DNA of 57,198 bases from Bacilli bacterium (GTDB lineage Bacteria > Bacillota_I > Bacilli_A > RFN20 > CAG-826), in assembly GCA_024408235.1 (NCBI GenBank), contig JAKSVF010000008.1:1-57198 (forward strand), read 5' to 3'. A model generated the notes under the pieces. That model saw only the letters and a list, made by a program, of their open reading frames with translations. It did no database searches and was not told the origin of the DNA. The first letter of the stretch is position 1. Every line of letters begins with the position of its first letter. Made by a program: the position numbers and the translations under genes. Shown here one piece after another: positions 1 to 57,198 of this stretch.

Positions 1-96
1 TGTTTTATGTTCAAATACTAATCTGATTCGTTCTTTTATCTTATAAGACGCATTAAACGCATGAGAACGCATACACACTCGTGCGTGGAATATAGT

Positions 97-126
97 AAAA
101 AGAAAACGGGCCGTTTGCGCGACCCG
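97..126 (-). terminator. Intrinsic terminator of the exported-protein pair
   Basis: A 7-bp GC-rich stem (107-113 with 120-126, one G-U pair) with a 6-nt loop is followed on the minus strand by a run of U's interrupted by one C. It lies 4 nt past the stop codon of the large exported protein. Positions 1-96 show no gene I can support. Confidence 0.85.
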
Positions 127-130
127 CTAA

Positions 131-1963
131 TCAGGATGTTTCTATTCGAGGAGGGAATTTATCTGTTGTTGTCTGTTTCACTCCAACAGTTGCTGAAGCA
201 GAAATACTATCAACTATTCCAGGTCTAGATGTGTAGTAATAGACATGTGTTGAGTTTTGTATGTCATCCATGTTAAATAGCATGAATTCATCAGACTGGG
301 TACTAAAACTTGTCATCAACATAACATGGTTTGGATGATAATTAGGATCGGTGAAATCGGGAAGAAACACTCCATTTAATTTATACACATAATCAAGATT
401 TTTCAAAAATGCAGTTGCGGTTGATGGGCCTCCGCTTTCACTTGCGCCCGGGAGGTATAAGAAGACAAATCCAGGTTCGGTATTTGTTGTCGATGTTGTC
501 GATGGCGCACCTATACAGTATTCGTATCCTTCATCGATCTCGGTTTGGTCAATTTCAATATCATAATACATAACATCACTGTTTCCGGGGAATCCTCCGT
601 TCTTGTAGAATGATAGAGTTATTTCGTCCCGTTGATTCTTGCTCGGAATAGAGGTGCCGTTTCTTTTATAACGATAAATTGATGTGTATCTTGTGCCAGA
701 CATGTTATCACATGTAAACGAAATGGAACATGTGCCAGGGTTCTTCGGTTTAAACCATATGCAGTTTTTAGGAATTGTCATCGTTTCCCCGGTGGATAAG
801 TTAACGGTATTTGGGTTGGATGGATCCGGCCTTACGTTTTTTTGTTGGACCAAAACTTTTGATTGAAGCCCATTATCGCTAAGGTATTTATAATTATCCC
901 AGAACTCTTTTTTTACTATTGAGTAATCCAATTGATTTTGAGATGCGTTTATATTGTTGGTTTTTGTGATGCTAACTGGAGAAGTAGGAATGTGTGAAAA
1001 TGACAGCGATCCATTGTATTTGTAAACAATTCCAAGTGATTGTGATCGAACATTAAGTGCACCAGATATAAAAGCACTGTCTTTAGCAGACTTTGGTACA
1101 ACGACTGTTTGCGACGATGTAAGATAAGTGCCACTTGTAGTGGTGATATTTAACTCATTTGGGTTGATCTTCAATGAGCCGCCTTCCTCCGTATCGCTCG
1201 GGATGTCTTCCCACTTTACTTTGTCGCCAATTTTGCCGACGAGAGAAGCTTCAGACTCATAAGAATACGTACCAAGAGGATCGACGGCTTTGAAAGACAT
1301 TTTTCCATTTTTAACACCGATATTTTGGGTTGTTGAGTTAGAGTAACCAGCTATCAAACCGACTTTTGAGGCGGTGACATGGCTTGTTACTTCTATATTT
1401 TCCAGGTAGAAATTTCGTACCTCGCCTTTTCTATCGCCTTCTTGCTCTATTGCGCCAAAGAAACCAACATATCTATTCGTATCGGCATCCCCTGTAACTG
1501 CCGGTTTTTCTTTCCAGTCATTTGGGTCCGAAGAAACCCAGACATTCTGGAAAACCGATCCATTACCGTCAAAAACACCCTTAAATGGATGCGTCTCTGT
1601 TCCGATTGGCGGGACAGCGCCTGTTCGACCGGAATTACCGTCAAGCTTTCCGGCAAAATCGATTGTAACAGGATTTCCATTAGCATCAGCCGCTTTGAAA
1701 TAAGTTTTGTACTCATCAAAAGCGCCTCTTTGTTGAAGCCAGGCAAGGTTATAAACGTGAACGGGTTGTGTGAGTCTATATGGGTTATTCTCTGTACCAT
1801 CTCCACCAGCAAAGTAGTTTGAAACCGTGCTAGCCTGCCAGTTTGAATTAGAAAAGTCATCGACTGTATCAAACCAGGCGATCGATAAGGCCAATGAAAG
1901 GACACAAGCTCCTGCAAGGGTGGCGCTTAAAATGGCAGGGAGTCCAAATCTATGCTTAAGCAT
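131..1963 (-). CDS. Large exported protein with SipW-like leader and GLUG-like repeats
   Basis: 610 residues, function not recognised. The N-terminus has a basic start (MLKHR), a hydrophobic segment at about residues 8-30 and then an SIAWFD sequence, resembling the leader class processed by SipW-type signal peptidases in Bacillota. Residues about 60-230 carry 'NPYRL', 'PFKGVFDGNG' and 'VGFFGAI/VGLIAGYSNS' stretches, the pattern of GLUG-type repeats in surface adhesins and autotransporter-like beta-solenoid proteins. The remainder is rich in Thr, Ser and Asn and contains no catalytic motif I recognise; no LPXTG sorting signal is seen. The start overlaps the end of the upstream exported protein by 8 nt, so the two are surely co-transcribed and probably translationally coupled. 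It is probably an extracellular matrix or surface component; that role is inference from its leader and partner. Confidence 0.7.
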   Translation of the reverse strand: MLKHRFGLPAILSATLAGACVLSLALSIAWFDTVDDFSNSNWQASTVSNYFAGGDGTENNPYRLTQPVHVYNLAWLQQRGAFDEYKTYFKAADANGNPVTIDFAGKLDGNSGRTGAVPPIGTETHPFKGVFDGNGSVFQNVWVSSDPNDWKEKPAVTGDADTNRYVGFFGAIEQEGDRKGEVRNFYLENIEVTSHVTASKVGLIAGYSNSTTQNIGVKNGKMSFKAVDPLGTYSYESEASLVGKIGDKVKWEDIPSDTEEGGSLKINPNELNITTTSGTYLTSSQTVVVPKSAKDSAFISGALNVRSQSLGIVYKYNGSLSFSHIPTSPVSITKTNNINASQNQLDYSIVKKEFWDNYKYLSDNGLQSKVLVQQKNVRPDPSNPNTVNLSTGETMTIPKNCIWFKPKNPGTCSISFTCDNMSGTRYTSIYRYKRNGTSIPSKNQRDEITLSFYKNGGFPGNSDVMYYDIEIDQTEIDEGYEYCIGAPSTTSTTNTEPGFVFLYLPGASESGGPSTATAFLKNLDYVYKLNGVFLPDFTDPNYHPNHVMLMTSFSTQSDEFMLFNMDDIQNSTHVYYYTSRPGIVDSISASATVGVKQTTTDKFPPRIETS

Positions 1964-2684
1964 TTGAACCTCCTACGATTTTGAAACTGATATCATTGTA
2001 ATATGTGATTGGTGATGGGTTGTTATTTCTAAGGTTGTTTATGTATTCGATGACACGGTCGTTGTACTGCATTATGACATAGGTGATATTAAGCCCAACA
2101 ACAGCATCGATATCGATAATGCTTATTCTCATCTGCTTTTGAACGGAACCGTTTTGAATTGATACGAACGATGTGGTAGTGGTAGCGTTTATCGTTCCTT
2201 CTGTAAAGGCGGTAGGATCTATTTCTGAGGCGATTGTACCCGCTCTAAATTCAACGCAATTACTGATGTGGTCATCATCTTGGTCCACTATTTCAGCATC
2301 GGAATGGAAAGTTTCCCCGCAAGTAACTTCGATTTGGAAGCGATCAGCGACCGAACTCTTGAATTCAATTCTAAGCGCCAATGCTTTTTCATATTCGTTA
2401 TAGTCAATGTTTGAAGGGTCGAATCTAGGGAGTGTATAGCTCTCATTATTAACGAAAGTGTATGAATCTCCAGAAATCTTGCTGACAGAATATGCCTTCA
2501 TTTTGGTGCCATAGATTTCCTGGGCAACCGCAACAACTTCGTTTACTCCGTTATCAACAGCATTGCTTGCAGTGAACCATGCAATCGTGGAAAGAATCAT
2601 CGCAAAAGCTACACTCATCGAGAGAAGCGCCATTGCAAGTACACCTCTAGAATTTAAAGATTTAATCTTTCCACCCTTTTTCAT
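1956..2684 (-). CDS. Exported protein with SipW/TasA-type leader
   Basis: 242 residues. A basic N-terminus (MKKGGKIKSLNSR) is followed by a hydrophobic stretch at about residues 14-35 ending in STIAWFTAS, close to the SipW-cognate signal peptides of TasA and camelysin-like fibre proteins (family knowledge). The mature part is acidic, lacks recognisable catalytic residues and ends without a membrane anchor. It overlaps the next gene by 8 nt; the two share the xSxIAWF leader motif and are probably secreted by the same peptidase, but no sipW homologue lies in this window. There is no Shine-Dalgarno sequence: a TAAAAT hexamer ends 7 nt before the ATG, so the message may be leaderless. Function in biofilm or matrix is inferred only. 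Confidence 0.7.
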   Translation of the reverse strand: MKKGGKIKSLNSRGVLAMALLSMSVAFAMILSTIAWFTASNAVDNGVNEVVAVAQEIYGTKMKAYSVSKISGDSYTFVNNESYTLPRFDPSNIDYNEYEKALALRIEFKSSVADRFQIEVTCGETFHSDAEIVDQDDDHISNCVEFRAGTIASEIDPTAFTEGTINATTTTSFVSIQNGSVQKQMRISIIDIDAVVGLNITYVIMQYNDRVIEYINNLRNNNPSPITYYNDISFKIVGGSNA

Positions 2685-2691
2685 GCGTTAC

Positions 2692-2697
2692 ATTTTA
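2692..2697 (-). promoter_or_regulatory. Candidate -10 box (TAAAAT) of the exported-protein pair
   Basis: TAAAAT on the minus strand is separated from the ATG by 7 nt (GTAACGC). No Shine-Dalgarno sequence intervenes and no convincing -35 box is visible, so this is suggestive of a leaderless start rather than proof. Confidence 0.35.
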
Positions 2698-2739
2698 GAA
2701 CATTTTGTTCGTTAGACATAACTAATATAATGCAAACAT

Positions 2740-2766
2740 TAAAAAAAGACGGAATTAGTTCCGTCT
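2740..2766 (-). terminator. tyrS intrinsic terminator
   Basis: An 8-bp stem AGACGGAA/TTCCGTCT (2747-2754 with 2759-2766) with a 4-nt loop is followed by seven T's on the minus strand, 21 nt beyond the tyrS stop. Confidence 0.92.
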
Positions 2767-2786
2767 ATTAATGTATTGCTATTCTT

Positions 2787-4004
2787 TTACTTCAAAACAA
2801 CTTTCTGGAAGACTTTTTTGCCCTTTTTGATTTTGACGCCTTCTCTTAATTCATCTCTAGTGAATGAAAGTGCGATGTCAGAAACCTTAACGTCGTTGAC
2901 TGCTACGCCGTTACCCTGAATCAGCTTTCTAGCTTCGGTTTTTGATGTACAAAGCCCAGATAAGACTAAACAATCGATTAGTGTAATCTTGCCATCAACG
3001 AGGTTTTCCTCTGAGAGTTCAAAGGTAGGCATATTATCGCTGTTGCCGGTGAAGAGCGCTCTTGCCATATCTCTAGATTTGATTGCCTCTTCTTCGCCAT
3101 GGACTAATGCAGTTAATTCAAACGCAAGAATCTCTTTCTTTTCATTGATTCTAGAGCCATCCCAGTTCTCCATTTCTTTGATTGTGTCGAGAGGGATGAA
3201 TGTGAGCATCTTTATGCATTTCATGACATCAGCGTCGTCGATGTTTCTCCAATACTGGAAGAATTCGAATGGTGAGGTCTTATTTGGATCAAGCCATACA
3301 GCACCTGATGCAGTCTTTCCCATCTTCTTTCCTTCGGAATTGAGGAGAAGTGTTATCGTCATAGCAAATGCATCATGTCCTGTTTTCTTTCTGATTAATT
3401 CTGTTCCGCCAAGCATGTTTGACCACTGATCGTCGCCACCGAATTCCATGTTACAGCCGTAGTGGGTGTGGAGGTAGTAGAAGTCGTATGACTGCATGAT
3501 CATGTAGTTGAATTCAAGGAAAGACAATCCTCTTTCCATTCTCTGTTTGTAGCATTCAGCTCTAAGCATGTTGTTAACGCTGAAACATGCTCCAACTTCT
3601 CTTAAGACATCGATGTAGTTGAGTTTTAGTAACCAGTCTGCATTGTTGACCATGATTGCGTCATCTGGTCCGAATTTGATGAATCTCTGCATCTGCTTGT
3701 AGAAGCAATCGCAGTTGTGCTGGATTGTTTCTGGTGTAAGCATGCTTCTCATGTCAGTCCTACCTGAAGGATCGCCGATATATCCGGTACCTCCTCCGAT
3801 TAAGACGACAGGCTTATTTCCTGCTAACTGAAGTCTTCTCATTAAGCAAAGGGCCATAAAATGGCCGACATGCAATGAATCTGCTGTTGGATCGAATCCA
3901 ATATAGAATTTTGCGCCACCTCTGTTGATGAGGTCTCTAATCTCAGTCTCATCTGTGACCTGAGCGATTAATCCACGCTCTTGTAACTCTTCATAAACAC
4001 CCAT
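2787..4004 (-). CDS. tyrS: Tyrosyl-tRNA synthetase
   Basis: 405 residues, the usual length for bacterial TyrRS of the TyrS type. It charges tRNA-Tyr with tyrosine in the cytosol. The class I signature HVGH is at residues 45-48 after the conserved GFDPTADSL segment, and the second signature is the KMGKT loop near residue 230 (KMSKS equivalent). The tyrosine-pocket region YDFYYLH and GGDDQWSN is conserved, and the last ~65 residues form an S4-type RNA-binding domain. The ATG at 4004 has a good AGGAG-type ribosome site. The gene stands alone between its terminator and a T-box leader that reads tRNA-Tyr charging, so expression should rise when tyrosine is short. Confidence 0.97.
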   Translation of the reverse strand: MGVYEELQERGLIAQVTDETEIRDLINRGGAKFYIGFDPTADSLHVGHFMALCLMRRLQLAGNKPVVLIGGGTGYIGDPSGRTDMRSMLTPETIQHNCDCFYKQMQRFIKFGPDDAIMVNNADWLLKLNYIDVLREVGACFSVNNMLRAECYKQRMERGLSFLEFNYMIMQSYDFYYLHTHYGCNMEFGGDDQWSNMLGGTELIRKKTGHDAFAMTITLLLNSEGKKMGKTASGAVWLDPNKTSPFEFFQYWRNIDDADVMKCIKMLTFIPLDTIKEMENWDGSRINEKKEILAFELTALVHGEEEAIKSRDMARALFTGNSDNMPTFELSEENLVDGKITLIDCLVLSGLCTSKTEARKLIQGNGVAVNDVKVSDIALSFTRDELREGVKIKKGKKVFQKVVLK

Positions 4005-4024
4005 ATGTGTTCTCCTTCTGGGAC

Positions 4025-4287
4025 AAAATAAAACGTCCCCTGATGTAGAGGACGAATTTCTCGTGTTACCACCTCATTTTAAGTTAGGCTCACACCTAAC
4101 TCCTTAGCATCTAATCTATGGTGATTAGACATCCGCTGTATCGGGCGGCCCCGGCGATTGCAGCTCCAGAATGTAATTCGCAAACACGTCATGTAATCCT
4201 TTCAGCATCCGGATTCTCTCTAGACATGATTATGTGTTCGCTACTCGGTTTCCTTCATAGCCTGGCAATATATTATCACTTCTTTCC
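4025..4287 (-). promoter_or_regulatory. T-box riboswitch leader of tyrS (Tyr specifier)
   Basis: Read on the minus strand, the leader has the Stem I distal signature (AGAGAG then GGATGCTGAAA), a T-box core AGGTGGTAACACG at about 4062-4075 and an intrinsic terminator (7-bp stem, 4034-4040 with 4048-4054, followed by TTTTATTTT). The likely specifier codon is UAC (4173-4175) followed by A, a few bases before a GGAGC segment, which matches tyrosine. Uncharged tRNA-Tyr should pair with the specifier and the T-box bulge and stabilise the antiterminator. A second UAC at 4193-4195 is a less likely specifier by position. The leader explains the whole 384-nt gap between tyrS and the response regulator together with the divergent promoters. 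Confidence 0.93.
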
Positions 4288-4293
4288 GCTCTA

Positions 4294-4323
4294 TGTATCT
4301 AATTTGGATTTATTTCGTGTCAA
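4294..4323 (-). promoter_or_regulatory. tyrS leader promoter
   Basis: A perfect -35 TTGACA (4318-4323, minus strand) lies 18 nt before a weak -10 GATACA (4294-4299), placing the transcript start close to the predicted 5' end of the T-box. It sits back to back with the promoter of the response regulator. Confidence 0.55.
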
Positions 4324-4337
4324 AAAACACGATTTTG

Positions 4338-4367
4338 GTGACAAAATATATGAAAATGCCTGATAAT
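4338..4367 (+). promoter_or_regulatory. Promoter of the two-component operon
   Basis: GTGACA (4338-4343) and GATAAT (4362-4367) each match the sigma-A consensus in 5 of 6 positions with an 18-nt spacer. Transcription would begin near 4374, which rules out the start codons further upstream and supports the ATG at 4389 for the response regulator. Confidence 0.6.
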
Positions 4368-4388
4368 TGTATTCAATTATTAACACGT

Positions 4389-5093
4389 ATGAAAATTGCT
4401 TTTGTTGACGACGAAGACAGCGTCCTTGTGTCTTATAAGGATTTTTGCGCTAGGTACACACTAGAGAATAACCTGCCAATTGAATGTAGGTATTTTTCAA
4501 GTTCTCTCGAGTTTATCGAGACTTTTAAAGGTGGTTATGACGCAATATTCTTTGATATTGAAATGCCTGGAATAAATGGTATGGAGGCTGCAAACATAAT
4601 CAGGGCTAAAGATGAAAATGTGATTATCATATTTGTTACAAATATGGCTCAATATGCTATTGATGGATATAAGGTCTCTGCGCTTGACTTTATTTTGAAG
4701 CCTTTTGACTACTCGGATTTTTCGCATGAGATAGATAAAATCAGGAGAAACACAAAGTCCTATTCGAAAGAGTTTGTTTGGATTAATAAGTCTAAGCCAC
4801 GTAAGGTGTATTTTGCTGAAATCTTATATATTGAATCTGTGGCGCATGACATTCACGTTAAGCTGTTCAATCAAAGCGAGATAGTGTTTAGAGGTTCATT
4901 ATCTTCTTTCGAAGGGGAACTCGGGTCTGATAGTTTCATTAGAATGTGTAAATCTTACATTGTTAATGCTGATCATGTTAAATCTGTTATCGGTGAGGAG
5001 TTGGTTATGGATGATGGATCGAAACTTTATATCCCAAGTAAGAGGAAAACCGAATTTATGAAGGCGCTAAACAAAGCGGTTGGTATCAGATAA
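4389..5093 (+). CDS. LytTR-family response regulator (AgrA/ComE-like)
   Basis: 234 residues from the ATG at 4389; two earlier in-frame ATGs lie in or before the promoter, and this start gives a proper MKIAFVDDED receiver N-terminus. The receiver domain spans about 1-120, with acidic residues D7/D8, phospho-acceptor D56 (FFDIEMPG) and K104 (FILKPFD). The C-terminal half is a LytTR DNA-binding domain (segments YIESVAHDIHV and FIRMCKSYIVN). Family members bind DNA upstream of quorum-sensing or competence genes after phosphorylation. It overlaps the histidine kinase gene by one base (TAATG), so the two form one system. No Shine-Dalgarno sequence precedes it. No agrB- or agrD-like gene is seen nearby, so the signal is unknown. 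Confidence 0.9.
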   Translation: MKIAFVDDEDSVLVSYKDFCARYTLENNLPIECRYFSSSLEFIETFKGGYDAIFFDIEMPGINGMEAANIIRAKDENVIIIFVTNMAQYAIDGYKVSALDFILKPFDYSDFSHEIDKIRRNTKSYSKEFVWINKSKPRKVYFAEILYIESVAHDIHVKLFNQSEIVFRGSLSSFEGELGSDSFIRMCKSYIVNADHVKSVIGEELVMDDGSKLYIPSKRKTEFMKALNKAVGIR

Positions 5094-6367
5094 TGTACTC
5101 GATTCTTTTGCCGGGAATGCTTTCCTATTTCATTGAAATGTACGTCTTCTCTTTTGTCGTGTTTTTCGACAAGAAGAAAAGGTCGCTTTTTCCACTTAGG
5201 GTCTTTGTCGGACTTGTACTAGGGGTTCCGCTTGCATTCGTTCCGTCCAAATTGATGTTGGGTGATGTAAATATCATGTTCCTTTTGGTATGCATATATG
5301 TCGGATTGATTTTTGTCGCTACCTTCTCTTTAAAGCCATTGAATTATTTTTTCAATATGATAACAGCGATGGCTGCTCAACATTTGACCTGGAATATATT
5401 TTGTCTTTCATACGAGATGATAAAAGGTTTAATTCTCGTTGATTTTGCCTTTGTTCTATGGATGTATATCCTAATTTATATAGTCTCTGTCGCCATTACT
5501 GTTATTATTCGCCATTTCTTTTTCGGTAATTACGAAATCGAAAAAGTGGATACGATCTCACTGGTTTCGGGATTCTGTTTCATGATCGTTTGTCATGTTA
5601 TTTCTAATACAATCCATGCTTGGTCATTTCATTTAAGACTATATACAATCATCTCCGCCATATATGTTTTGATGATTCAGTCTGGCGTCTTCAATTACCG
5701 TAAAAAAGAGTTGGAAGCAATCAAACTTGAAATGGAGAATGCTCAACTTGAATTATTGATCAGCCATCAGGCGAAGAATCAGGAAACTATTAAGCAAAAT
5801 CTTGAACTTATTAACGGAAAGTACCACGACATCAAAAAACAACTTGCCGTTATCAAAGAGTCCAATGACGCGATAAAGGCAGAGTGTATATCCGATATAG
5901 AGAAGAACATTGCCGAATATGACAACATTGCAAGGACCGGGAATGAGATGCTCGACGTCGTTTTAACACAGAAGAGCATGTTCTGCGCCTCTGCCCACAT
6001 TAAGTTTACTTACATTGTTGATGGTTCGTCTGTTTCTTTTATGAACAAGAACGATTTAAGCGCTCTATTCTTAAATATGCTCGATAACGCCATCGAATCT
6101 GTAATCAAAGAAGAAGAGGGCAATAGGATAATCAAATTGAATGTCGTAAAGAAGAAGGGGTTCCTTATCATAAAACAAGAGAATTACTGCAGTGCTTCTA
6201 TTGAGTTCAAGAATGGTTTGCCGGTATCGAAAAAAGAGAATAAAGAAGAACATGGATACGGAGCTAAGTCTATCTCGTTCATAGCTTCGAAATATTCAGG
6301 AAACGTTACATTTGACTACACTGAAAATATTTTTTCAGTAAATATATTGATACCATTAATGCCTTAA
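5093..6367 (+). CDS. Sensor histidine kinase, AgrC-like (GHKL ATPase)
   Basis: 424 residues. The first ~200 are hydrophobic, with about six membrane segments, followed by a coiled linker (KKELEAIKLEMENAQLELL). The phospho-acceptor is probably H245 (YHDIKKQL), a sequence typical of AgrC/ComD-class kinases. The ATPase domain at about 310-424 shows an N box (NKNDLSALFLNMLDNAIES) and a G box (HGYGAKSISFIASKYSG). It sits in the membrane and should phosphorylate the response regulator whose stop codon overlaps its start. In known relatives the ligand is a secreted peptide; none is evident here. The next gene is a GH3 enzyme 140 nt downstream with its own strong ribosome site, so regulation of that gene is possible but unproven. 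Confidence 0.9.
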   Translation: MYSILLPGMLSYFIEMYVFSFVVFFDKKKRSLFPLRVFVGLVLGVPLAFVPSKLMLGDVNIMFLLVCIYVGLIFVATFSLKPLNYFFNMITAMAAQHLTWNIFCLSYEMIKGLILVDFAFVLWMYILIYIVSVAITVIIRHFFFGNYEIEKVDTISLVSGFCFMIVCHVISNTIHAWSFHLRLYTIISAIYVLMIQSGVFNYRKKELEAIKLEMENAQLELLISHQAKNQETIKQNLELINGKYHDIKKQLAVIKESNDAIKAECISDIEKNIAEYDNIARTGNEMLDVVLTQKSMFCASAHIKFTYIVDGSSVSFMNKNDLSALFLNMLDNAIESVIKEEEGNRIIKLNVVKKKGFLIIKQENYCSASIEFKNGLPVSKKENKEEHGYGAKSISFIASKYSGNVTFDYTENIFSVNILIPLMP

Positions 6368-6507
6368 TTTTTTATGGCAATAAATCAGCATTTGGGGACA
6401 TAAGCAACACAATAAAGTTGGTTTCTACTAATATGTAAGTGCTTCCAAAAAACAGTTCTATTTTCCAAATTTTGTTTTTTTGGATGTTTTGGAATAGGAG
6501 GAAACAT

Positions 6508-9500
6508 ATGGCAAAACCAAAACTTTGGCGTGGTTTGATGGTTCTTGGCGGATTTGCTATTGCTGCTTCAGTCACAGCTGCAACTCTCATGGAATACTAT
6601 CGTGATCCTCTCGACCAGTTACTCGGCACTCAGAGTGTTAAGACCACTTATGAGACAATCGAAGATGGCGAGAATCATGAAGATCCTTGGAACTTCAAAT
6701 CAAATTTTAAGACAGCGAAAGAGGCTCATGACGGCTTCAAAGAATTCGCATTGAAAGAAGGGGATGAAGCATTTGCTCTTTTAAAGAATAAGAATGAAGC
6801 GCTTCCTATCAGCAAGACACAGAAGATCACTCTTCTCGGTTTAAGGTCCTACGCTGCTATCTATGGCAATACAGGCGGATCAATTGCAGATAAAGTAACT
6901 GTTGAAGATGGCAATAGAATTTATGAGGCGTTCAAAGATGAAGGATTCGAAATCAACCCTTCAATGCTCGCAACATATAAAGCTTATTGCGATACTCTCA
7001 CTTGGGGCGGAAAAGGCTTTGGAGCTGTCCCTCCTGGTTATTCAGAATTAAATGTTGCTGATAGAGTAGAAGAATTAAGCAAGTCAGAACTCTCAGCAAT
7101 CAACCCTGAGTACGAGAAAGATTTCGGTACATACGACACTGCCGTTGTTGTTCTTGGTAGAATTGGCGGTGAATCAGTTGGATATACAAAATCAGAACAG
7201 CCTACTGCTACGAGAACAATTATGGGCATTTCTGATGAAGAAAAAGAAATTCTCTCACTTGCAAAAGAAAAGTTTAAAAAGGTCATCGTTCTCATCAACT
7301 CAACACAGGTCATGGAGTTCAGCGAACTCAAAAACGATGATGGAATCGATGCGATCATGTGGATTGGATATCCTGGCGCTTATGGATTCCATGGTGTTGC
7401 TAGAAACCTTAATGGAACAGTTAATCCATCTGCACATTTAGGTGATTTCTTCCCTACAAACGGATTAACAGCACCTGGCATGCAGTCAATGGGCAATGTA
7501 CCTTGGGCAAACGCAAGTGACTTTGATAAAGCTGCAAACGTCAACGGCTATCTCGTTGAAGCGGAAGGTATTTATACTGGCTACCGCTATTACGAATCAA
7601 GATATGCAGATATCGTCAACGGAGTTACTGGAGCAAGCAACGCAAAGGCGGGTACATACACAGACGGCACAGGAAAGCTTGCTAAAGTCGATGGTACTTG
7701 GAACTATCTCAATGAGACAAATTATCCATTCGGACACGGCTTAAGCTACACAACATTCACCCAGACATTAGATTCAGTCTCTATCAAGGGTGATAAGAGA
7801 ACGGCTGAAGTCAAGGTTACAGTTAAAAATACAGGTAGCCGTGCCGGTAAATCAGTTGTTCAGCTCTATGCTCAAGCGCCATATACAGAATATGACAAAG
7901 AGCACGGAGTTGAGAGATCTGCTATTCAGTTAATGGATTTTGAAAAGACAAAACTTCTTGAACCTAATGAATCTCAGACCATCACGATGAACGTTGATAT
8001 GGAGAACCTCGCTGCATACGACAACGACACCGCAAAGACATTCATTGTTGAAGGTGGAAAACATTACTTTGCAATTGGCGATGATTCCCATGATGCATTA
8101 AATAACATCCTTGCTAAGCAGGGAAAGACAACAGCTCACGGCATGACTGCAAACGGTGACGCATCAAAGGTCTATGAATGGGACTGGGGAGGAGGCGTCG
8201 ATGCAAAGACATTCTCAGTTTCAGAAACAGGAACAGAAATCACTAACCACTTAAGTGACGGAATCTACTCCATGGATCTAAACACATTCATGCCAGGAAC
8301 TGTCACATATCTCACAAGAAAAGATTGGAACGGTACATTCCCTAAAGAATATGCCGGATTAGAAGCCAAGAACGCAGATTTAGTAAAAGCGTTAGGAAAC
8401 GACATCATTACCCTTAAGACAAACGATGATACATCAGCCTATAAATGGGGAGTTAAGAATGATATCCAGTTAAAGGACATGAAGGGTGCAAAATGGGATG
8501 ACGAAAGATGGGAAACATTGATTGATGAAGTCTCGATTACCGAATTCCTCGATTTCGCTTCACACGCATTCCATCATATACAAGAAATACCATCTGTCGG
8601 ATATGCAGGAAATGACGCAGACGACGGACCTGGCGGATCTGATACACACTACTTCGAAAACGGATTCTATCAGGGCGTCCAGTATTCAGAAGCAGACTCA
8701 ACTCCATATAAAGGCATGGGTTCTAGAGTTGCACCAGCACAGCAGAACCTCGCATACACATGGAATAAGGAACTCGCTTATGAAAATGGCCAGATAATCC
8801 TTGGAGAATCTTCACTTGTCTTCAACCTCCCAATCATGATTGGTCCAGGCGCTAACTTACACCGTCATGGATATAATGGACGTGGTGGCGAATACTATTC
8901 AGAAGATCCAATCCTCTCAGGATATATTGGCTCAGCCTCTGTCCAGGGTGCTCAGGAGCTTGGATGTATCATCAACATCAAGCACGCAGCATTCAACGAT
9001 CAGGAAATCAATCGTTCTGGCGTTGCTGTCTTCATGGAAGAACAGAAAGCGCGTGAGCTTGAATTAAGAAACCTCAAACAGTTATTTGTCGGAGGCGGAA
9101 AACCAGCAAGCTTTGTTGCTGATGAAACAAAATCAGAAACATACACGGAAGGCGCTCTTGGTGTCATGACCTCTTATAACAGAATCGGTGCTGTTGCATC
9201 TTCTGCAAACAGAGGAGTCATGGTTGACATTATGCGTAATGAATGGGGCTTCAAGGGATATAACGTTACTGACTTTACAGGTGTTTCCCTCAAGGCTGCA
9301 CCAAAAGAATCAATTATGGCAGGTACAACCGCATTCTGTGGATTCGGTTCGCCATCACTTGATTACTGGTCAGAAGAAGTCTTATCAAAAGACACTGAAA
9401 TGTGTGCTGCAATCAAAGAAGATATCAAGTACGTCTTATATCCTCTCGCAAATTCAAACGCTTTGAATGGTCTCAACTCTAATGTCATCATTCACCGCGA

Positions 9501-9624
9501 AGAGGTCAACACAAGCTGGAGAATCGGTTACAAGTCTGCAATCGGAGTCTCAAGCACATTAACTGCCGCATTTGCTGTCGGTGCTATCATTGATCTCGTT
9601 AAGAAACTTAAAGGAGCCAAATAA
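6508..9624 (+). CDS. Membrane-anchored GH3 glycosidase with permuted domain order
   Basis: 1038 residues from the ATG at 6508, chosen over an earlier in-frame ATG because TAGGAGG lies 6 nt upstream. The domain order is inverted compared with ordinary GH3 enzymes: the alpha/beta sandwich (EGDEAFALLKNKNEALPISK, then GYRYYESRY and YPFGHGLSYTTF) and a fibronectin-III-like domain come first, and the TIM-barrel domain (NLPIMIGPGANLHRHGYNGRGGEYYSEDP, IKHAAFNDQE) comes last. The predicted nucleophile is D922 in GYNVTDFTGV. Permuted GH3 enzymes are known from some rumen Bacillota. Hydrophobic segments at about residues 9-28 and near 1005-1025, followed by a basic tail, suggest anchoring at both ends with the catalytic part outside the cell. 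Substrate is probably a beta-glucoside or beta-xyloside; this cannot be settled by reading. Confidence 0.88.
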   Translation: MAKPKLWRGLMVLGGFAIAASVTAATLMEYYRDPLDQLLGTQSVKTTYETIEDGENHEDPWNFKSNFKTAKEAHDGFKEFALKEGDEAFALLKNKNEALPISKTQKITLLGLRSYAAIYGNTGGSIADKVTVEDGNRIYEAFKDEGFEINPSMLATYKAYCDTLTWGGKGFGAVPPGYSELNVADRVEELSKSELSAINPEYEKDFGTYDTAVVVLGRIGGESVGYTKSEQPTATRTIMGISDEEKEILSLAKEKFKKVIVLINSTQVMEFSELKNDDGIDAIMWIGYPGAYGFHGVARNLNGTVNPSAHLGDFFPTNGLTAPGMQSMGNVPWANASDFDKAANVNGYLVEAEGIYTGYRYYESRYADIVNGVTGASNAKAGTYTDGTGKLAKVDGTWNYLNETNYPFGHGLSYTTFTQTLDSVSIKGDKRTAEVKVTVKNTGSRAGKSVVQLYAQAPYTEYDKEHGVERSAIQLMDFEKTKLLEPNESQTITMNVDMENLAAYDNDTAKTFIVEGGKHYFAIGDDSHDALNNILAKQGKTTAHGMTANGDASKVYEWDWGGGVDAKTFSVSETGTEITNHLSDGIYSMDLNTFMPGTVTYLTRKDWNGTFPKEYAGLEAKNADLVKALGNDIITLKTNDDTSAYKWGVKNDIQLKDMKGAKWDDERWETLIDEVSITEFLDFASHAFHHIQEIPSVGYAGNDADDGPGGSDTHYFENGFYQGVQYSEADSTPYKGMGSRVAPAQQNLAYTWNKELAYENGQIILGESSLVFNLPIMIGPGANLHRHGYNGRGGEYYSEDPILSGYIGSASVQGAQELGCIINIKHAAFNDQEINRSGVAVFMEEQKARELELRNLKQLFVGGGKPASFVADETKSETYTEGALGVMTSYNRIGAVASSANRGVMVDIMRNEWGFKGYNVTDFTGVSLKAAPKESIMAGTTAFCGFGSPSLDYWSEEVLSKDTEMCAAIKEDIKYVLYPLANSNALNGLNSNVIIHREEVNTSWRIGYKSAIGVSSTLTAAFAVGAIIDLVKKLKGAK

Positions 9625-9626
9625 CC

Positions 9627-10064
9627 ATGAATTTCATTAAGAAACAGTCAGTTTGGGGTTGGGTTCTCTTAGGAAGCGCAATCTCAGCATTAATCGGCTT
9701 CATCATCTATATGGTATCTGATACAACCGGATACCTTGCAGGCAATCACGTTAACGCCGCAACAATCATTCTCCCAATAGCTGCTATTCTTTTAGCGGGA
9801 GTTGTATTCGCAATAAGCGAGAAACTCGAGAAGGTTAAGGGAGTAATGGTTCTTATCGCTGGACTATGTGTCGCCATTACTATGGGCGTTCAGGTCTATT
9901 GCCATCACAGCGTATTCGCTGATGCGTGGTTCATCCCTGTCAACTACCCAGAGGCAGAAGATGTTACCGTTGCCCAGACAATTGCATCTGTTGTCTTCTA
10001 TGCAATTTCAATGATTGGATTTATTGTTGCTTGCATGAAGGATAACTACACTAAAGAAGCCTAA
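9627..10064 (+). CDS. Small four-helix membrane protein of unknown function
   Basis: 145 residues with four hydrophobic segments (about 13-32, 46-64, 72-92 and 117-137) and short charged loops. I do not recognise the family. It begins 2 nt after the GH3 stop with AAAGGAG inside the GH3 coding end, so it is co-expressed with the enzyme, and an intrinsic terminator follows immediately. A role in anchoring, export or sugar uptake connected with the GH3 protein is a guess from context. Confidence 0.75.
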   Translation: MNFIKKQSVWGWVLLGSAISALIGFIIYMVSDTTGYLAGNHVNAATIILPIAAILLAGVVFAISEKLEKVKGVMVLIAGLCVAITMGVQVYCHHSVFADAWFIPVNYPEAEDVTVAQTIASVVFYAISMIGFIVACMKDNYTKEA

Positions 10065-10077
10065 TTTTAGATAGATT

Positions 10078-10107
10078 AACCGTCTTGTTTGTACAGGACG
10101 GTTTTTC
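10078..10107 (+). terminator. Intrinsic terminator of the GH3 operon
   Basis: AACCGTC/GACGGTT arms, extended by TTGT/ACAG with one wobble pair, form an 11-bp stem with a 4-nt loop followed by T's. Confidence 0.9.
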
Positions 10108-10137
10108 TTATGCGATAATTATCGAGAGGAAAGAATT

Positions 10138-10926
10138 ATGAACATGATACCATCGGTTGGTCTAGGTTTTTGGCAGATAAAAAAGGAAGATGCATCAAGA
10201 GTGTTGAAAGACGGTTTAGAAGCGGGATTCAGGCATATCGACACTGCTATTGGGTATTGGAACGAAAAAGAGATTGGAGACGCTCTAAAAGGTTCTAATG
10301 TCGATAGAGAGTCCATTTGGATTACCAGCAAGGTATTAGCTGAGGTTAAAACCTATGAAGGCACAAAGAAACTCATCGATGAATCTCTTGAAAGATTGCA
10401 GTGCGGTTATATCGATTTGATGCTTATCCATGCGCCAAAACCGTGGTCAGTTATGAACATTCCTTTTTGGCCTAGATACAAAAAAGCAAATCTTGCTGTC
10501 TGGAAAGCTCTGCAGGAAGCTAGAGATGCCGGAAAGATCAAATATATTGGTGTTTCCAATTTCAATGAGAAAGATATTGAAAACATCATTAAGAATAGTG
10601 GAGAGGTTCCTTTTGCGAACCAAATCCGCGTACATATAGGACATACACAAGATAAACTCCGCAAGTTCTGCAAAGAAAATGGAATGGTAGTGGAAGCTTA
10701 CTCGCCAAATGGCAAAGGAAGCCTTATGAAGAATAAGAAGATATCTTCTATCGCAAAGAAATATGGTGTCTCAAATGCTCAGCTTTGCATCCAATATGCA
10801 TTGCAGTTGGGAACAATCCCTCTTCCTAGAAGCAAATCAAAGAATCATATGGAAGAGAATCTAAAAATCGGATTTACTATTTCAGAATCCGATATGATTG
10901 AATTATCTAAGATAAAAACTTTATAG
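10138..10926 (+). CDS. Aldo/keto reductase
   Basis: 262 residues, an NADPH-dependent reductase of aldehydes or ketones, cytosolic. The catalytic tetrad is visible: D35 (HIDTA), Y40 (GYWNE), K65 (TSKV) and H98 (LIHAP). The later GVSNFNEKDI and cofactor-binding IPLPRSKSKNHMEENL segments are typical of the family (2,5-diketogluconate reductase-like group). AGAGGAAAG precedes the ATG. The stop overlaps the stop of the convergent TIGR04076-like gene by 6 nt. The physiological substrate cannot be told from sequence; fermentative aldehyde reduction or detoxification are both possible. Confidence 0.92.
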   Translation: MNMIPSVGLGFWQIKKEDASRVLKDGLEAGFRHIDTAIGYWNEKEIGDALKGSNVDRESIWITSKVLAEVKTYEGTKKLIDESLERLQCGYIDLMLIHAPKPWSVMNIPFWPRYKKANLAVWKALQEARDAGKIKYIGVSNFNEKDIENIIKNSGEVPFANQIRVHIGHTQDKLRKFCKENGMVVEAYSPNGKGSLMKNKKISSIAKKYGVSNAQLCIQYALQLGTIPLPRSKSKNHMEENLKIGFTISESDMIELSKIKTL

Positions 10927-11220
10927 TGCCTCAAGCAAATAACTAACAGGCCTAAATCCGTCATTGCAGCTTATCATGGCGGATTTTTCGTTCTTCATCC
11001 AATCGCCGTAAAAGTGGCCTCCTCCATTAGCGAGTTCTCTGACGAATGGCTCTAGTATAGACCAGGCAACATTGCAAAATCCATCAGGCTGTCTTGCATC
11101 ATCAACGATGAATACATCCCCAACTTTCATACAGCATGGCTCCTGTTGTGGAAGCTCATATTTTTCTATTAGGTCTTGATGGATAGTTCTTCTAATTACT
11201 GTTATCTTTACTTGTTTCAT
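10921..11220 (-). CDS. TIGR04076-family protein
   Basis: About 99 residues from the ATG at 11220; a longer reading would begin inside the fucO terminator and is unlikely. The pattern (MKQVKITVIRR, then PCCMKVGDVF, DGFCNVAWSILEPFV and a final CNDGFRPVSYLLEA) matches the TIGR04076 family as I know it, whose function is not established. Three conserved cysteines suggest metal binding or redox chemistry. It has no Shine-Dalgarno sequence; a TATCAT hexamer ends 7 nt before the ATG, so a leaderless transcript is possible. Confidence 0.75.
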   Translation of the reverse strand: MKQVKITVIRRTIHQDLIEKYELPQQEPCCMKVGDVFIVDDARQPDGFCNVAWSILEPFVRELANGGGHFYGDWMKNEKSAMISCNDGFRPVSYLLEAL

Positions 11221-11235
11221 ATACATAATGATAGC

Positions 11236-11262
11236 AAAAAAAGTGCCCATTGCTGGACACTT
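11236..11262 (-). terminator. fucO intrinsic terminator
   Basis: An 8-bp stem AAGTGTCC/GGGCACTT (11255-11262 with 11241-11248, minus strand) with a 6-nt loop runs into seven T's, 16 nt past the fucO stop. Confidence 0.9.
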
Positions 11263-11277
11263 AATTTGTTAGTTGGA

Positions 11278-12423
11278 TTACATTAACTTCTTGAACATTG
11301 CGAGAACGTCTTCTCTTGTTGCTGTTCTTGGGTTTCCTGGGCAGCAAGCATCTGCGAGAGCGTCTCTAGTTAAGTTCTCGAGGTCTTCAGCCTTAATTGC
11401 TTCGCACTTGGTTGGGATTCCGACATCAACAGAGAGCTGTTTTACTGCAGCGATTGCAGCGGCTCTATATTCAGCCTGTGACATTTCATCTGTTCCCTTA
11501 ACGCCCATTGCTCTAGCGATATCTCTATATTTTTCGCCTGAGACTTCTGCGTTGTATTCCATTGCGATTGGAAGGAGCATTGCGCATGCGACGCCGTGCG
11601 GGACGTCATAGTATGCGGATAATGTGTGAGCCATTGAGTGGTCGATGCCTAAGCCGACATTTGAGAAGCCCATACCAGCGATGTACTGGCCTAATGCCAT
11701 TCCTTCGCGTCCGTCTGGATCATTTTCAACAGCTTTTCTTAATGACTTAGAGATGATTTCAATTGCCTTGATGTGGAACATATCTGACATCTCCCAAGCA
11801 CCGCGTGTGATATAGCCTTCGATTGCATGAGTTAATGCGTCCATGCCTGTAGCTGCTGTTAAGCCTTTTGGCATTGATGCCATCATATCTGGATCGACGA
11901 CTGCGACAACTGGCATATCGTGTGGGTCAACGCAAACGAATTTTCTCTTCTTTTCAACGTCGGTGATGACGTAGTTGATTGTAACTTCGGCCGCTGTACC
12001 TGCAGTTGTTGCGACTGCGATGATTGGTAAGCATGGCTTCTTTGTTGGAGCAACGCCCTCGAGTGATCTTACATCAGCGAATTCTGGGTTTGTGATGATG
12101 ATGCCGATTGCTTTTGATGTGTCCATAGCTGAACCGCCGCCGATAGCAACGATGCAGTCTGCCTTGCATGCTTTAGCTGCTGCAACGCCGTTAACAACGT
12201 TTTCGATTGTTGGGTTTGGCTTGATGTCTGAATAAACGCTATAAGCGATTCCTGCTTCATCAAGTAATGAAGTGACCTTAGCTGCAACGCCGAACTTAAT
12301 TAAGCTTGCATCTGTGCAGACTAAAACATTTTTGAAGCCTCTTGCCTTGATTTCTGGGACGATGTTAGCGATAGCGCCGTGTCCGTGGTAAGAAGTTTCG
12401 TTTAACATGAAACGATTTGCCAT
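11278..12423 (-). CDS. fucO: Lactaldehyde reductase / 1,2-propanediol oxidoreductase
   Basis: 381 residues, an iron-dependent group III alcohol dehydrogenase. It is close to E. coli FucO along its whole length as I remember that sequence, including the start (MANRFMLNET), NPEFADVRSLEG, AVATTAGTAAEVTINYVITD and RRKFVCVDPHD-like stretches. NAD is bound by GGGSAMDTSKA; iron ligands are the Asp and His of GMDALTHAIEG and the His residues of IDHSMAH and DVPHG. The enzyme reduces L-lactaldehyde from fucose or rhamnose breakdown to propanediol, reoxidising NADH during fermentation. No other fucose gene is nearby. TAAGGAG precedes the ATG and a TATACT -10 box lies at 12453-12458. Confidence 0.93.
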   Translation of the reverse strand: MANRFMLNETSYHGHGAIANIVPEIKARGFKNVLVCTDASLIKFGVAAKVTSLLDEAGIAYSVYSDIKPNPTIENVVNGVAAAKACKADCIVAIGGGSAMDTSKAIGIIITNPEFADVRSLEGVAPTKKPCLPIIAVATTAGTAAEVTINYVITDVEKKRKFVCVDPHDMPVVAVVDPDMMASMPKGLTAATGMDALTHAIEGYITRGAWEMSDMFHIKAIEIISKSLRKAVENDPDGREGMALGQYIAGMGFSNVGLGIDHSMAHTLSAYYDVPHGVACAMLLPIAMEYNAEVSGEKYRDIARAMGVKGTDEMSQAEYRAAAIAAVKQLSVDVGIPTKCEAIKAEDLENLTRDALADACCPGNPRTATREDVLAMFKKLM

Positions 12424-12509
12424 ATATAAATCTCCTTAGTAATGACGCTTTTAGTATAAGTGCGAACTATTGAATTAAGTAAGAAATTACTGACTTATCG
12501 TAAATATGT

Positions 12510-12536
12510 TGAAAACCACTCAATAATGAGTGGCTT
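12510..12536 (-). terminator. ilvE intrinsic terminator
   Basis: Minus-strand stem AAGCCACTCA / TGAGTGGTT with a 4-nt loop runs into a short T-run, about 30 nt past the ilvE stop and ahead of the fucO promoter. Confidence 0.75.
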
Positions 12537-12566
12537 AAATGAACAAAATAAACAGTATTCTGCGCT

Positions 12567-13640
12567 TTACTTGATCGGATATCTCCAACCGAATGGGTCA
12601 TCGATTTTGTTGTTTTGAATTGATGTGAGTGTATCGTAGAGTTTCTGAGAGGTTGCTCCAATTGCCCCGTTATTTATGATGAACACTTCATCTTTAAATC
12701 TAAGTTTTCCAATTGGAGAAATAACAGCGGCAGTGCCTGTGCCAAAAACCTCTTCAAGAGTTCCATCTTTTGCAACTGCAACAAGTTCATCAACAGATAT
12801 TCTTCTCTCTTCGGTCGGGATTCCAAAGTGGTTTGCTAGTTGGAGGACTGAATCTCTAACGACACCAGCTAAAATAGAACCTGATAGATGTGGGGTGATG
12901 AGCTTTCCGTTTATTTTGAAGAAGATGTTCATTGCGCCGACTTCCTCAACATACTTTTGCTCGACACCATCAAGCCATAAAACCTGGGCATATCCTTCTT
13001 TGTTTGCCTTTTCCTGTCCGATTAAAGAAGCGGCGTAGTTACCGCCGGTTTTTGCATATCCCATGCCGCCCCTAACTGCACGAACATATTCATCTTCAAT
13101 CCAAATTGATACTGGTTCTAACCCGTTTGGATAATATGATCCCGATGGGGAGCAGATAATGCAGAATAGATATGTTTTTGAAGGATGAACGCCTAATAAT
13201 TCGTCAGTAGCGATGATGAATGGTCTAATGTAAAGCGACTCTCCTTCACCGGTAGGAATCCAATCTTCCTCCATTTTTACAAGTTCTGCGACTGCCTGGA
13301 CAAAGTCATCTTCTGGAATTGGAGGAATACATAATCTGATGCTTGATAAAGCCGCTCTTTTTGCGTTCTTATATGGTCTAAATAAATTGATGCCGCCTTC
13401 AGTCGTCTTAAATGCTTTCAATCCTTCGAACATCTCCTGCCCATAATGGAACACCATGCATGATGGATCCAGTTCCAGCTTGTGATATGGTTCAATCCTC
13501 GCGTTGTGCCATCCTATTCCATCCGTGTAGTTCATTAAAAACATGTGGTCTGTAAAGATTTTTCCGAATGAGAGCTTCTGATCTTTAGAAGGCTTGCCTT
13601 TCTTGTTTTTGCTTAATGTAATCTTGATTTCTAATGCCAT
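12567..13640 (-). CDS. ilvE: Branched-chain amino acid aminotransferase
   Basis: 357 residues from the ATG at 13640; GGAGG lies 9 nt upstream of it and an earlier in-frame start lacks such a site. It is a PLP fold-type IV transaminase exchanging the amino group of Leu, Ile or Val with 2-oxoglutarate. Typical segments are CMVFHYGQEMFEGLKAF, LYIRPF, the PLP-lysine region YAKTGGNYAASL, EVGAMNIFF and EVFGTGTAAVISPIG. The length and motifs fit the large bacterial/mitochondrial BCAT type. It is monocistronic here, transcribed divergently from the DUF1846 gene. With the liv importer and the fermentative enzymes, it could serve either biosynthesis or Stickland-like catabolism. Confidence 0.96.
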   Translation of the reverse strand: MALEIKITLSKNKKGKPSKDQKLSFGKIFTDHMFLMNYTDGIGWHNARIEPYHKLELDPSCMVFHYGQEMFEGLKAFKTTEGGINLFRPYKNAKRAALSSIRLCIPPIPEDDFVQAVAELVKMEEDWIPTGEGESLYIRPFIIATDELLGVHPSKTYLFCIICSPSGSYYPNGLEPVSIWIEDEYVRAVRGGMGYAKTGGNYAASLIGQEKANKEGYAQVLWLDGVEQKYVEEVGAMNIFFKINGKLITPHLSGSILAGVVRDSVLQLANHFGIPTEERRISVDELVAVAKDGTLEEVFGTGTAAVISPIGKLRFKDEVFIINNGAIGATSQKLYDTLTSIQNNKIDDPFGWRYPIK

Positions 13641-13758
13641 ATTGGTAAGCCTCCTTTTTTTAATCACGAGACGGATTTTAAATACCGTTTTTTGAATGTA
13701 AATAATTAATTTAGTTTTTTACTTATTTTTTTGTTCGCACTTAATTGGCTTCAAAAAA

Positions 13759-13772
13759 TGTAATCGATTTCT
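13759..13772 (+). promoter_or_regulatory. Weak cre-like site between ilvE and the DUF1846 gene
   Basis: TGTAATCGATTTCT matches 12 of 14 positions of the TGWAARCGYTWNCW catabolite-response consensus. The 238-bp divergent region also holds a CTAGTGTACTAG dyad near 13815 and two small hairpins at about 13829-13876 in the DUF1846 5' UTR (GCGGGA/TCTCGC and an imperfect ATTTACAA/TTGCAAAT). I recognise no riboswitch class. Confidence 0.25.
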
Positions 13773-13878
13773 AATTTTTCCTTTTTATCCGTGTGCACGT
13801 TTATTGTAAACTAGTGTACTAGGCAGGGCGGGATAGCTCTCGCTCAATTTACAACGGTTTGCAAATGAGGGTTTTACT

Positions 13879-15366
13879 ATGGCAGCGAAGAAAGCATTCG
13901 ATACTAAGAAATATCTAAAGATTCAGAAAGAAGAAATCTTAAAGAGAATCAATATGTACGATTCAAAACTCTATGTTGAGTTTGGAGGAAAGCTTTTTGA
14001 CGACTATCATGCTTCAAGAGTCTTGCCTGGATTTGAACCTGATGCAAAGCTCCAGCTTTTGCTCTCGTTAAAGGATCATGCAGAAATCATAATCGTTGTT
14101 AACACTAGAGATATCAACACCAATAAAGTTAGAGGCGATACCGGTCTCTCATACCAAGCAGAAGTTGAGCGTTTAATCGAAATATATAACTCATGTGGAC
14201 TTCCTGTTAATTCAGTTGTCCTTTCAATGTTTGAAGACACCACAACCGTTAGAGAATTTATGGCTAAACTCGCTAATGAAGGAGTTAAGACATACAAGCA
14301 CTATAAGATTGCGGGCTACCCACAGAACATCCCTCTTATCTTAAGTGAAGAAGGCCTTGGAAAGAATGAGTTTGTTGAAACAACAAAGCCTTTGGTTGTT
14401 GTTACGGCCCCAGGACCTGGTTCAGGAAAATTGGCAACATGCTTATCTCAAATCTATAACTCTGAGTTAAGAGGCATTAAAGCGGGATATGCAAAATACG
14501 AGACATTCCCAATCTGGTCAATCCCTCTAAAACATCCAGTAAACCTTGCATATGAGGCTGCAACCCTTGATTTGGATGACGTTAACATGATTGACCCTTA
14601 TCATTTGGAAAAATATGGCAAGCTCACCGTTAACTACAATAGAGACGTTGAAGCTTTCCCACTCTCTGAAAGCGCATTCACAAACATCTACGTGACACCC
14701 CCATGTTGTTCTCCAGCAAACATGGGCAGTAATGCGGCTGGATTGGCCATTGTTAATGATGAGGCAGCATGCCAAGCATCAAAGGATGAAATCGTTAGAA
14801 GATACTACGGTGCCTTAAAACAGCGTTATTTAGGCAAGTACGACGATAAAGCGGTCGCTAAAGCGGAATTCCTCATGAACCAAGTTGGAGCTACTCCAGA
14901 AGACAGAAAATGCGTCAAAGCATGCTTAGATGCTCAGGCAAAGAAGCAGACCCACACTGTCGCCATTCAGTTAACCAACGGAAAGATTGTTGTCGGAAAG
15001 AGATCAGATGTCTTAACAGCGTCTGCAGCGGCTTTGATCAATGCGTTAAAGTCACTTGCAAAAATCGATGAATCAATGGACCTTATTGCTCCAAGCGTTG
15101 TTGAGTCCGTAAAAGATGTTAAGAAGAATCTCATCTATTCTTCAAAGAGAATGAATGATTCTGAGGTATTAATTGCCTTAGCAATTCAATCAAACCACAA
15201 CCCTCTTGCAGCTGCTGCATTAAAGCAGATTCCTAAGTTAAAAGGCTCACAGGCTCATGCATCATGCATCCTCACCGACACAGAACTTGGCATACTTAAA
15301 AAGGTTGGTATCGATGTAACCGAACAGGCTGCCTCATACATCAAAGCGCACCACACATCTAAATAA
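13879..15366 (+). CDS. DUF1846 family protein
   Basis: 495 residues, the full length of the DUF1846 family found in many Firmicutes and actinobacteria. The biochemical role is not established to my knowledge. A glycine-rich APGPGSGK sequence at residues 177-184 looks like a nucleotide-binding loop, followed by conserved TFPIWSIPLKHPVNLAYEAATLDL, FNxDVEAFP-like and TPPCCSPANMGSNAAG segments. The paired cysteines of CCSP and the polar cluster around them are candidates for an active site. GAGGG precedes the ATG and an intrinsic terminator follows, so it is monocistronic. Cytosolic, no signal peptide. Confidence 0.9.
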   Translation: MAAKKAFDTKKYLKIQKEEILKRINMYDSKLYVEFGGKLFDDYHASRVLPGFEPDAKLQLLLSLKDHAEIIIVVNTRDINTNKVRGDTGLSYQAEVERLIEIYNSCGLPVNSVVLSMFEDTTTVREFMAKLANEGVKTYKHYKIAGYPQNIPLILSEEGLGKNEFVETTKPLVVVTAPGPGSGKLATCLSQIYNSELRGIKAGYAKYETFPIWSIPLKHPVNLAYEAATLDLDDVNMIDPYHLEKYGKLTVNYNRDVEAFPLSESAFTNIYVTPPCCSPANMGSNAAGLAIVNDEAACQASKDEIVRRYYGALKQRYLGKYDDKAVAKAEFLMNQVGATPEDRKCVKACLDAQAKKQTHTVAIQLTNGKIVVGKRSDVLTASAAALINALKSLAKIDESMDLIAPSVVESVKDVKKNLIYSSKRMNDSEVLIALAIQSNHNPLAAAALKQIPKLKGSQAHASCILTDTELGILKKVGIDVTEQAASYIKAHHTSK

Positions 15367-15373
15367 ATAAATT

Positions 15374-15397
15374 CGCCTCAGGTAACTGGGGCGTTTT
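15374..15397 (+). terminator. DUF1846 gene terminator, possibly bidirectional
   Basis: A 7-bp stem CGCCTCA/TGGGGCG with a 6-nt loop is followed by TTTTAA. On the other strand the hairpin is followed by AATTTATTTA and may also stop the converging ferredoxin operon. Confidence 0.85.
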
Positions 15398-16247
15398 AAT
15401 TCGGATATTTTTCATCCGTTTCTCTGAAGTATTTTACGTATGCGTTATGGCAGTACCTTCCTATAACGGCTTTATCTTTATCTGCGTTGAAGTTGTACTG
15501 GCCATTTACTGACATCCAATCCATTAAACCGAAGAAGATTGCATCTTTTGGACACTGGAATGCACACCTATTGCAGCCTAAGCATTTACCACCGAATTTG
15601 AACTTGTTTTTCTTCTCATTATAAGTGATGTTGTTCATAGGACAGTTTTTAACGCAAGCCATACACTTGATGCATTTCTTTTTCCTAATATGGAAGAATC
15701 TTCCACTTAATCTCATTCCCCAATGCTCGATTCTAACTACAAAGCAGACGAACTTTGTCCAAGCGGTTCTCTTTAAATGGTGAGGCTTTCCGCTAGCCAT
15801 ATCCAGCGCATCAGTAGCTATTCTTCTTTGCGCTGCATCCCACATCTTGGCGGCCATCTCGTTTGTGTGTTTAAAAATCATGTTGTATGGCATGATGTAG
15901 TGGTAGTCGCCTAGACATTTGAACCCGTTTTTCTTAAGAGCCTTTTCCGCTTTCTTTGAGGATGCGTGATTTATCTCTAATGGCTCACCAGATGACTCAA
16001 TGAAGTACACATTGGTGCCTTCGCCGTTTTTAAGGTTCTTGCAGAAGTTATATACGTTTGTAGGCATGTTGAAACCGTGTATTGGGTAGCAAATGAACAA
16101 TGTATCGTATTTTTTGTCCAGTTGCTCGGTTCCGTTCTCAATTCTTTTTAGTTCAACTTCGTGACCTGCATCAGAAAGAACCTCTTTCAAGAAAGAGGCG
16201 CATTTCATTGTGTTTCCTGTTGCAGAGAAAACGAAGATTCCTAACAT
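15396..16247 (-). CDS. EFR1-type flavodoxin/ferredoxin protein
   Basis: 283 residues. The N-terminal ~165 form a flavodoxin-like domain with the FMN-phosphate loop FSATGNTMKCA and a CYPIHGFNMP segment; the C-terminal third carries two 4Fe-4S clusters (CIKCMACVKNCP and CLGCNRCAFQCP). This combination matches the EFR1 family of putative electron carriers. It would shuttle low-potential electrons in the cytosol. Its start overlaps the upstream SDR gene by one base (TAATG), suggesting that it feeds electrons to, or acts with, that protein. A GGAGAAG sequence serves as ribosome site. Confidence 0.88.
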   Translation of the reverse strand: MLGIFVFSATGNTMKCASFLKEVLSDAGHEVELKRIENGTEQLDKKYDTLFICYPIHGFNMPTNVYNFCKNLKNGEGTNVYFIESSGEPLEINHASSKKAEKALKKNGFKCLGDYHYIMPYNMIFKHTNEMAAKMWDAAQRRIATDALDMASGKPHHLKRTAWTKFVCFVVRIEHWGMRLSGRFFHIRKKKCIKCMACVKNCPMNNITYNEKKNKFKFGGKCLGCNRCAFQCPKDAIFFGLMDWMSVNGQYNFNADKDKAVIGRYCHNAYVKYFRETDEKYPN

Positions 16248-17755
16248 TATTTCTTCTCCATTGTTGGACCGTGAGTTGTTATTTCATAGACAACATTGTC
16301 CTTTGGGCTGTGCGTATCATACCAAACCTGTGCAAAGAATGGATTTGTCTTGGCTAATCTATCAAATTCCCATTTCATGGTTGGCATTGAGCACTCAGGA
16401 CACCAGTGTCCCGCTTTTAAGATTGTGTATGGGCTAGAGAGGAATTCATGTCCATCGTGGCATCTCCAAAGATGCTTTGTGTATAAGTCTCCTTTTACCA
16501 TTGTTTCAGATAAGCATTCACCACCACGGAAAGCTGCGGCCTTCTTCATGTCTTCAATATCCAATTCGGAATCAGGTTTTGTTTCATCATATCCGTGGTC
16601 AAGGTCATATTCCTCCTTCCATTTCTTGATTTCCTGATAATTTTCCTTTTCGCAGAGCAATTCAAAATCTTCCCATTTATTGGAAACCTTCTTCTCGCCA
16701 AATATAGCGTACGTTCTAGCTGTAAGTCCGTGATCTTCCCAGTATTTTGGTGAATTGTTATTTTTCAACAGTGGTTCGATTGCAAGCTTTCTGATCCATG
16801 ATGCGGGAACTATTTTTCCTGCACGATATATCTTGTGTCTAGATGCGAACCAACTCCAGAATTCGTCACATCCTTGCGTTCTAAAATGGAACATATCTTC
16901 TAAAACATCTGAATCCGCGTACCAGAAACAGTGGAAGTTCTGATAAGCGTTCCATTGTGGTTCAAAGAACTTCTTGCATGAACCGCCGATGAGTTTAAAT
17001 CCAGCGTCGAATGTCTCATAACCTGTTGTTCTGCATTTTTCGCCGCCGCCGATGTTGTATACACGTTTCCAGAACGTTGGGCATTCATTGGCCATATCCT
17101 GCTTCACGATATTCTTCATCAATATGCCAGAATCTTTTGCGGTGGCCCATTCGATTGGGACATTCCACGGCGTATGGAACATAAGGCCATCACTGATGTT
17201 ATTCATCAGCATATTGTCGTATAAGATTCCTGATTGTCTTAGGACAGCCCAGTTATTGAGTCCTGCTTCAAGCAAATATCTCTCACCCTGTAATTTTGAT
17301 GTTCCGTATACGTCGAACATCGAAACGAGTAGTGGGTCTCCAACTCTTCCGTACGGATGTTTCTCATCTCTGTTGCCGTATAAAGCGACAGTGGAGATGT
17401 GAACAAACTTCGCGGTGTTACCGTTAGCGATAACTGCATCGACCATATTCTTCGTTCCGTGATAATTTGTTTCGATTGTTGCCTTATCATCATGATCGGC
17501 CTTTGGAGGGATAATTGCGGCAACATGCAAAACATAGTCAGCACCTTTGGTGAATGCTAAGCAATCATCATATTTGCGGATGTCTCCGAAATAGACTTCT
17601 AATCTATCCTTAAATGTCTTTTTTACTGACTTTATGTGTTTCCTATTTTTCTTTGTGTTTCTAATTAGTATTCTGACGGTTTCATTCAACTCGCCAAGCG
17701 ACTTAAGGGTCTCTTTGCCCATTGATCCGGTGGATCCTGTTAATGCGATGATCAT
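16247..17755 (-). CDS. Extended SDR (NAD-dependent epimerase/dehydratase) with C-terminal zinc-ribbon-like tail
   Basis: 502 residues. A Rossmann glycine motif G7-x2-G10-x2-G13 (GSTGSMG) and a YGTSK (YxxxK) catalytic pair place residues about 1-330 in the extended short-chain dehydrogenase family, which acts on nucleotide sugars or related substrates. The last ~170 residues are unusual: they contain LWRCHDGHEF and GHWCPEC, spaced like a zinc ribbon or treble clef, within an acidic, aromatic-rich region. Ordinary extended SDRs end near 320-350 residues, so this is a fusion or long extension. It is translationally linked to the EFR1-type electron carrier. The substrate is unknown. Confidence 0.82.
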   Translation of the reverse strand: MIIALTGSTGSMGKETLKSLGELNETVRILIRNTKKNRKHIKSVKKTFKDRLEVYFGDIRKYDDCLAFTKGADYVLHVAAIIPPKADHDDKATIETNYHGTKNMVDAVIANGNTAKFVHISTVALYGNRDEKHPYGRVGDPLLVSMFDVYGTSKLQGERYLLEAGLNNWAVLRQSGILYDNMLMNNISDGLMFHTPWNVPIEWATAKDSGILMKNIVKQDMANECPTFWKRVYNIGGGEKCRTTGYETFDAGFKLIGGSCKKFFEPQWNAYQNFHCFWYADSDVLEDMFHFRTQGCDEFWSWFASRHKIYRAGKIVPASWIRKLAIEPLLKNNNSPKYWEDHGLTARTYAIFGEKKVSNKWEDFELLCEKENYQEIKKWKEEYDLDHGYDETKPDSELDIEDMKKAAAFRGGECLSETMVKGDLYTKHLWRCHDGHEFLSSPYTILKAGHWCPECSMPTMKWEFDRLAKTNPFFAQVWYDTHSPKDNVVYEITTHGPTMEKK

Positions 17756-17936
17756 AAGTTTTCTCCGGTGAAAATTTTACTTAATAGTATGGCCTAATGG
17801 CAATCTCCGTTTTTGATTCAAAAAAGTAGAAATAGTTTTTAAGAGTTTTTGTTTCATTTTTTCATGCGTTTTAATTTCCAAGGTTTATTGGAAATATATT
17901 TGCGATTTATGATGTATATGCAGCATTTTACGAATA

Positions 17937-17950
17937 ATTAAGCGTTTTCT
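17937..17950 (+). promoter_or_regulatory. Possible cre site upstream of pflB
   Basis: ATTAAGCGTTTTCT agrees with 12 of 14 positions of the cre consensus and lies about 90 nt before the pflB start, just upstream of an extended -10-like TGGTAAATT near 17973. CcpA control of pfl is known in several Bacillota. The rest of the 285-bp gap shows only a small CCACT/AGTGG hairpin near 17990-18004. Confidence 0.35.
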
Positions 17951-18040
17951 TTTCCATCGACATGTTTTTTGTGGTAAATTTTGCCGGTGCCACTTAAAGA
18001 GTGGTCTAAATAAACTTAATCAGTGAAAGGGAAAAACACT

Positions 18041-20299
18041 ATGATTAGAAAACCAGAAACAGCATGGGAAGGATTTAAAGGCGTTGTTTGGAAACATGAA
18101 GTCGACGTCCGCGAGTTCATCCAATCAAACTATCATCCATACACAGGTGATGAATCATTCTTAGAGGGTCCAACTGAAGCGACAAAGGTTCTTTGGGGCA
18201 AGTTAAGCGCTCTTCAAAAAGAAGAAAGAGCCAAGGGCGGTGTTTTGGACATGGAGACTGAAGTTGTCTCAAGCCTCACAGCTTATGGACCTGGATATAT
18301 TTCAGAAGACACAAAAGATTTAGAAAAAGTCGTCGGTCTTCAGACAGATAAGCCATTAAAGAGAGCATTTATGCCTTATGGTGGCATCAAAATGGCAGAA
18401 AAAGCTTGTAAGACTTACGGCTACCAGCCTTCAGACAAGATTCACGAAATCTTCACAAAGTACCACAAAACACATAATGATGGTGTTTTCGATGTTTACA
18501 CAGACGAAATGATGAGATGCCGTCACAACAAGATCATCACAGGTCTTCCAGATACATATGGTAGAGGAAGAATCGTCGGTGACTACCGTAGAGTTGCTCT
18601 TTATGGCATCGACAACTTAATCGATGAGAAGAAAGTTGACTTAACACACATTGGCCTTCGTAGAATGACCGGCGAAGTCATCAGATTAAGAGAAGAAGTT
18701 GCTGAACAGATCCGCGCACTCAACAACATGAAGAAGATGGCAGAAGTCTATGGCTTCGACATCTCTAGACCAGCAGAGAATGCACGTGAAGCATTCCAGT
18801 GGACATATTTCGGATACCTCGCTGCTATCAAGACACAGAACGGTGCAGCTATGTCAGTCGGACGTATCTCAACATTCCTTGACTGTTATATCGAAAGAGA
18901 CTTAGAAAGAGGAATCTTAACAGAGTCAGAAGCACAGGAACTTGTCGACCACATGGTCATGAAGTTCAGAATGGTTAAATTCGCACGTATCCCAGAATAC
19001 AATCAGTTATTCTCTGGCGATCCAGTATGGGCGACTTTAAACATCGGTGGTATGGGATCAGACGGCAGAACTCTTGTCACAAAGAATGACTTCCGTTTCT
19101 TACACACACTTGAAAACATGGGTCCTGCTCCAGAGCCAAACATGACAGTCCTCTGGTCATCAAGACTTCCAGACAACTTCAAGAAGTACGCTTCACTCAT
19201 CTCAGTCACAACATCATCAGTTCAGTATGAAAATGACTGTGTCATGCGCCCAATTTGGACAGATGACTATGCAATCTGCTGCTGCGTTTCCGCAACACAG
19301 ACTGGCAAAGAGATGCAGTTCTTCGGCGCTAGAGCAAACCTCGCAAAGTGCTTACTTTACGCAATCAATGGCGGCGTTGATGAAATCACCCACCAGCAGG
19401 TCGGTCCTTCATTTGCCCCAATCAGCGATGAATACCTCGACATCGACAAGGTTTTACCTAAGTATTCACAGATGATGGAGTGGTTAGCGGAAATCTATGT
19501 CAACACACTTAATGCTATCCACTACATGCATGATAAGTACTACTATGAAGCAGCTGAAATGGCTCTCATCGATACTCACGTCAGACGTTCTTTCGCTACA
19601 GGTATCGCCGGATTCTCACACGTTATCGACTCCTTATGCGCTATCAAGTACGCTAAGGTTAAATGCGTTAGAGACGAGCAGGGTATCGTGACAGACTTCA
19701 TCACTGAAGGTGATTTCCCACGTTATGGTAATGATGACGAGAGAGCAGATCAGGTCGCAGTATGGCTCTTAAAGACTTTCATGAGAAAGGTCTCAAGACA
19801 CCACACATATAGAGATTCAGAACCTTCTACCTCAATCCTTACAATCACATCAAACGTTGTTTACGGTAAGGCAACAGGTTCACTTCCAGATGGAAGAAAG
19901 AGAGGAGAGCCACTTTCACCAGGCGCTAACCCATCATATGGCGCAGAGAAGTCAGGATTGCTTGCATCCCTTAACTCAGTTGCTAAACTCCCATATGAAT
20001 ACGCACTTGATGGTATCTCCAACACCCAGACAATCAACCCTGAGGCATTAGGCCACAACGACACAGAGAGAAAGAACAATCTCGCACAGGTCTTAGACGG
20101 CTATTTCGACCAGGGCGCACATCACTTAAACGTCAACGTTTTCGGTAAAGAGAAACTCCTCGATGCAATGGAACACCCAGAGAAGGAAGAATACGCAAAC
20201 TTCACAATCCGTGTTTCTGGATATGCAGTCAAGTTCATCGATCTCACAAGAGAACAGCAGCTTGACGTTATCTCAAGAACTTGCCACGAGAGCTTATAA
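18041..20299 (+). CDS. pflB: Formate acetyltransferase (pyruvate formate-lyase)
   Basis: 752 residues from the ATG at 18041, which has AAAGGG at proper spacing; an in-frame ATG 18 nt earlier has no ribosome site. The enzyme cleaves pyruvate with CoA to acetyl-CoA and formate. The thiyl-radical cysteines lie in ICCCVSATQ (C413-C415 cluster) and the glycyl radical is G727 in RVSGYAVKF close to the C-terminus. The length matches true PFL (about 750-760) rather than shorter diol dehydratases. The activase gene follows by 5 nt. This is the main anaerobic pyruvate-dissimilating enzyme in the window and marks a fermentative lifestyle; the radical is destroyed by oxygen. Confidence 0.98.
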
Positions 20300-20304
20300 T
20301 CAAG

Positions 20305-21057
20305 ATGGCGACTGTTGGATATTACAATTCAATAGAATCATTTGCTTTGGTGGATGGGCCTGGTGTCAGGTCCGTCCTCTTTTTGCAAGGCTGTCCTTTT
20401 AGGTGCTTGTATTGCCATAACCCTGAAACCTGGGCTTTTACTAAAGAGAATCCTATAACAGCCGAAGAAGCCGTTAAAAAACTCGGTAGATATGCGAATT
20501 ACTGGAGAGATAATGGCGGTATCACAATCTCTGGAGGCGAACCTCTTTCTCAGATTGACTTCGTTCTTGAGATGGCGAAAGAGGCCAAGGCAAAAGGCTA
20601 CACAGTTGTCATTGATACAGCGGGCGGCCCATTCACTCGTGAAGAACCATTCTTCTCCAAGTTCCAGGAATTACTCAAGTATCTAGATTTAATTCTCTTA
20701 GACGTTAAAGGAATTGATGAGGAGACTCACCAAAAAATGACCGGGCAGTCATTAACGAACCCTTTAGATATGTTCAAATATCTTGATGAGGTGAATTTCC
20801 CAATCTGGATCAGATATGTTCTTGTTCCAGGGTACACAGACCAAGAAGAACTGCTTCGAAAGACTGATGAGTTTGCTTCCAAACTGAGAAATGTTGAAAG
20901 ATTTGAGGTTCTTCCTTATCATCCATACGCTTTAGGAAAATATGATAAGTATGGAATCCCATATAGACTAAGAGATGTCATGTCTCCATCTAGGGAATCT
21001 ATCGCTAGAGCGGAAGAGATACTAAATGTTGATAAATATCAGGCATATAAAAAATAG
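20305..21057 (+). CDS. pflA: Pyruvate formate-lyase activating enzyme
   Basis: 250 residues from the ATG at 20305, 5 nt after the pflB stop. It is a radical-SAM enzyme with the cluster motif C30-x3-C34-x2-C37 (GCPFRCLYCHNPE), preceded by the family-typical FALVDGPGVRSVLFLQGC and followed by ISGGEPL (SAM binding). It installs the glycyl radical in PflB. No strong Shine-Dalgarno sequence precedes it, so translational coupling with pflB is likely. A terminator follows directly at the stop codon. Confidence 0.97.
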   Translation: MATVGYYNSIESFALVDGPGVRSVLFLQGCPFRCLYCHNPETWAFTKENPITAEEAVKKLGRYANYWRDNGGITISGGEPLSQIDFVLEMAKEAKAKGYTVVIDTAGGPFTREEPFFSKFQELLKYLDLILLDVKGIDEETHQKMTGQSLTNPLDMFKYLDEVNFPIWIRYVLVPGYTDQEELLRKTDEFASKLRNVERFEVLPYHPYALGKYDKYGIPYRLRDVMSPSRESIARAEEILNVDKYQAYKK

Positions 21058-21084
21058 CCAGCTCACAACGTGAACTGGCTTTTC
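21056..21084. terminator. Bidirectional terminator between pflBA and liv operons
   Basis: AGCCAG/CTGGCT arms with an inner TCAC/GTGA (one mismatch) make a long hairpin flanked by TTTTCTTTT on one side and, on the other strand, by ATTTTTTAT. It separates convergent operons by about 30 nt. Confidence 0.9.
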
Positions 21085-21086
21085 TT

Positions 21087-21839
21087 TTAAGCGCCTAAGT
21101 AAGCTTTTCTGACGTCCTCATCCTCCAAGAGCTCTTTACCTGTACCGGTCTTTGTTATCAATCCGGTTTCGATAACGTATGCTCTATCGGCGATGGACAA
21201 CGCTTTTTTTGCGTTCTGTTCAACGAGGACGACAGTGGTGCCTTCCTTATTGATTTCTTTTATCGTCTTAAAGATGATGTCGACATATAAAGGCGAAAGG
21301 CCCATAGATGGCTCATCGAGAAGAAGCACCTTTGGGTGTGCCATCATTGCACGGCCTACCGCTAACATTTGCTGCTCGCCACCAGATAAAGTGCCTGCTG
21401 TTTGTTTTGATCTTTCAAGCAAGATTGGGAATTTTTCGTAGACATTCTTTAGAGTGTCTTCGATTTCCTTTTTGCTGTTTCTTGTATAAGCGCCCATCAA
21501 GAGATTGTCCTTAACGCTTAATTCGGAGAAGACATGACGTCCCTCTGGCACTTGGCTCAATCCTAAATAAACGATTTTATTGGCAGCGGTTTTGGTAAGC
21601 TCCACCTGTTCAGGAGTAACTTCTCCTGTCTTCTTGTTCTTTTTGTCGGCCATGAGTTTGATTGTTCCCTCTTTTGCCTTAAGAAGACCGGAAATTGCGT
21701 GGATGATAGTTGTCTTGCCAGCGCCGTTAGCGCCGATTAGAGCGACGATTTCGCCCTCATTTACCTCAAAGGAAACGCCTTTGACGGCTTTAATCATGCC
21801 ATATGAGACATGTAAGTTATTTACTTCCAGTATCGCCAT
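21087..21839 (-). CDS. livF: Branched-chain amino acid ABC transporter ATP-binding protein LivF
   Basis: 250 residues from the ATG at 21839. An upstream in-frame ATG directly abuts the AGGAG, while this one is 9 nt from it, so it is preferred. Walker A is GANGAGKTT, the signature is LSGGEQQM and Walker B LLLDEPSMGL. The YGMIKAVKGVSF start and the short C-terminus are typical for LivF. With LivG it forms the ATPase pair of the importer on the inner membrane face. It overlaps livG by 23 nt and is last in the livJHMGF operon. Confidence 0.96.
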   Translation of the reverse strand: MAILEVNNLHVSYGMIKAVKGVSFEVNEGEIVALIGANGAGKTTIIHAISGLLKAKEGTIKLMADKKNKKTGEVTPEQVELTKTAANKIVYLGLSQVPEGRHVFSELSVKDNLLMGAYTRNSKKEIEDTLKNVYEKFPILLERSKQTAGTLSGGEQQMLAVGRAMMAHPKVLLLDEPSMGLSPLYVDIIFKTIKEINKEGTTVVLVEQNAKKALSIADRAYVIETGLITKTGTGKELLEDEDVRKAYLGA

Positions 21840-22614
21840 CGTCGTCATCTCCTAAATACGCTTTGATAACTTCAGGGTTTGATAATGCTTCTAAAGTCTG
21901 TCCTGATGTCAATGTCTGTCCAAAGCTTAAGACAGTTACCTCTTCGCAGATGCCTGAGACTAGTTTCATGTCATGCTCAATTAAGAGGATTGTCATATCA
22001 AACTTGTCACGGACTAATCTAATTGTGTCCATAAGTTCACGAGTCTCTTCAGGGTTCATGCCTGCAGCAGGTTCGTCGAGGAATAATATTTTTGGGTTTG
22101 TCGCAAGTGCTCTAGCGATTTCGAGTTTTCTCTGTTTTCCGTATGGAAGTGATGAAGCGAGTTCTTTTCTTTCCTCATATAATCCAAAAACCTTTAGTAA
22201 TTCTTTAGCTTCATCTCTCATCTTCTTCTCGTTATCGAAGTAGTGTTTTGTATGGAAGAATGACTGTATGATGTTGACTTTATATTCAGGTCTAGAACTC
22301 ATCGAAACCATAACGTTTTGAAGGACTGACATGTTGTTGAATAGTCGGATGTTCTGGAATGTACGAGAGATTCCCGCTCTAGCTACTTCTTTTTGTGCGA
22401 GACCAGTTATCTCTTTATCACACAAGAAGACTTTGCCTGACGTTGGCTTATATACTCCAGTTATGATGTTGAAGACGGTTGTTTTTCCAGCACCATTAGG
22501 GCCGATTAGACCGTAGATTTCGTTTTTCTTGATCTCTACATTGAAATTCTGGACCGCTTTTAATCCGCCGAATTGGATTGAGAGGTCTTCAGTTTTTAAG
22601 ATAATTTCTGCCAT
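21817..22614 (-). CDS. livG: Branched-chain amino acid ABC transporter ATP-binding protein LivG
   Basis: 265 residues with Walker A GPNGAGKTT, the LivG-typical FNIITGVYKPTSGKV and RTFQNIRLFNNMSVLQNV stretches, signature SLPYGKQRKLEIARAL and Walker B ILFLDEPAAGMNPEE. It ends in an acidic tail (DDDDGD) that overlaps livF. It partners LivF and powers LivH/LivM. Its first base overlaps the last base of the livM stop. Confidence 0.96.
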   Translation of the reverse strand: MAEIILKTEDLSIQFGGLKAVQNFNVEIKKNEIYGLIGPNGAGKTTVFNIITGVYKPTSGKVFLCDKEITGLAQKEVARAGISRTFQNIRLFNNMSVLQNVMVSMSSRPEYKVNIIQSFFHTKHYFDNEKKMRDEAKELLKVFGLYEERKELASSLPYGKQRKLEIARALATNPKILFLDEPAAGMNPEETRELMDTIRLVRDKFDMTILLIEHDMKLVSGICEEVTVLSFGQTLTSGQTLEALSNPEVIKAYLGDDDDGDTGSK

Positions 22615-23840
22615 TACTGTTTACCTCCATCTTCATTTTCAGGTAGATCTGGTAGTGGATCCGTTGTAACAATTGCATCCATTGGGATCTTAGTAGGGAT
22701 CTTTGACCAGTCTGCTGAATATGTTGGATCAATTTCTTTTTCAGGGTCGGTTGATTCTTTTTTAACGAGAGCTTTCTTAATCTTGTTGAATAAGGTGCGC
22801 ATGTTATATTTCTCGCGGAATGTCTTGGTAAATGATGCGTTGTTATAAATGACGACTACGATGAGAACAAGAGCGTAGATAACATTCTTCAAAGCGGCCA
22901 TATCTCCGCTCAATACGCTTTGTAATCTGTTGTTTAATAAGGCAACGACAACACCGGCGATGATAGAACCTTCAAGGTTGCCCATACCGCCTAAAACGAC
23001 GATGACCAAGATGTTGTTGATCGAATAGTTGTAGTCAAATTTAGCCGCAGCAAATGTGGATTGTGAAGCTCCGAAGAGAACGCCTGCAACGCCAGCGATA
23101 AACGACGAGATGACAAAGACGAATATCTTGTAGAAGACGACATTAACGCCCATTGCTCTAGCAGCGATTTCATTATCACGTATAGCCATTATGTTTCTGC
23201 CGTGCGGAGATCTAAGTAGGTTCCTAATCATGACAATGAACAGGAGTGCTACTGCAAATATGATTATGAATAACCAATGAGAATCGAAACGGTAGTCATG
23301 GATGAGACCGGTGGTGGACCAGACAGGTGAACCTTTTTTGTTGGTGATTGACTGAATGTCGATGTTCTGGAAGAAGACTTTGACAATTTCACCAAATGCG
23401 AGAGTAACAATTGCTAGATAATCACCCTTAAGTCTTAAAGCAGGCAAAGAGATGATGAATCCAAATATTGCCGCAATGGAACCGCCGACAATCATTGAAA
23501 TGAATAATGCGAGTGCAGCAGGGAATCCCTTATGGGAAGCAAGTCCTCCTAAAGCGATTTGTTGGAAGAACATTCCGGTGAATGCGCCTATGGACATGAA
23601 TCCTGCGTGTCCAAGAGATAATTCGCCTAAGAAGCCAACGACAAGTGATAAAGAGATGACGATGACGACTGTGTATCCAATCTGCTCAAATAATAAGTAA
23701 GTTGAGTTCCTTGGTATATCTGTAATCGTTAAGACGAGGCCAACAACAATGAATAATGCAAGTGATGCATACATCCAGTAGTTCCTGAGTGTTAAGCCTT
23801 TCTTGAAGTAAGAGAAGTATGATCTTTTTGTCTGTTCCAT
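22614..23840 (-). CDS. livM: Branched-chain amino acid ABC transporter permease LivM
   Basis: 408 residues with about nine hydrophobic segments. The LivM signatures VVGFLGELSLGHAGFMSIGAF and LRLKGDYLAIVTLAFGEI are present, and the EAA-like coupling region is around RNLLRSPHGRNIMAIRDNEIAARAMGVN. The last ~70 residues are a hydrophilic, acidic cytoplasmic tail rich in Asp, Glu and Pro, longer than in most LivM proteins. It forms the membrane channel with LivH. It starts 2 nt after the livH stop. Confidence 0.95.
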   Translation of the reverse strand: MEQTKRSYFSYFKKGLTLRNYWMYASLALFIVVGLVLTITDIPRNSTYLLFEQIGYTVVIVISLSLVVGFLGELSLGHAGFMSIGAFTGMFFQQIALGGLASHKGFPAALALFISMIVGGSIAAIFGFIISLPALRLKGDYLAIVTLAFGEIVKVFFQNIDIQSITNKKGSPVWSTTGLIHDYRFDSHWLFIIIFAVALLFIVMIRNLLRSPHGRNIMAIRDNEIAARAMGVNVVFYKIFVFVISSFIAGVAGVLFGASQSTFAAAKFDYNYSINNILVIVVLGGMGNLEGSIIAGVVVALLNNRLQSVLSGDMAALKNVIYALVLIVVVIYNNASFTKTFREKYNMRTLFNKIKKALVKKESTDPEKEIDPTYSADWSKIPTKIPMDAIVTTDPLPDLPENEDGGKQ

Positions 23841-23842
23841 AA

Positions 23843-24706
23843 CTATACCTTCTCTCTCTTAACCTTACCGAGTAATCCACTAGGTCTTACAAGGAGAATT
23901 AAGACTAATACTGCGAATTCAACTGCCATTGTGTAGCTCTGGAGTCCTGGAACTGCGTCGCAGAATGTTTCGATGAGACCCATAAGAATTCCACCGATCA
24001 TCGCGCCTGGGATAGAGCCAATACCGCCGATGACGGCAGCGCTGAATGCCTTGATGCCTGGTAATGATCCCATTGTGTATGTGACAAGTGGGGTCTTCAT
24101 TAACCAGAAGACGGCCGCAACAGCAGCGAGTGCACTGCCAATTGCAAATGTAATCATGACAACGACATTTACGTTGATGCCCATTAACTGAGCAGCGCCT
24201 CTATCTTCAGAGACTGCACGCATTGCTTTGCCGATTTTTGTGTAATTGATGAATAAAACGAGGCCAACCATGATTGCGACCGCAACGCCTAACGTGATGA
24301 GTGCTGTAGCGGTTGGGTTGCCTTGTAATGATTGGAAAAGGACAACGTTTTTTGGAGCGGAGCTAAATGTTAAATAAACGATAGACTCCATTAAGTAAGA
24401 GACACCGATAGCGGTGATGAGAATAGCAAGAGGAGAAGCGCCTCTAAGAGGTTTGTACGCGACCTTTTCAATCACTATTCCAAGTATTGTGCAGAAGACG
24501 ACTGCGATGATGATGCACAACCATATTGGCATGCCGAGCATCATGAATGTGACGTAAGCTGAATATGCACCAACCATGATGATGTCACCATGAGCGAAGT
24601 TAAGCATCTTAGCAATACCGTAGACCATTGTGTAGCCTAACGCGATAAGTGCATATACGCCACCTAGCGCGAGCGCGCCCAGCGTAAGAGATAAAAACTC
24701 AGGCAT
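23843..24706 (-). CDS. livH: Branched-chain amino acid ABC transporter permease LivH
   Basis: 287 residues from the ATG at 24706, which has AAAGGA 8 nt upstream; a longer reading lacks a ribosome site. It is almost wholly hydrophobic with about eight membrane segments. LivH hallmarks are GGVYALIALGYTMVYGIAKMLNFAHGD and the coupling helix TKIGKAMRAVSEDRGAAQLMGIN. It pairs with LivM. A stable hairpin between livJ and livH may lower its expression relative to the binding protein. Confidence 0.96.
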   Translation of the reverse strand: MPEFLSLTLGALALGGVYALIALGYTMVYGIAKMLNFAHGDIIMVGAYSAYVTFMMLGMPIWLCIIIAVVFCTILGIVIEKVAYKPLRGASPLAILITAIGVSYLMESIVYLTFSSAPKNVVLFQSLQGNPTATALITLGVAVAIMVGLVLFINYTKIGKAMRAVSEDRGAAQLMGINVNVVVMITFAIGSALAAVAAVFWLMKTPLVTYTMGSLPGIKAFSAAVIGGIGSIPGAMIGGILMGLIETFCDAVPGLQSYTMAVEFAVLVLILLVRPSGLLGKVKREKV

Positions 24707-24745
24707 AATTTCTGTCCTTTCTAACCATGTTTTTAAAAACGGAGA

Positions 24746-24772
24746 AAGGTGACCTTGGTTAAGGGCCACCTT
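24746..24772 (-). terminator. Intercistronic hairpin between livJ and livH
   Basis: A 9-bp stem AAGGTGGCC/GGTCACCTT (one wobble) lies 28 nt after livJ. The U-run comes only about 6 nt beyond the stem, so it is more likely a leaky terminator or a 3'-end stabiliser that lets livJ exceed the downstream genes, as is common for binding-protein genes. Confidence 0.55.
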
Positions 24773-24799
24773 CCTAAATTGTCATTTAATTATTAATAA

Positions 24800-25963
24800 T
24801 TAAGAATGAACACGATTTGGGTTGATTTCGAACTCTAATGGGGTCTTATCAACTGTGTTATCGGCATTCCACTTAACTCCGGTACCTGTAACGCCGTCGA
24901 ATGTATATGTCTTGATTTCTTCAGTCAAGATAGCATTGAGGTCCTTTGCAGCGATGTTGTTTGCGATTGAATTGCCCTTTGACTCATAGTTCTTCATCAT
25001 GCCGTAGATTGCATAGACGCAGTCATAAGCTGATGCTGCGAACTGGTTGAGCGATTTTGGATCGTATTTTGAGTTGTATGCAGAGACGAATGTTGAGGTA
25101 GCTGTAGCAGTTGATGCTGCATTGAAGTGTGAGAGCATTGAAATCTTCTGTGGGAATGAGTTAACGTCGAATCCTTCAACGCCATCGATTCCGTCAAGTC
25201 CATCAGCGCCGAAGTAGACTGCATTATCTGCGATCTTACCGAATGCTGCACGGATGAATGTTGTAGCTGGTGTGTAATAGATTGGGAGGAAGACAACATC
25301 ACAATCTTTTAATGTTGTAACCTGTCCGTCGAAGCTTGCTGTTGCGTCATCTGTGAATGTTGCTGTTGCTGTGATATTTGCTTCACCGAATTCTTTAGCG
25401 AAATTCTGGTAGATTCCCTTTGAATAGTCCTGTGCTGAGTTATATAAGACACCGACTTTCTTTCCTTTGTAGTATTCCTTAACGTACTTTGCAGCTGCTG
25501 TTCCCTGACCTGAGTCTGAGAAGCACATCTGATAGACGCCTGCTTTATAAACTGCGTCTGCTGTAGCTGAAGGTGTTAATTTGAAGACTTCGTTATTTTC
25601 ATCTGCGCCAGCGAAACCAACGCATGCACCTGATGTAACGCATCCGAGTGAGACCTGCATTCCAGATTCATAAAGAGTATTGAAGTTCTGTGCTGCAATT
25701 TCGCCATCGCCCTGGTCATCTTTTCCTGTGTAGCTGAATTTGAAGCCATCTGTCTGCTTAGCGTTAATCTCTTCTACCGCCATTTCAATTGCGTTCTTTA
25801 CGCCTGTTCCATAAATAGCATATGGACCTGTTAATGGACCGGAGTTTCCGATCATGATGGCTTTGTTATTGGCCGCGTAATTCTTTCCGCCGCATGCAGC
25901 GAGTAGAGCTACTGATGAGAAGGCCAAGACAGAAGCCGCAAATGTTTTGAGTGTGTTTTTCAT
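24800..25963 (-). CDS. livJ: Branched-chain amino acid-binding lipoprotein LivJ
   Basis: 387 residues. The N-terminus is a lipoprotein signal with lipobox LAAC and C24 as the lipidated cysteine. The mature protein is a type I periplasmic-binding fold of the Leu/Ile/Val family: IMIGNSGPLTGPYAIYG and GVKNAIEMAVEEINA near the start, then KKVGVLYNSAQDYSKG and VYFGADGLDG. It is tethered outside the membrane and hands amino acids to LivHM. GGGGGA precedes the ATG. It is first in the operon, directly behind a T-box leader. Confidence 0.96.
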   Translation of the reverse strand: MKNTLKTFAASVLAFSSVALLAACGGKNYAANNKAIMIGNSGPLTGPYAIYGTGVKNAIEMAVEEINAKQTDGFKFSYTGKDDQGDGEIAAQNFNTLYESGMQVSLGCVTSGACVGFAGADENNEVFKLTPSATADAVYKAGVYQMCFSDSGQGTAAAKYVKEYYKGKKVGVLYNSAQDYSKGIYQNFAKEFGEANITATATFTDDATASFDGQVTTLKDCDVVFLPIYYTPATTFIRAAFGKIADNAVYFGADGLDGIDGVEGFDVNSFPQKISMLSHFNAASTATATSTFVSAYNSKYDPKSLNQFAASAYDCVYAIYGMMKNYESKGNSIANNIAAKDLNAILTEEIKTYTFDGVTGTGVKWNADNTVDKTPLEFEINPNRVHS

Positions 25964-25982
25964 TTTTGTAAATCCCCCTTGA

Positions 25983-26280
25983 AAATAAACTCCTCTTAGT
26001 AGTTAAGAGACAGGTCTAAGAACCCTGTGGTACCACTCTTATTGTCACTTTAATTATTTAGTGACCACTCTTTTTGGCTATTACGGGCTACCCCGTCCGG
26101 TATTACTTTCAAGTGATTTCACCCGGCCGCTCATTCAGTGAGACCCTTGCATCTATTCGTCAGCCCATTTCACCATCCGAGCCTCTCTCTTCACGCTAGT
26201 TTTGCAAGAACATGTCTGAATTCAATCGCGTTTGTAGGGTCTATTTAAAAGGAAAATAACCAATTTTCAATGATTGGTTT
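25983..26280 (-). promoter_or_regulatory. T-box riboswitch leader of the liv operon (probable Leu specifier)
   Basis: On the minus strand the Stem I signature AGAGAG..GGATGGTGAAA is followed by a candidate specifier CUC at 26140-26142 (followed by A and, 7 nt later, GAGC, the same spacing pattern as in the tyrS leader), and later the T-box core AGAGTGGTACCACAGGG (26023-26040). A short terminator stem CTCTTA/TAAGAG with TTTATTTTC ends it 20 nt before livJ. CUC would make it sense uncharged tRNA-Leu; an AUG a few bases downstream is an alternative (Met) reading. Together with the promoter it accounts for the 423-nt gap between the livJ start and the ACT-domain gene. Confidence 0.9.
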
Positions 26281-26286
26281 TGAAAA

Positions 26287-26305
26287 ATTATAGAAAGCGT
26301 TTACA
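26287..26305 (-). promoter_or_regulatory. liv promoter -10 with overlapping cre (CcpA) site
   Basis: A perfect TATAAT (26287-26292) lies just before the T-box. TGTAAACGCTTTCT (26292-26305) directly precedes it and fits every position of the TGWAARCGYTWNCW cre consensus, so CcpA would block RNA polymerase. No good -35 is visible at 17 nt. Confidence 0.65.
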
Positions 26306-26386
26306 AAAACAATTTTGTCCGTTGATATCGGCTATTTTTTAAAATTTCAATAATTATTTTGATGAATTTTGAGAAAATTTTCAGGT

Positions 26387-26812
26387 TTATTTCAACATTG
26401 TTGCATTCAAAACATGCTCCAAACTGTTGATTGTGTTGAGCAATCTATCGAGCGTTGTTGTCATGCCGTTTACGCTTAATGTGATAGTAATATATGCAAT
26501 TCCTTGAACTGGTGCAGTCTGGTTTATTGTTAAAACGCTGGCCTTACATTCATAGATTTTTGACAGTATGAATGACAAGATGCCAGGAATATCGTCCACT
26601 TTGAATGATAATACGGCCTTGTTAGTTGGTTTCTCATCTGGGTATCTGATGAAATCTTTATATTTATAATATGTGGATCTTGAAATACCAACCTCTTTGC
26701 AGGCATCCGAAACAGATTTGTTTTCGTTGTTTACCATGTTTTTCGCATCGAGAACATCATTGAAAAAATCTGGTAGTATTTTTTTATTCACTAAAAAATA
26801 TTCGTTTTCCAT
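26387..26812 (-). CDS. ACT-domain regulator of the UPF0735/PheB type
   Basis: 141 residues. A helix-turn-helix-like segment (SVSDACKEVGISRSTYYKYKDFI, about residues 33-55) precedes a C-terminal ACT domain (VDDIPGILSFILSKIYECKASVLTINQ). This is the UPF0735 family; a member in Bacillus controls threonine-biosynthetic genes, as I recall. ACT domains usually bind an amino acid. It begins 1 nt after the thrC-thrB fusion with GAGGAG inside the latter's 3' end, so an amino-acid-responsive regulator of that gene is the natural inference. Which amino acid it senses is not visible. Confidence 0.85.
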   Translation of the reverse strand: MENEYFLVNKKILPDFFNDVLDAKNMVNNENKSVSDACKEVGISRSTYYKYKDFIRYPDEKPTNKAVLSFKVDDIPGILSFILSKIYECKASVLTINQTAPVQGIAYITITLSVNGMTTTLDRLLNTINSLEHVLNATMLK

Positions 26813-26813
26813 T

Positions 26814-29108
26814 TTATTTCTCCTCGACTGTAGCGCCGTCTTTATTAACTGATAAGCACATGAATCTATATTTCACAGAATAATTTTCTTTCTCCAATTT
26901 AGAGATGATAGATTCATCACTGCTTATTATGAGCAAAGTTGAACCAGAGCCTGATATGGTAAATGGGCATCCATTTGCTTTTGCTAATGCGCCTATCTTA
27001 TCGGCGTCCGGGATCAACTTTAATCTATATGGTGTGTGTATTTTATCTTCGATTAAACCGCACAACGATTTTACGTCTCCCTCCATATATGCTTTTGCCG
27101 TGTTCATAATTCTTGAGGAATTGAACTGGATATCTTTATAGGAAAGTGATTGTGGGAGAACTCCTCTAGAATCTTTTGTCTTAAGCTGTACATCTGGGAC
27201 GGCTAAGATGAATTTTAGTTTGTCAGATACAACGTACTGAACAGGATGATATTCATTTCCATCATTCCACGTTGCCACAAGCGAACCAAAGATCGCTGGG
27301 GCAGCGTTGTCTGGATGGCCTTCTAATTCAGTTGCTAATTCAAGTAACTGCAACTTGGAATATTTTCTATTGAGCATCTCGTTAGCAGCCATCAACCCCG
27401 CAACAATGCAAGTGGAAGAACTGCCCAATCCTCTTGATTCAGGAACGTTTGTCTCTAATAAAGTGATTTCGACAGGCAGATATGCGTCTCCATATCTCTC
27501 GAACAACCTTCTATATGACTTGAGGACTAAATTGTTGTCTTTGTATTCTGATTTGAATCCTTTTACTACGTCGTTTGCGTTTGGCTTGAATCCAAATTTG
27601 TTAAAAAGATTTAGCGCAATGCCAGCGACATCAAAACATGGTCCAAGATTGGCGCTTGTGGCTGGAACGCTAACTACCAATACCTTCTTAGAAAACAGAA
27701 CGTCTTCAACCTGACTCTTTTTCAATAAGTATCTAGGTGTTGCGACCTTCAAGACCTTTTCCAACTGAACAGGCATTTTTGTTCCCGTTAGATCTTGAAT
27801 CATTGTCATCGCTTTAACGACATCATCTTCTTTTTTATTGAAGACCTCGAGTATTGCCTCGGTGAATTTATATGGAGAGGCAGTGGAAACAACAAGAACT
27901 CTATTGCTTGTTGCCATACGTGTGTATGCACGATATGACACGGCTGTGTGTGGGTCTATTAAATAATTATATGTGTCAAAGCATTCTCTAATAGCTTCGA
28001 TAGTGTCTTTCTCGTTTACAGAATAAGCCTCAAATTCATTAAGCTTTTTCTTCATCGAATCACTGACCTTATATCCTTTTTTGTCGGACTTAAGATCCTT
28101 CATGTATGATCTAACTTCCTCATCGTTTTCGGCTAATAAATAAAGGAGTCTTTCAAGGTTAGATGAAATGAGGATATCCATAGAAGGAGAATTTGTTTTC
28201 TTAAATTCTCTGTCGATTGAATAAGTACCTGTCGTTAAGAAATCTGTTAAGACTCTATTTTCGTTTGAAGCACACACTATTTTGCCAAGAGGTGTACCCA
28301 TCTTTTTTGCTAAATAAGAAGCAAATATATTGCCGAAATTTCCAGTAGGAACGACAACATCTAACTCATCGCCCAAATTAATCTTTCCTGCATTTACCAA
28401 ATCGATATATGACTTGATGTAATAAACGATTTGAGGAACTAATCTGCCAATGTTAATCGAATTCGCACTGCTGACGATTACATCTTCATGCTGTTCGTTG
28501 AGTATTTTCTTCACAAAATTTTGACAGTCATCAAAGTTTGATTCATCGAGGGCATAGGCTCTACATTTATCCGATGTGAAATAGAGCATCTGCATTTCTT
28601 GGAATGCCGATATTCCGCCATGTGGGTAGAGGACTTTTACAGATATATCATCGCTTGAAATAAACGAGGATAAAGCAGCTGATCCTGTATCACCTGAAGT
28701 GGCGGTGACGATTTGAATTTTCTTTGTAATGCCGTTCTTCTTTTTTGCAACGCTCATGAGATGTGGCAATAGGGAAAGCGCCATGTCTTTAAACGTCGTG
28801 GTTGGTCCGTGGAATAACTCAAGAACTGAGAACTTATCTTCGTGGTGCAGTTGGATTGGGCCATCAGGGAAGTTGAATGCTCCGTACGCTTTCTTTACAC
28901 ATGATTCGATTTCATCTTTTGTGAAGTCATCGAGGTAAAGTGATAAAACGTAGCATGCTAACTCCTGATATGAAAGATTGAGCAATTTGCTGATGTCGAT
29001 AGATGGAATAGTCTCAGGAAGGAATAAGCCACCATCATCACTTAAACCTTTTAGGATCGCTTTGCTTGCGGTCACTCTTAATTTAGAATCTCTCGTTGAA
29101 TAAAACAT
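26814..29108 (-). CDS. thrC-thrB: Threonine synthase-homoserine kinase fusion
   Basis: 764 residues in one uninterrupted frame. Residues 1 to about 460 are threonine synthase of the ThrC type (YYSTR-like start, DDGGLFLPETIP, PLP-lysine K107 in HGPTTTFKDMAL, TSGDTGSAAL, VPTGNFGNIFASYLAKKMG). Residues about 475-764 are homoserine kinase, a GHMP kinase (VPATSANLGPCFDVAGIAL, ATP loop VPESRGLGSSSTC, GHPDNAAPAIFGSLV, and a C-terminal ISGSGSTLLII). One chain would thus catalyse homoserine to O-phosphohomoserine to threonine, with possible channelling. There is no homoserine dehydrogenase nearby. The start has no ribosome site and is predicted leaderless. The downstream ACT-domain gene is co-transcribed. 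Confidence 0.94.
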   Translation of the reverse strand: MFYSTRDSKLRVTASKAILKGLSDDGGLFLPETIPSIDISKLLNLSYQELACYVLSLYLDDFTKDEIESCVKKAYGAFNFPDGPIQLHHEDKFSVLELFHGPTTTFKDMALSLLPHLMSVAKKKNGITKKIQIVTATSGDTGSAALSSFISSDDISVKVLYPHGGISAFQEMQMLYFTSDKCRAYALDESNFDDCQNFVKKILNEQHEDVIVSSANSINIGRLVPQIVYYIKSYIDLVNAGKINLGDELDVVVPTGNFGNIFASYLAKKMGTPLGKIVCASNENRVLTDFLTTGTYSIDREFKKTNSPSMDILISSNLERLLYLLAENDEEVRSYMKDLKSDKKGYKVSDSMKKKLNEFEAYSVNEKDTIEAIRECFDTYNYLIDPHTAVSYRAYTRMATSNRVLVVSTASPYKFTEAILEVFNKKEDDVVKAMTMIQDLTGTKMPVQLEKVLKVATPRYLLKKSQVEDVLFSKKVLVVSVPATSANLGPCFDVAGIALNLFNKFGFKPNANDVVKGFKSEYKDNNLVLKSYRRLFERYGDAYLPVEITLLETNVPESRGLGSSSTCIVAGLMAANEMLNRKYSKLQLLELATELEGHPDNAAPAIFGSLVATWNDGNEYHPVQYVVSDKLKFILAVPDVQLKTKDSRGVLPQSLSYKDIQFNSSRIMNTAKAYMEGDVKSLCGLIEDKIHTPYRLKLIPDADKIGALAKANGCPFTISGSGSTLLIISSDESIISKLEKENYSVKYRFMCLSVNKDGATVEEK

Positions 29109-29114
29109 GGGAAA

Positions 29115-29143
29115 ACTATAATGTGTCTTTAAAATAAATACAA
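29115..29143 (-). promoter_or_regulatory. Promoter of the thrC-thrB gene, leaderless start
   Basis: TATAGT (29115-29120) lies 17 nt from TTGTAT (29138-29143). Exactly 6 nt (TTTCCC) separate the -10 from the ATG, so the A of ATG is the expected first transcribed base. Confidence 0.6.
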
Positions 29144-29175
29144 GTGTTCTTGCATGAAAGACATAGAAAGAAAAG

Positions 29176-29202
29176 AAAAAAGTGGATTAAATCCACTTTT
29201 AT
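29176..29202 (-). terminator. tetR gene intrinsic terminator
   Basis: AAAAGTGGAT/ATCCACTTTT arms with a 3-nt loop are followed by T's on the minus strand, 26 nt after the TetR stop. The flanks are A/T-rich on both sides. Confidence 0.85.
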
Positions 29203-29227
29203 CTAACGATTTGCTGGTTTCTATTGC

Positions 29228-29791
29228 TTACATCATTCCAGGTCTTTCACCAAACGCGATGACTTTTGTGGACCACTCTCTTAAGAATGGGTAGTAGTCT
29301 ATTGTTTGGATTTCGCCAGTAAGAATGAGGTGTCTGATGAGCGAGACGAATGCATAAGCTGCAACGCGCTCTCTAACTTCTGAAAAACTAGTTCCTTCGA
29401 ATTTTGAGTGGATAATCTCAACAACCTTATCAATCATTCTTTCAGTGAAAGTTAATCCGATATTGCATTGAAGAAGAGCGACAACATGATCCCTATGAGA
29501 AAGGATATGTGCATTATATTTAAAGATCAGTTCTCTTGATTCTTGTTCCTTCTCAGGGTTCTCAAAGATAAATCTAATAGGTCCTAGACTCTTTTCAATT
29601 GCTCTATCTTCCATGGCGAGTGCAACGCTTGAAATGTTGTCATAGTAAGCGTAGAAAGCAGTTCTTGAAACTCCTGCCTTTTGGCATAAATCTGATACTG
29701 AAACATCAGCAACATTACAACCTTCAGCGATTAAATCAAGAAGGGCGTTCATGAGCCTAGTCTCTGCTTTGTGTACTTTTTTTGTTTGCAT
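29228..29791 (-). CDS. TetR/AcrR-family transcriptional regulator
   Basis: 187 residues. The N-terminal helix-turn-helix (ALLDLIAEGCNVADVSVSDLCQKAGVSRTAFYAYYDN, about residues 15-51) is typical of TetR proteins; the C-terminal half is the helical ligand-binding part, with no recognisable class. AGGAG precedes the ATG. It is divergent from luxS with 149 bp between the starts, so autoregulation and control of luxS are both possible. AT-rich dyads in that gap (for example ATATCT/AGATAT at 29869-29884) are candidate operators. Confidence 0.9.
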   Translation of the reverse strand: MQTKKVHKAETRLMNALLDLIAEGCNVADVSVSDLCQKAGVSRTAFYAYYDNISSVALAMEDRAIEKSLGPIRFIFENPEKEQESRELIFKYNAHILSHRDHVVALLQCNIGLTFTERMIDKVVEIIHSKFEGTSFSEVRERVAAYAFVSLIRHLILTGEIQTIDYYPFLREWSTKVIAFGERPGMM

Positions 29792-29890
29792 AATTCTAAC
29801 TCCTGTTAAGATTTTACAAAAATTTCTTACAAATTGAAAGCGATAATTTATCTTTTTTCTATTTGAAAATATCTTTATAGATATGGGTTT

Positions 29891-29918
29891 TTGAATAAGC
29901 CATTTTTGTATGTATAAT
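29891..29918 (+). promoter_or_regulatory. luxS promoter
   Basis: TTGAAT (29891-29896) and a perfect TATAAT (29913-29918) are separated by 16 nt, followed by GAGAGG and the luxS ATG at 29941. A 12-of-14 cre-like match lies upstream at 29835-29848 but is too far from the promoter to judge. Confidence 0.75.
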
Positions 29919-29940
29919 TTGTTTTTGAGAGGTTATTAAC

Positions 29941-30471
29941 ATGCAATCAAACGTTATTTCATTCAAAATCGATCACTCAAAACTTAAGCCAGGCCTATAT
30001 TTACACGAAGTTAGGGATTATGGCACAAACTATGTTACAACCTATGACTTCAGATTCAAAAAACCAAATAGTGGTGAGTACTTAACCCCTTGCCAAGCCC
30101 ATACTATTGAGCATGTAATGGCAACTTTTTTCACTGGGAAATTCAAGGACAAAATCTATTGGGGTCCAATGGGTTGTTTCACGGGTTTCTACCTTGTTTT
30201 AAACGGAAAACATGACGTAAAAGAAATTCTGGATTCACTAGATGATTGCGAAGTTTTTTGGAAGGAACTTTTGGAGTCTTCTAACGTTCCGGCAAAGAAT
30301 CCATATAGATGTGGTAACTACAAACTGCTAGACATTCGTGAGGGTTATAAAGCGTGGAGCGAATACTATCAGAAGAGAACTGAGTGGGGCTCTGAATATC
30401 CAATAATTGATAATTGTCCACCTGATGACAATTACCAGTGCGATATTGACTATGATTTAAAGTTGAAATAA
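29941..30471 (+). CDS. luxS: S-ribosylhomocysteine lyase
   Basis: 176 residues. It splits S-ribosylhomocysteine into homocysteine and the AI-2 precursor DPD, in the cytosol. The metal site HTIEH (His, Glu, His) and the later cysteine in RCGNYKLLD are present, as is the catalytic cysteine in PMGCFTGFY and the substrate arginine in YDFRFKKPN. Typical LuxS has about 150-160 residues; this one has an extra acidic C-terminus (CPPDDNYQCDIDYDL). Good promoter, ribosome site and terminator make it a monocistronic gene. No pfs gene is in the window. Confidence 0.96.
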   Translation: MQSNVISFKIDHSKLKPGLYLHEVRDYGTNYVTTYDFRFKKPNSGEYLTPCQAHTIEHVMATFFTGKFKDKIYWGPMGCFTGFYLVLNGKHDVKEILDSLDDCEVFWKELLESSNVPAKNPYRCGNYKLLDIREGYKAWSEYYQKRTEWGSEYPIIDNCPPDDNYQCDIDYDLKLK

Positions 30472-30488
30472 GGCCTTTGGCCTTTTTT
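30470..30488 (+). terminator. luxS intrinsic terminator
   Basis: AAGGCC/GGCCTT arms with a 3-nt loop, overlapping the stop codon, are followed by TTTTTT. Confidence 0.88.
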
Positions 30489-30570
30489 CATTGCGCATTT
30501 TAATTCCAAACAAACTCAAAAGGTGAAACCGCTCTCTTATAAAGAATTGTCATTTCTTTAAAAACAATCA

Positions 30571-30598
30571 TTGACATATTTTCTAACACTATCACAAT
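30571..30598 (+). promoter_or_regulatory. Promoter of the aromatic amino acid operon
   Basis: A perfect -35 TTGACA (30571-30576), a 16-nt spacer and CACAAT (30593-30598, 4 of 6). The next ATG follows after exactly 6 nt, so the leader peptide would begin at the first base of the mRNA. Confidence 0.6.
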
Positions 30599-30604
30599 GG
30601 TGCC

Positions 30605-30685
30605 ATGGAACTCGCTAGATCAACTAGAGCTTATTACGAATTTAGCTTCTACTATGGAAGCTACTTTTACTTTAGTCAGATTTAG
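30605..30685 (+). CDS. Aromatic-rich leader peptide of the aromatic amino acid operon
   Basis: A 26-codon frame (ATG 30605, TAG 30683-30685) encodes ten aromatic residues: Tyr at 10, 11, 16, 17, 20, 22 and Phe at 13, 15, 21, 23. Such density is far beyond chance and mirrors attenuation leaders such as pheL. It precedes pheA and the shikimate genes. Its stop codon touches the antiterminator strand, so ribosome position on the Tyr/Phe codons can decide RNA folding. There is no ribosome-binding site; the ATG is predicted to be at +1. A TAGCTTC/GAAGCTA hairpin (30643-30649 with 30657-30663) lies inside the Phe-Tyr codons. Confidence 0.8.
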   Translation: MELARSTRAYYEFSFYYGSYFYFSQI

Positions 30686-30751
30686 CCAGCACCTCGTTAC
30701 TATAAGACAAAACGATTGAGAGAATGCTGGCAACCGCCGGCATTTTATTTT
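30685..30751 (+). terminator. Attenuator: antiterminator strand and intrinsic terminator
   Basis: A 9-bp terminator stem (AATGCTGGC 30723-30731 with GCCGGCATT 30736-30744, loop AACC) is followed by a T-rich tract. GCCAGCA at 30685-30691 is perfectly complementary to TGCTGGC (30725-30731) in the 5' arm, giving a mutually exclusive antiterminator. A ribosome terminating at 30683-30685 would cover GCCAGCA and allow termination; one stalled on Tyr/Phe codons would leave it free. Downstream to 30832 there is a CATCTT/AAGATG hairpin, an AAAGGAG and a hairpin before pheA. Confidence 0.82.
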
Positions 30752-30832
30752 ATCGGCTCATCTTAAAAAGATGGCGTTATTAATCGTGAAAGGAGATAAT
30801 TCTATTCGATAATCGAAAGAATTAGAGCAAGT

Positions 30833-31930
30833 ATGGATGATTTAAAGAAAGCAAGAGAATCGATAAATGAGATCGATGAGGAAATGGCTAAGCTTTTTGA
30901 AAAGAGAATGCAAGCCGCAAGCAGTATCGCAAAGTATAAAAAGGAGCACGGTCTTCCTATTACCGATGCCAAACGCGAAGCTGAATTAATCGAAAAGAAT
31001 CAAGAAAGAGTTAATGACCCTGTTATTCGTGAGTACTACACTCAATATTTAAGAGCGATGTTTAAAGTATCTAAAGAATATCAGCACAGGCTCAATAGTG
31101 GCGCATCCATAGCCTATTGTGGCGTACCTGGAGCTTATGCTTATTTAGCTGCTTCTAAACTATCTGGCACCTCAGGATTAAAGAACTACTCTTCTTTTAA
31201 AAAAGCGTATGACTCTGTCCTTGAAGGAGATTGCGACGGCGCTGTTCTTCCAATTGAAAACAGCTATGCCGGAGACGTTGGAGCCGTAATGGATTTGGCA
31301 TTCCAAGGCCCATTATATATTTCTCAGATTGTTGAATTGGAAATCACCCATGCTTTACTTGCTAAAAAAGGAACCAAGATCGACGACGTTAAAGTCGTAT
31401 GGAGCCATCCACAGGCTTTGTCCCAGTGTGATGAATACATAAACACACACGGTTTTGAGACGGTAGAACATTCAAATACCGCGGTAGCATGCAAAGAATT
31501 ATCTGAATCAAGCGAAGAAGGCGTTGCGGTTATCGCTTCTCCTGAAAACGCTCAGATATATGGTTTAGAGATACTCGAAAGAGGAATCAATTCGGCTGCA
31601 AACAACACAACTAAGTTCGGTTTATTCACTCGAGCGTACTCAAAGCCATCGCCAGAAGCAAAAACCGGCGAACATTTCGTCCTCGTCTTCACCGTTACAA
31701 ATGAGGCCGGTGCTTTAGCAAAGGCATTGAACATAATTGGTTCGCATTATTTCAATATGAAGAACCTCCGTTCAAGACCATTAAAGGGTTTGATGTGGAA
31801 TTATTATTTCTTCTGTGAGTTAGAAGGAAACATCAACACACCAGATGGTGAAGACATGCTTATCGAACTTAAGACTATTTGCGATAAGGTCAAGGTGCTT
31901 GGCACTTACTTTTTTACCAAGGAGCATTAA
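30833..31930 (+). CDS. pheA: Bifunctional chorismate mutase/prephenate dehydratase
   Basis: 365 residues, in three parts: an AroQ-type chorismate mutase (1 to about 85, DDLKKARESINEIDEEMAKLFEKR), a prephenate dehydratase (about 92-270, with GVPGAYAYLAASK, LPIENSYAGDVG and the NNTTKF substrate motif), and a C-terminal ACT domain (EAGALAKALNIIG...NMKNLRSRP) for phenylalanine feedback. It converts chorismate to phenylpyruvate. It is the first structural gene behind the attenuator. The best ribosome site, AAAGGAG at 30789-30795, is 37 nt before the ATG with a hairpin (about 30801-30823) between; only a weak AGAG lies at normal spacing. Confidence 0.95.
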   Translation: MDDLKKARESINEIDEEMAKLFEKRMQAASSIAKYKKEHGLPITDAKREAELIEKNQERVNDPVIREYYTQYLRAMFKVSKEYQHRLNSGASIAYCGVPGAYAYLAASKLSGTSGLKNYSSFKKAYDSVLEGDCDGAVLPIENSYAGDVGAVMDLAFQGPLYISQIVELEITHALLAKKGTKIDDVKVVWSHPQALSQCDEYINTHGFETVEHSNTAVACKELSESSEEGVAVIASPENAQIYGLEILERGINSAANNTTKFGLFTRAYSKPSPEAKTGEHFVLVFTVTNEAGALAKALNIIGSHYFNMKNLRSRPLKGLMWNYYFFCELEGNINTPDGEDMLIELKTICDKVKVLGTYFFTKEH

Positions 31931-31932
31931 TT

Positions 31933-32940
31933 ATGATTTTGAGAGTTGAGACGAACCCATCCTACGATGTCGTAATTGAAAGAGGCGCATTAAATAATGT
32001 CGGCTCCCTTTTCAATCTGGATAGAAAAGTCTTGGTTCTCACGGATGATGGAGTTCCTTTCTGCTATGCAGAGGCTGTAGCAAACTCTTCAAAAGAAGGA
32101 CACATCTTTGTGATTCCACACGGAGAACAGTCTAAATGCATGGATAGTCTCCAAGGAATACTCTCGTTCATGCTCGATCACGAGTTTTCAAGGAAGGATG
32201 CGATTGTAGCGGTTGGTGGAGGCGTCTGTGGTGACTTGGGCGGATTTGCTGCGAGCATCTATATGAGAGGCATTGAGTTTTACAACGTTCCAACAACCCT
32301 TCTATCGATGGTTGATTCATCGATTGGAGGAAAGACCGCTATAGATTTTGATGGATATAAAAATGTTGTAGGTGCATTTTATCAACCATCAAAAGTTCTC
32401 ATTGATCCAAATGTGCTATCAACCCTCGATGATAGGCAGCTCCATGCTGGTCTTGTTGAGGCCATCAAAATGGCAGCAACATTTGACAAGGATCTTTTCG
32501 AGGTTATCGAGAAATCTGACAGCATAGAGAATGACATAGAAGTCATCATAGGTGGTGCACTTGCTATAAAGAAGGATGTTGTTGAGAAAGACACTAAGGA
32601 ATCGGGTCTAAGGAAAGTCCTTAACTTTGGGCACACAATCGGACACGCAATTGAAGCGGATGCAAATGGAGAACTACTCCACGGCGAATGCGTTGGAATC
32701 GGGATGATGTATGTTACTAAGGGCGATGTTAAAGATCGCATTGAAAACCTGCTTAACAAATACAATGTTCCAACCACTTATGAGGCTAAAACTGAGGATT
32801 TGATGAAGTTTGCAACTCATGACAAGAAGGCCTCACATGGTGAAGTTGATTTGGTCATTTGCAATGAAATCGGAACTTTTGAAATTAAGAAAATACCAGT
32901 AGAAACACTGGAAAAGATAATGGAAGGGGAAAGGCTATGA
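31933..32940 (+). CDS. aroB: 3-dehydroquinate synthase
   Basis: 335 residues. It cyclises DAHP to 3-dehydroquinate using NAD and a divalent metal. Conserved blocks are VGGGVCGDLGGFAASIYMRGI, TTLLSMVDSSIGGKTAID, the metal-binding region LVEAIKMA and NFGHTIGHAIEA. AAGGAG precedes the ATG, which is 2 nt after the pheA stop. It is slightly short at the C-terminus compared with the common 340-360 residues. Confidence 0.97.
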   Translation: MILRVETNPSYDVVIERGALNNVGSLFNLDRKVLVLTDDGVPFCYAEAVANSSKEGHIFVIPHGEQSKCMDSLQGILSFMLDHEFSRKDAIVAVGGGVCGDLGGFAASIYMRGIEFYNVPTTLLSMVDSSIGGKTAIDFDGYKNVVGAFYQPSKVLIDPNVLSTLDDRQLHAGLVEAIKMAATFDKDLFEVIEKSDSIENDIEVIIGGALAIKKDVVEKDTKESGLRKVLNFGHTIGHAIEADANGELLHGECVGIGMMYVTKGDVKDRIENLLNKYNVPTTYEAKTEDLMKFATHDKKASHGEVDLVICNEIGTFEIKKIPVETLEKIMEGERL

Positions 32941-34025
32941 GAAATACATTAGGACATAACGTAACACTCACAATCTTCGGAGAATCTCATGGACCAGCGA
33001 TTGGGGCCGTTATAGATGGACTCCCTGGCGGAATTAAGGTGTCTGAGGATTCAATCAAGGCTGCTTTAGACAAGAGAAGGCCATCAAACAAGGGCGAAAC
33101 ATCTCGAGTTGAAAAGGATAGTTTTTCTATCGTCTCTGGTGTTTTCAATGGCTACACAAACGGAAATGCTGTCACCATTCTCATTCCAAATAGCGACACA
33201 CATTCAAATGACTATGAGGCAAATAAAGGTTTAGCCAGACCATCACATGCCGATTATGTTGCTCACGAGAAATACAATGGTTATGAAGATTATCGTGGAG
33301 GCGGACATTTCTCCGGAAGAATTACTGCTGCAATCGTTGCCGCTGGCGCAATCGTTATTGACGCTCTAGAGGCAAAAGGAATTAAGATTGGTACGCACAT
33401 TGAACAGCTTGGTTCTGTTAAGGATACAAGATTTGACGTCCTCAATCCTGAAATTGACGCAGTTAATGCGAAGTCCTTCCCAACAATTAAGGATGTTAGC
33501 GATGAAATGCTTAAAGAAATGGAGAGCGCTGGAAAGGACATGGATTCCGTTGGTGGAATAGTTGAAGGCGCTGTTGCCGGTTTACCAGTTGGTTTAGGCG
33601 AGCCTTGGTTCTCATCGGTTGAAGGGGAGCTTGCAAACGCTTTATTCTCCATCGGAGGTGTTAAAGGAATCGAATTTGGATTGGGCTTTGGTTTTGCATC
33701 TTCTCATGGGTCAGAGGTCAATGATCCATTAACGGTTGCAGATGGAAAAGTAGGTACAACCTCAAATAATAACGGTGGAATTAATGGAGGCATTACAAAC
33801 GGAATGCCAGTCATCTTCAGATGCGCCATCAAGCCAACTCCATCGATTGCTAAAGAACAAAACACCGTTAATTTCCTAACGGGTGATAACGCGAAGCTTT
33901 CAATCGTTGGTAGACATGATCCTGCAATTGTGAGAAGGATCGCTCCTATTCTTCGCGCGATTACATCTTTTGTCATTGCAGATTTACTATCAATCGAATG
34001 GGGAAGGAATTTCTTGGTAAAATAG
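32937..34025 (+). CDS. aroC: Chorismate synthase
   Basis: 362 residues. It converts EPSP to chorismate with reduced FMN. The signature regions are LTIFGESHGPAIGAVIDG near the start, RPSHADYVAHEKYNG, GGGHFSGRITAA and the C-terminal RHDPAIVRRIAPILRA. The start overlaps the aroB stop by 4 nt (ATGA). A flavin reductase partner is not in the operon; the EFR1-type protein elsewhere in the window could supply electrons, but that is speculation. Confidence 0.97.
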   Translation: MRNTLGHNVTLTIFGESHGPAIGAVIDGLPGGIKVSEDSIKAALDKRRPSNKGETSRVEKDSFSIVSGVFNGYTNGNAVTILIPNSDTHSNDYEANKGLARPSHADYVAHEKYNGYEDYRGGGHFSGRITAAIVAAGAIVIDALEAKGIKIGTHIEQLGSVKDTRFDVLNPEIDAVNAKSFPTIKDVSDEMLKEMESAGKDMDSVGGIVEGAVAGLPVGLGEPWFSSVEGELANALFSIGGVKGIEFGLGFGFASSHGSEVNDPLTVADGKVGTTSNNNGGINGGITNGMPVIFRCAIKPTPSIAKEQNTVNFLTGDNAKLSIVGRHDPAIVRRIAPILRAITSFVIADLLSIEWGRNFLVK

Positions 34026-34027
34026 TT

Positions 34028-35260
34028 ATGAAGTACGGATTAATCGGAGAGAAGCTAGGTCATTCCTACTCTAAGGATATCCACGAGAAACTCGCGGATT
34101 ACACATATGACATAAAAGAGATTGCTAGAGAGGACCTCGACGCTTTCATCGAAGCTAGAGACTTTAAGGCAATCAATGTCACAATCCCGTATAAGCAGGA
34201 CGTTATCAAACACCTTGATTGGAAGTCAGAGGCGTTAGAGGCAATTGGAGCGTGCAACGCAATTGTCAATAGAGACGGAAAACTCTATGGATATAACTTT
34301 GATGCTGCTGGTTTAGAGGCGCTTATTAACCACGCAAAGGTCGACGTTAAAGACAGAAGCGTTGTCATCCTTGGGAATGGTGGCACAAGCAAAACCGCTC
34401 AGTATGTCGTTAAGAAACTAGGGTGCAAATCCTTATTAGTGGCTTCAATATTTGATGAGCCAAACACGATCAAATACGAAGACATTCCGTCGGATGTTGA
34501 AATCATTGTTAATACAACGCCATGCGGAATGTATCCAAATAACTACACACAGGCCGTATCTTTAGTGAAGTTTAAGAATCTTAAGGGATTAATCGACGTT
34601 GTATATAACCCGCTCAGAACCCAATTGGTGATTGAGGCTCAGAAGAGAGGCATTCCGGCTGAATCTGGATTATATATGCTTGTTGCTCAGGCTTTCTATG
34701 GGGCTCAGGAATTCACCGGAAAGACGCTTGACCCAAAGAAGATTGATGAAATATACAACGAACTTCTTAAAAAGAAGAGGAATGTTGTTTTGATTGGCAT
34801 GCCAACATGCGGCAAGACGACAACAGGTAAGAAACTTGCACCGATGCTCAATAAGCAGTTCCTCGACACCGATGAACTTATATTGAAGATGATAGATGGA
34901 CCTATCTCTGATTATATCCATAAAAATGGCGAGCAGAAATTCAGGGACCTTGAGACTGAGGTTGTTAAAGAAACCGCTAAGCAGGCCGGCTCAATCATCG
35001 CAACAGGCGGTGGTGCAATTCTTAGAGAGAAAAACGTAGACGCTTTAAGGCAAAATGGGGTCATCTATTTCTTGGATAGACCGCTCTCTGAACTTCAAGT
35101 CGCCTCAGATAGACCTTTATCAAGTTCTAGAGAGGCGTTGACCAAAATGTTTGGTGATAGATACAACATCTACTGTGATTGTGCCGATAAGATCATCGAC
35201 GCAAAAGGCAAAGGTGTTACTGGAATTGTTAACAAAATCAAGAAGGAGGAATCCAGATGA
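34028..35260 (+). CDS. aroE-aroK: Shikimate dehydrogenase-shikimate kinase fusion
   Basis: 410 residues from the ATG at 34028, 2 nt after aroC; a longer reading into aroC is unlikely because MKYGLIGEKLGHSYS is the classic AroE start. Residues 1 to about 245 are AroE (NVTIPYK with the catalytic lysine, YGYNFDAAG, NGGTSKTAQY nucleotide loop). Residues about 252-410 are shikimate kinase with P-loop GMPTCGKTT at 257-265, DTDELI for Mg/shikimate binding, FRDLETEVV and IATGGGAI. One protein would carry out two successive pathway steps, dehydroshikimate to shikimate to shikimate 3-phosphate. Confidence 0.95.
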   Translation: MKYGLIGEKLGHSYSKDIHEKLADYTYDIKEIAREDLDAFIEARDFKAINVTIPYKQDVIKHLDWKSEALEAIGACNAIVNRDGKLYGYNFDAAGLEALINHAKVDVKDRSVVILGNGGTSKTAQYVVKKLGCKSLLVASIFDEPNTIKYEDIPSDVEIIVNTTPCGMYPNNYTQAVSLVKFKNLKGLIDVVYNPLRTQLVIEAQKRGIPAESGLYMLVAQAFYGAQEFTGKTLDPKKIDEIYNELLKKKRNVVLIGMPTCGKTTTGKKLAPMLNKQFLDTDELILKMIDGPISDYIHKNGEQKFRDLETEVVKETAKQAGSIIATGGGAILREKNVDALRQNGVIYFLDRPLSELQVASDRPLSSSREALTKMFGDRYNIYCDCADKIIDAKGKGVTGIVNKIKKEESR

Positions 35261-35685
35261 AAATCCTAGTAGTAAATGGGCCAAACCTTAATATGCTTGG
35301 CATTAGAGAGCCTGGTATCTACGGCAAGGCAACATATGAAGACCTTCTTAAATTAATCAAGGAATACGCAGATGGAAAAGGCGTAGAAGTCTCTTTCTTC
35401 CAATCTAATCACGAAGGCGCTTTGGTGGACGCAATCCAGCAGGCGTATTTCGATAAGGTTGATGGCATCGTGATTAATCCAGGTGCCTACACCCATACTA
35501 GTGTTGCGATACTCGATGCGCTCAAAGCGGTTGCAATCCCAACAATCGAAGTTCACATCTCTGACGTCACGACCAGAGAAGACTTCAGACAAATAAGCTA
35601 TATCAGACCTGTCTGCAAAGCGTCTGTTATCGGTGAAGGTTTTAATGGATACCTTCATGCGATAGACATCCTTTTAGGAGATTAA
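35257..35685 (+). CDS. aroQ: 3-dehydroquinate dehydratase, type II
   Basis: 142 residues, the usual length of the dodecameric type II enzyme. It dehydrates 3-dehydroquinate to 3-dehydroshikimate. VNGPNLNMLGIREPGIYG carries the catalytic arginine and tyrosine; QSNHEGALVDAI, NPGAYTHTSVAI and EVHISDV are the other conserved blocks, with the catalytic histidine in VHISD. The ATG overlaps the aroE-aroK stop (ATGA). Confidence 0.97.
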   Translation: MKILVVNGPNLNMLGIREPGIYGKATYEDLLKLIKEYADGKGVEVSFFQSNHEGALVDAIQQAYFDKVDGIVINPGAYTHTSVAILDALKAVAIPTIEVHISDVTTREDFRQISYIRPVCKASVIGEGFNGYLHAIDILLGD

Positions 35686-35689
35686 ATTA

Positions 35690-36883
35690 ATGGATCTAAC
35701 CCTCAAGAAAGGAAAACCTACTGGAGTAATATCCGCTCCACCATCGAAGAGTTTTGCCCATCGCTATCTCATCGGGGCCATGTTATCCGGCGATTCTAAA
35801 GTCGGCAATCTTTCATATAGCCAAGACGTCTTAGCAACGCTCAACTGCCTTAATGCGTATGGTGTTTCTTTCTTTAAGGAAAATGATTCAGTTTCAATCA
35901 ACGGAACTAGCGACGTAAAGCCAGTCTTTAATTGCAATGAATCTGGGTCCACCCTCAGGTTCTTCATTCCGATCGCGATGAGCAAGTACCAGGAGGCTAT
36001 GTTTACTGCGACACCTAGATTGCTTGAAAGAGGAATTGATGCCTACGAAGAATGCCTTAAAGGTGTTGTTAGTTTTGCAAATGTAGATGGCGCTTTAAAG
36101 GCAAAGGGCAAGCTCATCCCGAAGGATTATGTTATAGATGGAAGTAAATCCAGCCAGTACATATCGGGTATGTTATTTACATTGCCGCTGCTTGATGGAG
36201 ATTCAACATTGACCATCAAAGGTGAATTGAATAGCAAACCATACATCGACATGACTATAGATGTCCTAAGAAAATATGGTATTGAGGTTAAAGAGGTGGG
36301 TAACGTCTATTACGTTAGAGGAAACCAGAAGTATAAGCCTCTCACAATAGAAAACGAGGGCGATTACTCAAACGCAGCGTTCTTGTCGGCCTTCAATTAT
36401 TTAGGAGGTAACCTTGATGTTAAGGGCCTAAACCCAAATTCACTCCAGGGTGACAAGGTTTATATCAATAACTTCAGAAAACTCTCCGTCGGATATTGCG
36501 TAATCGACTGTGAGAACTGCATTGACCTTTCTCCTGTTATGTTCTCCTTGGCGTCACTCTTGCATGGTGCGAAGTTCATAAACACCAAGCGACTCGCAAT
36601 TAAAGAAAGCAATCGCGCACTGGCGATGAAAGAAGAACTCGAAAAAGCGGGTGCTCATGTGCTGGTTTCGGATAATGAGGTAATTGTGGAGAAGGCTAAA
36701 GACATCCCTGCATCATTAAAGATAAGCTCCCACAACGATCACCGCATCGCGATGGCAATGTCTTTATACGCAACTCAATGCGATATAACAATTCAAGGCT
36801 ATGAATGCGTCAGCAAATCATACCCGGATTACTTTGATAAATTACAAGAATTAGGAATGGAGGTTACATATGCAACTACCTAA
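35690..36883 (+). CDS. aroA: 3-phosphoshikimate 1-carboxyvinyltransferase (EPSP synthase)
   Basis: 397 residues, somewhat shorter than the usual 420-440. It joins PEP to shikimate 3-phosphate. PPSKSFAHRYLIGAML holds the conserved lysine/serine/arginine site; NESGSTLRFFIPIA, SSQYISGMLFTLPL, IKESNRALAMKEELEKAG and HNDHRIAMAMSL are the other typical blocks. The NESGSTLRF sequence differs from the common NAGTxxR type, which may matter for glyphosate sensitivity (class not assignable by eye). TAGGAG precedes the ATG. Confidence 0.95.
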   Translation: MDLTLKKGKPTGVISAPPSKSFAHRYLIGAMLSGDSKVGNLSYSQDVLATLNCLNAYGVSFFKENDSVSINGTSDVKPVFNCNESGSTLRFFIPIAMSKYQEAMFTATPRLLERGIDAYEECLKGVVSFANVDGALKAKGKLIPKDYVIDGSKSSQYISGMLFTLPLLDGDSTLTIKGELNSKPYIDMTIDVLRKYGIEVKEVGNVYYVRGNQKYKPLTIENEGDYSNAAFLSAFNYLGGNLDVKGLNPNSLQGDKVYINNFRKLSVGYCVIDCENCIDLSPVMFSLASLLHGAKFINTKRLAIKESNRALAMKEELEKAGAHVLVSDNEVIVEKAKDIPASLKISSHNDHRIAMAMSLYATQCDITIQGYECVSKSYPDYFDKLQELGMEVTYATT

Positions 36884-37721
36884 ACAAATATTGATAGTCG
36901 GCTTAGGCCTCCTCGGAGGCTCATATGCCGAAGCCTTGACAGCCAAAGGATATGAAGTGTCCGCAATAGCCCATAGGCAATCATCAATTGACTACGCTAC
37001 TAAAAAAGGCTTGATAAAGTCCGGTACGACCGAAGTTGATAAAGACTTCGTCTCCCAGTTTGATTTGGTTGTATTCGCCTTATATCCGCATATTCTCGTA
37101 GAATGGCTGGAACAGTATCACACATATTTAAAAAATGGGGCGATTCTCACCGATGTTACCGGTGTTAAGAGGGCAATCATCCCTTCTGTGAAGGAAATCA
37201 TTAAAGATGATCCTGTAGAGTTCGTCTTCGCTCACCCTATGGCGGGTAGAGAGGTGTATGGAGTTGAAAACGCGACATCTGAGATATTCAAGAAGGCTAA
37301 CTTTATTGTCACTCCAACCCCGGATAATAAAGAAGATTCAGTGCAGATGATTGAACTTCTCGGAAACGAAATTGGTTCTCATCACGTTGCAAGGCTCACT
37401 CCTGAGATGCACGACGAGATGATTGGCTATGTATCTCAATTAACACATGTCATCGCAGTCTCCTTGATGACCGCGAAAGATTGCGACTCTTTATATGAGT
37501 ACACGGGAAACTCATTTAGAGACTTAACTAGAATTGCTGACATCAATGAGAACATGTGGTCAGAGTTGTTCTTGGATAACAAAGATGAACTCTTAGCTCA
37601 AATCGATTTATTTATGGGCGAGATGGCAAAAATGAGAGAAGCCTTGGATAAAGGCGATGTCGAGACGATGAAAGAGATGATGAGACTATCATCCGAAAGA
37701 AGAAAGAAATTTAGAGGATAG
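36870..37721 (+). CDS. tyrA: Prephenate dehydrogenase
   Basis: 283 residues. It oxidatively decarboxylates prephenate to 4-hydroxyphenylpyruvate for tyrosine synthesis. The Rossmann loop is VGLGLLGGSYAEAL; the catalytic histidine region is FAHPMAGRE, and the SQLTHVIA helix is typical of the dimerisation domain. There is no chorismate mutase or ACT domain, so tyrosine feedback on the enzyme is not apparent and control may rest on transcription. It overlaps aroA by 14 nt with GGAGG upstream of the ATG. Confidence 0.95.
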   Translation: MQLPKQILIVGLGLLGGSYAEALTAKGYEVSAIAHRQSSIDYATKKGLIKSGTTEVDKDFVSQFDLVVFALYPHILVEWLEQYHTYLKNGAILTDVTGVKRAIIPSVKEIIKDDPVEFVFAHPMAGREVYGVENATSEIFKKANFIVTPTPDNKEDSVQMIELLGNEIGSHHVARLTPEMHDEMIGYVSQLTHVIAVSLMTAKDCDSLYEYTGNSFRDLTRIADINENMWSELFLDNKDELLAQIDLFMGEMAKMREALDKGDVETMKEMMRLSSERRKKFRG

Positions 37722-37724
37722 AAA

Positions 37725-38786
37725 ATGAACATGAAACATAAACGCGAGCTTCCTACTCCAGAAGAGTTGAAGCGCATGTACCCAATGGGTGCTGAGCTAG
37801 CTGCGACAAAGAAGAAAAACGATGAAGAAGTTAGAAAGATTTTCACCGGTGAATCCGATAAGTTCCTTCTGATTATTGGCCCTTGCTCTGCAGATAGAGA
37901 AGATGCTGTCCTGGATTACATCGGCAGACTCAAAAAGATATATGACAAGATTAACGATGTCATTACAATTGTTCCTCGCATTTACACGAATAAGCCTAGA
38001 ACAACTGGTGTTGGCTATAAGGGAATGCTCCATCAGCCTGACCCAAACAAAGATCCAGACTTGTTAAAGGGCGTAATCGCAATCAGGAAATTGCATATGA
38101 AGGCTATTAGAGACACAGGATTCAGCTGTGCTGATGAAATGCTCTATCCTGAGAACTATGCTTACCTCAATGACTGTCTTTCATATATCGCAGTTGGCGC
38201 ACGTTCAGTTGAAGATCAGCAGCACAGATTGACCGCATCCGGTATTGATGTGCCTGTTGGCATGAAGAATCCAACATCTGGCGACTTAACGGTCATGCTC
38301 AACTCAATTTCAGCGGCACAACACGAACAAACATTCATTTATCGTGGATGGGAAGTTGATACAACAGGAAACCCTCTTGCGCACGCTATCTTGCGTGGAT
38401 ATGTCGATGAAAAAGGTACTATGGGCTCCAACTATCATTACGAGACATTAGCAATGCTTGCTTCAACTTATAACAGCGAGCATTTCAACAATCCTGCAAT
38501 TATTGTCGACTGCAACCACTGTAACTCGGGAAAGAAGTATCTTGAACAAGTCCGCATTGCCTCGGAAATCATGCACTACATGAAAGTGTCTCCATCAATC
38601 AGAAATGTTGTTAAAGGCTTGATGATTGAGTCTTACATCGAAGACGGATGCCAAAAGGTATCTGATGGCGTATATGGCAAGTCAATTACTGACCCATGCC
38701 TTGGCTGGGAGAAGACAGAAGAAATGTTGCTCTCTATGGCCGCTGAGTTAAGGGAAATTAGAGAACTTAGGAAACAAGGCAAATAA
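37725..38786 (+). CDS. aroF: 3-deoxy-7-phosphoheptulonate synthase (DAHP synthase, type I-alpha)
   Basis: 353 residues, similar in length to AroF/G/H of enterobacteria. It condenses PEP and erythrose 4-phosphate, the first shikimate step. Visible blocks are LLIIGPCSADREDAVLDY (metal cysteine), VPRIYTNKPRTTGVGYKGMLH, ADEMLYPENYAYLNDCLSYIAVGARSVEDQQHR, GMKNPTSGD and VDCNHCNSGKK. The feedback ligand cannot be told from sequence. Being last in the operon is unusual for a first-step enzyme, but the genes upstream overlap or are tightly spaced so dosage should be coordinate. Choice between two nearby ATGs (37725 or 37731) is open. Confidence 0.95.
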   Translation: MNMKHKRELPTPEELKRMYPMGAELAATKKKNDEEVRKIFTGESDKFLLIIGPCSADREDAVLDYIGRLKKIYDKINDVITIVPRIYTNKPRTTGVGYKGMLHQPDPNKDPDLLKGVIAIRKLHMKAIRDTGFSCADEMLYPENYAYLNDCLSYIAVGARSVEDQQHRLTASGIDVPVGMKNPTSGDLTVMLNSISAAQHEQTFIYRGWEVDTTGNPLAHAILRGYVDEKGTMGSNYHYETLAMLASTYNSEHFNNPAIIVDCNHCNSGKKYLEQVRIASEIMHYMKVSPSIRNVVKGLMIESYIEDGCQKVSDGVYGKSITDPCLGWEKTEEMLLSMAAELREIRELRKQGK

Positions 38787-38796
38787 TGAAATAAAA

Positions 38797-38823
38797 CAGC
38801 AGGTCGAATAGACCTGCTTTTTG
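38797..38823 (+). terminator. Aromatic operon terminator
   Basis: AGCAGGTC/GACCTGCT (38798-38805 with 38811-38818), 5-nt loop, followed by TTTTT. Confidence 0.93.
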
Positions 38824-38826
38824 TAC

Positions 38827-38854
38827 ACAAAAAAGCACCCGTTTCCGAGTGCTT
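38827..38854 (-). terminator. GH43 gene terminator
   Basis: Minus-strand 9-bp stem AAGCACTCG/CGGGTGCTT with a GAAA loop runs into six T's, 6 nt past the GH43 stop. Confidence 0.93.
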
Positions 38855-38860
38855 AGTCTG

Positions 38861-40267
38861 TTATTTGAGTTCGAAGCTGATGAAGTCGAATTTTCCTTTT
38901 CCTTCGTAAACGAAGTAGAGTCCTGACTTTTCGCTTCCTGCAGCGATAGGAGCTGAATTTCCTGCTGCGAGATCGATAACACCGATATCCTCGCCGTCTT
39001 CGGTAGCCTTGATGTGGAGCTTGCCTTTTGCGTTGCCTTTGATATTAACAGCAACTTCCTTGGTTTCTCTTAAATCGAAGTACTTGTAACCGATTGTTGT
39101 TCCGTCGTGGATGTTTGCGATGTACTGATCGCCATTATCTTCTCTATCTTTTCCGGTCTGAGTGATGAATGGTTCCTTGCCGGCGATGCCTCTTGTGACA
39201 CCGTAGAATCTGTTACCGCCTTTTTTCTTTAAGCAGCATGCGATTCTTGCTTCATATTCGCCGATACCTTCAAGTGGTCCGCCGTTTAAACCGCAAGATG
39301 TTCTTTCGACCTGAGCGAATCTTCCGTTTTCATCCATGAAGATTTCTTCAGCACAGTCCTGACGTGCGAAGTCATGTCTATTTGTGTGTCTGTGATAGAA
39401 GACATAATACTTGCCGTTGATGTATTCAATGGAACCATGTGTGTTTCCTGTGAAGTCACAAGCGTCCTTTGGTCCTTTGATTCCTCTTAATCCAACGTCG
39501 CCGTTTGAGACCAAGACACCACAGTATTCGAATGGGCCCATTGGGTTATCGCCGATACCGTAGCAGAGTTCGTGTCCGTTTAATGATGAGTAGATGAAAT
39601 AGTACTTATCACCGAATTTACGCATTGATGACGCTTCAAAGAATCCGTGTCCACCGAGTGATGGGTCCTTATCCTTTGAAAGCATTGTTGTCTTTGGCTC
39701 TCCGATTGGAGTGATCATGTCCTTATCGAGTTCGACAACGCCGCCACCGATGATGTGCTTCTTGGATGTTCCAAGGACAGGATAGAAGAGTGCTGAACCC
39801 CAATAGAGATAGATGTGTCCATCTTCGACATAGACAGCTGGGTCAAATGGGATATATGTCTTTTTCCATTTGTCGAGCTTAACTTCGCCATGATAAGCGA
39901 ATGGTCCAGCTGGAGAATCTGAAACTGCGACACGGATATACCATGACTTAAGTGTTAATCCAGGAGCTGGTGCATAGAAAATGTAGTATTTTCCATCTGG
40001 TCCCTGACAAACGTCTGGTGCGTAGAATGAACCGTGGCCTGAGTTTCCTGGGTCAAGCTTCTTCCACCATATGTAGCCTTCAAATCTCCAGTCTTTGAGA
40101 TCTGTTACAGGAGCGCTGTAAGTGATGTAGTCGTTCTGGCAGAAGTTTCCTCCAGCAAAACGGTCGTGTGAGCCATAAACATAGACTCTGTCACCAAAGA
40201 CATGAGGTTCGCCATCTGGGACGTACTCATAGCTTGGTAAGTAAGGGTTAAAAATTTGTTTTTTCAT
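38861..40267 (-). CDS. GH43-family glycosidase
   Basis: 468 residues, no signal peptide, so probably cytosolic. The five-bladed beta-propeller of GH43 is seen at about residues 1-325: the catalytic base Asp is probably in PYLPSYEYVPDGEPH, the pKa-modulating Asp in IPFDPAVYVEDGHIYLYWG, and the acid Glu in GHGFFEASSMRKFGDKYYFIYS. The last ~110 residues look like a small beta-sandwich (CBM6-like). Likely substrates are arabino- or xylo-oligosaccharides taken up by the cell; the exact activity cannot be read. It has no Shine-Dalgarno sequence, and a dyad lies in its promoter. Confidence 0.9.
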   Translation of the reverse strand: MKKQIFNPYLPSYEYVPDGEPHVFGDRVYVYGSHDRFAGGNFCQNDYITYSAPVTDLKDWRFEGYIWWKKLDPGNSGHGSFYAPDVCQGPDGKYYIFYAPAPGLTLKSWYIRVAVSDSPAGPFAYHGEVKLDKWKKTYIPFDPAVYVEDGHIYLYWGSALFYPVLGTSKKHIIGGGVVELDKDMITPIGEPKTTMLSKDKDPSLGGHGFFEASSMRKFGDKYYFIYSSLNGHELCYGIGDNPMGPFEYCGVLVSNGDVGLRGIKGPKDACDFTGNTHGSIEYINGKYYVFYHRHTNRHDFARQDCAEEIFMDENGRFAQVERTSCGLNGGPLEGIGEYEARIACCLKKKGGNRFYGVTRGIAGKEPFITQTGKDREDNGDQYIANIHDGTTIGYKYFDLRETKEVAVNIKGNAKGKLHIKATEDGEDIGVIDLAAGNSAPIAAGSEKSGLYFVYEGKGKFDFISFELK

Positions 40268-40285
40268 AGTGTTAACATTATGTTG

Positions 40286-40305
40286 TATTCGCGCATATGC
40301 GAATA
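40286..40305 (-). promoter_or_regulatory. Candidate operator in the GH43 promoter
   Basis: TATTCGC and GCGAATA (40286-40292 and 40299-40305) form a 7-bp dyad around a 6-nt centre. A CATAAT -10-like box (40277-40282) is 9 nt before the ATG and a TTGTCA lies just upstream of the dyad, so a bound repressor would sit inside the promoter. A second imperfect dyad (GACAATC/GATTTGTC) lies at 40307-40325. No adjacent regulator gene suggests a candidate. Confidence 0.45.
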
Positions 40306-40339
40306 TGACAATCTTTAGATTTGTCGCTCGGCAATTATG

Positions 40340-42133
40340 TTATCCAATATGGATAGACTCGTCAAGAACAACGGAGTCTGCCTCGTTCAAGTCTCTAAAC
40401 TGGAGGTCGTACAATGATTTGTAGATACCGCCTTTCGACAGAAGTTCGTCATGTGATCCGTTTTCGATGATTCTTCCCTCGGATATGACAAAAATCTTAT
40501 TAGCGTTCTTTACGGTGGAGAGTCGATGAGCAACAACGATTGTTGTTCTGTTTTTGCATAGCTCATCAAGCGCGTTTTGAATCAAAAATTCTGTCGTGTT
40601 GTCTAAAGCGGAGGTTGCTTCATCGAGAATCAATATTGATGGATTCTTCAAGAAGACTCTGGCTATGGATATTCTTTGTTTTTGTCCTCCGGAAAGCTTT
40701 ACTCCTCGCTCTCCTATTTCTGTGTTGATTCCATCAGGTAGCTTCGCGACAAATTCCGCAAGATTTGCTTTCTTTATTGCTTCCATGATTTCTTCATCAG
40801 TCGCGTCTAATTTACCATAGGTAACATTATCTCTTATTGTACCGGCAAAAAGGAACACATCTTGCTGTACTATTCCAATGTTTTGTCTTAGTGATTTTAG
40901 GGATACTGACATTATATTTTTGCCGTCGATAGTGATTGATCCGTCGCTTATATTGTAGAACCTAGGTAACAGGTGACAAATGGTGGTTTTACCGCCTCCA
41001 GTTGGTCCAACTAAAGCAACTTTATCGCCTGGATGTATATCAAGTGAGACATCATCGAGAATGTTTGATGCAGACGAATTGTATTTGAACGTAACGTGGT
41101 TAAATGAGATTTCTCCCTTAACGTCGCTTAAATCGTCCTGACCATCATCTATTTCGTCTGGCTGTTCAAGGACTTCAACGAATCTTGTAAAGCCGGACTG
41201 ACCTTCTTGAAGCTGTTCCATGAACCCGATTAATTGGTTTACAGGTGAGATGAATAAGCTGACAGAGATGATGAACGCTGAGTAGTCAGGGAAACTGAAT
41301 TTGTTATCAATCGCGATAAATATTCCGCCTGCTACAAGTAAGACAATATTGAACACATCTGTTACGAATTGGCTGGTTGAAAGATAGCCTGACATGGCTT
41401 TCATCACGCCTTTTCTATTTGCGACGAAACCCTGATTCGCTATCTCGAATTTCTCGAGTTCTTTCTCCTCGTTTGTGTAGGCTTTTGTGACTCTAACTCC
41501 TGTGATTGATGATTCAATTGAGGCATTGATCACGGCCTGGGCTTTTCTGGATTCCTTGAATGAATGTCTCATCCTTTTTCTAAACACAAGCGAAACAATG
41601 AAGATAAAAGGAACCATTGCTAGACAAATAAGTGCTAGAGGCCAGTAGATATAAGAAAGATATGCGATTGCGCCGATTATGGTGAATGAGGCGATAAAGA
41701 TGTTCTCGGGTCCGTGGTGAGCGAGTTCCGCGACCTCGAATAGGTCGTTGGTCATTCTGGTCATGATCTTTCCGGTTTCATGCTCATCAAAGAATGTGTA
41801 TGGAAGCTTTTCAATCTTCTTGAATAAGTCGCTTCTCATATGCGCCTGCATTCTTATGCCCATTACATGACCGTAATACTGGATAACATATCGAAGGCCA
41901 TATCTTAAAAGATAGATTACTAGAAGGATACATCCGAGGATGATGGTCAGTTTTATTTCTCCCCCATCTCCGATGTTATTTAACATCATTCTTGTGATCA
42001 TCGGATAACCAAGGCCGATTATCGCGACAAGAAATGACGCGATCATATCTACTGCGAACAACAGTTTATGCGGTTTGTAGTACTGGACGAATCTTTTGAT
42101 ACTGGACATACCGTAAATTTTAGAAACTTTCAT
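40340..42133 (-). CDS. ABC exporter, fused membrane and ATPase domains
   Basis: 597 residues. The first ~320 form a six-helix type IV exporter membrane domain; residues about 340-580 are the ATPase with Walker A VGPTGGGKTT, Q loop NIGIVQQDVFLFAGT, signature KLSGGQKQRISIARV, Walker B SILILDEATSALDN and the switch His in VVAHRLSTV. Half-size exporters work as dimers; substrates are drugs, lipids or peptides and cannot be told here. Two starts are possible: 42133 with AGGTGG, which lies within the terminator hairpin of the upstream gene, or 42109, which has TAAAAT ending 7 nt upstream (leaderless pattern). Confidence 0.93.
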   Translation of the reverse strand: MKVSKIYGMSSIKRFVQYYKPHKLLFAVDMIASFLVAIIGLGYPMITRMMLNNIGDGGEIKLTIILGCILLVIYLLRYGLRYVIQYYGHVMGIRMQAHMRSDLFKKIEKLPYTFFDEHETGKIMTRMTNDLFEVAELAHHGPENIFIASFTIIGAIAYLSYIYWPLALICLAMVPFIFIVSLVFRKRMRHSFKESRKAQAVINASIESSITGVRVTKAYTNEEKELEKFEIANQGFVANRKGVMKAMSGYLSTSQFVTDVFNIVLLVAGGIFIAIDNKFSFPDYSAFIISVSLFISPVNQLIGFMEQLQEGQSGFTRFVEVLEQPDEIDDGQDDLSDVKGEISFNHVTFKYNSSASNILDDVSLDIHPGDKVALVGPTGGGKTTICHLLPRFYNISDGSITIDGKNIMSVSLKSLRQNIGIVQQDVFLFAGTIRDNVTYGKLDATDEEIMEAIKKANLAEFVAKLPDGINTEIGERGVKLSGGQKQRISIARVFLKNPSILILDEATSALDNTTEFLIQNALDELCKNRTTIVVAHRLSTVKNANKIFVISEGRIIENGSHDELLSKGGIYKSLYDLQFRDLNEADSVVLDESIHIG

Positions 42134-42161
42134 AAGAAAAAGCCACCTTTTAAGATGGCTT
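42134..42161 (-). terminator. Terminator of the M16 peptidase gene, abutting the ABC exporter start
   Basis: An 8-bp stem AAGCCATC/GGTGGCTT (42154-42161 with 42140-42147, one wobble), 6-nt loop, followed by TTTCTT. It ends directly at the first ATG of the exporter, and its 3' arm contains that ATG's only possible ribosome site. Confidence 0.8.
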
Positions 42162-42166
42162 ATGAC

Positions 42167-45049
42167 TTATAAGGAATTAACTTCGTCGAATTTGTACTCG
42201 TCGATCTTTGCTTTTGAACCCACAGTATATTCAGTTGATTTTGTCGCAATCTGTTTGAAGAGTGGGGCCCAGGCTTTAACATCTCCGACCTTTGCGTGAA
42301 GCAATTCTTTCTTTGTCTTCATCTTGTCTTTCTTTGTTGAACCGACAATGTAGCTAAGGTCTTCTTGTGTAGCAAGGATTCTAACTGAGACAGGTTTATC
42401 AAATCCGCCGAGTGCACCGATGACGTAGTTCTTGAATTCGCTCTTCGTTGGTGCAAATGACTCGAGGTATTCTCCAGCCTTCTTGAAAGTATCGTATGTG
42501 TTCACAACGTTTGGATCTCTATATGAGCCAAAAGCGACAACACCGTTCTTGGTCATGCTGATTGAGCAACCATATGCTCCGCCTTTAACTCGTACTTCAT
42601 CCCAGAGGTAGTTGTATCTCATGATGTGACAGATAAGTGGGCAGATGCCACTAAACTCATATCCAAAGTCATTGATGTTTGCCGCGATTGCGTTGTAGTT
42701 GATTGGCGCAGGAATAATAAGAGCCTTCTTGCTTGTGCCTTCTTTTCCAGGAACTAGTACAGCATCTTCAGGTCCTTTTTTAAGCTTGAGAGCCTTCATT
42801 GCCACTTTTGCAGATGCAACGACATCTTCCTCGCCTGTGATAGAGATAAGGACCTTGTTTTTGCAGTAGATCTTGGCGATAAGCTCTTTGAACTTAGCTT
42901 TCAATTCAGAAATGTTGTAGTTGTTTACGATATCCTGAAGTTTAGCGTATGCCCTAGGTCCGCCTGATTGCGCGGATAGAGAGGCTGATGCTGAATGTTC
43001 GCTTGATGCCTCTGCTATTGCAACACCCATTCCGTTTCCGATGATGCCCATTCTTAAGCTGTTGACCGTCTGATCAAGAGTCTGTTTGACGACTTTTGAA
43101 TCAAATTTGGAATGGAAGATTATCTCGTTGATTAATTCTGGAATCTTGTCGACGTTTTCCTTGAGAGCGGATGCGCTGATTGTAGCGAACGCCTTAGCTT
43201 CGTTCTTTGATGTTGATAGGTACTGAACGCCAAATCCTAAGTCACCAAGATATGTCTTGCAGACATTGCTTAGTTGGGTTAAGTCGTAGTGAGAAGTTGG
43301 TACAGATCTATAAAGTGATGTTAATAGTGAGACATAAATTAAGTCTTCAGCTGGCACGCTTGATAAATCGAAGTATGCATTAACGTATGCGATGCCCTGA
43401 GTTTCTGCAACATGAGTGATTGCATTATAGCCTTTGATCTTTGTCTTTTTTGTGTTCAAACCATTAACCGTAAGTGGGATGTCGGTTAATTTGAGTTCTG
43501 GTAAGCATTTGAGCTCTTTTGGTGTGTCGACATGGCTCTGATATGCGATCAGCTCTTTTGTTTGCTTAACTAGAGCGTCGATCTCTTCAGGTGTCATTGC
43601 CTCTTTCTTTGCCTTCATGAGAGCGTCCATTTTGGCTTTCTTTTCTTCTCCGAGAGTCTTTGATGGAGTGATCATGACTTCGACGTGGTGCTTTGAATTG
43701 AGGATTGCGTTTTCTAACAACTTTTCAAAGTATCCATTGTTGAGCTCTTCTCTGAATTTCTTATAGTACTTTGAGAATTCTAAATGGCTTAATAAGTCGC
43801 CGTTATAGTTGAATGATCCCATCATGGACATTGCAAATGCAATTCCTTTTGGGAAACCGCCCATATCGCTTTCTTTGTCCTTGAATTCAAGATTGTTGAT
43901 TGAAGCGATTAACAATTCTTTGTCAATTCCGTTTTCGACAATCTTCTTAACCTCTTCTTCGAAAGCGGCTTTGAATTCCTCTTTCTTGTTTGGGTTGGTT
44001 TTCTCAAGGTTGATGTATAAAGCTGGGTTGATGTTGTCGTCATCGATTCTTGCTGAGATATCCTGGCCAAGTTTTCTATCGAGTAAAGCTTTCTTTAATG
44101 GGGAACCGTTATCTGAAAGGAGTGCATCATCAATGATTCTCCAAGCCATCATGCTTTCCATGTCGTTGTACTCGCATAATGCATAGGCTAAAGCCATATA
44201 TGTGTTGTCTTTAATCTCCTCATCAGGTCCGATTTCATATTCTTTCTTGTAATCGAGGTTGATGATTGGCTTTTGCATTGGAATTGTTAATGCTTCACCC
44301 TTGTCGTATTTGGAGAAGTATTCCTCATCGATGTATTTAAGCTTTGCTTCGATGTCCATCTTTCCGTAGAGAACTGTCATTGCGTTCTGTGGGTTGTAGT
44401 GGGCTTTGTAGAATGCCTTATATGCATCATAAGTGAGGTTTGGGATGTCATCAGGCTCACCGCCAGAATTGAAGCGATAAGCTGTGTCTGGATACATTGC
44501 TTCGAGCGTTGTCTGTGTCAAGACTTCACCAACTGAAGACATTGCGCCTTTCATCTCGTTATAAACAACGCCTTTGTAGCAAGGAAGCGCGTCTTTATCA
44601 GTCAATTCTAAATGCCAGCCTTCCTGAAGGAATGGTCTTTCATCATTCATTGATTTTGGATTGAATACTGCGTCGAGATAGACATCCATTATGTTGTCGA
44701 AATCTTTTGGTGTCTGAGAAGCGCAAGGATACATTGTCCAGTCATAAGCCGTGAATGCATTCAAGAATGTAGCAAGGGAATTCTTGAGCAAGTTTACAAA
44801 TGGTTCTTTGAGGGGATATTTCTTTGAGCCGCATAGAGTGGAGTGCTCAATGATGTGGCAGACGCCGGTTGAATCCTCTGGAAGGGTTCTAAAACCGATA
44901 GCCATGACACAATTTGTGTCATCTGCCTCAACGTATGCTAATAAACCGCCGGATTTGATATGTTCAAATTCGTGGAGAGTGGCATTTAAGTCTTCGACTT
45001 TTCTAGAGCGGAGGAGCTTAAAACCGTATTTGATTTCACCGATATTCAT
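42167..45049 (-). CDS. M16C-family zinc peptidase (PreP-like)
   Basis: 960 residues. The inverted zinc motif HIIEH is at residues 65-69 (TGVCHIIEHSTLCGSKKYPLKEPF), with a downstream glutamate in VVYNEMKGAMSS as likely third ligand. The length and order (M16 domain, inactive M16 domain, a helical M16C-associated linker at about residues 460-520, then two more M16-like domains) match the presequence-protease/insulinase group that digests peptides inside a closable chamber. No signal peptide, so cytosolic peptide turnover is likely. GGAG precedes the ATG; a terminator follows. Confidence 0.93.
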   Translation of the reverse strand: MNIGEIKYGFKLLRSRKVEDLNATLHEFEHIKSGGLLAYVEADDTNCVMAIGFRTLPEDSTGVCHIIEHSTLCGSKKYPLKEPFVNLLKNSLATFLNAFTAYDWTMYPCASQTPKDFDNIMDVYLDAVFNPKSMNDERPFLQEGWHLELTDKDALPCYKGVVYNEMKGAMSSVGEVLTQTTLEAMYPDTAYRFNSGGEPDDIPNLTYDAYKAFYKAHYNPQNAMTVLYGKMDIEAKLKYIDEEYFSKYDKGEALTIPMQKPIINLDYKKEYEIGPDEEIKDNTYMALAYALCEYNDMESMMAWRIIDDALLSDNGSPLKKALLDRKLGQDISARIDDDNINPALYINLEKTNPNKKEEFKAAFEEEVKKIVENGIDKELLIASINNLEFKDKESDMGGFPKGIAFAMSMMGSFNYNGDLLSHLEFSKYYKKFREELNNGYFEKLLENAILNSKHHVEVMITPSKTLGEEKKAKMDALMKAKKEAMTPEEIDALVKQTKELIAYQSHVDTPKELKCLPELKLTDIPLTVNGLNTKKTKIKGYNAITHVAETQGIAYVNAYFDLSSVPAEDLIYVSLLTSLYRSVPTSHYDLTQLSNVCKTYLGDLGFGVQYLSTSKNEAKAFATISASALKENVDKIPELINEIIFHSKFDSKVVKQTLDQTVNSLRMGIIGNGMGVAIAEASSEHSASASLSAQSGGPRAYAKLQDIVNNYNISELKAKFKELIAKIYCKNKVLISITGEEDVVASAKVAMKALKLKKGPEDAVLVPGKEGTSKKALIIPAPINYNAIAANINDFGYEFSGICPLICHIMRYNYLWDEVRVKGGAYGCSISMTKNGVVAFGSYRDPNVVNTYDTFKKAGEYLESFAPTKSEFKNYVIGALGGFDKPVSVRILATQEDLSYIVGSTKKDKMKTKKELLHAKVGDVKAWAPLFKQIATKSTEYTVGSKAKIDEYKFDEVNSL

Positions 45050-45363
45050 GTGATCTCCTTAATTAATAGTCAGATAAACAAACGATACGAGGAAAAAGAA
45101 AAATGTCAAATCTATTAATTAATAAATAAATAAAGATGAGAGACATTTCTAAAAAATATTTTTTCTAAACTGACTAGACTATTTTATGGTAATTTTAATG
45201 ACTGTTTTATTCAATAATTTGCTAAATATAGAGGGAATCGATATACATTGTTACCTAATTTTCAAGTCCACTTTTTTGCGTAAATTAAAGAGCCAATTTT
45301 GCATATTTAGACAGTGTATAGGAATGTAATAACGCACAGTTTATTTTGCACCATTTCATGCGC

Positions 45364-45369
45364 TATATT
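45364..45369 (+). promoter_or_regulatory. Probable -10 box of nrdDG-dut
   Basis: TATATT, 5 of 6 to consensus, would place the transcript start near 45376, five bases before the structured leader. No good -35 is seen at 17 nt. The rest of the gap from 45050 to 45360 is AT-rich and shows no gene, tRNA or recognised riboswitch. Confidence 0.4.
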
Positions 45370-45380
45370 TATGCACACTT

Positions 45381-45449
45381 CCACCAGAATTATGGGGATG
45401 AATAGTCGACATAAATAGCAACCGAGAACCGGGGAGCGGTTTTTGGTGG
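45381..45449 (+). promoter_or_regulatory. Structured 5' leader of nrdD (three-way-junction-like fold)
   Basis: CCACCAGAA (45381-45389) pairs with TTTTGGTGG (45441-45449) through 9 bp (one G-U). Inside lie two hairpins: TTATG/CATAA (45390-45394 with about 45410-45414) and ACCG/CGGT (45421-45424 with 45437-45440). This three-way junction of about 70 nt resembles a riboswitch aptamer in architecture, but I recognise no class. A CCTA/TAGG pairing next to the AGGAGG ribosome site could act as a platform. Confidence 0.45.
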
Positions 45450-45486
45450 TTTGTATACCTAGGCGCACACATAGGAGGGATGAACA

Positions 45487-47676
45487 ATGAAAGTCATCAA
45501 GAGAAGCGGACGTGAAGTAAACTTTGACCCAAAGAAGATCCATGAAGCGATCAAGAGGGCCAACTCAAGCATCGAGGAGAAAGATCAAATCGAGCCAGAT
45601 GAGATTGCTGCCATCACAAAAGAAGTTGCAACAAAGGTCTCAAGAAGAAAGAGAGCTTTAACGGTTGAAGAAATTCAGGACCTCGTTGAGAAACACATCA
45701 TGAAGGCTGGTGCATATGTTTTAGCTAAAGCATATATCACCTACCGTTATAGAAGAGCACTTGCTCGTAAATCAAACACGACAGATGATCAGATTCTTTC
45801 TCTCATCGAGTGCGTTAACGAGGAAGTTTTGCAGGAGAACTCAAACAAGAACCCTGTTGTCTGCTCTGTTCAGAGAGACTACATGGCTGGCGAAGTTTCA
45901 AAGGACTTAGCTAAACGTATCCTCCTTCCAAACGAAGTTTACGATGCTCATAAGCATGGATTAATCCATTTCCATGATATGGATTACTTTGCACAGCACA
46001 TGCATAACTGCGACTTGGTTAACCTTGAAGACATGCTCCAGAATGGCACAGTCATCTCTGGCACATTAATCGAGAAACCAAAATCATTCTCAACCGCTTG
46101 CAACATCGCTACACAGATCATCGCTCAGGTCGCATCAAACCAGTATGGCGGTCAGTCAATCTCATTAACCCACCTCGCTCCGTTCGTTCAGGTCTCTAGA
46201 GAGAAGATCACAAGAGAACTTCATGAAGAAATGGAAATCTCTGGTGGACGCCCATCCGAATCCGATTTCAATCATATTGTTGAAAAGAGACTTTTAAGAG
46301 AAATCAGAAAAGGCATCCAGACCATCCAGTATCAGGTCGAAACATTGATGACCACAAACGGACAGGCTCCATTCATCACCGTCTTCATGTACTTAAACGA
46401 AGCTAGAAATGAGCAGGAGAAGAAGGACCTTGCAGTCATGATTGAAGAAGTCCTCAAGGAAAGATACTTAGGTGTCAAGAATGAGCAGGGCGTATATATC
46501 ACCCCAGCGTTCCCAAAACTCATCTATGTTCTTGAAGAAGACAACATCAAGCCAGGATCACCTTACTACTATTTAACAGAAATGGCCGCTAAGTGTACCG
46601 CCAAGAGAATGGTTCCTGACTACATCTCCGAAAAGAAGATGCTCGAGTACAAAATTGACAAGAATGGCGAAGGACACTGCTACACATGCATGGGTTGCCG
46701 TTCATTCTTAACCCCATATGTCGATGAGAACGGAAAAGCTAAGTACTACGGCCGCTTCAACCAGGGAGTTGTCACAGTTAACTTAATCGATATAGCTTTA
46801 TCTGCAAAGGGTGAAGTCCACAACAAAGATATGAAGTCATTCTGGAAAGTCTTCGATGACAGAATGAAGCTTTGCCACACAGCTATCCGTGCAAGACACG
46901 AAAGATTAAAAGGCACAAGATCGGATGCCGCTCCAATATTATGGCAGTACGGCGCTCTTGCTAGATTAAAGAAAGGCGAGAAGATCGATAAGCTTTTAAT
47001 GGGCGGATATTCAACTATCTCCCTTGGCTACGCTGGTTTATGGGAGACTGTTCTCGCATTAAACGGACACAAGCTCACAGAACCAGAGGGCGAAGCATTA
47101 GGTCTCGAGATCATGCAGAAGCTCAATGAATACACAGGCAAGTGGAAAGAGCAGGAGAAGATTGATTACTCTTTATACGGCACGCCACTTGAATCAACAA
47201 CTTATAAGTTCGCAAAATGCTTACAGGACAGATTTGGTGTTATCGAAGGCATCACAGATAAGCAGTACATCACAAACTCATATCACGTCCACGTCACAGA
47301 ACCAATCGACGCATTCTCGAAACTCGCATTGGAAGCCAAGTTCCAGAAGTTATCTCCTGGCGGCGCTATCTCATATGTCGAAGTTCCAAATATGCAGAAC
47401 AACATTCCAGCAGTTCTTAATGTCATGCAGTTCATTTATGAAAACATCATGTACGCAGAGCTCAACACCAAGTCAGATTACTGCCAGGTTTGCGGATTCG
47501 ATGGAGAAATCCAGGTTCTCGAAGACGATGGCAAGCTCGTCTGGGAGTGCCCAAACTGCAAGAACAGAGATCAGAGCAAGTTAAATGTTGCTAGACGTAC
47601 ATGCGGATACATCGGTTCACAGTTCTGGAATCAGGGTAGAACTCAGGAAATCAAAGAAAGAGTCCTTCACTTATAA
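45487..47676 (+). CDS. nrdD: Anaerobic ribonucleoside-triphosphate reductase (class III)
   Basis: 729 residues. It reduces ribonucleoside triphosphates to deoxy forms using formate and a glycyl radical. An ATP cone occupies about residues 1-95 (IKRSGREVNFDPKKIHEAIKRAN), controlling activity through ATP/dATP. The catalytic barrel follows (FHDMDYFAQHMHNCDLVNLEDML, GHCYTCMGCRSFLTP). Near the C-terminus is a four-cysteine zinc site (CQVCGFDG and CPNC) and the radical glycine in RRTCGYIGSQFWNQGR. AGGAGGG precedes the ATG. The activase and dUTPase genes follow with overlaps. Confidence 0.98.
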   Translation: MKVIKRSGREVNFDPKKIHEAIKRANSSIEEKDQIEPDEIAAITKEVATKVSRRKRALTVEEIQDLVEKHIMKAGAYVLAKAYITYRYRRALARKSNTTDDQILSLIECVNEEVLQENSNKNPVVCSVQRDYMAGEVSKDLAKRILLPNEVYDAHKHGLIHFHDMDYFAQHMHNCDLVNLEDMLQNGTVISGTLIEKPKSFSTACNIATQIIAQVASNQYGGQSISLTHLAPFVQVSREKITRELHEEMEISGGRPSESDFNHIVEKRLLREIRKGIQTIQYQVETLMTTNGQAPFITVFMYLNEARNEQEKKDLAVMIEEVLKERYLGVKNEQGVYITPAFPKLIYVLEEDNIKPGSPYYYLTEMAAKCTAKRMVPDYISEKKMLEYKIDKNGEGHCYTCMGCRSFLTPYVDENGKAKYYGRFNQGVVTVNLIDIALSAKGEVHNKDMKSFWKVFDDRMKLCHTAIRARHERLKGTRSDAAPILWQYGALARLKKGEKIDKLLMGGYSTISLGYAGLWETVLALNGHKLTEPEGEALGLEIMQKLNEYTGKWKEQEKIDYSLYGTPLESTTYKFAKCLQDRFGVIEGITDKQYITNSYHVHVTEPIDAFSKLALEAKFQKLSPGGAISYVEVPNMQNNIPAVLNVMQFIYENIMYAELNTKSDYCQVCGFDGEIQVLEDDGKLVWECPNCKNRDQSKLNVARRTCGYIGSQFWNQGRTQEIKERVLHL

Positions 47677-48212
47677 TGCACTACGCCGAAATCAAATATA
47701 ACGATATCGCCAATGGGCCTGGTATCAGAACAACTCTATTTGTTTCGGGCTGTACTCATCACTGTTACAACTGCTTTAACGAAGTCGCTTGGGATTTCAA
47801 CTACGGTAAAGAATGGGATCCTGAGATTGAAGATACAATAATCAAATCATTAGAGCCTGAATACGTAACTGGAATTACACTTCTTGGCGGAGAACCTATG
47901 GAGTTCATAAACCAAGAAGGGCTATATTCCTTGCTCACAAGAGTTAAGGAAACATACCCAAACAAGACGATTTGGTGCTTCACCGGCTATTTATTCGAAG
48001 AATTGCTTAAAGGCGGTAAGATGCACGGAAAATACACCGATTATCTACTTGAGATGATCGATGTCATCGTCGATGGAGAGTTCTTTCAGGAAGAATACGA
48101 TATCACCCTTATATTTAAGGGAAGTAGAAACCAGAGAACAATCGATGTCCAAGCTTCTCTAAAAGAAGGTAGAACCGTTGTCATGGAACTCAAAAAGGAG
48201 ACGTTAAGATGA
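47676..48212 (+). CDS. nrdG: Anaerobic ribonucleotide reductase activating protein
   Basis: 178 residues. A radical-SAM enzyme that makes the NrdD glycyl radical. The cluster motif is SGCTHHCYNCFN (CxxxCxxC), preceded by NDIANGPGIRTTLFV and followed by LGGEPM. Its ATG overlaps the nrdD stop by one base (TAATG), which gives coupled translation. Confidence 0.97.
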   Translation: MHYAEIKYNDIANGPGIRTTLFVSGCTHHCYNCFNEVAWDFNYGKEWDPEIEDTIIKSLEPEYVTGITLLGGEPMEFINQEGLYSLLTRVKETYPNKTIWCFTGYLFEELLKGGKMHGKYTDYLLEMIDVIVDGEFFQEEYDITLIFKGSRNQRTIDVQASLKEGRTVVMELKKETLR

Positions 48213-48646
48213 AAGTAAACATCAAGAAACTCAATCCAAATGCAGTCATTCCTACCTATGGAACACCTTACAGTGCGGGATGTGACTTATATGCGTGTGT
48301 CGATAGCGATTTGGTTATTCCAGCACACACAACAGTTAAAGTTCCAACCGGACTTGCAATAGAGTTACCTGAAGGAACTGTGGGATTAATCTACGCAAGA
48401 AGTGGACTCGCCACAAAACGTCATCTCGCCCCAGCTAATAAGGTGGGTGTCATTGATGCGGATTATAGGGGTGAGTTAATCATTGCTCTTCACAATCACT
48501 CAAACGACGATCAAGTTATCGCGATTAATGAAAGAGTGGCCCAGTTAGTAATCGCTCCTGTATATCAAGCCGACTTTGAAGAGGTCGATGAATTGTCTGA
48601 AACAGTTAGAGGCGCAGGTGGCTTTGGCCACACAGGCACAAAATAG
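48209..48646 (+). CDS. dut: dUTP diphosphatase
   Basis: 145 residues, a trimeric dUTPase that removes dUTP and supplies dUMP for thymidylate synthesis. The five family motifs are visible: TPYSAGCDLYA (1), GLIYARSGLATKR (2), GVIDADYRGELIIALHNHS (3), RVAQLVIAPV (4) and the C-terminal RGAGGFGHTGT (5). It overlaps nrdG by 4 nt (ATGA), coupling clean-up of dUTP to dNTP synthesis. Confidence 0.97.
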   Translation: MKVNIKKLNPNAVIPTYGTPYSAGCDLYACVDSDLVIPAHTTVKVPTGLAIELPEGTVGLIYARSGLATKRHLAPANKVGVIDADYRGELIIALHNHSNDDQVIAINERVAQLVIAPVYQADFEEVDELSETVRGAGGFGHTGTK

Positions 48647-48669
48647 TTGTTCAACCAATAAATACAATG

Positions 48670-48704
48670 AAAGTGGATAGAATTCAGGTTCTACCCACTT
48701 TTTT
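48670..48704 (+). terminator. nrdDG-dut terminator
   Basis: AAAGTGG/CCACTTT outer arms with an inner TAGAA/TTCTA pairing across one mismatch and a 6-nt loop, followed by TTTTTT. Confidence 0.88.
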
Positions 48705-48772
48705 CATCTAATTTTCAAGTTTTTGGGAAAAAATCGGGAAAAGTCCGCTACTTATTAGTGGAGGGCTGTTTT

Positions 48773-48871
48773 ATGAATGAGCCTTTCCGCATCCGCTGGA
48801 GGCCGAGAGAGGAACCGGGATATGCTGCTCGTGGCGATCGCTGCGACGCTCATTATCACGATACTGGTTAG
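48773..48871 (+). CDS. Small ORF with strong ribosome site, overlapping the hydrophobic peptide
   Basis: 32 codons (ATG 48773, TAG 48869-48871) with GGAGG 8 nt upstream. The product is very basic and rich in Arg (begins MNEPFRIRWRPREEPG) and resembles no family I know. It overlaps the hydrophobic peptide frame, so it may be a leader ORF that couples translation, as mok does for hok; or it may be meaningless. Base composition is richer in G+C than the surroundings. Confidence 0.3.
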   Translation: MNEPFRIRWRPREEPGYAARGDRCDAHYHDTG

Positions 48872-48884
48872 GTTGCTGAAATAA
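48822..48884 (+). CDS. Small hydrophobic peptide, candidate type I toxin
   Basis: 20 residues: MLLVAIAATLIITILVRLLK, a single membrane-spanning segment with a short basic end. The ATG has AGAGAGG 9 nt upstream. An in-frame ATG at 48777 would give a 35-residue form with a hydrophilic, basic N-terminal extension, also served by GGAGG. Length, one helix and basic terminus are typical of type I toxin peptides that depolarise membranes. The 3' end of the gene is covered by a minus-strand promoter-terminator unit that could make the antitoxin RNA. No strong plus-strand promoter is visible between the dut terminator and the ORF. No family match is claimed. Confidence 0.45.
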   Translation: MLLVAIAATLIITILVRLLK

Positions 48885-48921
48885 AAAAGGTTCCTCGGGA
48901 GACCGGGGAACAAAAAACAGC
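48882..48921 (-). ncRNA. Predicted short antisense RNA over the 3' end of the hydrophobic-peptide gene
   Basis: On the minus strand, TTGTCA (48951-48956), a 17-nt spacer and a perfect TATAAT (48928-48933) predict a transcript start near 48921. A strong terminator follows at once: a 9-bp stem (48903-48911 with 48890-48898, GAGA-type loop) and six T's. The RNA would be about 40 nt, mostly this hairpin, and complementary to the stop codon region of the peptide mRNA. An outer inverted repeat GTTGCTG/CAGCAAC (48872-48878 and 48918-48924) flanks it. The hairpin may also terminate the acetyltransferase mRNA. Confidence 0.5.
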
Positions 48922-49007
48922 AACTTAATTATAGCGTCCCCTGCCACCAGTGACAAGGGGATGGATACGGCACTAATCTCCGGCGGATGCCGCTGGCAAG
49001 TTACCAT

Positions 49008-49622
49008 CTAGAACAACTCAGGGTGATTCTCTAATGAATCATCTTCGGTAATTTTTCTAATTACTTTACAAGGGTTTCCAACCGCCAATGAATGTGGCGG
49101 AATGGAACGCGTTACAACTGAACCAGCTCCAATTACTGAACCTTCTCCGATTGTTACTCCTCCGCATATTACAACGTTTCCTGCAATCCAGCAGTTATCT
49201 TCAATCGTTATTGCTTTAGCGTATTCTTTATCACTCTTCACGCCGCGCTCGTTTATAAAACAGTTTCTGTCTTGATATCTGAGGGGATGTACCGGTGTAT
49301 ATATAGAAATGTTAGGACCCATGAACACATCTTTTCCAATCTTTACAGGAGCGCAGTCTAGAACGGTGAGATTGTAGTTGATGAATGTATTGGTGCCAAT
49401 TGATGTGAAACAACCATAGTCAAATGTGATAGGACCCTGGATATAGAAATCTACCTTATCGATTTTAAATATCTTCTTTAACAACTCTGGCCTTATAGGG
49501 TCATTCTCCAATGTGTTGTTGTATTGTTGCATAAGTCTATGTGTCTCTAAACGAATCTCGCTCAATTCAACATCACTAGGATCATATATCTTTTCAGCCA
49601 ACATAAGTTCTTTGTTTGTCAT
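49008..49622 (-). CDS. Maltose/galactoside-type O-acetyltransferase
   Basis: 204 residues from the ATG at 49622, which has GAGG 8 nt upstream; a GTG 9 nt earlier overlaps that site. It is a left-handed beta-helix (hexapeptide repeat) acetyltransferase using acetyl-CoA. The N-terminal helical region (DPSDVELSEIRLETHRLMQQYN) is typical of the Maa/LacA group, as are NYNLTVLDCAPVKIGKDVFMGPNISIYTPVHPL with the catalytic His and the repeat turn GGVTIGEGSVIGAGSVV. The substrate is probably a sugar. It lies upstream of nothing on its strand and downstream of the GH2 gene, separated by a terminator. Confidence 0.92.
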   Translation of the reverse strand: MTNKELMLAEKIYDPSDVELSEIRLETHRLMQQYNNTLENDPIRPELLKKIFKIDKVDFYIQGPITFDYGCFTSIGTNTFINYNLTVLDCAPVKIGKDVFMGPNISIYTPVHPLRYQDRNCFINERGVKSDKEYAKAITIEDNCWIAGNVVICGGVTIGEGSVIGAGSVVTRSIPPHSLAVGNPCKVIRKITEDDSLENHPELF

Positions 49623-49642
49623 AGGGAGCACCTCAATAAAAT

Positions 49643-49678
49643 AATTTTAAAGGCGCAGCAACATATAGTCACTACGCC
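49643..49678 (-). terminator. GH2 gene terminator
   Basis: GGCGTAG/CTGCGCC arms (one wobble) extended by TGAC/GTTG form an 11-bp hairpin followed by TTTAAAATTATTTT on the minus strand. Confidence 0.75.
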
Positions 49679-49696
49679 ATTAAATTTTAGCTTTGC

Positions 49697-51652
49697 TTAT
49701 TCAGCGTCTTTGTCTTTCTTTTCCCAAGAGTAGTTGTTGGATTTGACGTGGAGCTTATATGATTCATCTGGCTTATCAACATATCTGATAACTGCTGAAT
49801 CGTTTAATTCTCCTGAGACTGCCTTTAATTCAATCTCTCCATTTAAAGCAACCTTCCACTTGAAGATGTGTTCTCCGGTCTTCTTGCCCTGAGATACGCC
49901 ATTGACGAAGAGTTCAACTTCTTTCTGGTTGGAATAGACTTTGACAAGAGTCTTCTTTTCGTTTCTGTTTTCGTATCTTCTAGATGCGATATAAACGAAT
50001 GGTTCTTCACTCCACCATGCCTTATAGATGAAGTAAGCGTCTTTCTTCAATTTGTGGTCAAATGTGACTAAGCCTTTGTGGTTAACGCCATTATCTCCGC
50101 CATGTGTACGTCCATCTGATCCGAAGTCGAACATATTCCAAACGTGAGTTGCCCATAAGTAAGGTCTAGTTGAGAAGAAGTTCAACATGTACTCGTGATA
50201 TTTAGCATTGTACTCTTCGGTAGAATCGCCTCTTCTTGGGTGTGATGAGTGGAGGTTAGTCATACCTTCCGCACCGTATTCTGATAATCCGACGCAGTAT
50301 TTGCGGTTGAACGTGTTCTTTAATCCAAACCACAAATCATTGAGGATGAGGCCAGGCGCATACCAGCCGAAGTAGAGGTTCCATGAAACTGTATCGGTGA
50401 TTCTTGAGATTGGATTGAATGGTCCACACATTGAGAAACACGCCATGGTTGTTAATCTCGTTGAATCTAACTTGTGGCACAAATCGTTAAGGACATGTTG
50501 CTCTTTCATCATGTTCTTCTTAACGCCTTTCTGCATCATTGTGATTTCGTTTGAGATACCCCAGACAACGATAGATGGGTGGTGGTAATCCTGGATGATT
50601 AATTCTGTCATCTGCTGTTCGAGGTTTGCGTTGCCTTCTTCGAGCATGTGTCTTGAGATGTATGGGATTTCTGCCCAAACTACAAATCCATATTTATCGC
50701 AGAGATCATATACGTAATCATCGTGCTGATAGTGTGATAAACGAATTGTGTTAGCACCCATCTCATAGATGATCTTCATGTCTTCTTCTTGGTTCTCATA
50801 AGAGACTGCGTTACCAAGGTCTCTTCTATCCTGATGCTTTGCAACGCCTCTTAATGGATATGATTCGCCGTTAAGGAAGAATCCTTTCTTTGGGTCAACC
50901 TTGAATGTTCTAAATCCAACCTTGATTTCAACTTCATCAACAACGACTCCATCGACTGTTAATGTTGTCTTTGTCGTGTAGAGGTATGGGTCTTTTCTGC
51001 CGTGCCATAAGTGGACGTTCTCGATCTTGAGGTCGTTCTCTCCTTTAGCGACTTCCTTGCCTTCTGCATCAAAGATAGTCACTTCAACTTTGCCTTCTCC
51101 GACAACCCATGTCTCCGCTTTGAGTATGCCGTCTTTTCCTTCGACCACTGGTGTGAGCTTAACGCCTTTTCCTCCATAGTAGTCTAGTGTGAAGTGGTTC
51201 TTATCTACGACGATAACGTTAATGTCACGATACATGCCGCCATAGAATGTGAAGTCAGCTGTCTGTGGATAAACGATATCCGAGTATGAGTTATCAACTC
51301 TTACAGCGATTTCGTTTGTTTCTCCTAAGAAATCGGTGATGTCTGCTCTCCATGTGGAATATCCACCGTCATGCTTAGCGACGAATTTTCCGTTGATGTA
51401 TAACTCACCGGTTGAGTTTGTTCCTTTAAGTTCGATGTAGATTCTATCTCCATCTTTGTGGGCAGGAACTTCGAGTGGCTTGACGTACCAACAGGATCCT
51501 CTCCAGTAGTCGCCTCCGCCATCTTGTCCGTCATACCCGTTCCATGTGTGTGGGACGTTGACGTCTTCGGATGCTGCGTTATTTAAAGAAGCGTAGTCGT
51601 TGACGCCTTTAAAAAACTTCCATCCATTGTTGATGTTTGTGATTGCTCTCAT
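49697..51652 (-). CDS. GH2-family glycosidase (beta-galactosidase/beta-glucuronidase-like)
   Basis: 651 residues without signal peptide, so cytosolic. Domain order is sugar-binding jelly roll (about 1-170, with VPHTWNGYDGQDGGGDYWRGSCWYVK and GELYINGKFVAKHDGGYSTWRADIT), immunoglobulin-like domain (about 175-270), then a TIM barrel. The acid/base Glu lies in WGISNEI and the nucleophile Glu in VGLSEYGAEG. It ends with a further small beta domain and a Lys-rich tail. It retains the GVAKHQDRRDLG and TIRLSHYQHDDYVYDLCDKYGFVVWAEIP blocks of the family. The substrate is likely a beta-galactoside; beta-glucuronide cannot be ruled out. AAGGAG precedes the ATG. Confidence 0.94.
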   Translation of the reverse strand: MRAITNINNGWKFFKGVNDYASLNNAASEDVNVPHTWNGYDGQDGGGDYWRGSCWYVKPLEVPAHKDGDRIYIELKGTNSTGELYINGKFVAKHDGGYSTWRADITDFLGETNEIAVRVDNSYSDIVYPQTADFTFYGGMYRDINVIVVDKNHFTLDYYGGKGVKLTPVVEGKDGILKAETWVVGEGKVEVTIFDAEGKEVAKGENDLKIENVHLWHGRKDPYLYTTKTTLTVDGVVVDEVEIKVGFRTFKVDPKKGFFLNGESYPLRGVAKHQDRRDLGNAVSYENQEEDMKIIYEMGANTIRLSHYQHDDYVYDLCDKYGFVVWAEIPYISRHMLEEGNANLEQQMTELIIQDYHHPSIVVWGISNEITMMQKGVKKNMMKEQHVLNDLCHKLDSTRLTTMACFSMCGPFNPISRITDTVSWNLYFGWYAPGLILNDLWFGLKNTFNRKYCVGLSEYGAEGMTNLHSSHPRRGDSTEEYNAKYHEYMLNFFSTRPYLWATHVWNMFDFGSDGRTHGGDNGVNHKGLVTFDHKLKKDAYFIYKAWWSEEPFVYIASRRYENRNEKKTLVKVYSNQKEVELFVNGVSQGKKTGEHIFKWKVALNGEIELKAVSGELNDSAVIRYVDKPDESYKLHVKSNNYSWEKKDKDAE

Positions 51653-51785
51653 GCTTGTCTCCTTGATGCGAGTAATTTGTGCCAGATAGTATGGCCATAT
51701 ATTTCGTTAATCCTTATTTTATAGAATAATTGCAAATAAATGCTAAAACAAACGCATTAATTGCACTTTTTTGTGCGTGATTTGT

Positions 51786-51791
51786 TAATAT
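51786..51791 (+). promoter_or_regulatory. Extended -10 of the nuclease lipoprotein gene, leaderless start
   Basis: TAATAT preceded by TGT (extended -10) is followed by 6 nt (TTGGCT) and the ATG. There is no ribosome site. A TTGCAC -35-like box at 51761-51766 is 19 nt away. Confidence 0.5.
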
Positions 51792-51797
51792 TTGGCT

Positions 51798-53600
51798 ATG
51801 GACAAAAGAATTCGCTTCTTTGTGGTGGCTTTATCGGCGGCTATCTTGCTTACTGGTTGCAAAAAGAAAAAGCCATCTAAAACATCTTCACTCCCTCCTG
51901 AATCATCAGTTGTTTTAACCTCAGACACATCTGCTCAACAGACATCTGAATCATCCATTCACTCTGAGGTTCTTTCATCGGAAGAAGATTATATTGGCCC
52001 TCTTTCCGTTTATGATGGGTATTATGACAACATTCATTGGGAGAATGGAGAGGATTTAAGAGAGAAGCTTTGCATCGCAATGCATAAGGGATATACCGCT
52101 ATTCCGTATATCGGCTCATCTACAAACTGGGAAACAAACCAATACGCAGATCAGGCTCTTGATGATTTTGAGTGTGTCGATGTTGTGTATGCGGAGGCTA
52201 ATGAACTCAAGACAGCGACAAATCTCAATGGCAGTGGTTGGCAAAGAGAACACGCTTTCCCGGCCTCATTAATGACCGGTTCTCAGACTGGTAATGCAGT
52301 AAAAAATCTTGGTAGAGCTACTGATTTCCATAACTTATTTGCGTCCAATTATTCCGGTAACACTTCAAGAGGAAATAAGAATTACGGGTTCTCAGATGAT
52401 TTGTCTACTTATTATCAGAATAGAACTACGTCAGATGGAAACGACGGATATAGCTTTGACAATAAAAACTTCGAGCCTGGGAATAAAGATAAAGGAAGAC
52501 TCGCTAGAGCGATCTTCTATATGGCAACGATGTACATGCACGAGGAAGTGGACACCAAGAATGGCATTACAATGAAAGGCCTTAATGTCCAGGAGCCATA
52601 CGTCAACTACACCGCAACAGGATATGACACTTTTGCAATCGGCAACCTTTCAGATTTACTGAAATGGAACTCATGCCCGGTCGACAGATTGGAATATCAG
52701 CACGCTGAATCTGTTAGAACTCATAAATATGAGGGGACTGCTCAAGGAAATAGAAACGCATATGTTGATTTCCCTGAACTTGTTGATTATGTGTTCGGAA
52801 AGAAGAAAGACCAAGCCGGTCAGTTGAAGGACTTAGTTCCAACCGAAGTAACGCTTAAGACAACTTCAAAAGAATTCTCGAACTATGCGATCGAATCCGC
52901 TAAGAGAAACTATTTCGTAGGAGAAAAACCTGAACCGTCGGATTGGACCATCGTTGAAGTGGCTAACGATTACACTTATAAGCCAGCATCTTTTACATCT
53001 TCATTTGAAAGTGTTGAGTTTACTAATAACGATATTGGAACAAAGACAATCAACGCTCCAACGCCAAACGGTTCCATTCCATTTGCAGTTACCGTTCAAG
53101 GAGCATCAATCGAATCGTGTTCATGGAAACACACATTTGAGAACAAGAACGTCTTTGGAACTACAGGTGCAAAAATCGTAAAAGATGGCACGACCGTCAA
53201 CCTTAGTGGTGTCGATTGGACTTTCTCATTTGAGAATGATTCAAATACAGCCGGATCAATCCCTGTTGGAAATTCCTCAAGCTTTGGTGGATGCATATCT
53301 ATCGGAACGGGAAGTTCTAACAACTGGGCTCAGACTTTAAAAATCAAATCATCGAACCCTTTAACAGGAGTAAGTTCTTTCTACATCAAGGCCAACACAG
53401 CCGCAAGTAAGACGTACTACATGAGTGTATATGTTGGTACGACAAAGGTTTTAAGTTCTCTTCCAATTAATAGAGACGCATCCCAATGCTCAATTGTTGG
53501 AGGAGAATTCCCTGCGTGTGACGGAATTGTTAATGTGAGTATTTCATCTGTTTCGGCCGCGTTCTATTTACAGCAAATTGGGTCGTCTTTTGTACAATAG
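51798..53600 (+). CDS. Secreted endonuclease I-family lipoprotein
   Basis: 600 residues from the ATG at 51798. A lipoprotein signal ends at lipobox LLTGC with C21 lipidated, followed by a Lys- then Ser/Thr-rich linker. Residues about 75-340 hold an endonuclease I (EndA/Bsn-like) domain: the catalytic GWQREHAFPASL and the following DFHNLFASNYSGNTSRGNKNYG are the family signature, and LARAIFYMATMY supports it. Residues about 345-600 look like two beta-sandwich domains of Ig or CBM-like type. It likely degrades extracellular DNA at the cell surface, for nutrition or against biofilm. The predicted message is leaderless. Confidence 0.92.
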   Translation: MDKRIRFFVVALSAAILLTGCKKKKPSKTSSLPPESSVVLTSDTSAQQTSESSIHSEVLSSEEDYIGPLSVYDGYYDNIHWENGEDLREKLCIAMHKGYTAIPYIGSSTNWETNQYADQALDDFECVDVVYAEANELKTATNLNGSGWQREHAFPASLMTGSQTGNAVKNLGRATDFHNLFASNYSGNTSRGNKNYGFSDDLSTYYQNRTTSDGNDGYSFDNKNFEPGNKDKGRLARAIFYMATMYMHEEVDTKNGITMKGLNVQEPYVNYTATGYDTFAIGNLSDLLKWNSCPVDRLEYQHAESVRTHKYEGTAQGNRNAYVDFPELVDYVFGKKKDQAGQLKDLVPTEVTLKTTSKEFSNYAIESAKRNYFVGEKPEPSDWTIVEVANDYTYKPASFTSSFESVEFTNNDIGTKTINAPTPNGSIPFAVTVQGASIESCSWKHTFENKNVFGTTGAKIVKDGTTVNLSGVDWTFSFENDSNTAGSIPVGNSSSFGGCISIGTGSSNNWAQTLKIKSSNPLTGVSSFYIKANTAASKTYYMSVYVGTTKVLSSLPINRDASQCSIVGGEFPACDGIVNVSISSVSAAFYLQQIGSSFVQ

Positions 53601-53612
53601 ATGCTAAGTTTG

Positions 53613-53640
53613 TTGATAAATTTTTTTATTGTTCAATAAT
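53613..53640 (+). promoter_or_regulatory. Hydrogenase promoter
   Basis: TTGATA (53613-53618) and AATAAT (53635-53640), each 5 of 6, are 16 nt apart. A small TTATTG/CAATAA dyad overlaps the -10 region. GAGG and the ATG at 53669 follow. Confidence 0.6.
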
Positions 53641-53668
53641 TGATTTATCCATTTTGCGAGGTTCTAAA

Positions 53669-55096
53669 ATGCCAAAATTTGATACTAGAGTCCAAAAACT
53701 CAGACATGAGATTTTAATGCAAATTGCCAAGCGTGCATACGAAGGCAAAAGCAGCGAGGACATTTTGTATGAAGTCCCTAAGGAAGTTGTTGCAGGACCA
53801 AAGGCGACATTCCGTTGTTGCATTTATAAAGAAAGAGCAATCGTTGAAGAAAGAGTTCGTATTACCTTAAAAGCGAAATCAAAATCAGAAGGCAACGTCA
53901 TCAAAGTTATCTCAATTGCTTGCGATGAATGCCCATTAGGCGGATACCAGGTAACAAGTGACTGCCGTGGTTGCATTGCACATAGATGTGCAGAGGCATG
54001 CCCAAAGCAGTGCATCTCTTTTGACGAGAATCTCCACGCACATATAGATAAAACAAAATGCGTAAACTGCGGTATGTGCGCACAGGCTTGCCCTTATAGC
54101 GCCATCAATAACAGAGTTAGACCTTGCGAAAAAGCATGTAAGGTTAAGGCGATTCACCCAAATCCAGAGACTAATGAAGCTATCATCGATAATTCTAAGT
54201 GCATCCACTGTGGTTCGTGTGTATACATGTGCCCATTCGGCGCTGTTGCGGATGAATCGTATATCTTAGATATCATTGCTATGCTTCAGGACACAAGCAA
54301 GAAGACATATGCAGTTATCGCTCCAGCTATTGCGGCAAATACTGGGGAATTCACCGTCGGTCAATGTGTTCACGCATTGAAGCTTCTTGGATTCGCTGAT
54401 GTTTATGAGGCTGCTCTCGGCGCTGACTTTGTTGCTATTGAAGAGGCTAAAGAACTCGCTGAGAGAGGTAAGCTTACATCAAGCTGCTGCCCAGCGTTTG
54501 CGTCATATCAAAGAAAAACTGCTCCTGAATTTGCTCAGTACATATCGAGCAGTTTATCCCCAATGGCGATGATGGGTAAGATCCTCAAAGAGTCAGATCC
54601 TGATTGTAACGTTGTCTTCATTGGCCCATGCACCGCCAAGAAGAGTGAGATAAAAAATGAGAAGGTTTCCCCTTGGATTGACTCGGTAATGACGTTTGAA
54701 GAAATGCAGGCTTTGATTGATTCAAGAGATTTCGATACAAGCGGTGAACTTGTTGAAGAGGAATTCACTCATCCAAGCTCAAGCTTCGGAAGAGGATTTG
54801 CCAAGTGCGGTGGCTTATCGGTCGCTGTAGTTGAATCTTTGAAGGAACAAGGCATCGATTTTGAAGTTAAGAGTGCGGCTGTTGATGGCATAGACAACAT
54901 CAAGAAAACGTTGCTTCAGTTCAAAAAGCCGGATTCACCATATAACTTCGTTGAAGGCATGGCTTGTGTCGGAGGCTGTATCGGCGGACCTTGCAACCTA
55001 AATCACAATTTGAGAAACAAGATTCTTATCGACAAATACTCTGCTCAGGCAAATAAAAATATCAAAGAAGCAGCAGGGGAAGACGTCGACGAATAG
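53669..55096 (+). CDS. [FeFe] hydrogenase, monomeric, group B-like
   Basis: 475 residues from the ATG at 53669 (GAGG upstream). The N-terminal part has 4Fe-4S motifs (CDECPLGGY.., CRGCIAHRCAEACP, CVNCGMCAQACP, CIHCGSCVYMCP). The H-cluster motifs are TSSCCPAF (L1), FIGPCTAKKSE (L2) and EGMACVGGCIGGPC (L3); these variants, in place of MPCxxK and MACPGGCxxG(G), together with the short length, fit the group B ([FeFe] type B) enzymes as I know them. It takes electrons from ferredoxin and evolves H2, or acts as a sensor or uptake enzyme; group B physiology is poorly known. No HydE, HydF or HydG maturase is in the window. Confidence 0.93.
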   Translation: MPKFDTRVQKLRHEILMQIAKRAYEGKSSEDILYEVPKEVVAGPKATFRCCIYKERAIVEERVRITLKAKSKSEGNVIKVISIACDECPLGGYQVTSDCRGCIAHRCAEACPKQCISFDENLHAHIDKTKCVNCGMCAQACPYSAINNRVRPCEKACKVKAIHPNPETNEAIIDNSKCIHCGSCVYMCPFGAVADESYILDIIAMLQDTSKKTYAVIAPAIAANTGEFTVGQCVHALKLLGFADVYEAALGADFVAIEEAKELAERGKLTSSCCPAFASYQRKTAPEFAQYISSSLSPMAMMGKILKESDPDCNVVFIGPCTAKKSEIKNEKVSPWIDSVMTFEEMQALIDSRDFDTSGELVEEEFTHPSSSFGRGFAKCGGLSVAVVESLKEQGIDFEVKSAAVDGIDNIKKTLLQFKKPDSPYNFVEGMACVGGCIGGPCNLNHNLRNKILIDKYSAQANKNIKEAAGEDVDE

Positions 55097-55116
55097 TGCT
55101 CACCTTTAAATCAAAT

Positions 55117-55146
55117 AAGCGCGGTACAATACGGCCGCGCTTTTTA
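55117..55146 (+). terminator. Hydrogenase terminator
   Basis: AAGCGCGG/CCGCGCTT (55117-55124 with 55135-55142), 10-nt loop, followed by TTTTT. Confidence 0.92.
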
Positions 55147-55279
55147 AATGCTGCCAATTTGTAAACCTTGCAAGTTACGGCAGGAAGCGTGCAACTTATT
55201 ACTCCACACTACCTTTTTCTTAAGAAATGCGCTATTTTATAGTCATAAATCTCTGCATAGTTACTAAGGAGTAACCACA

Positions 55280-57198
55280 ATGAAACACGAAGATATATTA
55301 TCTACCCTTACTCTTGAGGAGAAGGCTTCCCTTTTATCGGGCAAGAACTTCTGGGAGTCAATGGATTATCCGGAGAAGGGTATTCCATCAATGTTCCTTT
55401 CCGATGGCCCTCACGGCATCAGAAAACAGGCAGCAGCTGCAGATCAGCTTGGTCTAAATCCATCATTACCTTCAACATGCTTCCCAACAGCTGTATCACT
55501 TGCTAACTCATGGAACACAGAATTATTGCATACAGTCGGTGTCGCTTTAGGAGAAGAGGCGGTTAAGCTACACGTCAACATGCTTCTTGGCCCTGGCATC
55601 AACATGAAGAGAAACCCAAGATGTGGACGTTCTTTTGAATATTTCTCAGAAGATCCATATCTCGCCGGCAAGTTATCAGCAAATTTGATCGATGGCATTC
55701 AGTCAAATGGAATCTCCGCTTGCGTCAAGCACTGGTGTGGTAATAACCAGGAAGAAAGACGTATCAATTCGGATTCAGTTATTGATGAGAGAGCGTTGCG
55801 TGAAATCTACACAACCGCATTCGAAATTGCTATCAAAGAAGGTAAGCCATTATCACTCATGACTTCATATAACATGGTCAATGGCACATATACAAACGAG
55901 AATGAACACCTCAATCTTGATATCTTAAGAAAAGAATTCGGATATGAAGGCTTAATCGTTACAGACTGGGGAGGCGAAGCTGATAGAATCGCCGGTTTAA
56001 AAGCGGACAACGCACTTGAAATGCCTGGTAACAACGGTGATACCGATAGGGAAATCGTTAGAGCGGTTAATGCCGGAACTTTAGATATTAAATATGTTGA
56101 TGAGGCAGCTGACCAGGTTATCGATCTCGCAATTAAAACAGCAAAAACATTTGAGAACTATGTAGAGCCAGTAGGAGAAATCGATGGTCAGAAAGTCACA
56201 GGTCTCAACTGCTATCCAGAAGTTAGAGATGCTCATCACTTAGTTGCAAAAGCTGCATCAGATGAAACATTGGTCTTGCTTAAGAATGAAGGTGGAATCC
56301 TTCCACTTAAGCCTGAAGATAAAGTCGCTGTCATCGGAGACTTCGCACAGACTCCAAGATATCAGGGCGCTGGATCATCTCAGGTCAACTGCACTAAGCT
56401 AGACAATTTCACAGACCTTAAGGACAAATATAAATTCAACTGTGTTGGATATGCACAGGGCTATGATAGATATGGCAAGAAGAACGGAAAGCTTGTCAAA
56501 GAAGCGATTGCATTAGCAAATAACGCCGACATCATCGTTTACTTCATGGGTCTTGACGAAGTCACTGAGTCAGAGGGCTTAGATAGAGTTGATCTTAACA
56601 TCCATCACAACCAGATTGAGCTTTTAGAGGCTTTAAGAGGCTTAGGAAAAAAGATTGTTGTCGTTTTATCAGGCGGCTCAGTTGTCGACCTTACATGGGA
56701 CGTTAACTGCGATGCTCTCTTAAATGGCGCACTCTCAGGCCAGGCTGGATGTAACTCAGTCCTCGATGTGTTAAATGGTGACGTTAACCCATCTGGTAAA
56801 ACATCTGAAACATATTGCATCAAGTTAGACGATGTTCCATCAAACGAGAACTTTGCTGGAGCATATGATGTCTGCATCAAATACAAAGAATCAATCTACA
56901 TCGGATACCGTTATTTCGAAAAGGCCGGTATCGCAGTCAAGTACCCATTTGGATTTGGTCTTTCATACACAACATTCGAGTATTCAAATCTCGTTGTCAC
57001 AGATAAAGGAATCACAGTTACAGTCAAGAACACTGGCTCAGTCGCTGGTAAAGAAGTCGTTGAATTATATGTCGGCTTAAAGGATTCGAAGATCTATCGT
57101 CCAGTCAAGGAACTCAAGGGCTTTAAAAAGACAAAACTCTTGCAGCCTGGAGAAGAAGAAGTCGTCGAAATCCCATTCGATGACAAGTCATTCCGTTA
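55280..57198 (+). CDS. GH3-family beta-glucosidase (3' end outside window)
   Basis: At least 639 codons, open to the end of the window. It has conventional GH3 order: TIM barrel first (MFLSDGPHGIRKQ, NMLLGPGINMKRNPRCGRSFEYFSEDP, KHWCGNNQEERR), predicted nucleophile in GLIVTDWGG, then the alpha/beta sandwich (SDETLVLLKNEGGILPLKP, GAGSSQV) and the start of the fibronectin-III-like domain (YPFGFGLSYTTF, KNTGSVAGKEVVELY). No signal peptide, so cytosolic, unlike the permuted, membrane-anchored GH3 at the other end of the window. AAGGAG precedes the ATG. The substrate is probably a cello- or gentio-oligosaccharide. Confidence 0.95.
   Translation, partial: MKHEDILSTLTLEEKASLLSGKNFWESMDYPEKGIPSMFLSDGPHGIRKQAAAADQLGLNPSLPSTCFPTAVSLANSWNTELLHTVGVALGEEAVKLHVNMLLGPGINMKRNPRCGRSFEYFSEDPYLAGKLSANLIDGIQSNGISACVKHWCGNNQEERRINSDSVIDERALREIYTTAFEIAIKEGKPLSLMTSYNMVNGTYTNENEHLNLDILRKEFGYEGLIVTDWGGEADRIAGLKADNALEMPGNNGDTDREIVRAVNAGTLDIKYVDEAADQVIDLAIKTAKTFENYVEPVGEIDGQKVTGLNCYPEVRDAHHLVAKAASDETLVLLKNEGGILPLKPEDKVAVIGDFAQTPRYQGAGSSQVNCTKLDNFTDLKDKYKFNCVGYAQGYDRYGKKNGKLVKEAIALANNADIIVYFMGLDEVTESEGLDRVDLNIHHNQIELLEALRGLGKKIVVVLSGGSVVDLTWDVNCDALLNGALSGQAGCNSVLDVLNGDVNPSGKTSETYCIKLDDVPSNENFAGAYDVCIKYKESIYIGYRYFEKAGIAVKYPFGFGLSYTTFEYSNLVVTDKGITVTVKNTGSVAGKEVVELYVGLKDSKIYRPVKELKGFKKTKLLQPGEEEVVEIPFDDKSFR

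Follow-up and report, generated by a model that had tools for sequence, protein, structure and literature searches.

The 57,198-nt stretch of DNA analysed here (the window) contains, in front of an operon for the synthesis of phenylalanine and tyrosine, a region that sequence comparison and folding models mark as very probably a ribosome-mediated transcription attenuator, one of a wider set that includes leaders in front of TrpX-like transporter genes. For Bacillota, the control of aromatic amino acids is most often ascribed to T-boxes or TRAP. The sequence-only reading of the window had given this as the background, and it needs qualification since leader peptides are not foreign to the phylum: His leader peptides are known for Bacillus hisS*/hisZ (PMC2965389) and a Leu leader for the Staphylococcus aureus ilv-leu operon (PMC5794164). 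Like the element proposed here, these are Bacillota leader-peptide attenuators in the place of T-boxes, and they differ from it in amino acids and genes. The mechanism itself is classical, of the pheL/aroR type; the novelty lies in its application to Tyr and Phe in Bacilli and in its order-wide spread.

The leader region of the aro-phe-tyr operon

The operon downstream of the region (Table 1) had been described as providing all seven shikimate steps, and this is correct: its eight genes account for all seven and add pheA and tyrA. The host is an uncultured Bacilli bacterium with a 1.66 Mb draft genome. Its nearest named PheA relative (89% identity) comes from “Bacillales bacterium UBA1744”, now Caryophanales bacterium UBA1744, of class Bacilli, and PheA of the window type was found in only 5 of the 37 genomes of the genus. 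Six species, belonging to two genera, carry a leader in front of this operon. In the window's own species (G000) and in G001, G010 and G011, referred to below as class 1, it lies directly 5' of pheA, and in G013 and G049 it lies 5' of an aminotransferase gene, which is itself situated before pheA.

Table 1 Features of the leader region, the downstream operon and T-boxes of the same genome. Positions refer to the window unless another contig is given.
Feature	Position	Strand	Remark
Promoter	30571-30598	+	-35 TTGACA 30571-30576; weak -10 CACAAT 30593-30598
Leader peptide ORF	30605-30685	+	MELARSTRAYYEFSFYYGSYFYFSQI*; homologous ORFs in five other species
Candidate pause hairpin	30643-30663	+	within the Tyr/Phe codons; from folding
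GCCAGCA, antiterminator 5' arm (segment 2)	30685-30691	+	its first G ends the TAG stop codon
TGCTGGC, terminator 5' arm and antiterminator 3' arm (segment 3)	30725-30731	+	from complementarity
Intrinsic terminator hairpin with U-rich tail	30721-30753	+	stem 30721-30731/30736-30746; tail ATTTTAT
pheA, chorismate mutase-prephenate dehydratase	30833-31930	+
aroB, 3-dehydroquinate synthase	31933-32940	+
aroC, chorismate synthase	32937-34025	+
aroE-aroK fusion, shikimate dehydrogenase and shikimate kinase	33998-35260	+
aroQ, type II 3-dehydroquinate dehydratase	35257-35685	+
aroA, EPSP synthase	35690-36883	+
tyrA, prephenate dehydrogenase	36870-37721	+
aroF, DAHP synthase (type I)	37725-38786	+
T-box, UAC (Tyr) specifier	4045-4267	-	directly before tyrS 2787-4004 (-)
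T-box, UUC (Phe) specifier	contig 72 of G000, 28059-28257 (L065)		before pheS-pheT
T-box, apparent AUC (Ile) specifier	26003-26235	-	before Liv-type branched-chain ABC transporter 21817-25963 (-)

The leader ORF was previously read as a 26-codon frame with ten Tyr/Phe codons, and this is exact: 6 Tyr and 4 Phe codons among 26, in front of an operon that makes both amino acids. No other ORF on either strand of the whole window has 6 or more aromatic residues within a stretch of 10, and none of 4000 simulated intergenic regions reached at least 10 Tyr/Phe residues at a share of at least 38%. Such low chance estimates, together with the conservation of the leader in six species and the 64 transporter leaders of the same plan described below, make it extremely improbable that we are looking at a constitutive terminator next to a chance aromatic ORF with no regulation at all.

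The TTGACA hexamer is present at the corresponding position in all six aro leaders. No Shine-Dalgarno site was found for the window leader or for that of G001, and in these two the ATG follows the -10 element at a spacing of 6-7 bases (about 7 nt in the window); GGAG is present in the leaders of G010, G011, G013 and G049. Lacking such a site, the window leader would have to be translated leaderless or with weak initiation, and its message may indeed be leaderless. The candidate pause hairpin is also found in G001, and G010 and G011 have another hairpin in the same place.

An intrinsic terminator is located between the leader and the first gene, with its stem at 30721-30731/30736-30746 where 30723-30751 had been given before. 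The RNA from leader to terminator folds with a z-score of -5.36 (0 of 200 shuffles as good), and the 71-nt region from stop codon to tail with a z-score of -3.4. The earlier observation that GCCAGCA begins in the leader stop codon and complements the terminator 5' arm was likewise confirmed; a 7-base exact complement to this arm near the stop codon is expected by chance in approximately 0.9% of random stretches.

From these elements, their conservation and the folding logic described below we infer the following course of events, including the stalling of the ribosome, the termination and the responses to the two amino acids. RNA polymerase would start near position 30605 and a ribosome would translate the leader. 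With Tyr-tRNA and Phe-tRNA charged, the ribosome would reach the TAG codon (30683-30685) and cover GCCAGCA, so that the terminator (30721-30746) could form and transcription would stop. If charged tRNA for Tyr or Phe ran short, the ribosome would stall on an aromatic codon and leave GCCAGCA free to pair with TGCTGGC while the terminator 3' arm was still to be made; with this antiterminator formed, the polymerase would read into the whole operon.

Two further conserved hairpins are present between the terminator and pheA, and being placed 3' of the terminator and just before pheA they could control RNA stability or translation. The effect of the aromatic codons might accordingly be exerted by translational coupling, Rho or RNA decay, with no part for the intrinsic terminator. 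We regard this as improbable, because an intrinsic terminator with a U-tract was found in 69 of the 70 leaders scored and because it is the 5' arm of the terminator that is the target of the switch. As to the sequences themselves, a small hairpin CATCTTAAAAAGATG (30759-30773) directly 3' of the terminator occurs in all four class-1 species. The segment 30788-30833 consists of the purine-rich GAAAGGAGAU, then a hairpin at 30800-30821 and then the pheA ATG; this hairpin is kept in the four species with altered letters and could possibly bring a distant Shine-Dalgarno site to the pheA start codon.

Conservation and ribosome-dependent folding

Comparison of the six aro leaders reveals an aromatic core that is maintained while the N-terminus diverges (YEFSFYYGSYFYF, ATFSFYFSGYFYF, SSFYYGYFYC, SSYYYDYYYYR), and the differences in Tyr codons between close species pairs are synonymous. 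GCCAGC/GCTGGC is invariant in the four class-1 species, where the spacer is hardly and the flanks are poorly conserved, and GCCAGC (bases 1-6 of GCCAGCA) is post-stop and non-coding in two of them and lies within the coding frame in the other two. All ten terminator pairs are kept in class 1, with wobble pairs and one double change. The antiterminator pairing is lengthened to 11 bases in G010, where G-C replaces an A-U pair, and is broken at one position in G011. An alignment of relatives had been proposed as a check for conserved aromatic codons and compensatory changes. The codons are conserved as predicted; of strict compensatory changes in the four-species antiterminator there is only one pair, and that count alone does not exceed shuffled controls, because the helix hardly varies.

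Since pair-counting on four sequences offers too little variation to decide the matter, we turned to a switch score compared with shuffles for all leaders, given below. For the folding of each leader, the ribosome was placed either on a Tyr/Phe codon or on the stop codon, and the RNA was masked to 12 nt downstream. In all four class-1 leaders the antiterminator was the most favourable structure with a stalled ribosome, up to the point at which the 3' arm of the terminator was made (except for the last Phe codon in G010 and G011), and a ribosome at the stop codon gave the terminator and no antiterminator. A mutually exclusive antiterminator that depends on the position of the ribosome is thus found in silico. 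At equilibrium the full class-1 RNA favours the terminator, except in G010, and the switch must therefore be kinetic, as in known attenuators.

The leaders of G013, G049 and G058 have a five-segment cascade instead, with the same outcome. Segment A, CCGTTTT-GC just 3' of the stop codon, pairs with B (GCGAA-CGG in G013 and G049), and the alternatives are B:C, pairing of C with the terminator 5' arm D, and D:E. In the folding model, a ribosome at the stop codon masks A, so that B:C and D:E form and transcription terminates, a result that was stable for footprints of 10, 12 and 15 nt; a stalled ribosome leaves A free, and A:B and C:D form at every Tyr/Phe codon when judged before the 3' arm exists. 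G058 preserves the cascade pairings with different letters. The his attenuator of Escherichia coli and Salmonella is also a multi-segment cascade of alternative hairpins, serving another amino acid, and the window has the simpler three-segment form. The two layouts agree in the direction of regulation, which argues strongly that the ribosome is the sensor.

The switch score was defined as the upstream pairing of the terminator 5' arm with a stalled ribosome minus that with a ribosome at the stop codon, and for the control the region between codon and arm was shuffled. For 29 dereplicated leaders the mean was 0.29 against 0.04 for shuffled sequences (sd 0.04, maximum 0.13, 60 rounds), and for a second set of 27 other leaders collected later it was 0.28 against 0.03 (maximum 0.14, 50 rounds), figures that do not count as independent trials, given the common descent of the leaders. 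Taken by themselves, the six aro leaders averaged 0.355, which is below their own shuffled maximum of 0.367. G049 shows no difference in pairing score, yet its minimum-energy folds do switch. Taken across the relatives, conservation, terminator, antiterminator and ribosome-position logic hold, and they support the proposal of ribosome-mediated attenuation made in the sequence-only reading.

An aro operon without a leader had been named in advance as evidence against the proposal. The case does occur: eleven relatives with an aro operon have neither a leader nor a T-box 5' of it. The eleven genomes show that the leader on the aro operon is lineage-specific and not that it fails where it is found. 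In the genus search the class-1 model R1 found no copies beyond its four source sequences; its other matches were weak, and two that were inspected held no convincing leader. Among weaker R2 matches, those in G016 and G117 were rejected as leaders, and those in G133 and G140 gave no convincing leader on inspection. In G245 (L034) the region 5' of pheA lacks both a leader ORF and a T-box and has a terminator, GGGCGAGCC...GGGCTCGC TTTTATTTT, whose 3' arm is complementary to AAAAGCGAG further upstream; this element is perhaps another kind of attenuator.

T-boxes and tested attenuators

The window's genome contains 11 T-boxes, among them one for Tyr and one for Phe (Table 1), while a third has a UGG (Trp) specifier and lies before a TrpX-like gene. 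The specifiers were identified visually on the Rfam alignments and the sequences; a family match confirmed PheT, and PheS was assigned from its position. Given so many T-boxes, the leader region might itself be a T-box, or some other riboswitch that binds tRNA or a ligand, with the ORF being incidental. This can be considered highly unlikely. At 30571-30832 there was no Rfam match, even at permissive thresholds, and neither the RF00230 core nor a specifier loop was found there (matches exist at two other sites of the window), so that a T-box or other Rfam element was rejected for the locus; moreover, what is conserved between the two layouts is the ORF rather than a fixed RNA fold. From the sequences, the Tyr and Phe synthetases look T-box controlled and the biosynthetic operon leader-peptide controlled. 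In the Bacillus cereus group a Tyr T-box precedes a tyrosine biosynthesis operon (PMC2494555); there, too, uncharged tRNA-Tyr is sensed in a member of the Bacillota and Tyr synthesis is controlled, but the RNA binds the tRNA directly without a leader peptide, whereas in the window's genome the Tyr T-box is found on tyrS.

In plan the proposed attenuator resembles pheL-pheA and pheM-pheST of Gammaproteobacteria, which have an aromatic leader, a stop codon near the antiterminator arm and a terminator before the gene; the gene behind pheL likewise encodes a chorismate mutase-prephenate dehydratase. The likeness is one of plan only, as pheL and pheM use Phe alone, while the window has Tyr and Phe codons, a Bacilli host and a whole-shikimate operon. 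The closest tested leader is aroR of Corynebacterium glutamicum, a Phe and Tyr codon leader before an operon with a DAHP synthase gene; it differs in its actinobacterial host and in its short Phe-Tyr-Phe run compared with the 10 Tyr/Phe codons here, and it responds to Phe and not to Tyr (PMC11802643).

That a single leader would sense both Tyr and Phe is what we infer for the window. The response of aroR raises the alternative that the leader responds to only one of the two, the other codons being passengers, and the aro leader of G049, with 8 Tyr and no Phe codons, points in the same direction. We consider this possible though rather unlikely, since the window leader contains both codons in number, G000-type leaders retain both Tyr and Phe across the whole control region, and both amino acids are made by the operon. 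In the leader-like ilvB region of Streptomyces coelicolor, codon changes did not give classical attenuator behaviour (PMC1262725), and in view of this result and the Phe-only response of aroR (PMC11802643) dual sensing by the present leader should be taken as putative.

Transporter leaders across the order

A search with a model of the second layout found two additional leaders. One lies in front of a lipoprotein gene whose product is a TrpX-like ABC substrate-binding protein; the closest full-length relatives of this protein match Pfam PF04392, and NCBIfam NF041285 below its cutoff. In the family, one query gave relatives in 36 of 224 genomes; a different query, run across the order, gave them in 72 of 279. 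A Tyr/Phe-rich leader precedes the TrpX-like gene at 64 of the 68 loci with enough upstream sequence (L083-L119 and L120-L159), compared with 1 of 40 loci when the same criterion was applied to the antisense strand in the second batch, and these leaders span four families of the order (f1, f2, f6 and f8). A terminator follows the stop codon in 63 of the 64, and in the second set no shuffled region was as good. The first set of transporter leaders contains 170 Tyr, 74 Phe and 2 Trp codons. Many transporter leaders are also without a clear Shine-Dalgarno site.

It seems fairly probable that these leaders constitute an order-wide Tyr/Phe-sensing regulon in an uncultured order of Bacilli, comprising an aromatic-type ABC transporter in at least four families and the aro-phe-tyr operon in two genera, beside the Tyr and Phe T-boxes. 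The same uncharged tRNAs would then be read by two unrelated mechanisms, the synthetases by T-box and the supply genes by leader, which if true provides a natural comparison of two ways of sensing the same tRNA. Leaders with mainly or only Tyr codons would to our knowledge be the first clear Tyr-sensing leader-peptide attenuators. No Tyr leader-peptide attenuator of Bacillota turned up in the literature, which is weak evidence of absence with subscription papers mostly out of reach. From the leaders one could further predict Tyr/Phe as the substrate of individual ABC transporters, and leader-peptide attenuators are missed by searches for fixed RNA families.

TrpX-like genes for which the upstream region was checked and no leader found are those of G092, G095 and G111 (genus g13) and the transporter of G049. 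A short upstream frame, MSRNLFLYSY, is common to the three genus g13 loci (L154, L159 and L157, respectively).
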